DNA of 64,000 nt, from NCBI GenBank assembly GCA_914767715.1, contig OU612069.1, forward strand, positions 1,490,001 through 1,554,000, in the 5' to 3' direction. Under the pieces are notes generated by a model that searched no databases, was not told the DNA's origin, and worked only from the letters and a program-made list of their open reading frames with translations. Positions 1 through 64,000 of this stretch are shown here, in pieces. This stretch comes from Membranipora membranacea. Its lineage: Eukaryota > Bryozoa > Gymnolaemata > Cheilostomatida > Membraniporidae. The position numbers and the translations under genes are program-made. Position 1 is the first letter of the stretch. Each line of letters begins with the position of its first letter.

Positions 1-432
1 AATAATACGCAAGGTCAAATGGTGATTAACCTAATCCAAAGATTATAAATATTCTGTCAGGCAAGATTGCATTGTGGTCAAATAAAATAAGCCCCCAACA
101 ACAGCCTGTTTATTTATTTTAGCACTATGGTGTGAAATTGTTTGGAATGCAGATATATTTGTATAACATGCTAGTTCATAGATTGCAAAGATGCCAAGGA
201 AGTTATTATTCATAAGCTGATTATGGCTAGGAGGTTCACCATCGCTGATTCAAGGTTAAGTGATGGTGAGGGCGATGATTATGCTCTGGGGCGGCTATAG
301 AGGCTTCCATCAAATAATGATCGGTGACTCAAAGGCAATATTTCTCCTTGATGGAGTGGCGAAAAGCCAGCGCAACCTGGAGAGTTAGCTGCTGCGCAGT
401 CGAGGCAAGACCGAGATTGTTTGAGCAGTATA

Positions 433-3400
433 CTACAGCTGTATACTGGTGTCTCTGTAATGGTTGCTGAGTGCCAGGGATGTTTGCCAAAAATCCTTCA
501 AAGTAAGCTGCTGCCAGGAGTCTGAAGAAATAAAGGCAATATGTGCTGAGAACGGCTGTGATGCTAAACACACCATTGTATGATAGATGATAAACAATTC
601 AAACACCTAAAAAAATTGTTGTTATGAGTGCAAGTTAATCAGGGACTGGGTTGCTTGCTGGTCAGTTGTTTTACGCATTCTGATAACAACCCAAACAATC
701 TCATATCATTGAGTGGAAAAAAACAATATTTCTAAATTCTTGGAAAACGTTCAATCACGCAGTAGCTACAGACTCTCAATATATCAAACAGCTTCGATAT
801 TGGGATGATAGCATTAGCCTCATCTGTCGGGTGGCCTAGTTTGCTAAAATAGAGTTGAGTAAAGTAATTCACATTTTGACGATGTTTACTTAACTGGGAC
901 TATTCTGCAATACTGCTACAGTTTACTCAACCAAAATTTAGGTTGTAATATTTTCTAGTTTGCCAAATCCATGAAAAAATACTCACTATTTTGCGAAATC
1001 TGGAAATCTGGAAGCTGAGATGCTGACCCAGATTGTATATCCTGGTCTTGCATCTCTTCTGGAAACCACTCATCATCGGCAAGAATACCTGAGACTGTAT
1101 CACCTGTGTCAGATTCTGTTTCAGAACACCCATCCTCTATAATAATTAATTCCTATCATCATATCAAAAGATACATTACAGTTTCAAAGACCTGTAATTT
1201 TCCATAGTTGCTTTCAATTCATCATGACCTTCCTTCCGGTGGTTGTGCAATCATGTTGCTGCATAGAAATGAATTATAAATACACACCCAGTGCACCCTA
1301 TAGAGACTAAAACAAACAAAACGGCATCATTTTCTTATGGCCGATAAAGTTTACTATTGCGGATAATAGTGTCAAAGATACTAATTGATATGTTAGCTCA
1401 AGATGAAGACCACATGTCAAAACATGACAAGCGAAATTTTGATTCACGCTACCAAATTTTCTTTACAAATCGATCGGAGCAGAGTACAATCATGGGTAGC
1501 ACATAAATTATGATTCGTACCTGTAAAAGATGCCTGCGCATTGGAACTTGAATATGGAGAGAGAATATCTCTTACAATCCGTCTTGAGGCCCTAGTACTA
1601 CCGCTGCCTTCCTCAGGCACTGCTGGCTCAGGGTTTTGAAGGGTTTACCAGCCCAGGGAATAGCATCTTTTTTTAACTTCAATCTAATCAAAAATGAACC
1701 AGAATTCAGAAAATGTGATAATAGCGATCATAATATAGTCTTGTCTGTTCGAAAGCGCACAATACACAGGCATACCTGATGCCATTTCATATAATGTGAT
1801 CAAAGTGACTGTTTTTTGCATGATAATGCAACACTAGTAGAAATCAGCGCTTTTGTGCTCAAAACACAGCATTAATAGATTGTATTTTAGACGAAAATAT
1901 GGAAAATAATATACAAGTATTATCAATTGTGATTAACACTTACGGAAGTGGCTTTTATCCAAAGAGTTGAGAGTTTACATAGGCGTCCTTGCTGTCACGA
2001 CCCGCTGCAATGCATCTGTTTGGCATACCTACACAAAAAAACACAGTGATGGATGAAAAATAAATGGAAGACCAACATCTTGAGTCAGGGATGTTGTTTG
2101 CTTTACCGTCATTTGTTGTTCCACCCATCAAAAACTATAAATAGCTACTTTTACTGGTCAAGTTTGCATTTTTACTGGATTGATTGCAGAGCAGCACCGA
2201 TTGTATCATAAACACAATACCAATGTGTCATACTTCTCGACAAAAAATAATTCTATCTACCATATCAAATATCATTTTCAATACTTACTTAGAGTATAGG
2301 TTGGCTGCTGCTCTGTCGATGTGTTTATCCTAATGCAGAATAAGAGTATAAACAGGTCCGGAAGGAAGCCTATTATCATGCGTATAATATCCTTCTATGT
2401 ATGCTGACAGCTTTTGACATCTTACCTGCTTGGCTCGAACAAGGCTTTTCAAATATATCATCAATTATCGGATTGAAAGTAGTGCATCATATCACGCTGG
2501 TTGACTATTTGTTGTTGACCTAGCCTTTGAAAAATCACTTGAGAAATTTGCCGGCTCATCGATAGACATAGTGTCGTATTTACTATCTAATACCTTTCAT
2601 TACCTAAACAGACTATAAAACTGCGTATCAATAGACAAACACAAAATACTAACATGTCATTGGCTAATCCAAAGACCATGCTGTGAAAGCAACCGAATTA
2701 CCTAGTATATTCATGAGCAATACCAAAACAATGTTCCATTGGGGCACTCAAAAAATGAAGTTTAGCAAAATTTTTTACTTCTAGATGATAGACAATGTTT
2801 CAATTAGTGGACACAGAAGATCATTTGGAGAAATCCCGCTTAGTTTGCGAGATATGACAATTTGTATGAATTCAATAACATCACTATAATGCATGAATAG
2901 CCTTTGTTATTACTGCCTTGAGTCATGAGCAATAATATAAGGACCCTCCTACGTCACAGGGTCATTAACCAGACACATCACTTGGGTTAAATAGAAAGCC
3001 ATGGGCAATAACTATCTACTGCCCAATCCTTGGTACGGGGAATTTCTGACGCAACGATCCCTTTAAGCAACATGATTTTGCCTATCCCTTCTTGGGCAAT
3101 ACATAGCATATAGTATATAGTGCCGGGTTGCTAATAGTGATATTTTATTCTCAACCCTATCCACAATGGAAAGGATGTGGTTGATAATGAAATGCGACAA
3201 GTAACCCGGCAGAGATTTAGCAATTAGACTAAGTGCTACCCTACCATCTTTTGATGCAGAACACATTTTCTTAGATTAGGATTGTACCTATGCCCTTATT
3301 TCTGAACAAAGTATTAAAACGATCAATATTGGAGTTGCGTCACTCGAAATCTGGCAAATGCAAAACATTGGAAAGGTAGCACTAACAGGATAAATATTGC

Positions 3401-6400
3401 ATACCACTGGTTTAGGGATGAGATCGGCTATAATCCTATACGGAGTCAGTCCATCCGCCTGGTTATCTGGTGAACAATTCTTGTCATAATGATTTGTGAA
3501 TTCCTCCACATACTTAATCAACAGATCATCTTCACTTATTCGTAGTACGGTGAGGTTGTTAGGATTATGTTGACCATCAAGCCAGGCTTCATAGTACTTC
3601 TTTAACATCTTGTACAAGGCTTTGAACTTTCCACAGTTTGGCTGCTGCTCTGGAAACTCAGGCCTTGCAGCTTTTCTTCTTAGGAATGCATTGAGATAGT
3701 ACATAGCATAGAGGATGTGTTTGATGGCACCGTCGAGGATCTGACATGTATAGAGAAACTCAGCATATTTCCTGAGGAAAGAGATGCATGCCACAATGTT
3801 AGTGTGTGATGTGCAAATGTGCAAACAGGGTTCAAAAAACACTTTTTGGGTTTTATTTATTATTATGAACATGGCAGAGAAATATAATTCTCAACTAAAA
3901 CTATGCCGAAGTCTGTTGAAACTATCATGAGCAGCTCATAATTAGGTTATGTAAATAGTCAGATGAACCACAAACATTTTGAATCATAAGTACAATGCAT
4001 GTATGCTGCCGATCATAAGTACAATGCATGTATGCTGCCGGCACATACTTATATGTTTTAGATTGGGTTTGAGAGCTTCCAAATTTTCTACTTTCATTCA
4101 ACAATTCATCAAACAATTGTTTCCCTTCATCACAGTAGACATGGCGGCCTGTTTGCTTATAGAGGATACCTGCAAAGATATATTGAGATTTTTAGACACA
4201 TATGCAATGAATTTTATGGTTGTAAGGAGTTGTATATAAATAAGGGGTCCAAAATTAATCTAGTTTGAAGATGTATCTCTTGGGACATGACCTCAACTGA
4301 TGAGGTCTATGGACCCTAGGATTCCTTATATCTGTTTCACCATCAACAGTCATCCTACCACACGCCAGCTAGCAAGCACAACGGCTCTCATTTGTGGTAG
4401 GGTAAATATACTTTCTTATCTTGGGTCTGATTAAAGTTGTGGCTACACACGCCGTATTTTCCACAGGATTGGGGCATCTTCAGATCTGCCAGATGCATAG
4501 GATAGCTAGGTTAGCTCTGCCAGATGCCTCAGATGGGCTAACCAACTTGTTGGTTCTATCCGTAGCCTTAGTATGGCCAGCTATTCCTTTGTTATTTGTG
4601 AAAGAGGTGGGGCTTAATTAAATTACTAGATAGTGATTGGTTTAATTCATTCAAGTTGAACAATAGGAAGGCAAAGCAGATCCAAATTGTATTGTAATTG
4701 AAAGGAATAGGCCTAGCTATTAATAGGCGTGTGTAGCACCTTGCCCAATCAGTAGCCTTACTCATACCTGACAAGTCTCCCTTTTTGGTAGGGAGCCTCC
4801 CAGTTTTTAGGGGTATTTTCCACCTCCTCCCTATCTCCCATTTTCCTCCCTTTTTTCAGCTTCCTTCACCCAGAAGACTTTTTAAGCTTCTTGTTGCAAG
4901 AAAAACTATGTTTTCCTACCCCACAGTACATATACCTAGATATAATTGCCCATTAACATACCATCTCTCCTCGTTCGGATAAAGTGCAACAATATAAGTT
5001 GTAAAATCAGGTAAAATTGTGCATTTCATAATATGAACGCTCTAGTTTTGGCTTAAAACAAATGAAAACACGGCCAAATTACACCTTCACTGCGGGACGC
5101 ACAGAGTGGTACTCCGGGTCGGTCCACGGAGACCTCCTGATTTCTTGGTCTACCAACTTGTCATGTATGGCCTTACTAAAAGTTTCCCAAACCTATGGAT
5201 AGTACGGCGTGTGTAGCCAGAGCTTAAGTTGTATCGCCTCAGATTACATTGTTTTGTTACATTTTCCTACTTTATGTTACACCTTCATCCATCACAAGAG
5301 GTACCTTTGCAAGATGCTACAGCTTCCTTGCAGACAAACTTGTGATATTCGTCTTTTGCCATGTCAGTTCTCATAATACCATACTCATAGCACTTTTCTT
5401 CTTGCGCTAGTAGAACTACAAACACGACAACATTGTAGCTTGTAGCTGTATCATTCCGATTAATAGTCCAATAAATTTGTATTTTTATGCCAAAGGGCTT
5501 TGATAATATGTGGTGTGGTAATATATACCATCGTATTATTGTTGCAGGTGTATGGTAGTATTCAACTCACTCTCGTGGTCAGGTCGATGACAAATGAATT
5601 GATTTTGAGTTTGAATGATGTTTTGAAATTTGGCACAGTTAATTCTGGCTATCAACTTCTCAAAGTCAGACTAACTAACAATACAGTTTTTGTACCAGCT
5701 ATTTGTGGACACAATAATCAACTGAGATGTGTGACCTATTTGAAAGCAAGAAAAGGTTATACCCGTTACTCATTACTTCTGTAGTTCAGATTTTGTGCTT
5801 GGCCCTACAGAAAACCAGATTGATATATCAAAAGTGGGTTTTCTAGGTTCATTCTAAGTCTGTAAAACACTTACGCTGGTAATCTTCTTGGATTTGATTT
5901 GTATCCCTGTCGCCCATTTCTAACTCCAACTCAAGCACACAATCTCGCTCTATGATGACTTTCATAAGCAGTGTGACGTCATAATGCTCCTGCACCATGC
6001 GGCACACTGAGAGTCCGGCCCTCGCTCCATCTAGTGACACTCCTTTCAGGTTCTCTACATAAGAGAAATAATGCTCAATTAAACCTAGTTCCATGATGGA
6101 CATCAGAGAGGAGTCAGAAGCAATCTGATGATGATTAAGGGTTAGTTTTATTCTAGGCCCAGTGGCAGAATTCTGTCCGGATTTGGCATCCAAGCGAGTA
6201 CAATTTGAATAAGGGCCACTAATACAGAAATTTTACTGTGCACAGGCACATGTGACAACTGGTGTTTATTTACCATCCTTGTGAAAGCGGTAGACTCTGG
6301 CCTGTACATCATAGATTTCTGCAAGCACCTCTAGAAGGTAAACCTTAGCCTGTAAAGTCTCAGCCTTAATTTTTCCTGCCTTCACAAGCTCAAGAAGTCG

Positions 6401-9400
6401 CCTACAAAAATCATATAGGTTGTTGGAAAGAACAAAAAAGTTGATCGATGCTGAATATAAGGTTACATCATAAGTTTTGATCCATTTTGTTGGCAATAAT
6501 TCGTACAAGGAGACAAAAAAAACCCTTTATGAATATCTAAGATGCATATATCGGCCATTTGAAAGCATGTATATGAGTCGGGCTTTTCACTTCATAAATT
6601 TGACATCTTGACATGATAATAGAAGATACAGGAAAATTACAAGAGACTTTTAGTCACTTATATTTACGTTTCTGTTAGATGTCCGTTCTCAAGGTATGCC
6701 ATTATCGGTCGCTGTTCAGCTTTTCCCTCCCAGATATTATCTATATCCTTCTTTGTCAGTCTTTGATAGTGACTCAGATGTTTTATTAAAAATTCTGAGT
6801 AATTTTCGTTAGCGATAAATCTTGGTACATTATCTGGTGATCGTGCTGCATTTACCAAATGTTGGGCTCTCCTCTCGTCGACACGATTACCGTTCTGACC
6901 AGGCCTAAAATAAGAGCATAAGCATGTGAGCGGGTACAAGATAAATTAAACTTCCTGGATCTAGTTAAAATAATAAGCAAATGTTATTTGATACCAACTC
7001 AACACAGGCACAGCAAAAAATAGCTTAGCACACAATGTCATATTGGAAGCTGAGCATCCATGCATTCTTCAGAATACAAATTTTTTTTCCCTTCCGAGCT
7101 GTACAGATCTATAGCTTGACTCACTCAATGAGCAACTCATACTCTTCACCAGCCAGAGCCATAGAATATTCATCCAGAGCTTGTTTAATGAGCGGTTTCA
7201 CATCTTCATGGTAAGAATTCCTCTGAGCCAGCTGACAATATGCCATCGATGACAACAGGTTTGCGTGGAGCACCTACATACAAAGGTGAATTTGAGTCAT
7301 AGTTTTGAGGCTTTAATGGATTATAGGATGAATATAAGTTATATGACAACCAGGGTTTCAAACAACTTCTCATTGATTGATAGCAGATCGCACCTTCTGC
7401 ATAGGGAAAAAGACATAATCTAATTCGGATAATTATTCAGCCAGAATTCTTGTGAAACATTTCTTCCACCCGGTACTCAAACTCAGCTAAAATAGAATAC
7501 CACAGAGCAGTTTCCTGTTCCTGTCATTATTTAGCCTCTCCTCGATCATCATTACAGCAATGTCTTGGAACCTCCCCTAAACTGAAGTGTTACCAGCTTA
7601 GAGTCAGCAACTACTTTAAGTTTTGGATCGTGTAATGCACAAAGCTGATGCTGCCCACCACATTATTTACTACCCATTAATGCATTGCTGCGAAACCTTG
7701 TTTGCCCTTTAAATTTTAGTTGAGTTTGAGTACCTGATGGGTGAAATATTTCAGAAGAATTCTGGCTGAATAATAATCCGAATTAGATTTTGTCTATTTC
7801 CCTTTGCAGAAGGTGCAATCTGCTATTAATCAATGAGGGCCAATGAGAAGTTGTTTGAAACTCTGGTTGCCCTTTAAGTAGAGTGATAAATTGAGTTATG
7901 GGGCTCAAGCCAACCTTGGTTCAGCTTTGCAACGGCATATATGTTTTTGGACTAAATTATGGCATATCAGATCAAAGTAATACATAGTTTTTGGCAAATA
8001 AATGAAAATAAATTTGTACTCACCATGACACATGGGGATCTATCTCTATCCAGCTTCTCAGCAGCCTTAAAACGTCTGATGGCTTTGTCCAGATTTTCAG
8101 CGTGTTTGTGCATATAACTGAGGAATGTATGAGAATAGTGACTCCGTCCATCCTTGGGCATAAGTCTTGTCAGCGCAACAAGCGTCATTCTGAAAAACAA
8201 AATTCACAATTTACAATCTTATTGAGCATACAACACATAATCATGTAGAAACCCGCCCCCTAACACAATCCTATTGGGTGTCTAAGTTTAAATCAAGACC
8301 TTGTAATAATGTACTGGTTTACTGGTTATATGCAACTACAACATGCAAATTAAAAGAAAAACTAGATATTAATTTATGGATGCCTTGCTTTTTTACCTGA
8401 AGAGCTGCCTGGTTTCATCATCAGTATCCTTTTTCCTATACATGGATATGCTTTGTTTGACCAGCTCATATAAGTTGACAGTAACCATCTTTTCCGTCTC
8501 AGTACTAGTCTCACATAATGACCTTTTCTTCAGGCCACTAATCAGAGTGTTTGCCAAGTCTTTGGCTTGAGTTTGACCATTTACCTGTAATACACCATTT
8601 ATATGCAGTGATTATCGGGTTTTACAACGCTGAGTACAATGATTTGTTCAAAAAGTAAACTCAACACGCAGTCATTAGTCGTTTCAGGCACCAGAAGTGG
8701 ATGTTATTTGGTGTTTATGTTCAATAGAGACTGCAATTGGTTGCTGAACATAAGTTGTGATGGAAGAGGAATGTCAGACAGCAACAAAACATGATATTTG
8801 AATACTGGAACGTAAGCAGGGACTATCTTACAGCTTTTGTCGGGTGAGTGTAATTAAAAATTACATTTCAGGGCCAGCCCTGACAAATTCCGCTGCAGGG
8901 GTTTTTTACTGTTAAATAGCTGTATCATTCAATACTGAAAATGGTATTAATTCCTTGTCAAACGATGCAATTATTTGTTTTTTGTTTTTTCGTTACCTTG
9001 CCATTTGCAACAACCAGAGCAACTTCTGTACACGAAATGACAATATCGCTGGTGATGTTCTTCTCGTCTAGTAGACTGATCATCTTGATGACACGGAGGC
9101 CTACCTTGGCAACTTCGGGATATTCTATGCTTTCAATCAGACGATTCACGCTGAGCTGCATTGTTGCTATGGCAGACTCGGGAGCTTGTATAGTATCTAA
9201 TGACCGAAAATATTCATCTAGCATTTCACTACCTCCCAGCTGCAAGTGCAAAATAATAATTAGTAATAAAGCACATATCAGCAAAACAGAAAATAAGAGC
9301 ATGACAATATAGCTTTTTAGTTATGAAATATTCAATTTGAGGTCTACAATTCAACCTCCACCTTTCACTAATTTAAGACAAGAATTATACAGTGGTCTTA

Positions 9401-10706
9401 TGCAGTCATCTCCATACAACACAGGATCATAAAGTCGGAGAAGAAGGGGCGATTACTTATGCCTTCACAGTTTTACTCCAAAGAGCTTTGAGTTGTTTCA
9501 TTTCAATTTATTGCAGGGCTACAGATGCCAAAAAATTGGTATGGCTGTGTGTTCTTATTGAGCACTCACCACACTCTCTTCAAAGTAGAGCCTTGCAACA
9601 CGCAGCGCAAGTGGTAATCCTCCCAACTTCTCATGTAGCTGTTTCTTTTCGTCATCATCCAGGTTTTGCAATTCCTTTAGGTAGGCAAGGCTCTCTTTTT
9701 CACCAAATGGAGATATTAGTCTGAAACAGTCATCTTTGATATATCTACATTTCTCAATCCAAGCTCGGTTGCTTTCTTTTCCTCTTTGAGTCGTTACAAT
9801 GATCTTCCAAAGCTGAGGATCTGCCCTGCCTTTGACCAACTCATCATAGATTGTGGAATCAATGTGCTGGAGAAGAGATGTTTCTGGTTCTGCATCGTCA
9901 AAGAGGAACAGCTTGACATGGTTGGGGTATTGCTCGTTTATTTTTTCAAATAGCTGGGTAAAAATAGTCTCTAGATTATTTGTGGGCTCATTTTCGAAAG
10001 CACGGAGGTAGAGGTTCAACCCGTTAGCCAATCGGCTAAGACTGGCAGCTAAAGCATTTGTCGTCTTGCAGGAAGAAATCTTACACTGTAAGATTTGGCG
10101 GTTGAAGTTAAGCTCTTTGTATGTCTGAATAAGTTGGAGACCAACTTCCGTCTTGCCCACACCACTTCTTCCTAAAGCAGTCAAGAAGGAAAGCTAATAA
10201 GTAGGAACTCAATATTAACATATTGAGTCTGAATTTCATAGCTCTTTTCAAATGAACTTAACATCAAACGATCAAACTGGGACCAGACCAAAAGAACTTC
10301 GGGATATATGTATGATAAGCACTAGAGAAGGCTGGAGAAAATTTAGCAGGCCAACTGTGAGACATTCACTGTGATAGTGATAAGTTGGTTATTTGATGAG
10401 AAAATGCATGCAAATTAATTTGCCAGGGTACATTATCACTTCAAATTCAAAATAATATATCAAAAAGATTTGGTCATTTCTTTGCAAAGATATGTAGTCC
10501 ATATTTACTAGTACTAGAAAAATCGGCCACCAACCTGAGAGCACAATGAGAGAGGGCATTCTCCCTGGATTACCGCCTACTCTCTCATTAGTCATGTCTC
10601 TAAACAGATCATCAAATTTGCCATCTTTGACAAAATAAGATAGACCAAGAGGCTTACGGACATCCATCCTCAAAGCCTCATCATTAGGCATTCCTGCGCC
10701 AGCCAT
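433..10706 (-). CDS. NB-ARC (STAND) NTPase with TPR-like helical repeats, 15-exon model
   Basis: Likely an intracellular signal-transducing STAND ATPase. Exons read on the minus strand: 10706-10535, 10171-9570, 9239-8997, 8584-8397, 8189-8024, 7273-7125, 6904-6668, 6401-6274, 6054-5875, 5406-5305, 4169-4049, 3771-3405, 1626-1521, 1136-987, 521-433. All junctions are GT-AG and the phases agree, giving about 999 residues. Only 57 residues precede the P-loop GRSGVGKT (58-65), which is split by the first intron. Walker B-like KLFLFDDAE lies at 144-152, a sensor-like IIVTT near 181-185 and the NB-ARC hallmark GLPLAL at 242-247. The remainder is helical; exons 5-6 and 8-11 resemble TPRs. Exons 13-14 encode a Ser/Glu/Asp-rich, probably disordered tail. 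No CARD, Death or TIR domain is visible. An AG directly before the ATG allows an untranslated upstream exon. Exons 1-12 are solid; the last three are less certain, because other splice-like segments lie at 1.95-2.5 kb. Confidence 0.72.
3983..4040. repeat. Two tandem copies of a 29-bp unit
   Basis: The unit beginning ATCATAAGTACAATGC occurs twice, head to tail, without a visible mismatch. It lies in the intron just downstream (minus sense) of the donor of the 4169-4049 exon. The perfect match suggests a recent duplication. Confidence 0.9.
7345..7872. repeat. Foldback (inverted-repeat) element in an intron of the STAND gene
   Basis: The arm at about 7345-7493 reappears as its reverse complement at about 7713-7872, with roughly 85-90% identity by eye and a ~220-bp spacer. 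Both outer ends read (G)RCAACCAG. The element lies wholly between the exons at 8189-8024 and 7273-7125, so the intron transcript could form a ~150-bp double-stranded arm. No ORF is evident, which suggests a non-autonomous foldback or MITE. Confidence 0.75.
9570..10171 (-). CDS. NB-ARC core exon of the STAND gene
   Basis: This single 602-nt exon carries nearly all of the nucleotide-binding module. It starts inside the P-loop glycine codon after an acceptor ending CTTTAG and ends at a GTGAGT donor in phase 0. In order it shows GRSGVGKT, the acidic hydrophobic strand LFLFDDAE, the IIVTTQRG strand end, and GLPLAL about 180 residues after the P-loop. That spacing fits NB-ARC domains of APAF1/R-protein type better than NACHT. 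All key residues (P-loop Lys and Thr, tandem Asp of Walker B) are present, so ATP or ADP binding is expected. A winged-helix continuation into the 9239-8997 exon is plausible but not demonstrated. Confidence 0.8.
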
Positions 10707-12873
10707 AATCTATAATCAAGAATAGAACAGCCTGGGTAAATCCATTTGGTAAGAGAGGACAACTCATAAATGAATTGCAATAGTTGATAATAAATAGAAA
10801 TAGACTAAGTTGATGTCTGTGTATGATGTTTATTGATCACGATGTTGAGTTTAGTAAACTAAATTTTCAGTTCACCTCAGCCAGTCTCTACTAGCTAAGC
10901 CTAAGTAAGTAGTAGTTTTACAACATTATGACATGCCAAATGAACAGGAAATCACAAAGGATAAGAAGAAGAATCAAATATCAAACCAAGGAATACTCCT
11001 TGGTCAAACTAACAAAGCTATTTGTGTTAGTAGTTGGCTCTTGATCGTAAATCCGAATTCACGAAAATAGACAGCCTCCCCAGGCTAGGCCCGGCCCATT
11101 GAGGAGGCTAACAAAGCTCTAAACTCTAAGCTGTTTGTGCACAGGGCGTTTCACGCCTTTGAAATGCCCGTGCAACACGGTATCGGCAAAACTCAGGTTT
11201 TGGATCCTCCCAGGTTGAGAGCCCTGGTAAAATGGAAGTTGCTTTCGCTTGTTGTGAGACTTAAGCAATTCCGGTAAAATTCAACTTCACTTTGAATTCC
11301 AACCAAAGATCTTTTCTTTGTTTTTCAGCTTTTAATAGACTCATTACAAAATAAAGTACAGCTATGCTGTAGTATGTTGGATAGTCAGGGACACATGTCC
11401 CAAGAGACCTATGGGAGTTGTATAACAAAAGGCCTTTTGTTTGGTGAACAAAGAAGTACAATGGCAGGCAAAGTTTGCATGTCTGAATGTGTGTGCTGGG
11501 GCATGGCATCTGGAGTTACAAGCATGTCCAGTATCAACCACCCCCTTTCCCTCTCAAGGGAAAGGGGGTGGTTGATACTGTACATGCTTTTAACTCCAGA
11601 TGCCTATGTGCTGGGGAGCATGTATGGTAGCCTCAATTCTCCACTTTTGCTACACTCATTTGTGAGTATACACAATCCACCCGCTGCTACAATATGTAGG
11701 AACCACTGGTAAAGGGTATTTCACAACTGTACTTTATTTTGTAATGTAGACAAATTAAATACATATAAGCACTACATATGACAGCATACACATGTTGGAC
11801 TGCAGGAGGACCAGTTACCCAGTGGTCGTCAGGTGTCGGTGACGAAGGATGATGAACCACACCACAATCAACAAACTATAAATAACTTTTTGGTCACAGT
11901 GGTGCCCGCGTGCCTGAAATAGTCTTACCAGTTGAATTAGGTTGTCATATACCTTTGAATATACCTTTGAAGACTTCGTACACTCAGGAACTAAAAGTTA
12001 AAGGAGTGCCTCATGATTAACAGTGTGTTTAATGGTTAACGGGGGTTACAGCTGTATGCTATTTAGTGTTGTCAGTCATCACTTTATTTCCAGCTAGATG
12101 CTGTCTTTGGATTTAACTTGTGGTACCCTTGGTGTAAAGACTACAAGTAGGAATTCAAAATGAGTAACAGTGAGCTTTTGCTTTTTGAGTCTAGTACAAC
12201 TTGCCAACCCTCCTTTGGTGGTAAAGACAGGTGACTAGACTACACACCAACTGGACTTGACTTGACACTGAGTGAAAAAGAAGTGCTACCAAGTAGTTTC
12301 CAAACAGTTTCTGTCCAATAGACACTTAGGCATTCCATAGTGAATAGTATGCATTGTATTTGATGTCTATTTAGATGGGGAAATCCAGTGCACAGTGGTA
12401 AGTTATCATTGGTCCATAAAATGAGCCTCAGCCAATCATGTCACTCCAGAGTCAAATGTACCTCAAACGAAAGAGAGTTCTGAACAGTTATCTATCTGAC
12501 CAGTATCTGGCCATTCTGCTTGCAGGATAGCCTTGTGACATAGTCTATCTCTGCAGCACAGCAGTGGGGGCGCTGCCTTTCATCAAGAAAGGCAACTCCC
12601 AGGGTTCAAGGTTATGAGATATCAAAACCAGTGTTCCATTTAGGCCCAAATATTTCCAAATTATGGGTTTCTATTGTTTTCCCAATTTTGGTACTCAGAC
12701 TAGGTGAATTAGTTCAAGCCCTATGCTGCAGAGACGAACGTATGCCTCAACAGTTCGCACATGCGCAGACTGGTATCTGGCAGCGTAAGCATAACTTACA
12801 TGGGAGGACTTGAGTTTGCGGTAACATTGCTGTAGTAGCAATTCTGTCTGTGGTAGCTCATCAGAATCATAAA
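10707..12873. other. Intergenic stretch between divergent genes
   Basis: This lies between the starts of the minus-strand STAND gene and the plus-strand gene at 12874, so it probably contains both promoters. Apart from the hairpin element at 11341-11746 I see no coding exon, RNA gene or clear core promoter motif. Confidence 0.4.
11341..11746. mobile_element. MITE-like element with TIRs and a central long hairpin
   Basis: The ends are inverted: CATTACAAAATAAAGTACAG at the left matches the reverse complement of the right end for about 20 bp. TAGAC occurs immediately outside both ends (one extra T on the left), a plausible target duplication; a TA duplication is also possible. The centre holds a near-perfect palindrome, arms 11505-11552 and 11557-11604. 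The element has no transposase ORF, so it is probably non-autonomous. Confidence 0.7.
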
Positions 12874-15800
12874 ATGGTTAAAGCTACAGAAGCAAATAAA
12901 ACCGTGCAACATGAAGACTCAGAGGGAGGTGAGGGAACTGTTCAAGATGTGATGCCGAGTGAGGTAAGAAGAAGATACTACCTACTCGACTGATTACTTT
13001 CTGGAAGTGGATATTTGTAGAGTAATTCTCACCTTGTGGAATATAGAACACCCAAAATCACCTAACAGTGCAAACAGGGAGTGCTTCTTTTGTCAGTGTT
13101 TATTCAGTGTAATTTCAGTATGGCAGCAATAACTCATAACTGCTTATTGTTGAGTGTTATTTGACCCCAGCCTACGATCCCTCACACTAGTGACTACGCG
13201 GAAGGAAGCTGTTGTAATTTGTATATTGAGGTTGGTTCCACTCTGTCAGCAGCTCGTGTAATCATAGTTGTCTAGCTTCTATTGTTAACCAGCTCATCAT
13301 ATGCTGGGGCAAGGGTCTGGTGTCTGGTTTTAATCGCTTCTTCTGGTGAAGGTTCCAGCAATGTTTCAGGCTCGTCTCTCGGTAATCAGTCTGTGTCATA
13401 AATCGTATAATCAGATTCGCACCATTTGCTGGAACCATAACCTGCCACAGGAGGATGTACAAGTATCACAGACAAAGAAGCTCTTTTTGTGGAGGTCAGT
13501 CAGTGCTGCAGTTAGGTATAACCTTGGTATAACGTGCTGTTGGTTGTGCCTTCTAGTCCTGCCAGGATGTGGATGAAGGTTGATGTAATGTCCATTGTCA
13601 GTCTCTACTCCACCAAAGTGGATGGCTCCAAAGAGTCCAATTCCTCACCATTCTCTCTTGGTACTTATCACTTTTTCCATTGTAGTCGTTCTATCAGCTG
13701 CGATGTGGTAGTTGTGTGGTCTGACCGCGGAACATTGTAAACAATGTGCGCGGCCTTGCGTTGCACAGCTTAGAGTTTTAATGATTATGATTGCGTCAGG
13801 CTAACATCTCGTACCTACTGATGATACGCATTCTAGGATGAGCCTGACGAGTGTGGTGTACTTAAGCATTTGCTCTGAGATGTTTTAGAATTTAGATAGT
13901 AGAGTATTTGATCTTCCTATGAACCCTACAACTGGCTGGATGCTTTGTTGCCGATATAGTTGAAGTTTTTGTTCCACCTAAGATAGCTCTTCAGCTTTAA
14001 TTTTAGGTATTTTACACCGTTTGTCTTAAGGATGTTTGTTTCATGGAGTATGTAGTTGTTGTTGGCTCCATTTGTTGTTTTTTTTTCTGGTAAATTTAAC
14101 ATGTTCGCAATTGATAGGATTGAACTCCATCTTCCAGTTACTCTCCCATACCTTTTTTTTCTTTCTCTTAAAACTTTATTGGCATAACTTTCATTTGGTA
14201 AGAGTCATGATTTTTAAAATCAAGAAAAAAAACTTTAATCATGATGAAGATAAATGTAATCAGAGAAATTGCGGGTCAACGATTTTTGCAAGGAGTTCTC
14301 CTTGATTTATAATCGATGATTGAACATAAATTAAATGGTATATTGTTAAAATTAGATGCTATAATATTATCCAAAAAGTTGTTTGTATTAAACCAAGGAG
14401 GAACCTGTTACTCCGCGGTTGTAACATGTCTCTTAAAATGAAATTGCGCAAAAAATTAAAACTTTCTAGCAAAAGTGTGGACATGTCTTGTTTATCAATT
14501 GATGTCCAGTAACGCCAGTAAAATATATGTTGAGCAGTGGTAAAAGTAAAATGTGTAAAAATCTTGATAATTCGTTCGTTGGTACCGTGTGATAGGGATG
14601 ATTTGGTTTTAGCTATCAACCTCAACGCTCTTTTCTGGAGTGCAATTAGTCAATTAAGATATAGTTTGGTGATAGATTGTAGTAAATATGAACACCACTT
14701 AGACTCATGAGGATGAAACAATAGTGAAATTTAAGTGAGGTTTTGTTGTCAAGAAAAGGCCTACAAAATTGTAGTAGTTCTTCTGCTTTTGCTACTTTTC
14801 TACAGATATAGGCGACATTATCATGCCATGTGAGCCTGTGATTGATGATAAAACCTAATAGTTTGTTTCAACCCTCGACCCCCTCCCACCAAATGACCAA
14901 GAACACCACACCCACCACCGACATCATCATGAAATATATACGGTAGAAAATGTGACTTTTTCATGATGATTAACATCTGACTAGTGGAGCACCAACCATT
15001 GATGGCGACATGACATTTTACTGATATGTAATGAATGTTTCATTGCAGGAACTTCCTCTGTGTGGTCTATTTATCAACAAGGAGATCCACAACAAAATCA
15101 AGAAGCTCGATGTTTTACGTAATTTCGATGGGGAGATAACCATCGTTTGGATGTATTCTAAAGCCTCCGAGGAGTCACTGTTTTACTTCTCCACAGGCTC
15201 ACTAGATAAGAGTATTAACAACGATGATGGATCTCGTACCATCCTAACATACTGTGTCATCAACGATCGCCTTCACAGGTATATCAAAGATGAATGGGAG
15301 AAGTATCTCTCTCCACTTGATCAGGAGAAGAAAGGTAAACTTATCAAACACGGACCTCCATACCTGTTCACAAAGTCACTGCCTCACCTCAGATCCATAC
15401 CAGTACAGACACCAGAGATTATATCTGACTCAGACAGTGAATACAGCAGTGATGAGAGTGATGATGAAGAATGGTATTATGAGTGTGAGGATATTCTGTA
15501 TCCTGAGAAAGGTATGATGTCATCTGACATTTGGAAATTACAACTTACAAATTTCTTGCACCTAGAAGAAGCGAGTAAGATTGAAAGAGAGAAACACTCA
15601 CTGTATCCTCACCCTATAGCAGCAGATGCTTATGTGCATTCATTAGCATGTATCTTGTCATGAGAGATTATACAATTTGATATTCAGCGATTCCCTTGTT
15701 GTACCATAAAATATTGTTCTTACAGCCGATGATCCTGTTGGCAACGGACTAGAATTATACACATATCGCTCAGGCTGCCTGACTGTTACTATCAAAGAGC

Positions 15801-18800
15801 CGGCGGACTCAGCTATAGGCCCTGCTATAGAATCATGTGCCATAAGGCTTCAGTGACTGAGCTATACATAAGCTGTATATAAGTTTCCCCTGATATATAC
15901 CAGAGAAACATCAATCATTGGATGTGTATGTCTAATCAGTTAGCCTGAGCAAATCATACCAGCTTCTGTGATTTGGGTGAGTGCTTAACATTTATTATAT
16001 TGCGGAGGGTGGTATATAAGACCCACCCTCCCTGATTAGCCTACATGAGTTTGGGACCCAAACTCCCTGATTACATGCTCAATTTAGGTTTTGTGTTTGG
16101 ATTTATCCACTCTTTGACATTTGTCATTTTAATCAGACAACTCCAAAGTGTATAGTAACAATATGCCTATCTGCTATGCTTTCTGCTATGGTTTATTGAA
16201 TGATTAGGATATGTTTCGTTTGTTTACGGTCATTCCTGTTGTTAGTATGATATTTCCTGATTCCAGACCCTAAAAATTATTGGCGAAAGCTGTATTTTGA
16301 GTAAACTTAGTCATTTAAACTACCTGATTTTCTCCTTAATGTTCAGTTCCTTCTTAATTGACCATCCCACTTATATTGTATTACTTACTCTGTTATAATT
16401 GTTCGTTCTATGTCTAGGAGAGAGATGAGACTATGGCAGACTTGAGGCAGATGACTATAGAGAGAGATACACTGAGAGAGAGGCTAACGAGTCGCTTATG
16501 ATGATAAGATTGAAGAGCTTCACACAAGAATCAGGAGCATGAACAACGAGAGGGGTGAACTCTCAGGTTAGTCTGATATGTTGTTACTTCTGAGTTCAAA
16601 AATTGATATCACTTTGTTTATTCACCACAGTAATTAATTGCATATTGCTGATGAGTTGATCTAAGGTTACAGCCTAGCCTTTGCAGCTTTATTGACTGTC
16701 AATGTCAAGGGTCAGTTTGGCTTCCATACCTGGTATAACAAATTTCACAGCTATGCTGACTCTCTTCATGATGGGCTCAAGTCTAGAGTAGATAATCTAT
16801 GTTAGAAACCTGAAATTATATATATTGTGATGCGATTGGTGGTCAAATTGATCCATTTCTACCTGAAGTCTCCTCTCACATCCCTGCCTTTTGAAAGGCT
16901 GATTGTTACTGCAGACAGTATAAATTATAAGAGTTTTGTCTAAATTTGATAGAGACTGGGACTGCAGTGTGGAAATATACATCCTCTCTGCTTCAATGTA
17001 CGTGTTGGTAACATCAATCATGTATTCCATGCTTTTTTAGTTCTGTCTTCCCATGGCTTGTTCCAATCGATGCGATCCGACAATGCAACATGAGTTATGT
17101 AACCTTGAACTCCCAAGATGATCGAACTCATATATGAAACCTTTGACCTGATTTCACTTGGAATCCCATGACACTGTATACTCGACTCGCGCCCTATTTA
17201 TCACTCACCTTGTAACACTGAATATGACATGCGTTTGTAGATTGGCTAGGGACTATGTGATATGACTGGAGTCAGTCCAGGGTTACTCAGATTTTATGAG
17301 CACATCAAGGAAATATTGTAATCTTCTAGAAGATGGGGAGGACACTATGGATTGGATATATATGCATCTCTCCTGGACCACCTGATATCTAAGTGAGTAT
17401 GACCGATTTCACAATGGATGCTCTGCCTGTTTATTTAGGTGTTAGTCTCGTTGTCAGTCAGTCTCGTCAGTCAGTTTGGCTCAGTGGAAAGCGCGTCTGC
17501 ACGTTGACCTGCCGAGTGTGAGTTCGAATCCCATCCGGAACCAAAAGTTGTTTCGACTTTGACCGATTACATAGTACCTTCGGATCAGGTCTAAAAATAA
17601 TTGAGGTCTTCTGTATGTACAACAACATCGTGCATGCAGATAAAAGCACCCTCCTGTATGGTACAGCTCTATACAGGAGGACACTGTCACCAACCACTGC
17701 AGCTCCGGCCTTGTAGCGATATGCTTCACACTGGGCTAAGGCTGTCAGTGGTTGAAGAGTGGCACTAGCGACTTGGAAACCTAGTCATCACTATAAAACA
17801 ATTCCTTCTGCTACTGTAGACAGTAACTTCAGACAGACTACTGTCGTAAATGTAATGTCAGAGATGATTCAATAAGCTTCTACAATAAGCTTCTACCTGC
17901 TTCAGAGATGTGAGAAAACCGCACAACACTCACGCATACACACACACTACTAGATTGTTGATATTTTTTATTTGATTTCATGAAAGGTTGAGAGAGTTAT
18001 GGTCCCGGTCTGAGGAGATTCGATACTTACACTTTTTTTTATTAACTATTGTGACAGATAATACAGAAGCATTCCTAGACAAAGAGACTAAAGATCGAAG
18101 ATCAGATAGAGTTATTTGCATAGCTTCCAAAGAAGTTAGTCCTTGAAATTTGATTTCTGTCCTGTCTTTAGGATTTTGGATTGGTTGAAATGAGGAGAGA
18201 CTTTTCAGATGAAGAGAAATGAGATAACAGATGAGATGGAGGTGTGATCGGCTGATCAAACTTATGAGATATATCTCACCAACAAAAGTCAAACAGAATA
18301 TACTACTCAGAGATCATTATCGACAGGTAAGTAAATACCTCACCTACGTTATTTTATCATCACTCGAATTTCCGTGATTATTAACGTGGACATGCGCTCT
18401 AAGATAACCCAGACCACATGACCTCAGCTCTGTTCGGATCAAGAACATAAACACAGGATGTCTACTGGGTTTGTTTGCACACGGTAGAAAGTTCCGCCCC
18501 TGCCTTTTAGATAAAATGAGGAGCCGTTAGCAGCAGGTGTAGGGTCATCCCACACAAACCTCAGGGGCCTGTTAAAAAGAGGGGGTAAATGAGACCCGTG
18601 TGTACACTATCTTGGATTCTATTTAAGCTATTTTTCATTGATAACCAAATCGAGACTCTACAGGTTATTTATCTTACAGTTGTTAGCCAAGTTTCAGAGG
18701 ATGTCACACCACCCCATCCAACTCTACCTCCGTCAATAAGAGTAGCAGTGGTGATAGCTGTACAGCTGAGAACTCAGGTTATATCCTCTAATGTTGTGTA

Positions 18801-19400
18801 GCTGAGCAGTACAAACACTTCTTCTGTAGATGATTTAGTCGTCACATGTAAGTACTCTGTCCTGCCTCAGCCAAGCCTAAAATACAGCTCAACAACAACA
18901 AAAATTAGTAAATGAAACACATTGAGGCCTTTTTCATATTAGCACTAACACAACTTTCCACCTGTTAAAGCATTAATCACCACTCTCATCACTGCGAGGC
19001 CAAAATGTCTAACAAATGGCTTTTTAAACCAAGTAGATTTACTTTAGTATGGTCAAAGCAGAAAAGGTTTTTGATCATATTAAAATCATAAAAAAAAACA
19101 TCTAAAACTGTCGGCAAAAATTAACAAACAAACAATGGTCCGACTATTACAAAAGTGAGCTTATCTTATTAGCTTTATTTAATTTTTAAGCAGTGCTGGA
19201 AGCATCAGCAGTTGGTCTCACTGGTATCATATCCTGTTCTTACTTACTGGTATCCTGATGTATTCTTATACTTATTCGTGTTTTTTTTTGCAGATGGGCG
19301 GAGTGAGAGGAAAGAGTTAGGTGTGTATGACTCACCTTTGTATGACCTTGAGGCAGCTGTTGATACTGCTCTGTATCCTCATGATGATGATCTGAATTAA
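12874..19400 (+). CDS. Unrecognised multi-exon gene with an acidic exon (provisional model)
   Basis: I do not recognise this family. Exon 1 (12874-12963, ATG, 30 codons) ends at GTAAGA in phase 0. Exon 2 (15049-15511) starts after TTGCAG in phase 0 and ends at GTATGA in phase 1. Exon 3 (from 15726, after TTACAG) joins in phase 1 and meets an in-frame TGA at 15854. Exon 2 begins with a globular segment (around GLFINKEIHNKIKKL) and ends with an acidic Ser/Asp/Glu stretch (SDSDSEYSSDESDDEE). A coiled-coil-like piece at 16418-16566 (rich in RQM, IERD, RERL) shows a one-base frame change. It joins in phase to a terminal exon at 19294-19400 ending PHDDDLN. Either exon 3 is a short-isoform end, or the 3' part is decaying. 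A Ser/Thr-rich segment at 18.68-18.85 kb may be another damaged exon. Confidence 0.5.
14350..14880 (-). pseudogene. Degenerate LINE reverse-transcriptase C-terminal fragment
   Basis: In several minus-strand frames this stretch reads like the end of a CR1/jockey-type ORF2. A segment resembling the LGxxIxxxLTW motif (GFIINHRLTWHDNV) lies near 14,820-14,860, and LQKRALRLIAKTK lies near 14,610-14,640, followed by about 75 open codons. Frame changes and stops lie between them. It sits in antisense orientation within intron 1 of the plus-strand gene and is a dead 5'-truncated insertion. Confidence 0.6.
15049..15511 (+). CDS. Large exon of the unrecognised gene, acidic C-terminal part
   Basis: This is the best supported exon of the 12.9-19.4 kb gene, with acceptor TTGCAG, 154 codons and donor GTATGA. 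The first ~115 residues look globular, mixing aromatic and charged residues (IVWMYSKASEESLFYF). The next ~40 are acidic and tyrosine-rich, ending near DDEEWYYECEDILYPEK. The open frame continues 49 codons past the donor to a stop at 15661-15663, so intron retention would make a different C-terminus. Confidence 0.65.
17466..17760 (+). repeat. tRNA-derived SINE
   Basis: A box A-like GGCTCAGTGGAAAGCGCG is followed about 40 bp later by box B GTTCGAATCCC, the internal RNA polymerase III promoter of a tRNA. The acceptor arms do not pair, so this is a SINE head rather than a tRNA. The body holds a hairpin (TCCTGTATGG against its near complement, about 17,652-17,682). The 3' limit is uncertain. Confidence 0.6.
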
Positions 19401-20304
19401 GGCATGATCTTGTGATGACTTCTCAACTACAAGAACTAAGTACATATTATACGGGCGTCCAGCCACCACTGACTACTTATATAAATCTATTCTCTATATT
19501 ACTACTACTATGTAAAGCTTATGAATGGTATAATACCTTTCTGATTCTGTTTTTCTTAGGATTTTTCATTGTTCAAATTGACGACTTCAATGTATGTGAA
19601 ATTATACTGTATTGAGCGCTCCATAATTATAATATTGTTAAAACTGGCGGGGTTATTTGAAGTACGACATTTTCTAATGCCAGGTTTCCCTACAGTTTCT
19701 GAGTCATTTTATCTAGTTATACTAATTCAGCCTTCGTAGAAAGCTAGCTGTGTTTACTAGATTTGACTATACACTTATTAATATATATTTTTAACCAGCC
19801 CTCGAATTTTAAGGCAATATAACCCGTCGTTACACGATAAATTTATTTAATGTCGATGGCTCTTTACTTTACTACTGTGGTTTAAGTCAGAATTTATGAG
19901 GATATCCTTTTACGACAAACTAACCAACTCAATCATTCTGATTTTATTGCAATGGAACAAATGATTTTTTTTGCAATAGTTGACTACGACACTCATTTGT
20001 CTTTTTTGTGTCGCAGCAAAACAATAATTTTGGATCACTAATGTGGGTTTAGATGGACCATCTTAATGCGTGACTGTAAATGGTGAAAGTATTGAGGAGA
20101 GCTTATTTCCACTTAAGCTGCACCTTACAAAACCTCGTAGTACTGATCACTTTTTCTTTGACAATGGTAGAAAATTGAAATAAATTTATTCCGCCGAGTA
20201 TATTAGAGCAATGTACTCACGGATAGAATAGAATATATTTTTATAAACAGGTACTCTGAGTCCACTGCTACGGGCGTAGACCTAGAATGTCACGTTCAAT
20301 ATTA

Positions 20305-20525
20305 GTAGGAGGTAGCTCAGTTGGTTAGAGCGCCTGCCCTTTAACGCGCAAGCGTTTGAGGTCCTGGGTTCGAATCCCGCTGCAGTCTACTGACTACTGG
20401 GCTCTTATGACGCCCCAGGTGTGCTCCGACCTGCCTGCAAACTGAGAGCAACTTGGCGCCGAAAACGGCGGCCGCGCCCTTAAGGCACTGATATTTCTCA
20501 GTCCTCGGATGGAGACAACACTTGC
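20305..20525 (+). repeat. tRNA-headed SINE with GC-rich body
   Basis: The head has box A TAGCTCAGTTGGTTAGAGCG and box B GGTTCGAATCCC in normal spacing, but the flanking 7-mers cannot form an acceptor stem. The body (20,410-20,500) includes TTGGCGCCGAAAACGGCGGC and CGCCCTTAAGGCAC. Related body sequence occurs inverted at 59,680-59,790, and its GC-rich core near 35,115-35,145, which defines a dispersed family. Confidence 0.65.
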
Positions 20526-20769
20526 GATTTTAACCCACAATTAACAATGGTTTGGAGGTAAAATTATGACTTGAAATAAATTTTTTGGACTTTTTTATTT
20601 TGAGATGCCTCGGATTTTGTATCAATACCCACATTGTCCAAACAAACATTAGATCTTTAACTTTCCTGCCTCTTTGAAGCTAACAATTGAAATTGAATTG
20701 CAAATTGAGAACTTTATTGAATGATGAGGGTTATATAATTACGGTATATTCTGGTCTGTGAATCACGAT

Positions 20770-21170
20770 ATTGACTGTTATCTGGCAGATTCGTAGTGAG
20801 CATCACATTAACTTACTGAAAAAGTATGATTAGCTACTTGAGATCTAGCTGTGATAGATAGTCATATGTGGATTCCAGGGTTTGTCTTGAGATTATTGAG
20901 CATCAATGATTTTTGTAACGCATCAGTTTGATTACATCAGCTGCTATGACTCAAGCATCTAGTCGCATTGATCGGTCAATGTTGTGCATGTGTTAGGTTA
21001 AGTCAGCCCTGCGATCCACAGCGTCGCAAAAGTGCCACCCATAATGTATCCAGATCCTAACTGATATCCGACAGACTCGTAGTGAGCGTTGCATTGACTT
21101 ACTGAGACAGCAGGGGTCGTGACTTGCTACTTGAGATCTGACTTTGACTAACAGTTATATATGGATCGTC
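20770..21170. repeat. Diverged direct repeat (two ~110-bp copies)
   Basis: The segments at about 20,770-20,880 and 21,055-21,170 share an ordered series of blocks (CGTAGTGAGC, ACTTACTGA, TAGCTACTTGAGATCT-like and a final TATGGAT). The order is the same and spacing is about 288 bp. No function is apparent. Confidence 0.55.
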
Positions 21171-23326
21171 GTTCTCACTGGCGGTGACACTGGTGGTCGG
21201 GGTGTCCCGAGGCGCTGAACTAAATCCTGATCTCTGCATCAGCAAGACTTCAAGTTAAACCAGAGCTGATTCAACTGACACAATACAATCCAACACATTG
21301 TGAAACCCAAAGTAAAAATCCTTATCTAGATCTCAGTATTTTTACCAATGTAGATGGGTAAATTTAGAAATGTTTTATTATCGTGGAGGGCATTTTCAAT
21401 TCACAATTCAATAGCAAAATAATGAATACTTACCTAGGGTCAAAACTTTTGCCTCATTTACAATTCTTTTACTGAAATTTTAATATCATACAACATATCA
21501 ACAAGCTCAATGAACAACAAATGAATATAAGTATAAAGAACTAATCTTAAATTCACTTTCTTGTCAGAAGCCTCGGCTAAAAACAAAATTCCGGGGTAGA
21601 AAATAGTTTGTCGTGAATCGCCAATTGTGCACCGGATGGATGCAATTTGTTTGTGCGGTGCCTGAACTTGTATTATTTCATAGCCTAAAAAATCCCGAAG
21701 AGCAAAAATATGATAATGTGGCGTAATGAAAAATTATCAGAGGAAAATCTGTTCAGTCAATCAGTTCCGCTTGGTATACAACTTTCGATAATATTTTGTT
21801 CCCGCTAGGGATCGTTTGTCAAAGTATTTTTTGATGGGAGATAATAAAGTCTACTCTCCCGCTGCTACTGATTAGTTATCCAGGCCACAGTACAGAGGTA
21901 TTATAAGGTACTATGTAAAATGTTGCGTGTGTTCTCCCTTCCATATATACCATTACTACCCGATACTATCAGATACATAGACATAGTACAGCTATAGTAT
22001 GATAGAAAGGATGTCAATTAAACATTCGGGATTTCAAGAAACTTAATCCTCAGTAGGAAAGAAAATGTATTTGGGTCTGATATCTTGATATTTGGATCTT
22101 TACCTGACCTTATCGAACATACAAGTAAAAATATTGGTTATAGAACTTACCAAATTAAACATTGTGAGATATCTGATACTCTGTAAGAAACTTTCTTATT
22201 TTTCGATTGGTACAGTTGATTTAATGGGGGTTGTGTTTTTCGGAGTAATCTCCCTTGATTATTTACAGATGAGACCATACTTTTGCAAAGTTTTATATAG
22301 GCCATAAAGGAAGCAGATGAGACCTTTTGCTGTAAAAACTCCTCGGTTTCTGCAAACCACAATTGATATTTTTATTCGGTAATAAAAAAATCTAACCTAT
22401 ATGCTGAAATAAAAAAGTATCGGAAAATCTTAGTTTTTAATACAATTGAAATTAAATAATAATACATCAAATTATAAAAATCTGATCAATCACTATTATG
22501 ATCTTACATGTCTCTTATATTGCTGAGAGTTAATAATTGTATTCTGGTATCATTGATGTAACTGAAAAGATGTCTTTTGTTTGGTGGTATAGTTACATCT
22601 TTGTGTCTGATAATGTCCTGTATTTATGCTGCGTGTAATGATTTAGTGTGGTGTCTCGATGGTGAGTTATATTGGGAAAATTCTTATGAGTTGGATAGTG
22701 TGAGATGTTAATAAGGAAAGAGTGAGCTGATAGAATTGCTACTTTTATTCTCGATGCCAATATCACAACTGACATTATTTTGGGGAACATTACATTATAT
22801 ATTATACTCATTAGTGATGCACAGCATTAAAAGGAAACATTATTATCATACCAGGGAGATTAATTGCTCATAATTTTGAACTGACACAATCTACTTATAA
22901 ATCAATCATTAGGGTCCGGACATTCCTCTGGTAATGAAACCTTAATTAAAATTTCAATATCCAGATATAAATAACACAATAAGATAGAATAACCAAGATG
23001 GCTGACAAAATACCATCTGCTTGACTTTTGAAGTTGTCTTCCACAAGATCAAGATGACACAACTCTTAACTATATAACATCTTCCCTTTTCTCCATACAA
23101 TGCAAAATTTTATGAGTAACTTAAAATAAGAAAACAATGGTATCTGGAATAGCATTGAAACTGTGCATGTAGTAGTAGTACAGTCCAGTACAGTCAATAT
23201 AATAAGCTTTGGATTTTCTATTCCGGCTTTGTAATAATGTCGTAGTGCGGCAGATAGCTGTATTCTCTGCTAATGTTACGGTGTCATATTTTCTTTATAT
23301 TCTGCGTCACTAGGCTTCGTCAAAGT

Positions 23327-24459
23327 TTAATGATGATAACTTTCACGGAATCGTGTAGGTTGTCTTCTCTCCCTTCTCGGACGACTTTTATTAGATTCAG
23401 CCTGTTCAACATCATGTGGTTCACTCACTCCAATATAAGTATTCACTTGGCCTCGAGGAGTATCAGTACTGTTTGCACTGTAACGACTTGCTGCACCCGA
23501 TCCTGTAACAGAAACATTCACAGAAGGTAGCACCTGTTTCAGTTTACTAGCATTTCTATCAAAAACTCTACCGTCAGGCCTTCTCAGGGTGATGTTGGAA
23601 CCACTTACATTTGTAACTTGTACTGGGACTGGATTGTAACGTGAGTCAGACTTATTTACTACAAAAACAGCATCCCCTGCTTTTATACCATGATCTATTT
23701 CCCTTCGAGATGCGCCCTTGTACTCTGCATCTCTGTCGCGCACCTGCTGATCTGCTCGTGGTGCTAACACTGCATCAGGTAACAAAACCCTGACTTTGCG
23801 TCCAAATATCAACTCATTTGGAGCTTTCCCTGCACCTGGATGTTCTAAATTATGGTAGGCCTGAAGATACTTCCTAATTTCACTCTTGTAGCTGCCTCTA
23901 TCTTTAGAATAAACGATCTCTATGCGCTTCCCAAATGACCTATTTTGTCGCTCTATTTCACCATTAGCCTGTGGCCACCTTGGAGTGACATTAAACACAT
24001 CTATCCCTCTAACCTTACAACAATCATGGAACTTCTCACTAAATTGGCCCTCATTGTCAGCGCGGATACTATAGGGATACCCATGAGGGCATTGGCTGTT
24101 TTCTCAACTGTGATTGTTCTTAAGTACCTAATCTCGACATATCTAGAATAGTAATCAACTACAGCAAGAATATATTCACCACTTGGAAGAGGACCATGAA
24201 AATCAACTGCAACTGCTTGCCATGGACCACTAGGGAGCTCTGTTGGCTTTATTTCGACTAGTGTCCTGGAGCTATCAGTTATTTGACAATCTATGCAGCC
24301 CTTAACATACCGCTCTATTGTTTGATCCATGCATGGCCAGTAAACTCTTGACCTTAGAGCAGCTTTGGTTCCAACAATTCCTAAATGACCTTCATGTGCA
24401 AGCTCTATGGCTCTCAATCTCAGTGATTCTGGAAGGACAATCCTATTGCCCCGTAGCAC
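23327..24459 (-). pseudogene. Gypsy integrase (two pieces)
   Basis: The first piece has the HHCC zinc-binding module (HEGHLGIVGT then CIDCQ) and the first catalytic Asp region (AVDFHGPLP, then VVDYYSRYVE). It breaks near 24,001. The second piece (23,998-23,327) supplies the end of the core (TPRWPQANGEIERQNRS, containing the expected Glu), then a basic C-terminal domain and an Arg-rich tail. The break falls between the second Asp and the Glu, so the enzyme is inactive. Confidence 0.75.
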
Positions 24460-24488
24460 TAACTTACCGAGCGTGCATAACTCCCCTT

Positions 24489-25870
24489 TTACAGCTTTGA
24501 AGACTTTGTGTCAAATGTGTCAAATTTACCACTAGTTACACACTGAAATAGTTCGGTCATTTCTACATCTTTTTCAACGACTCTCTCGATCTCATGAGCA
24601 GTCAATGCTTTCAGCTGATTATGTTCTACGACTGTTCTTACCTGGAGAAACACATCATCCTGGCACTTGGTGACACCTGACCTGAATGTCTTACAACTCA
24701 CAAGTCGAGATAGAGGGTCAGCTATGTTAGCTTCACCTTTTATGTACTTCACCTCAAACCAGAAGGGTTGGAGTCTTAGAGCCCAGCGCTTGCACTAGTT
24801 GGCTTTTGTGCCTTATCACCATATATAGTCAATAATGATTCATGGTCTGTCATGAGGGTGAACTTTGTACCTCTCAGATGATCCCTGAAATGTTCACACC
24901 CCCACACCAAAGCTAGGGCCTCCTTTTCATTCTGACTGTATCTTATCTCAACATCACTCAGACTCCTGTTTCCAAATGCTATAATAACCTCTCCCTCCCC
25001 TTGAGTCTGGAGCAACACAGCACCCAAGCCCACAGGCCCGGCATCGCATATTAACTGGGTTGGACACTGGGGATCAAAGAATGCTAGTTTAACATGTTCC
25101 ACAACCAACTGCTTTAGTTTCTCAAAAGCCTCAATTGCCGCAGGACCCATGTGGAAATCTATACCTCTGCCTTGATCTTTTATCAACTGTCTCAAGGGAG
25201 CAGAAATTACAGCCACATTGGGCAGGAACCGATTCATGTACATTATTAAACCGAGGAAGCTACGTACCTCTCCCACCTCTTTGGGCAGTCTGAAGTTTTG
25301 GGCAGCTTAAACCTTCTTCTTTGAAAGACTAACACCTGATGCTTCAATTTCATGTCCTAGGAACTCCAAATGCGAAACACCGAATACACACTTATCAACA
25401 TTGACAGTGAGACTCTTTTGTTTCAGTCTCTCCAACAACAACAACAGGCTTCTGTCTTGGAGCTCTTTGTTATCTCCTGACACAATGATATCATCCAGAT
25501 AAGCTTCCACACAAGGAATATCTCCAACCAGTCTTTGCATCACTGATTAATAAATCTCGGGGGCCGTTGTGACCCCAAAATTCAACCTCTTATACCTCCA
25601 GAGACCATCAAGAACCGCGAATGTGGTTATCTCACGGGATGACTCATCAAGTTTGAGCTGATGGAAACCGTTATTCGAATCAACCTTCGAAAACACCTTT
25701 TTTCCATTTAATCTAGTCAACACATCCTCATTAGTAGGCATAGGATGTTTCTCTTTCACGATAGCTTTATTTGCCATCCTCATTTCAACGCATATTCTCA
25801 CATCACTACCCTTCGGAGCTATAACTACAGCAGATACCCATTTACTAGGCTTATGGGGCTTCTCAATCAC
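24489..25870 (-). pseudogene. Gypsy reverse transcriptase and RNase H (fragmented)
   Basis: Consecutive pieces carry RT motifs: an FSKVDSNNGFHQL segment (first catalytic Asp region), then YLDDIIV (the YxDD box), then LEFLGHEI. A piece at 25,276-24,776 has the connection FLGLIMYMNRF and RNase H-like segments LICDAGPVGLGAVL, YSQNEKEALALV and LMTDHESL. Frame breaks lie near 25,545, 25,300 and 24,760. The catalytic residues are still recognisable, which implies fairly recent death. Confidence 0.75.
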
Positions 25871-26585
25871 ATCAAGGTCCTGGAGCTCAATAAGCTTTTG
25901 CTCAACCTTAACACGAAGGCCATATGGAACATGACGGCCTTTTGAACCACTGGTTTAACAGCTGGATCAACACTTAAATGGACATCTGAATCGTTTAAGC
26001 ATCCAAACCCAGTAAACACCTCAGGAAACTGTGAGCTCAACTTTGTATAGCCCGCATCCAAACTTCCATCACCCTGTTTGATCTTGGCACCACTTACTTG
26101 CCTGACATTGAACACTATCAATCCTAGTGCTTCTGCTACATCACGACTTAGTAAAGACTCTGCATTCTCATCTTCCATTACTACACACTCTGCATTACTC
26201 ACCTTGGTACTTGGATCACTGCAAAGTGAAATATCGGCCCAGAAAACACCTCTTACTGCCAATGGTTTATCTGAACAATATGACTTTACATTTCTAGTCT
26301 CTTTCTTGCTCATGCACCTAATACTTTGCTTTTTCATGGCTTCCCAAGTACCCGCACTGACAGAATTACAGTCACTACCACTATCAATAATCATCCTGGT
26401 TCCAACACCACCAACTGAGAGTTCACACCATGGGCATTTTTTCTTCGCCTTACCATGTAGGCATACTTAACATCCCCGTCATATTCTGCATTTGCAGACT
26501 GTTGCTCATCAGCCACAGACCTGACCTGACCGGAGCTATCACGACCTGACCTGCATACGGCAGCAAAATGATACCAGTTGTACAA
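25867..26585 (-). pseudogene. Gypsy gag end (half zinc knuckle) and aspartic protease
   Basis: The reading starts at a half CCHC knuckle (HFAAVCRS, lacking the first two cysteines). After a frame overlap near 26,391 it shows the protease active-site motif IDSGSDCNSV. It runs on through a linker towards the reverse transcriptase and loses frame near 25,870. The missing half-knuckle marks the breakpoint where the dispersed repeat at 26.58 kb abuts. Confidence 0.65.
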
Positions 26586-26765
26586 AACGCCAGTTGTGTC
26601 AAAATACTAGTGGATATAAAGCTAGACTGGACATAATACCATTTGGGACAACATACCATATCCCAAAATACCATTGCCATAATGCCAAAATATTTGACCA
26701 AAGGAGATCAAGCTACACTGTATTTTCTTGTGTGTTAGTTGTATTACAGCTGCGAGTTGCTCTTT
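26573..26765 (-). repeat. Dispersed TGGYATT-type repeat, minus copy
   Basis: In reverse complement this matches 30,283-30,465 closely (shared GGTATTTTGGGATATGGTAT, TTGTCCCAAATGGTATTATG). The two copies are in opposite orientation 3.5 kb apart. This copy abuts the broken gypsy zinc knuckle. Open frames through it are by-products of the degenerate short repeat. Confidence 0.7.
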
Positions 26766-26785
26766 GAGAGTGGTGTGAGGAACGG

Positions 26786-29700
26786 AAAAAGAGTAGGGTA
26801 AGGAAGGTTCCCCGCATATACTTATAAAGTATATGCTGTGAGGAACGGAAAAGGAAGATACTCTGAATAACTCCAAGTTCCAACACTTAATTTATAGTTA
26901 TCTTTGTGTATTTAATTTGGTGTTGTTTGCTCCTTCTATAAAATCTATGAATGAATATCTCGATGATGTAATTCAGGTTCTGTGTGTGTGTATGTGTAAA
27001 TTTGGTAGCACTCAATTAACCACATGTGTCAATTAACCTTGGCAAAATTTCAAGAGACGAACAGCTGGCTTCCCTTTCCAGGTTTAGAGAAACCCTTAGA
27101 ATTGTTTCTAAGTCTGACCACTCTTGAACTAAGGAGAAGTTGGCTCCTTAGTCATTCAAAGGGTGGCTCCTGCCAATCAACCGCAGGTATCCCTAAATTG
27201 GGCTAGCAGAAAGCTTGTTATAAGCTTGAGACAATACTCGTGCACCACAAAGCGATTGATAACTGTATGTGGTTTATGAACTCGTGGCAATAATAAATAT
27301 TAGCCTGTGGTTCGTAGTTTGATATATATATTGCGTAGTTATCTACAAATAATCTCACTTATTTGTGGAGATTTAAATTCCAACAAGGTTGTTGGACTTT
27401 GTTTAGTGCCTGGAAGTCCAATTAGGTGACACCGGCAGTTGTATTAGAATCACAGGCCTTGTAACCAATTGATAGGTTACAGACTTCAATTCACTTCTCT
27501 GTCTGGAATGAGAATAGCTCTAGGTCGCTTCAAATTTGGCTTTAATTTAAGCTCGATACTTTAATTGACCTGTCACAATTCTAGTTCAAAGTATCTTTGA
27601 CTACTCAAAGATAATATAATTCTTGATGCTTTATTAGAATGATAATTTTGCAAGGTCAAAGACTGTGTCCATGACTCTTGAATCCTGGTACTCAGTGGTT
27701 GTTTACAACTCAATAATTTAATCAAGCGGATGCTTAGTTGAGGTCAATACAACTATTTATTTTGTTCTAAATTTAGAAGTGAATACAAAATGTCAATTTA
27801 AAAATGTAGAAGTATAAAATTATTAATAAAAAAAATGATAATAATCCTTTTCAAACTAAAATATAATTACCAATATATCCCGGGTCCTCTTGCTTATAAT
27901 ATATCCAGTCTCCAAATTGTGAATAATCCAGAGTAAAAATAATTCATGGTAAAATTAATTCTCAAAATATTTATCTGAATTGAAATCAGATTTATATAAA
28001 AATATGAAGTGCTTTTCTACATGTTTCTACTGTTTATAATGTGTTTTGTATCCGGTGAGCACTTGTCTTTTTTCATTCGAATTTTCCTCCTTTTATACCC
28101 TCCGGTGGTGCTTGCTGAAATCTTGCATCATTCCCAAGAGTCTTATCCTTCATCCTTGTGCTGCTTTATCGCGGGTGTGGTGATGTTCTCCCTGTAAAAA
28201 AGATGTTTTGCTCTCAGTCTTTCTTACATCATTGATTGCACGATTGCACCTTATGTGGAAATAGTACACAAGACTGAAGCACTATGACACCTAGTCTATT
28301 TTAAGCCAAACCATCATGTTGGCTTAAAATAATTATGATACGCAATCTATTTTAAGCCAAACATTCTCATTGGCTGTCTTCACTTTAAGACAGTGGAATT
28401 TCCAGTGTCCTATAATAATACGTGATCCAGTAAGGTCAGGAGTTATCCCACATTATAAAAAGGAAAGACAACTTGTGAAACAGCAGTTAATGGAACTGAT
28501 ATCTAGCTTGTACTGCTGCTGTCACGATAGCTAATAGTGGATGAATATGTGATGCAACATTCAGGGTCAATTATAAAGAGCAAATATTTGCCATTAACCA
28601 TGGATGTCATTTGTAAAGGCTGTTCTATATTCTAGCTGAGCTAATGGCATCTGCGGTAACCAAGTGTGGCAGTTTTGGGTTGCTCCCTGTTTTTTTTCTA
28701 TGCAATTTGGTTCATACTTTAAACATAACATGCATGACTTAAATCTAAAAATTTAAAAAGGAAAAGAAACTGACAAAAGCCAAAAACTGAAACTAAGATT
28801 AAATTTTAAGTATCATTCTTCCGGAAATGACATGTTTAACGCTATAGCAGATGACGCCATTGTCTCAACAAGTCTTTAAAATCCTTGTAGTCACTATGTA
28901 TGTATATTTCCCAAACAGTTCAAGTAGATATTACAGACCATTACGAAACCATCGTCAGAGGCTATTGTCTCCAGACGAACGGCTGGAGGGGAGTCATGGG
29001 TGTATTCCAAGGGTGTTGCCTCCAATGTGTTTACTGCATTTTTGCCTACCTCGATACACTTGCCCAGTGTGTCAAGGTTTGAAAACTGTAAGTTAATTAA
29101 AAGTTCAAGACTCAAAACTCATTCTTGCAAACGGTCAAAGACTGTATATTATCATGATTATATAGCTTATGTCAAACCAAAAGGAAAGAGGAAGGGTGTG
29201 AGGTTAACTTTTATTAATGTGATAATGATATATATTATGTAATTATAGGTGGATGAAGATCGCTCCTATACTGAACTGAAGTGGCTTCGATCGTCAAAAG
29301 AACATTAATTATCAATTATATTCATACATATTTTATAACTGAAATATATGTAGAGAAACTCAAAGAAAAGTGTAATGTTTATAATAATTAAAGCTGGGCT
29401 GAGCTTGGAGCTGTTTCCTTTTTTCTGTTCTGACAGTGGGAGGTGGCCCAGCTGCAAGCCATAAATTTTCTTCGTTCAATTTCGATGATATCTGGTGTTT
29501 GTTGGGGTCCACAAACTGAGAGCTAGTGACTTGTAACAAATATATCCCAACTATTCTCTAGAATAATATGACAATAACTCTGGATTACTACCAGCTTTTA
29601 TTTTGAAAGCTGAGTCTTGACTCATCGCTGCCCTAAAGACTCATGCTACTAATGACTTGATAAGACTACAAAAAGAAAAAATCTGTTCACCCAAAATGAA

Positions 29701-30282
29701 CTTTTACGGTTAAGCCATGGCCATAGTATTCAGCAAAGTCATTTTATAGGGGTCTGTGACACACAGAACGTTCACAACTTGAATTTCATGTTGTTAATTT
29801 AGTATATGATAATGAGGATATAGATAAGTTGTTTACATCTCAAAATTTTCCTACTTAAAGGTATGAATGCCGATTTCAGAGCTGTTTTGTCAAAATTTGA
29901 TGTTACTAGGCAAAGTTTTTCGTTTTTCTTGAATAGATATGCAACAAAACTTCTTTTGATTCCATTAAATGAGAATGTTGAGAATTTTTTATGTTCAACA
30001 CAAAAATTCACTGGTTTGATTATGACAAACCACCAAATTTGGACATGGACATGGACAGCGTGAAAGGCACAGGACACAAGATTACATCCAATTTACTATG
30101 GCAAATCTGACAATAATCATTCAGATGGCACAAGCATCTTAGCTGTAATTCACAGCAGAGAACTTGTTTTACAGAACCTTTGCATCAAAATTTGAAATTA
30201 TTGGCAAATGAAAAATTAGAAGACTTGAACAGTGAAGGAGATGGGCCTAACCAGCTGAACCATCTCCTACCCTGACCGAGCA
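26786..30282. other. AT-rich spacer without a confident gene
   Basis: I see no convincing gene. A 13-bp-arm hairpin lies at 28,297-28,331 (TATTTTAAGCCAA and its complement). A minus-strand open stretch at 29,083-28,894 after a TTACAG acceptor looks mildly coding, but no family is recognised and no partner exon was found. Confidence 0.35.
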
Positions 30283-30595
30283 ACTCGTAGCTGTAATATG
30301 ACTAACAAAAGAAATACAGCGTGGCTTGATCTCCTTTTGCGACATATATTGGCATTATGGCAATGGTATTTTGGGATATGGTATGTTGTCCCAAATGGTA
30401 TTATGTCCAATCTGGCTTCATGTCCTCTGGTATTTTGACACAGCTGGCGTTTTGTGCAACTGGTATTTTGGCATTGGTATAGTGTGCAGTGGTGTTATCA
30501 CCTATGGCATTATGGCCATGGCATTATGTCACTGGCATTTTGTCCTAATGGCATTTTGACCATGGCATTATGGCCGGGTACCTATATGAATTCTG
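30283..30595 (+). repeat. Dispersed TGGYATT-type repeat and minisatellite tract
   Basis: The first part is the plus-strand partner of 26,573-26,765. It continues as a degenerate tandem tract of 12-15-bp units of the form TGGCATTATGGCC or TGGCATTTTGTCC up to about 30,577. The TIR element at 30,609 follows almost immediately. Confidence 0.7.
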
Positions 30596-30608
30596 ACAAC
30601 TCACCCGG

Positions 30609-31512
30609 TGGTAACTGTAAATTGCTGAACAGGCTGAACAGACTGAACAGTTGAACAGGATTTCTCAGACTAAAATTTTTTTGTATTTTTTTCTGTGGCT
30701 GACTAATCACTTCTCAAACACATTCCTCCCAGCCAAATGATTTAATGAGTATAATGAGTCAATAAGTTCCTGTTGGCACCTAATATATTCATTTTAGGGC
30801 AATCACTGATATATATTATATGAATGTGGGTACATATCTAACCCTGAGCAGGCGTATGGCTATTCATGTATGGTTGCTGGACCGCATTTCTCATTTTTGA
30901 TTGGTCCACAAGTTCAGAATCTGTTATAGCTGACCCTCGTGAACTTTTGTCAAGCAGCGCATGCCTGAGTTTTTGAAGGTCGTTACTGGTAGGTCAATCA
31001 TGCGTAATGTAAACGCTGCAACATTTATAGCTTTATTTATATCCTGACACAAAGCTTTATACTGATGGCATATCTTCACAAATAGCCATGCTATGTGTTT
31101 TACCACTGATCCATAAATCCATACCAATGAGAGCAAGCAAATGAAGCAATCAATATACCAAATCTGACAAAATCTAATGGTGTTTCGGAAACCAATTTTT
31201 CAGCACAATGCCATGCTTTCATCTAGCCAGTCTTGACAAGCTTTGTTTGGGGGAGGGGTTGGGGGTTCCTTTCATCTATTCACTAAGTTTAATCAAGGAG
31301 TAATAGGAGTAATAGCTGTTACTCCTTGGTTTAATACCCTTAAGCTTATTATGGATAAAATTACTTACTATAAGCAGGGATAAGTAACGTATCCATTAGA
31401 ATATAATGAATTGTCATGGCTTGTGCAAAATTGGCCAATCATGTATAGAATAAAAAAAAATAGTAGTCTGAGAAATTCTGTTCAGCTGTTCAGCCTGTTC
31501 AGCAGTTACCGA
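30609..31512. mobile_element. Non-autonomous TIR transposon, copy 1, with internal insertion
   Basis: The left end starts GGTAACTGTAAATTGCTGAA and the right end is its near inverse (TTCAGCAGTTACC). The terminal ~60 bp contain repeated CTGAACAG units, then a shared TTTCTCAGACT. Copy 2 at 50,459-51,018 is the same element in the opposite orientation. Alignment of the two shows that copy 1 carries about 330 extra bp (roughly 30,803-31,130). No transposase is present and no clear target duplication is seen here. Confidence 0.75.
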
Positions 31513-32239
31513 TTTTAACCAGTTAAAATCCTATGTAATGTATTTTAAAATTGATAGGTGTGATACCCAGTTGCACTCTGATGCCACGGTGGTTCAACTT
31601 AGCTCAATGTTAAGCTTTAGGTCTGATAGAAATAAGGCAGAGTTGAAAAAATAATTACCAGATATATATATATATATAGCAGTCGAGTAGGTATGTCCGT
31701 AAGCCTGGGTGAGCTTTGTCTGTTGCTCAGCTCAGTTGCATATCCTGTCCCAGTCCCCTTGCCAGTCATGTCTTATTATACTAGCCAGCCGGGGTACTTA
31801 CTCGAAAGCTAAGATTTGCTAATTAATGCTTGGGGAGGAGCTTACAGCACCCCTCCTGCACTTTTGCCTCCCCTAGCATTTTTCCTAAAATATGGCCCTG
31901 CTATGAGCTTGGGATGGTGATATTGATTTATTGATTCAGTCACTAGAAGGGGAATCCCCCTCCCCCCCCCTCCCGTCAGTGCATTCTATGTCTGTGCTTT
32001 GAAGCCATGATTGTGTTATTTTATGTTGCCAAGAAACAACACAAGCTTAGTTTTGTATTACATCAAACCTGTTCTGTTCAGTTTTTTAAAGTTGTGTCAA
32101 CAAGAATAGAAAGTATCTATGTATGTTTATATGTATGTATGTTTATATTTGGTCTCAATCTCTGAGAAATAAAACTGTCTCTGTAGGGTGCTCTGTAAAA
32201 ATTATTAAAACTGTTGATTCTGTAAAAATAAATAAAATG

Positions 32240-35060
32240 ATAAGACCATAAAAAATACTATTACTTTTGGAAGACACTATTTAGGTATTTGATACATTCT
32301 GCTCTAAAACATTTGGCACGGATCTGCACGCGGAACTTGACTGATTGATATCTGCCTGACGGCAGCTGGTTAAGACGGAGTAGTGGTTCATCTTCGGTGG
32401 CAATCATACGGAGGCTCTTTACTTTCAGTATATTAGAGTAAAGATCGTCTACGGGTGTGAACGTAAGTTCGCCTGATAGGTAACCTGCAGTTCTTATCAC
32501 AGATTTTAACTTTTTCTTAGAGTCTGCGCTCAGATGACTATATAGCACAACCAGGTGGTAGGTGATTACTGACTCTATGAAGGACTTGTAGCAGGTCGTT
32601 ATTAGTTTCTCAGTGACACCGAGATGGTATAGCTTGGCGATTATATGTAGCCTTTGGCGAGCTTTCGTTGTAGTTTTCAAGGTGTTCAGAGTAAAATCCA
32701 GTTTGTTGGTAATAATGGTGCCTAAGTATGTAAATTGTTCTACCTGCTCAATTGAAGTATTGTTTACAAGCAGTTGTGGGTAGCTTGGGTTATCCCTTGT
32801 ATTGCACATGACCATTTCTTTTGTTTTCTTTGCATTGAGTATTAGGTCATTATCCCCCGCACCATGAGTTGATGGTATTGGTCATTGTTTGAAGTTCAGA
32901 TGGCTGGTTTTCTGTCAACAATTCAATGATCACAGTGTCGTCGGCATATTTTACTAGTTTGATGTTGCTTGTTGATGGCATATCGACAACATAAAAGGAG
33001 AATAGCAGTGGGCTGATGACGCATCCCTGAGGGCTTCCAGTTGAAGTGCTCAATGATTTTGACGTGTTGAGTGATGTAATAACTCGCTGTGTTCTATTTG
33101 TAAGGAAGTTATATAGCCAGTTGATGATGTTAGGATTGATGTTGTAGCTATCGAGTTTGCTGATTATTGTGGCAGGATTGATGGTGTTAAAAGCACTAGA
33201 AAAGTCTATAAAAAGAGCTCGGACCCGATTTTTAGCATGGCTATCAAGATGTTCAGTTACCAAGTCGATCAGAGTGATTAGAGCATCTTCAGTAGACCTG
33301 CCAGACTTATACGCAAACTGGGTGGGGTCGTCTAGTAATGGTGAGAGTCGTTTCATAACCAGACGCTCGAGACATTTGCCCACGATGGAGGTGAGGGCTA
33401 TCGGCCTAAAATCTTTAGGATCTGATGCCCCTGCACACTTAGGAATAGGTTTGATATTTGCTGTTTTCCAAACTCTAGGCATAACACCTTCCTGAAGTGA
33501 TCGATTAAAAAGCAGTGTCAGGGGTTGTGCTAGGGTGGATGCAGCACATTTGAGCATTTTTGCGGTGATGTTGTCTGGACCCGGGCTCTTACACGTTTGT
33601 ACATTACATAGAGTTGCATAAACTTCCTCAAAAGAAAAATCATCAAAAATAGGTTCAAGAGATGGTAAGTCTGGACACTCACTCTGTTTATCAAAACGAT
33701 TGAAAAAAGCATTCAATATATCAGAATCAAGAGAGCACCCTTTTGCATTATCTTTTAATTTCAAGATTGACTTCAACTGACTCCATGCTAGTCTACTATT
33801 ACATTGCATTCTAGTCTCAATGTCTGAGGCATGATTATGCTTTGCCTCTCTTATGGCTTTCTGGACTTGCCCTTTCAATATGCGGTGTTCAGCTGAGTTA
33901 CTTTGGTAAGCCTGGGTTCTCTCACCAATCAGCCGGCTGATTCCAGGAGTCATCCACGATTTGTTGTTGGCTGGTATGACTAATCGTTTGGTTGGTATAC
34001 ATGTTTCCATTGAGAAGTTCAGGTAGTCTACAAATGCGTCAGCGGCCTCATTTGCATCAGGAGCAGTAAGCAGTTCATCCCAGTTGGTATCATCTAGACA
34101 GCTTAGTAGTTTATTCATGTTGTCTTCATTCCATATCTGCTTAGTGACTGTAACAGGCTGACTGACCAATGCCCTGTGTTTATATGTTGGAAGAAGATAG
34201 ACACATGCATGGTCAGAGTTTCCTAGCTCTGGGAGCTTGATAGATTTGTAACTGTTCTTGATATTCAGGTAGCATTTATCAAGGATTTTGTTACCTCTGG
34301 TGGAACAGGTAACTTGCTGTTTGAAGTGTGGGAGCTGTATATAGGCGCTATTGAAGTCCCCCAGAGCATAGATTGTAGCTGAGGGATTTCCCCTTTCTAA
34401 TGTTTCTATTGTATCATGGATTTTCTTAACAGTCTCCTTGACAACGCCACTAGAGGGCGCGCCAAACAGTGTACAGTATACCATTAACACAATAATGCAG
34501 GGGATTTCCCTTGGCAACCAGTAGGGTCTTAGTCTGACTGCCATCATCTCCAGGGTGCGCTCTGAATGGGTCGATATGATACTTCCACTGTCGCACCACT
34601 TATCATTAATATAAATTAATAATCCTCCACCTTGATTTTTATTGGTGGTAATGTGGTCCCTATCGCTCCTGAGAGTCCAATATCCATCTAGGGCTATTTG
34701 AGTGTCAAGGTATTAGATATCAACCATGTTTCTGAGAAAGCAAGCAGGCAGCAATTCTTCAGATGTTTTGATTGTATTGCTGCCTCTAGTTCATCTATTT
34801 TGTTGTAAATCCTGTTGGTATTAGACAGTAAGATGCTAGGTAAGGCTGACTTTATCTTGTTATTGGAACAGCTGTCCCTGACTTTTTGTCTGGCTCCTGA
34901 TCTTCTCCCCCTTTTTTTACTCCATAGAATCTCCGGTGATTGGGATTTTACTAAGTCCTTATATTTACTGTTCCAGAGTTCTTTTTGTACAGATTTAGTT
35001 CTTCTGCCAATGTGTAGGAGGGTCTTACGATCTATGTTGATGCAGTAAGCTGATGATAGA
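32240..35060 (-). mobile_element. Non-LTR retrotransposon (LINE), endonuclease plus RT, frameshifted
   Basis: On the minus strand an apurinic-like endonuclease comes first. SETWL lies at 34,735-34,721, and after a frame change near 34,700 there follow ALGDFN and NSDHA. The reverse transcriptase follows with FRPIALTS, FIDFSSAFNT, GSPQGCVISPLLF and the catalytic YADD. After YADD the frame breaks in a G run near 32,857-32,861 and resumes at 32,815 to the end at 32,261 (FTYLGTIIT, then an Arg-rich LPSGRYQSVKFRVQ tail). The architecture is that of an L2/RTE/jockey-grade element; the exact clade is not assigned. Two frame breaks make it inactive. An A/T-rich 3' tail ends near 32,230. Confidence 0.85.
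32850..34547 (-). pseudogene. LINE ORF2: endonuclease C-terminal half and reverse transcriptase
   Basis: This is the longest intact reading stretch of the LINE, 565 codons. Endonuclease motifs GDFN and SDH lie near residues 64 and 114, a linker spans about 130-290, and the RT palm motifs end with YADD near residue 537. Mobile-element replication is its only evident role. The reading enters from an upstream endonuclease piece in the same frame (GGGLLIYINDKW) but is separated from SETWL by a one-base shift. Confidence 0.85.
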
Positions 35061-35296
35061 TTGCTATAACTGGTATAAAACAGTTAAAATGCTGATAATT
35101 ACAGGAGCCCTTTCAAAACACGGCCGCCATTTTTCGGCGCCAAGGTAGGCCTATTATGTGTCTGATCTTTAACAAAACAAGAGATATTGATTATTTATTA
35201 CTGGCTGCAATGCTAAAGATTTTAAGGCTCAAATAAATTTGGAGTGAATATATATTAAGGTATGCCAAATCCTTTTATAACACAATACTTTTGCAG

Positions 35297-36289
35297 GAGC
35301 AGTGGAAACTACATCCATCAGTCTGATGTGAGCCGGTTTAACAGTTTTGAGGTAAGTCTGCGCGTTCCAACTCCGAAGGCAAATAATGTTTGTTTCGGGA
35401 TCTTTGTTTTATAAAATTTGGATTGTCATTGTCTGTCGGTATTTTGGAAGCGCAGTTAAAACAAATGAAGTGTTCACAGGAATAAAAGTTCAACAATTTT
35501 CACATGCTTGAAATGGTGAAACTTATGGCAAGCTAACATTACTCAACACTCTTCAAATTGTTGCTGAAAATTATGATAGCTTAAACTACTGCTGCCACTA
35601 AGGCAAAATCATCGAATTCTTTATATCTCCAAGATAACTAACTGAGGCTAATCGCAGAATTGTCATCCAATGGGCAAATAAGTTGCACAAACTAATCTTC
35701 AAAATCAGGGTATGAAATTAAATGCACTTACTGATGACGTCATTATTGTCCAATAGTAAGACAGCGCATTGTCACAATGTATGCTGCATACTTAAATTCA
35801 TAACCTGACTTTGACGATCACTGGTAACTAATGCCTCCTTGGTACGAAACAATTACAATGCACTGCCAATCCCAGGAAGAGAAAGTCAAAGCCCAAAGTT
35901 TTGTTGCATTCTTATAATGCTTCCTGCTGATTAAGATTGAAAGTTCTAGCGGGATTGGTCTAATTAATTGGTATTGCTGCAAATATCTTTATCGGCACTT
36001 CCTATGAGGTGCAGGAATTTTCGGCAGTGATGGACATCAATATTACTTTTATTATATGCTGCAATCTAAGGTGACACAACTTTGTTAATAGGTCAAAGTC
36101 GCAGTGGCCGTGATGGTTGCAGTGGCCGCAGCTTTCCCAAACCCCAATGATGATGATAATGAGCTGGGGATAGTGATATTAGAGATGTTGCAAAGTTTTG
36201 TAATTGTCTTCTACCGGTATATGGAATTATTGACACATATAAATTCACGTTGTTGGTCCCTTTTGACTTTTAAGGCGATTTGGAGATAA
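35297..36289 (+). CDS. Putative two-exon module A, unknown gene
   Basis: A 55-nt exon candidate (35,297-35,351) lies between TTTTGCAG and GTAAGT and ends SRFNSFE in phase 0. A second candidate (36,092-36,289) starts after TTAATAG in phase 0 with VKVAVAVMVAVAAAF and an acidic NPNDDDN stretch, ending at a stop. The pair resembles module B at 37.0-38.9 kb. No family is recognised, no start codon is identified, and the upstream LINE may have displaced earlier exons. Confidence 0.3.
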
Positions 36290-37047
36290 GAAAAGACAAT
36301 TTAAAGTAATGTAAAGACAATGTAAAGGTTTTCATTCCATGTTGAACGTGTAACGAGATGATTTCCCTGGAACGAGGACTTGTGATTTCACATCCTCTGT
36401 TTTACAGATTGTTTCACATGGAGGAGTTTCCTCCAAACGTAAAATCTATGTCTGCTCTGAAACCAAGATTGTGTTGCTTTTTGTTGCTAAGAGACATCAC
36501 ATTCCTAGTCTTGTGTAAACAGTGAACAGGGCCCTAACTGTCAAAACATATCCTACATTGATTAAGTGATTGATTGAAGGGTATTTGATCAAGGATCTTA
36601 GTTTTGTGTAAACACTAAACATGGCTCAAATGTCTATACGCACGAAGAAATATCCAGAAAGCGAAAAATGAGCGTAAAATAAAACACTTGATTGACGAGT
36701 ATTCATTACACAGTTATTACATCAATATTACCAACAAACCTATTGTGTTGATATTTCAAATTTGTGCTGACAAGAATAGAATTTTTTTAAACAATTTACC
36801 TAAAATTTTGATTAATAAATCTTCTATGTCATGATAGGCTAAAGCCTGGCATGCACTTTGGAAAGAAAATTTATTATCAATAATCACTTTCCTTTCCACA
36901 ACGCATGCTGGCTTATTGACCCGCTGTGCGGGGCCGGCGGACAGGCAGGGGGTGGGCTCAGACTAGCTTATGCCTAATGTCTTACTAAAAGGCTTTTATC
37001 ATACTGGCTTGAGTTGACCTATAATGCCTCTTTTTTCAATATTATAG

Positions 37048-38868
37048 GAGCTGCAGAAACTGAATCAAACAAACGGACTGCTGTGAGTCGGTTCAACAGT
37101 TGCGAGGTAAGTGATTCTAAACATTCTAACTCTGTGTAAATAATGCTAGATTTAACGTGATATATTACTTTGTAAAAGTTTTTAGTACTGTATTGGTGAT
37201 CATGTCTAGTAGTTATTTTCATAGTTGAAACCTCTCATTTACTTGACGTTGGGGCAATAAGTGCCAATTTTAAAATGAGCCCTCTGTGCCTTGTTTTTGA
37301 GGTATTCGATAAGTTTATGCTTTCACCATATGGAGGAGGCATCACACTAACTGAAGGAGTGACATTTTAGTAAAACTATAATTGGTTTTAGGCCTCCTGT
37401 CTTCGAGTCTTAAAATTGATTTTTGCAATAGTAATAAGGCCATTTCTGACCCCAATAATTCAGGAACTAAAATTTTCCAATTTACCAATTTGGTCTTTTA
37501 CTGTAACAGATAATAACACAAATTTTCACTGATTTAGGACAAAATGTTCATACCACAATTCAGAAATTCAGTAAGCTGTTAATCAAATTTGTTGTCAGCT
37601 TGATGAACAGCAGAAGATTGTTTAGATTTTAATCGAAGCAACTATTGATGGATTATGGCTTTACATCTTGAGATATTTGGACTTTTGGTCTAAAGCAGCA
37701 CTCATCTCACTCTAAAAAAACTGAAAATAGGTTTAACAACATGTAATACACACCAGCTTCCATTAAAGTAGGGAGTATTTTCAAGGTTTGATCGTGGCTT
37801 TTGATGATAAATTCAATAGTAGAGTAGTTATGAGAATAAACATTTCTCTCTAAATGCTCAACAATCACCCAAATAGGTGATCCATTTTTGTGCACAATGT
37901 GCTTTGCATGTAATACAACATAGATTTTTATCACACTTTTGCATAACATAATTTACTGCATCATTTTGCCTGTTGCTGCCTCAATGTTTTCAATGTATTT
38001 CAGTTAATGTACAATTAATCAGTGTTGATCGATGTTAGAAACATGCGGTTTAAACAAATTTGCAACAGTTTAATTTAGTCAGACTACTAGCAACGTGTCA
38101 AGAAGGAATCTTTGAGATGGGTCAAGTAGTTCCTGTGAAACTGAAAAGGCTATATATCAAAATTTCACTGTCAGTCCACTATTTAAATCTATGATATATT
38201 CTTGAATTCTATGGATAATTGTATATTGATACAATAAATCATTAAGCTTGTCAGATATTTTTGAACCACTAGGGGCCAAACACCCAAGCAGAACAGTAAC
38301 CCCACTGTTATTGTTAGGAGTAACCCCTTCCTGTTGAGGAAGCGGGCAACTCCTTAGAAACAGTGTCAAGCTGAATTTATTTGAAATTGTCAAGGTATAC
38401 TTTGAAAAACAGATTATGTATTGTGTAATGTTATTTCAAGAGGGTCATGATTGGCATGGCAATTTGACATAAAATCTTTTTTTTTAATTATGAACCAAAT
38501 TGCACAGCCATTTAAAAACAAAATATATCAACCAAAAAAGTCTGAGACGCGAGTAGGTTCTCTCTGTTTCAAAAGCACTAACAAAAAAATCAGTCCAAAT
38601 GCGCTCCAACAGGATCTGCGGATCTTGATTCCCCCTCGTTTAATATGCAGCAATGTTCATAATTTGGACAATGCAGGTTGTTGTGGGTTTCAATGTGGAG
38701 GATGAGCTGGTCGAATATATCCCTGATATTAAAATAGATGTGAAAATAATGTCCATCATCAATCGAGTCATGATATCAAAAGATGTAAAGTTGCCTTCAT
38801 ATGTACGATTCTGTTGTTATGAATGCCCAAGAAAAGATTCATGGCCAACCGATGAAATTGCAAGATAA
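37048..38868 (+). CDS. Putative two-exon module B, unknown gene
   Basis: The first exon candidate (37,048-37,106) lies between ATTATAG and GTAAGT and ends SRFNSCE in phase 0. The second (38,677-38,868) begins after ATGCAG in phase 0 with VVVGFNVEDELVEYIPDIK and ends at a stop after 64 codons. The SRFNSxE ending followed by a Val-rich exon start repeats the pattern of module A 1.75 kb upstream. The 5' phases of the two small exons differ, so they are not simply interchangeable. Confidence 0.35.
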
Positions 38869-38926
38869 AAGCCAGAAAGCCATGCACTCGTGACATCGCA
38901 GGAGATAGATCTGGAAATTTTTAAAG

Positions 38927-39428
38927 TAGTTAGATTTATCGGATAAAGCTTTTGACATAAGACAGTAGAGGTATACACCCAAGGGTGCTGGGGGCTGGAA
39001 CAATCAACAATGAAAGCTCCCCAAGTGGGACTCGAACCCACAACTCCTGCGGCACTAATCGCCTGGCAGTGAATAGCAAGCGCGCTAACCGATTGCGCCA
39101 TCTCACCATCCCCAAAAAAAGAATGGGTTGATGGCGCTAATTAGATAGCCCGCTATTCACTACTCGGAGTTGTGTTCTCTCATCCCACAGCACATTCCAA
39201 TCCACCATTGCCACCCTATGAAACACAGCGTACGTGTTAGGGTTATTGGACTTACATGGCCCATTGCTGGGACCCCTTGTAGTAGGTTTAGCTGTCTTTC
39301 CAGCTTGTCAGCATGTCTTTCCATGCTGTCACATGTCTTTCCATGAGTCAGTCAGTAGACAAGTACACAGGAGAGGTATACAAGTACATAGTTAGATTTA
39401 TCGGATAAAGCTTTTGACATAAGACAGT
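38927..39428 (-). repeat. tRNA-like SINE flanked by perfect 40-bp direct repeats
   Basis: The tRNA-like head (39,105-39,010, minus) has box A TGGCGCAATCGGTTAGCGCG and box B GGGTTCGAGTCCC with a perfect T-stem, but no matching acceptor stem. An identical 40-bp sequence (TAGTTAGATTTATCGGATAA then AGCTTTTGACATAAGACAGT) stands at 38,927-38,966 and 39,389-39,428. The protein-like frame across the head is a by-product. Confidence 0.65.
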
Positions 39429-39715
39429 TTAGTACATGAGTCAAGCATGGATAAACAGGAAACTGAAAGAGCAAAATAATGATACCCATAAACATAGACA
39501 AAACACACAACACTAGACTGGACACTGTGTAGTGAATAGCCTATCAAAAAGTGTCCTCATTAAATACTGTGACGCAACGACATCTCACTGTGGTAGAAAA
39601 GGCAATGATGCATGTGTTTTTCGGAGTAATCTCCCTTTGAGGCAGATAATTTTATAGATTTTATAGAATTTGATAGAGAATAGCAGCAGCAATCTTCTGC
39701 AGCACAGGTAACAGT

Positions 39716-40081
39716 TTTGTCTATATTCTGTCTAACTCATCACTCATTTTGATTGAGCAAAAATGACATAGAAATATTAGTAAAACAGCATATCATACTT
39801 GTCAAGTGATCTAAATTCAAAAGTTGGAGAGTTCAATTTACAGCGATACTACACGTCATCGCAATGATCCGAGGGTGCGAAGTACCAGAGCGATCCTCCT
39901 GGGGGTTTGAGGACAGTGTGATCCCCCAACAGGGTCCGGGATAGAACCCGGCCGCTAATGCTCTGAGAGCGTTTCAAGCCACTAGGAAGGGCTAAAAACG
40001 CATATTTGACATATTTGACTATATTCTGTCTAACTCGTCACTTATTTTGATTGAGCAAAAATGATATAGAAATATTAGTAA
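39716..40081 (-). repeat. tRNA-like insert flanked by 68-bp direct repeats
   Basis: The segments at 39,716-39,783 and 40,014-40,081 are 68 bp each with about five differences (core TTTTGATTGAGCAAAAATGA). The ~230 bp between them includes, on the minus strand, a weak tRNA-like region with box B-like GGGTTCTATCCC. The arrangement copies the SINE immediately upstream. Confidence 0.55.
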
Positions 40082-41860
40082 TCATGGTACTGAACATTTT
40101 GAATATGTTGATGAATGTACCTGCACGCTACACTGTCTCATCTCGAAGGCCATGTTACCATATAGCTATTTGCAATTGGAATCAAACCGAGCAGCGGTTT
40201 CTTTAGGAATATCCAAGGTTACATGCTGTTAAATACAATGATGTGAAGGATTGTTTGACATAATGCTTCAAAAAAATTATTTGGTACTAATTCTTCATTT
40301 TCCAAGCCAGGTCCCAATAACCTTGCTGAAATATACCATTATATAATACATACATAGTGGTTTAATTCTCATCAGTATATAATATCAATAAAGATTTCCC
40401 CGAACCCTCTCAAAGCTCTTTACATTGTATTGTTGGAAGAATTTCATCTTCCCACAAAGCATTGCAAGGTGTATAATAGCCTTCCCGATGTTAGATGGGA
40501 TGAGTGTAGTCTGTATGTGGTCATTATTTCTGCTCAATCATCACGACTAATGATTGAAATTAAAAAATCAAGTATAAGGCAAAACAAGGAATTGAATTCC
40601 CTCCCGCCCCCCCCCCCCCCGCAACTTTGGTTAGATTAGGATAACATCTTGTAAAGGTATATGATAGACCACTAAAACTTTGACGGCTTTGGATTTCTAC
40701 ACCATTATAGGGGATATTTGTCAGCTATTATGTACAACCAGCTCTTAACGGCGTTCGGGTAGGCCATAGGCGGTCGATAAGGGGCTCGGTGGGCTATTGT
40801 ACCATATTATGCGAGATTATGCTCAAATCGTTTCATGGGTTTATTTCAGGTTTTGTTGAAAAAGATGTGATCTGCTAAAATGCTTTAATAGATATTAGGT
40901 AATAAACATAAGCCATGAATTCTACATTTCCTAACACAACAGCTGAAAACAGGGTCACAACCACTTTACAGCAATATCCCATAATGCATTGTGGTTTGAT
41001 TCCCATCAGTATTATAATAGGACTTAGGATTTTCTTCTGATCACTTTAAAAATTCCAATCTGGAATTGCATTGTGGGGATCCATCTTTCACCATACAATG
41101 TTACAAGATTATCTTGTGTGCTGGATTAGTTGATGCATCAGTTTTATTTAGCGAAGTATGTTTGAATGACCCCCAACTGTCTTGATAAGCTTGTTGAACC
41201 CCCTACCCCCATAACAAAGCTTGTGATAACAGGCTAGTCCACCACATGCTCTTTGTTACCAACAAAAATATAATTTGTATGATTGGTATATACCTGTATG
41301 GATATATATATCTAAGTGTATCAGGCTGGCTGCCCACTATTAGTTCTTATTATACGTAATTTCTTAGGTGAATACATTCTTAGAGGCCTAAAACTAAACT
41401 GCTCTGAGTGTGCAGACTTTTCAAGTGCAACTAGTGATCCCTCAGTGTGGGACTGCCTATGGACTTAGACTAGATGCTTTGTGGTCAGATTATTGTGTAG
41501 GATTAACAGACCTCTTACTGGATCAGTGAGGTGAGTAAATAAGTCTTTATTTCTAGGTTACTGGGATAAATTTGGGCCCCTTGCCAAATGACTCGTTGTT
41601 GTTAATGGAGGGCCTCCTCCTTTTGCGGCAATTAATTAGCATATTAAATTGGCTTAGGGTCACAATATTACTTCTGGCCATGACAAGACATTCCTAGTTT
41701 TGTCTATGGATTTCCTCAAATGCTGTCCAATATTTTGTCTTGATATAGAGACTCAAGAACTTTATAGCAACTGCCTGGAACTGGAACCAGAACAGCATGC
41801 AATCCTGACACATTGTCATATACATAGCTTCTGAGAAACAACCAAATTTTGAATTCAGAA
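40082..41860. other. Upstream region of the LRR gene
   Basis: I see no gene here. It contains a C-homopolymer near 40,605 and probably the promoter of the LRR gene. No TATA box or initiator can be named with confidence. Confidence 0.35.
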
Positions 41861-44800
41861 ATGGCTGAGTTCTCAGAACAGGAGGGAGATGTTTCACCAA
41901 ATAAGCGAAGAAAGCAAGACCATCCAATGATCTCCCAGCCTGCATCTGAGGAGGAGTCTCACTTAGAATCAGGAGTATATGCTCACAAAAAAGGTAGGTA
42001 TTTCCCTACAATTTCATCCATGCCAATGCTGTCTGAGCAGTCCACTAAAATTACTTTTTTCTTTATATAATGTAACATATTATAAGGGGGAAATTATGGG
42101 GCGCTACATGCATTTGTAACCGAAAGTGACGATCAACGCCACTGTATATGTTGTTTGGCAGACAGGGTACTTGCCATAGTATTAGATGTTGTTAATCTGG
42201 TGCAGAATTGACGAACAAATGAACACCATCACCAGGACATTGTTAGAATTTCAACAATGTATGACATAGGTTAGTGAAAGGGAGGTGGGAGGGGACTTTG
42301 AGCAGACTTTTTTCTTTCAATACTGGCATGCTGGCAGGATATCAGATTGAAGGAAAAAAGATGTGAATAACATAAACGACTATCATTGGCTGTGAACTGT
42401 AGTTCTAAGTTTTCCTTACCAATAAGTTTTCCTTAGATGGTTGATGGAGGGCAACGTCTTATTCAGTTGACCTTGTTTATTTGTCATGTCTTGGGACTGA
42501 TTGCCAAGACAAGGAGAGTGTTATAAGGGTTTTTGTACCAAACACTTTATTTTTATTATCTATCATGCTGGTGTTGATAGTGTGTCTGTTACTTATATGA
42601 GATAGCATTGAAACAATTTCAATTCCGCGAAATTAGACTGAATTAAATATCATCATAATAAGACATGTCTTCTCAAAAACTACACTTACTCACCCAGAAT
42701 CATACCCTCTGTGTATTTAAAAATCTCGATAATCATTCAACTTACAATATTTTCTTGAACTGGAGCAGCCTCAAACACTCATAGCCAGTTGATTCAGATT
42801 CCAGCTAACCAAACTAACCTAAACGTACAGTACACAACACCGTACCTTCTGTATATTGTAATGTAGACCAAGTTTGGTCCATTCTGAGTAGCTTCCGACC
42901 CACTGGATACACTGGAAGGGAGCTTCAGGAATGCAGGCATTTGGATTAAACTTGTTCTAATTGTAATGATAGAGCTGGACTAGTTATCATTTAATATTCA
43001 GTAGGGACTACCTCCACAGACCTGGACTTTGGAGATAGAAAGTACCTGGATGAGAAAACAGGTTATATGATCTCCTCATAGTTTATTGTATGTCCTATAG
43101 AATGAGTGACCTGCATAGAATGAATTACTAAAGAAGTTCACAACTTTCTTGTAGTTTTTAAACTTACAACAACTCGATAACATAGTGCTGAAATCAGTAA
43201 GTGAGATTTAATATCGCCTGTTTTGAAATTTGAAATGGGTCAGCCAAGTCAGACATTATTATTGTTTTGATTCCTTACTGATTGAAAAAACTTCATACCT
43301 CAAGTGGGAGATAGGAAGAGAATAGGTCCGACTTGAACTGTTAGATAGTAAACCAGAGGCATATATGTCATAAGCTTTTATTTGACATGCCTCAGTGTAC
43401 TGTATCTGGTATAATGATGGCCATTCTCATAAAACCGGACCTCCTGAAAGATTTGAAGGGAAGCCGCAGACAACATCACAGTTTGAAGAAGACACAGCAG
43501 ATATAACTGTCACACATATGAGAATATGGGGTGAAGTTCCACATAATCTTAGAGGCCTGGTACCAGATCTGGAGATATTAGACCTGAGGGATGTCCGACA
43601 GTCTGCTCCAACTAATCAGTAAGTTAAAATATGTTCAATCCATGGGGCAAAACCGTGAGCGCCCTATAGTCTGGTTCAATATGTGTTCGCCAACCAGTCA
43701 ATGGGTTTTTTTTTTTAATCAATGTCTCAGCATGGGAAAATTTGTGAGGTCTGATTAATTATGTAATCAAACTATAAGCACTATCGGGTTTCAAGCAAAT
43801 AGTGGCTGAACCCTTCATTTGTACATCATATATATGTATATAAATTCTCACAGTTAAATGTCGCCCCATTTCTAATATTCTTACTCTCCTTACTCTCCGA
43901 GGATTTAACTTGTCCGGGACGGACCGTTACTGGTAAGCTGAAAGGTGTTTTATTATTGTCTTACAACAAACTATCCCTTCACCACAATATTACGAAAGAA
44001 AGGGTGACCCATATGAAAAATCAGACAACAAGAGCATGAGGATTAAAGCTGCATGACCTCTTTCAGTATCACAGTATATAAACCAGTATTAGCCCATAAT
44101 GTTTAATTCAATCGCTGGTAATAGGAAAGGAAGGGCGACTCCTAAATAGGGTTTCTGAAATAAACCTGCAGTGAAAACCTGTAGACGTAATGTTCAAAAT
44201 ATCATGTTTGCGAGGATGGGTTACTGTGGATGTCGTAATGTGTTGCCCATACTCATGTCAGTCCAAAGATTTAGTTCAACAACTATATTCTTTTTGTTAA
44301 ATCCTACCTATGGATACACCCCTGTTATGTAGGCTAGGCAAATTAGATGAACTAGAAAACCTTGACTTATCAGAGAACAAACTTATTGATGCTTTAAAAC
44401 CCATATTTTAGAAGTTTGTCGGAAATTGAACTACATCCTATTTTTAATGCGTAGTGTACGACCATATTTAGATATTCCTACGATGATCAATTTGTATTAC
44501 ACATTCTCTAATCCACATTTAATTTATGGTATTGAGTTTTATGGTCATGCCGCAAATTGTCATCTTAATCAAATCTATTTACTTCAAAAATCAGCTCTTC
44601 GTGTCATACTCAAAATCCGCCCACGTGGTCATGTGACCTCTTTCTTCTCTGAGTATCAAATTATGCCCATTGAAATGCTTTTTAAATACCGCTATTTGTT
44701 ACATTTTAATAATACTCGGCTTAATGGGGCGTTAGAAATTCAAACCCCTGCCATTACAGCAGGGGCGTATATTCTAAAAAATTTCACTCACTGACTTTTT

Positions 44801-47800
44801 AGAGATGAGCATAATGATCGGGCGCAGCCCGATCCACACGCCGTAAGGGTGGCGGGGAGGGTGTGGGAGGGGCCCACCACGGAAATTTTTGCATATCGGT
44901 AGCAAAATAGTGCAAGCAGAGAGGTGAGCACTGAGCTGTTGGGTACTTTCAGAAAACAACTCAATAGCAGTAGAAGATTATGGTAAAAATGCTCCAGTTA
45001 TAAAGCACCCAATTGAAAAAAACTGACCTTGATGGGATTCGTACCCACAACAATTTTATTAACAGTGATTATTAGGCAAACGCTCTACACACTGAGCTAT
45101 TCAGCCATGGCCGTGAGTGCTAATATACGCCACTGCATTACAGCGACTAGGTGGAAGGAAAAATTTGCCCCAAAGAGAGCCACCAACTGTAGGGGGAGAG
45201 GTCAATGTTAACCACAGGTGTTTACCTCTGGAATTCACACCTACTGGGGGAGGAGGGGGCGGCTCCTTCTGCTTTGCGTGGGAGGTTGGCGTCCTCGCTG
45301 TGGGGGTGTGGTTCGCTTCTTGTCGAGTAGGCTGCGTGTCTGGGCTCGCCCTGGGGACAGTAGCCTCCATTTTCCCGATAATCAGATGGTCGCCATATTA
45401 GTCCTGGACTAATCTGACCATGCCGCTGCCTTATTTTATTTCATTATTTTAGTCCTTTGATTTTAATTACAATAAACTGTTGCAGAGACCAAAAAAAAAG
45501 GTCTCTTGAGTTCTTTCCTAGAAAACTCAGGAGCCTCTCTATCAGAGCATGTGGGTTGGAAGACGTCTTGTGGTAAGGTCGTGTTTTCCCTAGTCTTACA
45601 ATATAGAATTAATCCACTCGGTAATAAGAGAGAAAAGGCAAATCTGAAATAGAGTAACTGAAATATACATACCTGCTGAAAAACCTGTGATGTTGTTAAC
45701 ATTGTTACAGCATGTTGGCTTTGGTGGGTTACTGTAGATGATATATTGTGGTGCCGGTACTCATGTCTGACCAATAATTTAGTTCATACGACTGTATTGT
45801 TTTGTTAAATCCATAATATTGAGATAATGACGTGATATTTCGTAGGTTACGCCAGTTACATGAGCTTGAAATCCTTGACTTATCAGAGAACAAAGTAACT
45901 GATGAATGGTCTCTTCAGCACCTTCCTAGAAATCTTAAGAGCCTCTCTATCAGAGCCTGTGGGTTACAGCTGTATAACCACATTTGGTGAGGATAAATTT
46001 GCCCTAGTTGCATACTATTAAGTTGGTTCACTTGGTAATGAGAAAGAAAGGGCAACTCTTTATCATAGTAACTGAAATAAACATTTTTGCTGAAAAAAAA
46101 CCAGCGATGCGTTGAAAACATTGCTACACCATGTTAGCTTGGATGGGTTAACTCTAAAAGATATTTTGTGGTGCCCATACTCGTGTCAGGCCAATAATTT
46201 TTAGTTGATGCAACTGTATTCTGTTGTTAAATCTTCAACAAATAGTGATATAATGATGTGATATTTCGTAGGTTACACGAGTTAGATAAGCTAGAAATCC
46301 TGGACTTATCAGAGAACAAAGTTACTGATGTAAAGTCTCTTCAGCACCTTTCTAAAAAACTCAAGAGCATTTCCATCAGAGCCTGTGGGTTACAGTTGAA
46401 TGACCTCCAATGGTAAGGTTATTATTCCCTAATCTTACAATATAAAGTTGGTTCACTTGGTAATGAGAAAGAAAGGGCAACTCTTTATCATAGTAACTGT
46501 AATAAACATGCCTGCTGAAAAACCTGTGATGATGAAAACCTTGTTACAGCATGTTGGCTTGGATGGTTACTGTAAATGATATACTGTGGTGCCCTACACT
46601 TGTGTCAGGCCAATAAATTAGTTCATATGACTGTAGTCTTTTGTTAAATCCTCATTGGTGAGATAATGATGTGATATTTTGTAGGTTACACGAAATAGAT
46701 GCTCTAGAAAACCTCGACTTATCAGAGAACAAAGTTACTGATGTAAAGTCTCTTCAGCACCTTTCTAAAAAACTCAAGAGCCTTTCCATCAGAGCCTGTG
46801 GGTTACAGTTGGATGACCTCCAATGGTAAGGTTATTATTCCCTAATCTTACAATATAAAGTTGGTTCACTTGGTAATGAGAAAGAAAGGACAACTCTTTA
46901 TCATAGTAACTGAAATAAACATTTTTGCTGAAAAAAAACCAGCGATGCATTGAAAACATTGCTACACCATGTTAGCTTGGATGGGTTAACTCAAAAAGAT
47001 ATTTTGTGGCGCCCATACTCATGTCAGGCCAATAATTTTTAGTTGATGCAACTGTATTCTTTTGTTAAATCTTCAACAAATAGTGATATAATGATGTGAT
47101 ATTTGATAGGTTACACGGAATAGATGCTCTAGAAAACCTCGACTTATCAGAGAACAAAGTTACTGATGTAAAGTCTCTTCAGCACCTTTCTAGAAAACTC
47201 AAGAGCCTTTCCATCAGAGCCTGTGGATTACAGTTGTATGACCTCCAATGGTAAGGTTATATTTTCCATAGTCTTACAATATAAAGTTGGTTCACTCGGT
47301 AATGGGAAAGAAAGGGCAACTCTTTATCATAGTAACTGAAATAAACATGCCTGCTGAAAAACCTGTGATGATGAAAACCTTGTTACAGCATGTTAGCTTG
47401 GATGGTTACTATAAATGATATATTGTGATGCCCTATACTTGTATCAGGCCAATAAATTAGTTCATACGACTGTAGTCTTTTGTTAAATCCCCATTAGTGA
47501 GATAATGATGTGATATTTTGTAGGCTACACGAAATAGATGCTCTAGAAAACCTCGACTTATCAGAGAACAAAGATACTGATGTAAAGTCTCTTCAGCACC
47601 TTTCTAAAAAACTCAAGAGCCTTTCCATCAGAGCCTGTGGGTTACAGTTGGATGACCTCCGATGGTAAGGTCATTTTTCCCTTAATCTTACAATATAAAG
47701 TTGGTTCACTTGGTAATGAGAAAGAAAGGGCAACTCTTTATCATAGTAACTGAAATAAACATGCCTGCTGAAAAACCTGTGATGATGAAAACCTTGTTAC

Positions 47801-50800
47801 AGCATGTTGGCATGGATGGGTTACTGTTGATGATATATTGTGGTGCCCTACACTTGTGTCAGGCCAATAAATTAGTTTATATGACTGTAGTCTTTTGTTA
47901 AATCCTCATTAGTGAGATAATTGTGTGATATTTTGTAGGTTACACAAAATAGATGCTCTAGAAAACCTCGACTTATCAGAGAACAAAGTTACTGATGTAA
48001 AGTCTCTTCAGCACCTTTCTAAAAAACTCAAGAGCCTTTCCATCAGAGCCTGTGGGTTACAGTTGGATGACCTCCAATGGTAAGGTTATTTTCCCTTAAT
48101 CTTACAATATAAAGTTGGTTCACTTGGTAATGAGAAAGAAAGGGCAACTCTTTATCATAGTAACTGAAATAAACATGCCTGCTGAAAAACCTGTGATGAT
48201 GAAAACCTTGTTACAGCATGTTGGCATGGATGGGTTACTGTTGATGATATATTGTGGTGCTCATACTCATGTCAGGCTAATTATTAAGTTCTTGCAACAG
48301 TATTCTTTTGTTAAATCCTCAATGGTTAGATAACACTGTGGCCCAGAAAGCCGGATAAAACTAAACTTATCTGCTGTGAATTTGATTTAAAAAGGCCTAA
48401 ATTGAACTAAACATTTCAGTGAATTTAATCAAACTTCTCTGCATCAAACTTTTCTGTTCTGCATCAAACTTTTCTGTTCTGCATCAAACTTTTCTACTCT
48501 GCATCAAACTTTTTTACTCTGAATCAAACTTTTCCGCTCCATTGATATCAACCACCCTATATTATATATTGCTGTATGTAGGTCCTCAGTCTACCAATAG
48601 TTCATAGTCAAAAGGCTTTCATTTCAATCCATCATCGATGATTTGCAATAGAACTGCATGGCAGTCTTTATCAAGGCCACAGTCACACAGCATGGACAAT
48701 ACGTTTCTCCCAAACATTTGGGACAGCTACCCTATAGGAGTTTAGTTTTCGCGGCATTTAGGATTCGCTTTTCGGTTGTTGCCTAGGTTGCAAAATTTAG
48801 TGTAACTTAAATTAAACTCACTCACCTTAGTTTCCTAAACAATGTAGAATTATACAGGAATACGCCTTCCCTAAGCATGCAAGCTGTCTGTGAAGGATGA
48901 GAGAATCACCAAAGTAGTGGCTACCTGTAGAAGTCTGGTGTCTCTAATCCACTCATCAAGCAACTATAGACAGAAGTTTGTTAAAGCTCAAAAGGAACAT
49001 AAACTGCCTGATCACCAGATCCCCAATGATGTATCTACGAGATGGGGATCAAAGCTAAATATGCTGAGGCGAATCAAGGAACAGATCCCTGCGATTAACA
49101 GTGTTTTTCTTGAGGACAGGAAGTATCGACACCTATCTATAGGATGGGAGAATGCTGACACCATCGACGCCATTTTACATGGCTTAGATGGTTTTGAAGT
49201 GCTAACTGATCTGTTATCAGGAGAAAACCAGGTGACGATTTCTTCAGCTCTGCCGACGTTAAGGCATGTAGATGATCTATGTTTGCCAAATGACCAGGAC
49301 GGAGAGATATCTGCTGGCATAATAACTGGAGTAGCCTTGTATTTCCGGACAAGGCTGCAGGAGAAGCAGGAGGCGCTATTATTCCTGAGGATGGCAGAGA
49401 TGCTTGATCCAAGGTATCTCGAGTATACCAAACCAAAAGATCACAGTGAAGAAGACGGGGATGAAGCACCGGTTCCTGATAATGATAAACCCCTTGGAAT
49501 TACTCTTCCTTCGTTTGACGCTACACAAAAGGAAGAAGTAAGAAGAGCTGTTGCCTTACACACTGGAGATGAGGAGGAGAGTGAGGATACCGAGAAAGAT
49601 GCTGATGTTGATGCTGCACCTTCCACAAGTAAAAAACCAAGGTCACTTGCGGACATGTTACTATCAAGGAAAGCCAGTACTGTTACCAATACTCAATCTG
49701 CAATCCGAAGAAAATCTTCACCCGAAGACCGAGCTATGCATGAGCTCAAATTCTACCTGTCACTTCCAACACTGGCGTCATCAGAGGATGTCCTTGTATG
49801 GTGGCGGTCTCATGCCAAAGATTTTCCAATGCTAAGCGGGCTTGCACGCTACGTGCTTAGCGCATGTGCCACTAGCGTTCCGAGCGAACGACTATTTAGT
49901 CTGAGTGGTCACATTATTATCTAGCTCAGAAATGCTTTAAAGCATTCTATGGTGGATATGTTGGTTTTTCTGGCATTTAATGACAAGTTGAAGTAGTGGG
50001 TGGCTGCATGCGTCCTCTCTGAGCTCTCACTCACCTTAAACTTAATAAACTTTATAATGTTTACCTAATTCTTTCTACTGTAACTGTACCCTACCTGCAT
50101 TCAATAATTAAATATAACCAGTATATTGAAATGGGCATTATGTCATCTATCGAATGGATAGATGACGTAATGATTGATCACTGATCGATAGTATAGATCA
50201 ATCATGGATATAGAATCGCTTGCTGTTCGATTTCGAGATGATCTGTTACCAGGTATTATGCATTGATTACATCAACAATCTGGGAAAACTTAGGTGTGAA
50301 CTTTGTATGGATAGTCACTTGCTTGTATTGATGACAATTAGAAAAGCAAACAAACAGTAGGCCTACATACGAAGAAAGCAATTTAATTATCAAAAAATCC
50401 GTCACCTTTCTTGGATTTTCTTGATCATGTGCATCGTCTTGTATCTATCGCTTGATTTGTGGTAACTGTAAATTGCTGAACAGGCTGAACAGACTGAACA
50501 GCTGAACAGAATTTCTCAGACTACTATTCGTTTGATTCTTTACATGATTGTCTAATTTTGCATGAGCATGGACAATTCTTTATATTCTTCTCATTAAATC
50601 ATTTATTTTAAGTTTGCATTCACCTTGGTTTCTTTCAATTTCATTCTCAGTAATTTTTTCGGCATTACACTACTAGTGAATGGATGGAAAGTAGCCCCCC
50701 CCCCCCCTATAAACAAAGTTTGTTAAGACTGGCTAGATGGAAGGTTGAGCTGGATAATGTTTCTGGTATCCAATTTCCAGAACACATCAGATTTTGTCAT

Positions 50801-53800
50801 AATTGGCACATCGATTGCTTCATTTGCTTGCCCTAAATTGGTTATATTAGGTGCCAACAGGAACTTAGTGACTCATCAAATCATTTGGTTAGGAGGAATG
50901 TGTTTGAGAAGTAATAGTCAGCCAGAGAAATGATTACAAATAATAATTTTAGTCTGAGAAATTCTGTTCAGCCTTTTTGTCCGTTCAGCCTGTTCAGCAA
51001 TTTACAGTTACCGCTTGATTTGCTTTCACTGGACTTAGATGAAACTGATACAAAAATTAGTATGCTGCTGAATGAATCACTTTCCTGTCCTGCTAAATGG
51101 AATGTCAAAGTATCTAGTTAAATAACTGGTGGGTAGCATGGCATCAGTCATTTGCTATCAGCAAGAACCTAACTTAATTATGTTCTTGCTAGCAGCAAGC
51201 AAGGGCATATTGTTGCCAATTCTTTGGAATTGCCTACACACTATTCCCTTTGAAAAAGAAAGGGCAACTCCTAATATTTAGCAATTTTTTTAGGGCAATG
51301 CACACGATTTTGACATTTTAAAGACATCGAGAGGACAACTCGATATTATTCGGTTTCGATGTTATTTCTTGTCAAAAGATCATTGATTAGTGTTTACTCA
51401 AAGCGTGCAGCACTACTTGGCAGCCTCTTGTAAGTACGTTTGTATTTTATTTGGCTACATTGTGTGGATCTAGTCTATTTGGTTACTGTCATAGAACTGG
51501 TTATAATCATTTAAACGCTCAGTTATAAAATCTGCAATATAGCAGTCATGAATTAATGTTATCACAGTTAATCCAAACAAAGTATAATAATTCAGTCAAA
51601 TGTTATATCACATTGTGACATCTCTTTTCCTTTCGGAAACATACTAAAATTGAAAAAGTCTCAATACTCAGCAGTTTATGAAAACAAAATCAGTGGTAGC
51701 GAATTAAGGTTAAACACACAAACTTGATTAAAATGAATGTAGCTTCTAAAATCTACAACTAAAATTCCACTACATTGATGCTTGACCTAAATAGTACTGA
51801 TTAAAAATATCCTCACACACTAGAGAACACCAAAATCCCTTTTGTACCAAAATCGAATGACAGGGTTTGATGTCCGCCCAGACCTTGTGGTCACACTGGA
51901 TCCTGATTGCATGCTGGGGGTATGTCTGGGAGCACTAGAGCTGGATATTTGTGCTGCTGGAGTTGTGGTGCCATTATGCTCTCTTGCCCTTATGTTACTA
52001 TTGTTAATTAGTCGAGATGGTCTTTGAGGTGGATACCGGTTGGTCTCAGTCTGAACTACAGGTTTCCTTACCCTAAGATACGACTGATTGCGTCTAAATA
52101 CCTGGCCGTCAGCTAGCTCAATCATAAAGCTCCTTGAGGTATCTGCATGGCCAATGATCCTAGCCTCTAACCATTTTCTATGTCCTTATTTCATCCACAC
52201 ATCCATCCCTTCAATAAACTCAATTTCATTAGGCTTGCTTGCCTTATTATCATTGTTACCTCTAGCCTGTCGCTGCCCATCAATACTTCTTAAGTCTAAA
52301 TTCTGATGTTTTAGCTGTGTTGGAGTAAAGTTTAGATGGTCACGCAGCCCTCTACCTTGCAAAAGCACTGCAGGGGAGGTTAAACCAATGCCAATCGGCG
52401 CAGACCTTATTGCTCTTATTACATCAAATAAAGTCTGATTTGTCTGTTTAGCTTTAGTTAAGCTGATTTTACAGTCTGATTCATGCGCTCTGCTAGGCCG
52501 TTTGATCTAGAGGTATATGGGCTGACAGTAACAAGCTTTATATCTGCACTTTCAGTGAAATATTTGAGTTCTGCTCTCTCAAATTTACATTTGCTTAGGT
52601 TTAGCCTGAGATTTATCTTCTCACATCTAGCTAGCACAGCTTTTAGAATTTTATCATGCTCCGCATTTGTGGGTGCATGTATCAAAATATCATCAAAATA
52701 TGTCTCAACACCCTCAATATCACAAAATAACTCAGTTACGGTCCTGTGAAAAACTTCTGGGGCAGAACTTATGCCATATGGCAGTATAAGAAATCTGTAT
52801 CGCCCAAATGGTGTGGCAAATGTTGTAAGATAGCTGCTAGCTTCATCTAGTTCTAACTGAAGGAAACCTGACATTTCATCTAGAGTTGAGAACACACGGG
52901 ATGCAGAAATCCTGGAAAATATCTCACTTGCAGTAGGCAAAGCATAATGCTCCCTTTTAATGCACTTGTTTAGCTAAGTGGGGTCCAGACAAACCCTCAG
53001 TGAACCATCTGGCTTCAGTATATTTTCTATGGGGTGTACCCAATCAGTAGGGATTTTCATCTCAACTATAGTGTGTGAGGCTTCCATAGAATCTAATGTA
53101 GAGCGTAATTCTCTTATCTCTTAAACGCTCAGTTATAAAATCTGCAATATAACAGTCATGAATTAATGTTATCACAGTTAATCCAAACAAAGTATAATAA
53201 TTCAGTCAAATGTTATATCACATTGTGACACTGATATATGGGTAAACACCAATCAAAATACTAGCTGTAACTTGTGTACCAGATTATAATCCGCAAGAAG
53301 TTTTGCCAATGCATTGGTCTTTTCTATCACATTGACTAGACTCAACCTATAATCCATCGGATAGGCTGTGCCTGATTATCATCTACTCACCATGACTTAG
53401 TCTTTTTGTTTATACATTCACTTTCGACAAGGAACAGCAGTTACTCCTTGCTTTGAATAGGTAGTTGATAACATAGGCACAGTGGACTGGGCAACAAAAA
53501 AAATTGACACAAACACGGAAAAACGTAGGCAGTTGTTGATGCACATGACTTTGTTAAAATTACTTACTCTGACATCGGTAGAAGCAACTCTCCTGATTAT
53601 CCAAATAGCACACCACATATCACTGCAGACACACCGTCATAATTTAGTACCAAGAATAGAACACATCAGACCTATCCCTAACCTTATGTCAAATGTCCTT
53701 ACTCCTTACTGGTGCTGATCTAATTATAAGGGCAAACAGCACATGTTTACTAGTGACCCCGCAACTTAAGTTGGCATCTTATGATCATCTCACTCTCCAA

Positions 53801-56800
53801 GTGCCTGATCGTATGAATCCTCATGTTATCAGCTCGACACCAAATACAGCCAGATGCCCATAGTCTGAGGCTAGATAACTATCAAACAAAAATTTTGCGT
53901 CTTGGGGAAAAATGCTCTTATTGGGATGTTAGATTCTGTGATGATGAGAAATCGACAAGAATATCAAAACACATATGACAGTTTGATTTTTTCAGGATTA
54001 TTTTTTTACAGTGAACAACAATAACCTAAAACATAGCTATAGTAAGGCTTCTATAGGTATCCGATGTACCTGAAAACTCAATTTTCACCTTGGCCATAAT
54101 CGCCAGCAGATACTGTAGCATTTATAAAAGTCAGGAGGAGATAATCACCGACAGGCATATTTTGATTTAAGTCACTGAGTATTTGTGTCAGGACAATAAT
54201 TAAGTTGATACAACTGTATTCTTTTGTTGAATTGTCAATAGTGAGATAATGATGTGATATTTCGTAGGTTATGCTTGTCAGATGAGCTGGAAACCCTGGA
54301 CATATCAGAGAACAAAGTTACTGATGTAATGTTTCTTCACCCTCTTCCTAGAAAACTCAAGAGCCTCTCTATCAGAGCCTGTGGGTTACAAATAGATAAG
54401 CTCCATTGGTAAGGTTATATTTTCCCTAGTATTACAATATGAAATTCATCCTCTTGGTAATGAGAAAGAAAGGGCAACTCTTTATCATAGTAACTGAAAT
54501 AAACATACCTGCTGAAAAATAACCTGTGTTGTTGAAAACATTGTTGCAGCATGTTGGCTTGGATAAGTTAAAGCTCTAGCTACACGAGACGATTTTTACA
54601 TCGATTTGGGGTCACGAGTGGTTAATCGATGGATCTGCACGAGTGATTACTTGTGTTAAGTGGACATCGAACTTGTTGGTCTTTTGCCCGAGTGATCTTG
54701 ACGATCCTCTATGCTGATTGGTTGTTGATTGCTTGCTTCAATAATTACGCGGTTAAACACGTCATCTATCAAATCATGACAGGCTATCAAAAATGGAGGA
54801 GTTGATAATATCTGTAGTAAAATCACATCCTCCTATTTATGATGAAAAAGACTATAACTACAAAGATAGGAGTGGTGGTGTAGTGAAAATATGGAAGGTA
54901 ATAGCTGTATCACTTGGAAATGGAAGCTGTCCTGACATGACATCCATAGTATAGCATAGGAAAATCAATTTTACAGAAGACTGAAATTTTATTTGGTGAA
55001 GATTCAAAGCGACAAAGACCCGGATTTAATATGACATCTATATCCGGTCAATTGTTAACACGCCCATTAAATATCATTGGTCAATCGATTGAACTGAGGG
55101 AGTTCATTGGTCAATCTAGGCACCTGATTTATGACCCCACTATGACTCACTAGACCATCGTGTACTAACTCATAGGCCTGTGTAGCAGTGTGAGACCGGC
55201 TGAGCATGTCTAGACATGCCATCAGCCTGTGATTACATCGTCTCGTGGAGCTACAGCTTATCTGTAGATGATACTTGTGTGGTGCCCATACTAATGTCAA
55301 GCCAATAGTTTTGTTTACATAACTTTATTTTTTTGTTAAATCCTCAATAGTGAGATAATGATGTGATATTTCGTAGGTTACGCTGGTTTTATGAGCTAGA
55401 AATCCTGGACATATCGGAGAACAAAGGTACTGATGTAAGGTTTCTTCAGCACCTTTCTAGAAAACTCAAGAGCCTCTCTATCAGAGCCTGTGGGTTACAA
55501 ATAGATAAGCCCCGTTGGTAAGGTTATATTTTCCCTAGTATTACAATATGAAATTCATCCACTTGGTAATGAGAAAGAAAGGGCAACTCTTTATCATAGT
55601 AACTGAAATAAACATACACTTGCTGAATAAAAAAACAGCGATGCGTTGAAAACATTGTTACACCATGTGTGCTACGAAGAAAGAAAGGGCAACTCTTTAT
55701 CATAGTAACTGTAATAAATATATCTGCTGAAAAATAACCTGTGTTGTTGAAAACATTGTTGCAGCATGTTGGCTTGGATAGGTTAACTGTAGATGATACT
55801 TGTGTAGTGCCCATACTAATGTCAAGCCAATAGTTTTGTTTATATAACTTTATTCTTTTGTTAAATCCTCAATAGTGAGATAATGATGTGATATTTCGTA
55901 GGTTACGCTGGTTTTTTGAGCTAGAAATCCTGGACATATCAGAGAACAAAGTTACTGATGTAAGGTTTCTTTACCTTCTTCCTAAAAAACTCAAGAGCCT
56001 CTCTATCAGAGCCTGTGGGTTACAAATAGATAAACTCCGTTGGTAAGGTTATATTTTCCCTAGTATTCCAATATGAAATTCATCCACTTGGTATTGAGAA
56101 AGGAAGGGCAACTCTTTATCATAGTAACTGAAATAAACATACCTGCTGAAAAATAACCTGTGTTGTTGAAAACATTGTTGCAGCATGTTGGCTTGGATAG
56201 GTTAAAGCTCTAGCTACACGAGACGATTTTTACATCGATTTGGGGTCACGAGTGGTAAATCGGTGGATGTGCACGAGTGATTACTTGTGTTAAGTGGACA
56301 TCGAACCTGTTGGTCTTATGCCCGAGTGATCTGGACGATCCTCTGTGCTGATTGGTTGTTGATTGCTTGCTTCAATAATTACGCGGTTAAACACGTCATC
56401 TACCAAATCGTGACAGGCTATCAAAAATGGAGGAGTTGATAATATCTGTAGTAAAATCACATCCTCCTATTTATGATAAAAAAGACCATAACTACAAAGA
56501 TAGGAGTGGTGCTGTAGTGAAAATATGGAAGGTAATAGCTGTATCACTTGGAAATGGAAGCTGTCCTGACATGACATCCATAGTATAGCATAGGATAATC
56601 AATTTAACAGAAGACTGAAATTTTATTTGGTGAAGATTTAAAGTGACAAAGACCAGGATTTAATATGACATCTATATCCGGTCAATTGTTAACACGCCCA
56701 TTAAATATCATTGGTCAATCGATTGAACTGAGGGAGTTCATTGGTAAATCTAGGCACCTGATTTATGACCCCACTATGACTCACTAGACCATCGTGTACT

Positions 56801-58273
56801 AACTCATAGGCCTGTGTAGCAGTGTGAGACCGGCTGAGCATGTCTAGACATGCCATCAGCCTGTGATTACATCGTCTCGTGGAGCTACAGCTTAACTGTA
56901 GATGATACTTGTGTGGTGCCCATACTAATGTCACGCCAATAGTTTTGTTAACTTTATTCTTTTGTTAAATCCTCAATAGTGAGATAATGATGTGATATTT
57001 TGTAGGTTACACGAGTTAGATAAGCTGGAATTCGTGGACTTATCAGAGAACAAAGTTACTGATGTAAAGTCTCTTCCGGACCTTCCTAGAAATCTCAAGA
57101 GCCTCTCTATCAGAGCCTGTGGGTTACAGCTGGATGGCCTCTCTTGGTAAGGATAAATTCGCCCTAGTGTAACACTTTAAAGTTGGTTCACTTGGTAATG
57201 AGTAAGAAAGGGCAACTCTTTATCATAGAAACTGAACTAAACATACATTTGCGGAAAAAAAAACCAGCGATGCGTTGAAAACATTGTTACACCATGTTTG
57301 CTAGGATTGGTTAACTGTAGATGATACTTGTGTGGTGCCCATACTCATGTCAAGCCAATAGTTTTGTTTATATAACTTTATTCTTTTGTTAAATCCTCAA
57401 TAGTGAGATAATGATGTGATATTTCGTAGGTTACACAAGTTAGATAAGCTAGAAATCCTGGACTTATCAGAGAACAAAGTTACTGATGTTAAGTCTCTTC
57501 AGCACCTTCGTAGAAAACTCAAGAGCCTTTCCATCAGAGCCTGTGGGTTACAGTTGGATGACCTCCAATGGTGAGGTGATATTTTCCCTAATCTTACAAT
57601 ATAAAGTTGGCTCACTTGGTAATGAGAAAGAAAGGGCAACTCTTTATCAAAGTAACTGAAATAAACATACACTTGCTGGGAAAAAAACCAGCGATGCGTA
57701 GAAAATATTGTTACACCATGTTTGCTAGGATTGGTTAACTGTAGATGATACTTGTGTGGTGCCCATACTCATGTCAGGCCAATAATTTTTAGTTGATGCA
57801 ACTGTATTCTTTTGTTAAATCCTCAATAGTGAGATAATGATGTGATGTTTCGTAGGTTACACAAGTTAGATAAGCTGGAAATCCTGGACTTATCAGAGAA
57901 CAAAGTTACTGATGTAAAGTCTCTTCAGCACCTTCGTAGAAAACTCAAGAGCCTTTCCATCAGAGCTTGTGGGTTACAGTTGGATGACCTCCAATGGTAA
58001 GGTGATATTTTCCCTAATCTTACAATATAAAGTTGGCTCACTTGGTAATGAGAAAGAAAGGGCAACTCTTTATCATAGTAACTGAAATAAACATACCTGT
58101 CAATAGTGAGATAATGATGTGATATTTCGTAGGTTTCACGAATTATATGAACTAGAAAACCTCGAATTATCGGAGAACAAAGTTACTGATGTAAGGTTTC
58201 TTCAGTACCTTCCTAGAAAACTCAAGAGCCTTTCCATCAGAGCCTGTGGGTTACAGCTGGATGACCTCCAATG
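41861..58273 (+). CDS. Intracellular LRR protein built from tandem 141-nt cassette exons
   Basis: Exon 1 (41,861-41,993, ATG) encodes an acidic N-terminus with NLS-like NKRRK and no signal peptide. Exon 2 (43,396-43,618) joins in phase 1 and ends with an LRR start (NLRGLVPDLEILDLRDV) in phase 2. The array follows: 45,846-45,986; 46,272-46,412; 46,685-46,825; 47,110-47,250; 47,524-47,664; 47,939-48,079; 54,268-54,408; 55,377-55,517; 55,902-56,042; 57,006-57,146; 57,430-57,570; 57,856-57,996; 58,133-58,273. Each cassette is exactly 141 nt, open, phase 2-2, and encodes two LRRs (LEILDLSENKVTD then LKSLSIRACGL), with a Trp codon across each junction. Introns are repeats of one another. A cassette near 44.3 kb is split, and a half unit near 43.9 kb is degenerate. 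The C-terminal exon is not identified. Repeated LRRs usually mediate protein recognition; the partner is unknown. Confidence 0.7.
44392..44800 (+). pseudogene. 5'-truncated LINE ORF2 C-terminal fragment
   Basis: The frame reads VCRKLNYILFLMRSVRPYL, then LYYTFSNPHLIYGIEFYG and LLQKSALRVI, a C-terminal block typical of CR1/jockey-like LINE ORF2 proteins downstream of the RT. It starts directly after the LRR half-exon, so it is a 5'-truncated insertion in the sense orientation. It lacks the RT catalytic motifs. Confidence 0.75.
44900..45112 (-). repeat. tRNA-derived SINE within the LRR exon insertion
   Basis: On the minus strand, AATAGCTCAGTGTGTAGAGC (box A) and GGGTACGAATCCC (box B-like) are spaced as in a tRNA. 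The acceptor pairing is only partial. The body extends leftward for an uncertain distance. It lies between the LINE fragment and the second half of the split LRR cassette. Confidence 0.5.
48430..48540. repeat. Minisatellite of ~20-bp units
   Basis: About five tandem copies of TCTGCATCAAACTTTTCTGT with small changes (the last one reads TCTGAATCAAAC). It lies just right of the end of the first LRR block and begins the transposon-rich wedge. The open frame through it is a by-product. Confidence 0.85.
48890..49999 (+). pseudogene. hAT-family transposase, C-terminal two thirds
   Basis: The frame of 344 codons has the hAT motif region VSTRWGSKLNMLRR, a long helical part, an acidic Ser/Glu linker and the C-terminal dimerisation block (VLVWWRSHAKDFPML then ATSVPSERLFSLSG). 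An in-frame TAG stands at 49,922-49,924 just after that block. The same frame then continues with NALKHSMVDMLVFLAFND, as in related transposases, so one nonsense change truncates it. The N-terminal BED zinc finger and first catalytic Asp are missing. Terminal inverted repeats were not found. Confidence 0.8.
50136..50172. repeat. Short hairpin beyond the hAT remnant
   Basis: CATTATGTCATCTATC is followed after a four-base gap by GATAGATGACGTAATG, its complement with one mismatch. It may be part of a transposon end or an isolated palindrome. Confidence 0.75.
50459..51018. mobile_element. Non-autonomous TIR transposon, copy 2, with target duplication
   Basis: The ends are inverted (GGTAACTGTAAATTGCTGAA at the left and its complement at the right) with CTGAACAG subrepeats. 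GCTTGATTTG stands immediately outside both ends (one extra T on the left), giving an 8-10-bp target duplication that would suit hAT or Mutator-like elements. The interior matches copy 1 (30,609-31,512) in inverse orientation but lacks its ~330-bp insert. No transposase ORF is present. Confidence 0.8.
51503..53240 (-). mobile_element. Second gypsy-like element, internally deleted, with short LTR copies
   Basis: Nearly identical ~118-bp direct repeats (51,503-51,621 and 53,122-53,240) begin TGTCACAATG on the minus strand. A purine run GAAAGGAAAAGAGA directly precedes the left one, as expected for a polypurine tract and 3' LTR. Between them lie an RT part (FSTLDEMSGFLQL, YFDDILIHAP), an abrupt in-frame join to an integrase end (SPYTSRSNGLAERMNQ), and a C-terminal tail (ELADGQVFRRNQSYL). 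RNase H and most of the integrase are gone, as are gag and protease. A TAG lies near 52,974. Confidence 0.7.
53241..53765. repeat. ~650-bp repeat family, copy 1 (partial)
   Basis: The sequence from TGATATATGGGTAAACACCA onward matches 62,268-62,630 closely, and its later part (ATCGGTAGAAGCAACTCTCC to AAGGGCAAACAGCAC) matches 61,880-62,045. The 5' part of the unit has been replaced by the gypsy element. No coding potential is recognised. Confidence 0.7.
54572..55258. mobile_element. PIF/Harbinger-like element 1 with MADF ORF
   Basis: The element is 687 bp with 22-bp terminal inverted repeats starting AGCTSTAGCTMCACGAGA (two mismatches). Flanks are TAA on the left and TAT on the right, a decayed 3-bp duplication. 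It lies in the LRR intron between the cassettes at 54,268 and 55,377. It lacks a DDE transposase but carries a small MADF-type ORF. The second copy at 56,206-56,892 is nearly identical. Confidence 0.8.
54793..54954 (+). CDS. MADF-domain ORF of Harbinger-like element 1
   Basis: 53 codons from ATG to TAG. It begins MEELIISVVKSHPPIYD, then DYNYKDRSG and KIWKVIAVSLG, which matches the first two helices of a MADF (Myb/SANT-like) DNA-binding domain with its conserved Tyr-Asp, Tyr and Trp positions. PIF/Harbinger elements characteristically carry such a protein beside the transposase. A GTAATA inside the Trp-Lys region could act as a donor, so the ORF may be the first exon of a longer ancestral gene. 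Confidence 0.6.
   Translation: MEELIISVVKSHPPIYDEKDYNYKDRSGGVVKIWKVIAVSLGNGSCPDMTSIV
56206..56892. mobile_element. PIF/Harbinger-like element 2 with MADF ORF
   Basis: The element is 687 bp with the same terminal repeats, flanked on both sides by TAA (56,203-56,205 and 56,893-56,895). The homologous intron near 55,770-55,800 has the uninterrupted target (GGATAGGTTAACTGTAG), an empty-site control within the same window. The equal position of the two copies in sister introns suggests they were spread by duplication of the LRR unit, not by two insertions. Confidence 0.85.
56427..56588 (+). CDS. MADF-domain ORF of Harbinger-like element 2
   Basis: The 53-codon length is the same as the copy at 54,793, and the start, Trp region and stop are all kept. 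The few differences include GAT-AAA for GAT-GAA and GGT-GCT for GGT-GGT. Retention of the frame in both copies fits either a recent duplication or continued use of the DNA-binding protein; the sequence cannot decide. Confidence 0.55.
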   Translation: MEELIISVVKSHPPIYDKKDHNYKDRSGAVVKIWKVIAVSLGNGSCPDMTSIV

Positions 58274-61025
58274 GTAAGGTTATATTTTCCCTAGTCTTAA
58301 AATATAAATTTGTTCACTCGGTAATGAGAAAGAATAGGCATGTCTGGAATAGAGTAACTGCAATAAACATACCTGCTGAAAAACCTCTGATGTTGTAAAC
58401 CTTGTTACAGCATGTTGGCTTAGATGGGTCACTGTAGATGATTTATTGTAGTGCCCATACTCAGTGACTTAAATGAAAATGGGCTAAAATTTGCCCGAGG
58501 TGTTATCAACTCGTGAAATCAATGGGCTTTAATTCAGCACAGTATAAATATTAATGAACTTATTGTTACCAAAAATTCAGTCAATGTCTGAATAAACAAT
58601 AGGGAACTAGGATTAGATGCATGTTTTTGAGTTAGTACAGCGACAGATATGTTCTTCTATGAATTCCTATGTTCCCATCTAAAATTTCAACACATAGTAG
58701 TTAGTTTGGGCGGGAGACATCTTAACAATCGGACATCGGTTGTGGTTATAATTTGAAAACAGGCATAGGTGTGGTCAGTTTAATATAAATATCATACTAA
58801 TGTCCTGGGATTAGGGGAGAGAGGGAAGGAGAGTAGTATTGGAAGATTAGGGTATGTGGGCATGCGAGGCAATAACCAGATGGGGTTGATAGTGAGGGAT
58901 ACGACATGGTGCTGTATGGGAGTTACTTTATCTCACAACTGGGGGAACGGAGTCAACACTGGATATCAGAAGTTTAAAGGTCAAACTTTCCAGAGCAAGA
59001 ATTATATATCATTTACAGTCATACAAGTAAATAAGTTACACTTGAATAATATCTACATCATTTTCCGAACAAGAAAATTTAATAGGCAAAACCAAGCCAG
59101 TCCAGCATCAAACCAACAGTAAAACCACTACAGTAGCCTGTCAAACCAATTTTCAATCATTTAGTTTACCATTGTACCGAAACACTCACAGGAATTGTAT
59201 GTATCAGTATTGACAGTATTCAATTGATTTGCAAAATAATCCATCGCAAACCATATTTATATCACTATAAGAGGGTGTTTTTTCTACCTTTCAATTTGTG
59301 ACCCTGCCATTCCTGACTATCTTGAGGGCTTGAAGGGCCCAAGTAAAACCAGCTGGAAGGTTTTTGTGGGGGGGGGGAGGGGGTGCACTGTAAGCCTAGA
59401 GAAAAATTGAGGGCCATAAAAGTTAAATTGTCTGGCTTTCAGATGAGTGTCTAAGGTGAAAGTTCACAAGCAGAATACCAAAAGAATAAAATAGTCAACG
59501 CTGCAATTTTATTCAAATTACTTAGACTGGCTATCTCAACAAATGATAACTTGAAAAAAAAGAATGACTTACCATTTTACATTACAGGTGAGGTCATTCC
59601 TGAATAGAAATCAGCTAAATCTTGATTTTGTTGTTATGATGTTGGTTAAAATGTTGGTTAAAATCCCAATGGTTAGTTGCTCACCACATCTTGGCGGCGA
59701 GATAGTGTGCCTTAAGGGCGAGGCTGCAATGTCTGTGCCAATTTGCTCTCAGTTTGTAGGCAGGTCAGAGCACACCCGGGGGTCCAACAACTGATCTATC
59801 TTATCATACAATCAAGGGCTTGTTTATTGAATCAAGCATAACATAAATATTCCACTTTAAATCCATGTGATAATCTGAGGGAGATCAATTAAATTAAGCT
59901 TCAGATTTTATGGTGAATAAACTATGGAGCTCTTGCTGATTTAGAGCAAGAGAAAATCACCGATTAGTAGGTTCAATTTGTGTTAAAAGACGGATGGTTT
60001 GTTGACAACTCCTTTGACTATTTTCGGCTGATAAAACTCACCGGCGTGAGCTTCTGATCCCTATGAGTTGGATAGAGTTGATGATTGTCTATCTATTCAT
60101 ATAGGTACAAAAATGTCAATACGCACATCATCCTATGTTTTCCATTTACATAATATTAAGAATGAGTGAAATAGGCCAGGTATTGTGCAGCATTTGGGTG
60201 GTGTGGGCGTATACTATGATACCGCCCTGAACGACGATGTTAAAATATTTTGATAGAGCCCAGTGGCATTTCTTTTTACCCAACAGTAGTAAAATGTTTT
60301 CAACATGATGTACAAATTATGAGAAAAGTTCTGACCACAAGGCATATGCTTCAGTGCCGCTTAGGGCCTTGTACGCAGGTACTGACTTTGGTTTTCACTC
60401 AATAGCACTCCGTCAATGAAAAGGTAGCCCTCAAACAAGACTTCAGAAAACTTAATGAATCACACTGCATATTTGAAAGACATGTGGTTTCCCCAACCGA
60501 TCTTGATTGTTTTGCTGCCCCTAACCTTTTCTCCCCATGGCAAAATTGCTGACGTTTCTTTATGCAGGCTTGTTAACTCATGTGAAGGAAACTTGATTCA
60601 AACAATGTTTACATGAAAATTTGGACCAGACAACACCAAGGGACGTAGACAAATTTTAGGCAAAATCAGAATCCTTGAGGGTAAGAAGCAAGACCAGGTG
60701 GGGTACTATATTTTTATCAAACCAGGCAGTTTTCTCTAAATCCTTCACTCACTTAGAGGGCTAGCTTGTACTTGTATGCAACATTAAATATTTAACTATT
60801 TATCAGTGATACTTATTACTGAAGATATGAATATCAAATTTTATATTTTTAGTAGTACATCCACCCAAATTTAATTCACTCAATCACTAACAGATACTTA
60901 GAGATGACACATTGTAAAAGGAAACTACTTAGCCTACTGAGTGATCTTGAGGCTTACTGATCTACTTAGTAAATATTTTAAAATAAGTGCACGACGAAGA
61001 TTTAGCTACAAGTATGAGCTATTAC
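58274..61025. other. Stretch downstream of the LRR array without a clear gene
   Basis: The first ~180 bp are intron-type repeat of the array. Beyond that I found no further cassette and no secure C-terminal exon. An acceptor-like ACAG at 59,585 in the array's phase would meet TGA at once. A SINE fragment lies at 59.7 kb and a G-homopolymer near 59,369. Confidence 0.4.
59680..59790 (-). repeat. SINE body fragment (family of the 20.3-kb SINE)
   Basis: The reverse complement contains GGTGTGCTCTGACCTGCCT, AAACTGAGAGCAAATTGGC and CGCCCTTAAGGCAC, colinear with 20,410-20,500. The tRNA-like head is missing, so this is a truncated copy. Confidence 0.65.
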
Positions 61026-61141
61026 TCACTCACATACACAGAGCGTATGTGAGTGAATGTAGGTGAAAATGACCGAACACTTTTATTATTGTTTAATAAA
61101 GTTCATAATAATAAAAGTGTTCGGTCATTTTCACCTACATT
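61026..61141. repeat. Two adjacent perfect hairpins
   Basis: Arms 61,026-61,037 and 61,045-61,056 are exact 12-bp complements (TCACTCACATAC). Arms 61,056-61,090 and 61,107-61,141 are exact 35-bp complements (starting AATGTAGGTGAAAATGACCG) with a 16-nt loop. Perfect pairing over 35 bp implies recent origin or selection on structure. Confidence 0.9.
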
Positions 61142-61429
61142 GTCAGTCATGATGGTGATCGCTGAAAGTCCTAAATATCCAAAAAAGAGATCCTAATCTA
61201 TGTACTGATAACAGCAGATATATTGTAATTGGATTGGTGGTAATGTCTGTTCTCACTGTGGAAAAAGGTGTCTGGACTCCAATACTTTGGTCAGAACTTT
61301 ATACCAACAGTAGAACCTTAAGTCTTAGAGTTCAAAAATACAAACACAATATTTAAATTCTGGAATTCTTAGATCTCCAGCAAAACTATTCATGTTAATC
61401 TTTTGTTGTCAGATTCTACGCTAAGTTTG

Positions 61430-62630
61430 GCTGTACAACGTTACTTATGCCAAAGCTAATGGTGAGGGTAGCAAATCTGGGACTAATAACAGAATTGGTA
61501 CGGTGTTTATTATGCTGGGGGAAACAATGAGGATTAGGATTACGTGAAAGTTTCACCCTTTGATACGAAATATACTGATTAACTAAAGCAGGTAGCGGCA
61601 ATCTTTCACTAATCATCTACCTGATGTTATTCGCTGAGCTGATAATTTTGCGAATACCAATGTATTTTCCTTTGTGGACTTAACCATTAATCCATGAACT
61701 AGGCTGCGCATGATTATGATCTACTCATCTTGACTCAATCTTTTTGTTTACGATTTCACATTAAGTAGCCAGTATAAAATATCAGCAGAGCGGTCTGGGC
61801 AATGAACTAAATTGACCAAAAAATTGCAAAACATAGGCAATTGTTTGCTGCGAATAACTTTGTTGATATAATCTGAAATCGGTAGCAACAACTCTCCTGA
61901 TTATTCAACTAGCAAACCTAATAATATTGACAGACTTCTCCAGAATTGAGTATCAAGAATACAGACAGAACAGTCCTATCCCTAAACCTGTGTTGTGTGT
62001 CCTTACTGTGTGATGATGTAGTTATAAGGGCAAACAGCACACCATCATTACCAAGTTTACCAGTGATACCACAACTTCAGCAGAAAATCTGGGCCAATTT
62101 CAGAAATGGTGTGGTGTTTACAAACCTGATAATCGAGGGAGAAACAATAAGGATACATTATCAGTTTCACAAATACCACATAACTATAGCAGATGTACAG
62201 CTGCTAATCTCAGAACGAAATAAAATCTCTCACTTATCATCCACCAGCTGGCATTATTCACTAAGTTGATATATGGGTAAACACCAATTAAAATATTAGA
62301 ACATAGGTAGCTGTAACTTGTGTACCAGATTATAATCCACAAAAAGTTTTGCCAATGCATTGGTCTTTTCTATCACATTGACTAGACTTAACCATTAATC
62401 CATGGGAAAGGCTGTGCCTGATTATCATCTACTCACCATGACTTAGTCTTTTTGTTTATACATTCACTTTTGACAAGGAACATCAGTTAGTCCTTGCTTT
62501 GAATAGGTAGTTTATAACATCGGCACAGTGGACTGGGCAACAAACAAAATTGACACAAATACGGCAAAACGTAGGCAGTTGTTGATGCACATGACTTTGT
62601 TAAAATTACTGACTCTGACCAATGAAGAGG
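61430..62630. repeat. ~650-bp repeat family, two head-to-tail diverged units
   Basis: The unit at about 61,430-62,085 and the one at 62,086-62,630 share ordered blocks: AAATCTGGG, GGTGTTTA, GAAACAATRAGGAT, a Pro-free AT-rich middle, TGATTATSATCTACTCA, TCTTTTTGTTTA and TCTGGGCAA or ACTGGGCAA. The copy at 53,241-53,765 is closest to the second unit. There is no recognisable protein; a long frame at 61,946-62,269 is not shared by the other units. Confidence 0.65.
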
Positions 62631-62794
62631 GAGTTCATTGCTCTGACCTTGTATGTTAGTATGTTTGTATTTTTGTTCCTCCTAAAACCAACAGTGCGAT
62701 GTACCGGAGTGAATTCCACTAGAAAAAAAAATTAAGTCAATAAAATACACAGCAGTAAAATATAAAATGATAAAAATGGTTACTAAAAACTATA

Positions 62795-64000
62795 TTAAAA
62801 ATTAGAGTATTTATAAAAAAAAGTGTTTCGTAGCGTAGTCCGACAGCGGGGCATCTGGGTGGCGAGTGACAGCTGATAATGGCGTACAACATCTTCATGG
62901 TGCATATCACTGTTGATGACTTTCATCGCTCGCCGTTCTACCTGTCTCACCTTCTCCAGAGACCACTCGGTAATAAGTGAACCCCACATTGGGCATGCAT
63001 AAGTGAGCATGGACCGAATGTTGGCTGTGTAGTATAGTCTAAGGCCTTGTGCGTTCAGCCCTAGTCTTTTCAGTTCTCTCATGCCATATAGACGGCTAGC
63101 TAGGCGGTCACATATGTCATCAATGTGGTCAGAGAAAGTTATCCTCTGATCAACTGTGATGCCTAGTAACTTAGCATTTGAGGATACTTCGAGATTTTGC
63201 CCATCCATGGTGAAAGTGGGGATGTACTTAGGGTCTGATAAACTTAGGTGCAGCATCTTAGTCTTAGATGCGTTTCTCAGCATGTTGTTGTCTCTAGCCC
63301 AGCGAGAGATGTCATCTAGTGCTGTTTGGAAATAATTCACAGAGGAGAGATCAGATTTTTGAGAGGCAGTATACAGAGTCAGATCATCGGCATATTTTAT
63401 GATCTTGCATTCAGGAGACACGGTCAGATCGTTGATATAGATCAGCCAGAGCCATGGGCCCAGCTTCGTCCCCTGAGGCGCACCCATAGTCACATGTTTA
63501 TACTCAGACTGCTCACCAAGCTTGACACGGCACTGTCTGTGACTCAGAAAATTATCAATCAGGTTGATCAGTTCACTGTTTACCCCTAGTGTTTGGAGTT
63601 TTCTTATCAGGTTTAGATCTAGGCGATCAAAAGCCTTGGATATGTCGACAAAGGCGGTAGTGACGTGGCTAGTTTTCTTGTTGTCTAGATATTGGCACCA
63701 GTCATGAGTGGCATGTAGCAGGGCGTCGGTCGTGGAGAGGTGCTTTTGATATGCATATTGACTTTTATCCAGTTTATTGCTGATATTCGATTTCAGTCTC
63801 TCAAGGATTACTTCTTCTGCAATCTTGCCAATAGTATGTAGAAGTGAGATTGGTCTGTATTGCCCTAGAGTTGATGGATTTTTCACTTTTTTCAAGGGGA
63901 TAATCTCAGCCTTTTTCCACTCTTCGGGATAGGTGTTGGTGGCTAGCATGGCATTCATAATATCAGTTATTGGTATGCATAAGTCTTCTGCCACTGCTTT
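62795..64000 (-). mobile_element. Non-LTR retrotransposon (LINE) ORF2, 3' part, runs off the window
   Basis: An open frame of about 400 codons ends at 62,795. It has RT motifs YRPISLLHTIGKI, FVDISKAFDRLD, GAPQGTKLGPWLWLIYIND and catalytic YADD, followed by the C-terminal block LLGITVDQRITFSDHI and QVERRAMKVI. The endonuclease part lies beyond the right edge. No stop or frameshift is seen, so this copy may be younger than the LINE at 32-35 kb. It differs from that element in its C-terminal block, pointing to a CR1/jockey-like group. Confidence 0.85.

Follow-up and report, generated by a model that had tools for sequence, protein, structure and literature searches.

Similar exons encoding leucine-rich repeats (LRRs) stand in tandem in the 64,000-nt stretch of DNA analysed here (the window, C5:1490001-1554000), and the question they raise is how such a bank of interchangeable coding units is built and what it is used for. 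An initial annotation had seen in them a potential combinatorial LRR repertoire, comparable in principle to Dscam or to lamprey VLR diversity. We analysed the window together with flanking DNA beyond its edge, and the genome (339 Mb, 18 contigs; repeat match counts are lower bounds) was searched for further copies of the exon, hereafter the cassette.

All 13 cassettes annotated in the window were borne out: each was open over a length of exactly 141 nt, followed a TAG acceptor, ended at a donor reading GTAAGG or GTGAGG and was in phase 2 at both ends, with a Trp codon split as TG and G across the junction. On the plus strand, cassettes 1 to 6 occupy 45846..45986, 46272..46412, 46685..46825, 47110..47250, 47524..47664 and 47939..48079. 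They are followed by a 6.2-kb intron (48080..54267) with transposon pieces, a hAT transposase on the plus strand and a reverse-transcriptase piece on the minus strand, and then by cassettes 7 to 13, also on the plus strand, at 54268..54408, 55377..55517, 55902..56042, 57006..57146, 57430..57570, 57856..57996 (its protein identical to that of cassette 11) and 58133..58273. The array had been taken to end at 58273; this limit was rejected as a cut made by the window edge, since an 8.8-kb intron (beginning at 58274..64000, with a reverse-transcriptase ORF on the minus strand) leads in the flank to ten more cassettes (14-23, window scale 67072-70994) and then to a terminal exon ending in TGA (71125-71365, window scale), giving 23 cassettes, not 13. 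At the 5' end, the predicted exon 1 (41861..41993, plus strand, 133 nt) supplies the ATG and a hydrophilic N-terminus and ends in phase 1, and exon 2, the leader exon (43396..43618, plus strand, 223 nt), holds the first LRR-like stretch and ends in phase 2.

The predicted gene model (41861-71365, window scale) joins 26 exons across 25 introns, all GT-AG, into a single 1274-aa frame with one terminal stop, composed of 119 residues of leader, the 23 two-LRR cassettes and a C-terminal end of 79 residues. Nineteen of the 23 cassettes are 141 nt long, three are 138 nt and one is 135 nt, and the junction codon between cassettes is Arg instead of Trp at one place in the gene. With these lengths and the 26-exon concatenation open, the cassettes are frame-neutral, as had been proposed. 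The leader exon and the terminal exon each occur once in the 334 kb examined. ORFs at 71.9-74.8 kb were considered as additional exons and rejected, because their frame mismatches by eye and the terminal exon closes in TGA.

A further cassette lies upstream of cassette 1 and is interrupted by about 1.1 kb of inserted DNA. Its 5' half (44334..44393, plus strand) and its 3' half (about 45483..45573, plus strand, donor still intact) flank two nested repeat elements (44394..45482), each of which has relatives elsewhere in the flank. If a long protein is made from this gene, the broken cassette must therefore be bypassed. By eye, the half cassette at 45486-45572 (+) follows an AG from the inserted DNA and forms a potential 87-nt phase 2-2 exon; that AG is possibly a transposon-made acceptor.

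Pfam concurred with the annotated content of two LRRs in the 47 residues of each cassette. On the full model, LRR_8 scored 235 bits and LRR_4 219 bits (cut-off 27 for both), and the 13 joined cassettes were likewise above the LRR cut-offs. At E <= 0.01 the 1274-aa model matched LRR families and, weakly, some unrelated families within the repeats, so that LRRs were the sole domain above noise; at this threshold the leader and terminal exons had no Pfam match, and the model contained no ROC-COR domains. Identity as an NLR was rejected, as Pfam found no NACHT or NB-ARC in the model, the leader or the terminal exon at E <= 0.01. In a hydrophobicity scan, used in place of a dedicated signal-peptide predictor, the best 19-residue window starting in residues 1-30 reached -0.48, and the maximum of the model (19 residues, mean 1.54) fell in the C-terminal end. 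With the N-terminus hydrophilic and this maximum in the C-terminal end, nothing indicates a signal peptide and no membrane segment stands out, in agreement with the secretion signal reported missing at the outset. We infer an intracellular receptor role for the LRR protein, in the cytosol or nucleus.

Searches of a collection of 5.8 billion proteins, which score only candidates of similar length sharing most words, returned no close protein and no transcript-derived record. The first gave 288 matches to generic LRR proteins, with identities of 23-37% among the matches listed (120), and the second gave 437 candidates, none at E <= 0.001. Sequence matches to solved structures comprised internalins, a bacterial Roco ("Rab family protein") and SDS22/PPP1R7; these have the LRR type and register in common with the array, which is generic repeat similarity and gives no evidence for common descent as a gene.

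A P-loop ORF in the window (9558-10193, minus strand) looks NB-ARC-like by eye and has a sub-threshold Pfam match to AAA_22. It was rejected as a part of the LRR gene, being on the opposite strand. Relatives of this ORF lie near -15 kb and at 217, 223, 272 and 281 kb (window scale), which places the LRR gene in a neighbourhood of several genes of this type; a protein search with the ORF matched six proteins, all without names.

The genome search with a 47-residue cassette query (E <= 0.01) yielded 105 matches. Of these, 104 lay on contig C5, between 1.135 and 1.561 Mb, and 23 belonged to the gene under study (array A). The others formed array B (C5:1267897-1295496, minus strand; 62 matches, one weak), array C (C5:1363492-1369367, minus strand; 14 matches), a group of three (C5:1179933-1180925) and single matches at C5 1135350, at C5 1319845 and on C9. 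Arrays of 62, 23, 14 and 3 matches at the same locus, very unequal in cassette number, strengthen the initial interpretation. From these arrays we read 20 kb of array B, the array B 5' end and array C. The two 10-kb pieces of array B contained 45 cassettes, 41 of 141 nt and four of 147 nt (two per duplicate copy), one of the 45 with a stop; in array C, GT stood at +141 in 13 of 14 cassettes, one of the 13 without the customary AG at the start. Directly 5' of array C (69% identity) and array B (63%) stood a relative of leader exon 2, with a second leader-like exon further upstream of array B, and tblastn with exon 1 found no match in the array B 5'-end and array C pieces.

Mean identity within arrays was 0.858 (A), 0.945 (B) and 0.904 (C), and the cassettes grouped by array: a tree of 52 unique sequences (23 from A, 16 from B and 13 from C, after exclusion of three cassettes of arrays B and C without GT at +141) required 11 label changes, compared with a mean of 23.8 and a minimum of 18 after shuffling. 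One array-B row in this tree, 1276845 (identical copy 1286976), was retained though cut at a chance GT, its true exon being 147 nt; its codons 44-47 are therefore unreliable.

The single in-frame stop among the 105 matches lies in array B, in the cassette at C5:1272571; the corresponding place in the duplicated block is taken by another cassette, an open one (1282702). The stop may mark either tolerated decay or a skipped exon. Together with the broken cassette of array A, it indicates that some decay is under way in the family, and one may ask whether the arrays have ceased to be functional genes altogether. The large introns full of transposon pieces would fit such a reading, as would the failure of the protein-collection searches to find a transcript or close protein record. 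Against it stand the intact 1274-aa frame with its 25 GT-AG introns and the result of neutral simulation along the cassette tree, in which a mean of 11.1 of 23 cassettes acquired a stop and none of 2000 runs stayed stop-free. The open cassettes are thus not due to chance, and we regard a wholly decaying locus as very improbable.

The units have been copied with their introns. Self-comparison revealed multi-unit blocks duplicated together with intronic DNA, such as the two-cassette duplication of 54186-55677 and 55820-57306 (92.9% identity over 1492 bp, introns included). In array B the assembly contained a tandem duplication of a 10,131-bp block, with 99.5% identity over 9720 bp; at least 8133 bp in a row were free of mismatches, and 23 pairs of cassettes stood at the 10,131-bp offset. 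The duplication is very recent, provided that the assembly is correct; misassembly may instead account for the identical block. The introns had been described as being as alike as the exons, and this held: mean pairwise diversity was 0.143 for the 23 exons, 0.149 for the last 100 nt of the upstream intron (22 units, one short intron excluded) and 0.130 for the first 110 nt of the downstream intron, with 89% mean column identity across 16 full introns. In a PHI-type test, 0 of 500 permutations were as low as the observed value for 22 units (one short-intron unit excluded) and 2 of 500 shuffles for the 23 exons alone; so little conflict between neighbouring sites is a signature of recombination or conversion between units. 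The copying of whole exon-intron units and the PHI-type signal support the proposed spread by tandem duplication or gene conversion.

We also examined how selection acts on the cassettes, including the per-codon dN/dS comparison that the initial annotation had proposed. Diversity at codon positions 1, 2 and 3 was 0.148, 0.138 and 0.145. Pooled pairwise pN/pS was 0.67 for the 13 window cassettes, which alone would suggest purifying selection, and M0 omega for the 23 cassettes was 1.32, not significantly above 1 (2dlnL 2.0); this average conceals two classes of codon. In our home-made implementation of the site models, M2a improved on M1a in array A by 2dlnL 21.4, with an omega class of about 3; replacing the tree changed the gain to 24.1, and giving each half its own tree changed it to 20.9. 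In 40 null simulations covering array A, generated under M1a with recombination introduced via two trees and analysed on one tree, 2dlnL reached at most 9.6. The class recurred in the separate arrays: array C alone gave 2dlnL 27.4 (13 cassettes, M0 omega 2.6) with a selected class of omega about 7, and array B gave 12.3 (15 cassettes), with unstable fits that marked 20 of 47 codons. All 51 cassettes jointly gave 49.0; the stop-bearing array-B row was left out of these fits. Codons 3, 5, 17, 21, 24, 25, 29, 44 and 46 had P > 0.9 in the joint set. These results signal a class of codons apparently under diversifying selection, which likewise strengthens the initial interpretation.

Variation was not spread evenly over the repeats. 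It had been said to cluster at the cassette ends, and codons 2-6 and 42-46 agree with this, while codons 21-29 in the middle vary as well. The codons of the concave side, which we take from the LRR consensus to be 8, 9, 11, 13, 14 and 31, 32, 34, 36, 37, are the quiet part: diversity at codon positions 1 and 2 was 0.042 for these ten solvent-exposed concave codons, 0.078 for the core and 0.226 for the other 23 non-core codons, compared with 0.13-0.15 for introns. In arrays B and C, amino-acid diversity on concave positions was also below that on other positions. Variation therefore avoids the concave face.

Could this pattern arise in a structural or scaffold LRR protein with no role in recognition, whose length drifts by unequal crossing-over and whose loops are under relaxed constraint? 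In LRRs, constraint is often weakest on the loops and the convex side. The pooled pN/pS of 0.67 and an M0 omega not above 1 are compatible with such a protein, as is the strong homogenisation of array B (mean identity 0.945). Relaxed constraint, however, caps omega at 1, whereas the M2a classes of arrays A and C (about 3 and about 7) lie above that limit, with a likelihood gain in array A that exceeds its 40 null simulations; moreover, the non-core, non-concave codons are more variable than the introns (0.226 versus 0.13-0.15). We accordingly think a mere scaffold quite unlikely.

The same distribution bears on the comparison with lamprey VLRs, which vary mainly on their concave surface according to the excerpted text of PMC3900441. 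As far as that excerpt goes, the two systems share LRR modules as a source of diversity and gene-conversion-like exchange between modules, but the surface on which VLRs mainly vary is the most conserved one in the array (PMC3900441). The VLR comparison of the initial annotation thus fails for the variable surface, and a VLR-like variable concave face was rejected (concave 0.042, other non-core 0.226). The array gene differs further in having no secretion signal, and nothing in the genome sequence points to somatic assembly.

A repertoire produced in RNA, with cassettes skipped or combined in many ways so that one gene yields many LRR proteins, would be served well by this architecture, as each cassette keeps the frame, whether of 141 nt (19), 138 nt (3) or 135 nt (1), and splice sites are uniform; the bypass of the broken cassette, needed if a long protein is made, would also suit it. 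In Dscam-type clusters many homologous exons stand in tandem and one per cluster is chosen. The array shares with them the many homologous tandem exons within one gene, but any of its cassettes joins any other in frame, and mutually exclusive splicing of the Dscam type does not require an open full concatenation. We saw no device for splicing choice: the one intron folded was no more structured than its shuffles (z -0.47), and structured introns as elements of splicing choice were rejected on this result. The protein-collection searches found no transcript-derived record, and regular inclusion explains the open concatenation and the single in-frame stop among 105 matches at least as well.

The nearest precedents are the LRR exons of brown-algal ROCO genes and the 171-nt LRR exons of NLRP genes. 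Zambounis et al. 2012 reportedly described brown-algal ROCO genes with shuffled LRR exons. In the excerpted text of PMC11378527, such genes (LRR-ROC-COR) are alternatively spliced and under positive selection, with tandem phase-2 LRR exons; exon shuffling is also described for LRR-only sequences of brown algae, and an immune role is proposed for the ROCO genes. By that account the array has in common with them tandem phase-2 LRR exons of constant length, intragenic shuffling and positive selection in site models; it differs in its exon (141 nt and two LRRs, against 72 nt and one LRR), in placing selected sites off the concave side rather than on it, in belonging to a different type of organism, and in that the gene model lacks their ROC-COR domains (PMC11378527). 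In NLRP3, frame-preserving 171-nt exons encode two LRRs each, and exon 5 is skipped in humans, according to the excerpt of PMC6642158. With genes of the NLRP/ribonuclease-inhibitor type the array shares, on the evidence of that excerpt, a repeated frame-preserving exon of constant length, two alternating LRRs and a non-secreted product; their 171-nt exons carry LRRs of 28/29 residues, whereas the array has 141 nt (19 of 23) and 47 residues per two LRRs, no NACHT, 23 to about 61 alike copies and a recent block duplication (PMC6642158). Frame-neutral LRR exons in vertebrate NLRs and tandem LRR exons under diversifying selection in brown algae have thus been reported already. Among the matches listed from open-licence papers, no title or abstract described a gene of an animal in which LRR exons recur in dozens of similar copies, which is weak evidence of absence. 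The alternative splicing of the brown-algal genes and the human NLRP3 exon skip lend the splice repertoire some plausibility (PMC11378527, PMC6642158, both as excerpted), and on the whole we consider it unlikely.

The reading that we favour, and hold to be probable though by a long way not certain, is a long, non-secreted, all-LRR protein that is remodelled in the germline by unequal crossing-over, gene conversion and diversifying selection, with its cassettes spliced constitutively. An exon and its intron together form a phase-closed unit whose duplication, loss or overwriting leaves the frame unharmed, so that unequal crossing-over and gene conversion could proceed in the germline without frame damage. 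Turnover of such units would yield a small family of arrays (62, 23, 14 and 3 matches), which, but for one of the 105 matches, falls within one 0.43-Mb stretch. Selection would preserve the LRR core and the concave strands and diversify loop and convex-side residues, which may form a binding surface tracking a changing partner. All cassettes are probably spliced together into one long solenoid; the open full concatenation and the uniform splice sites make constitutive splicing the default. We infer this splicing mode, as well as recognition in the cytosol or nucleus, from the genomic sequence.

A bolder version of germline remodelling is conceivable, though we would not bet on it. An animal genome would then keep, at a single locus, a bank of LRR cassettes in a few genes, whose frame-neutral two-LRR exons would number from 3 to about 61 and diversify under selection off the concave face. 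Germline turnover of array length and content, perhaps joined by cassette choice in RNA, would be so fast that the intracellular LRR proteins differ from one individual to the next, and the bank would be to animals what the shuffled-LRR genes are to brown algae. With its array of up to about 61 cassettes, its paralogs of very unequal length at the same locus and what appears to be a very recent 10-kb duplication, this animal-like locus would lend itself to clean measurements, in a natural system, of the rate at which a binding protein made of repeats is remodelled, and it would be suited to asking about cassette choice in RNA. The placement of selection off the concave LRR face is a prediction open to binding experiments.

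Several other features were observed around the gene. About 173 kb downstream of it, an ORF in the flank (L021 162-2126, minus strand) matched Roc (28.5 bits, cut-off 27) and, weakly, COR-A. The gene directly after the LRR gene includes the ORF L001 (flank) 7935-8510 (+), which is 41% alike over 88 aa to a window ORF at 15025-15660 (+), both without a Pfam match. A 200-aa ORF at window 3291-3890 (-), also without a Pfam match, has a relative near 230 kb (window scale; 45% over 66 aa). Five transposon ORFs, at window 32853-34712 (-), 62798-63997 (-), 52461-52973 (-) and 48875-49924 (+) and at L006 (flank) 3093-4442 (-), comprise three reverse-transcriptase matches, a hAT dimerisation region and a P-element/TNP-like transposase. 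Two WAP-domain ORFs, in the flank at L003 2959-3333 (+) and 9595-9936 (+), are the chief pointer to an animal genome. A tRNA match at window 39024-39101 (-) scored 32.5 bits (gathering 29) and is perhaps a tRNA-derived repeat.
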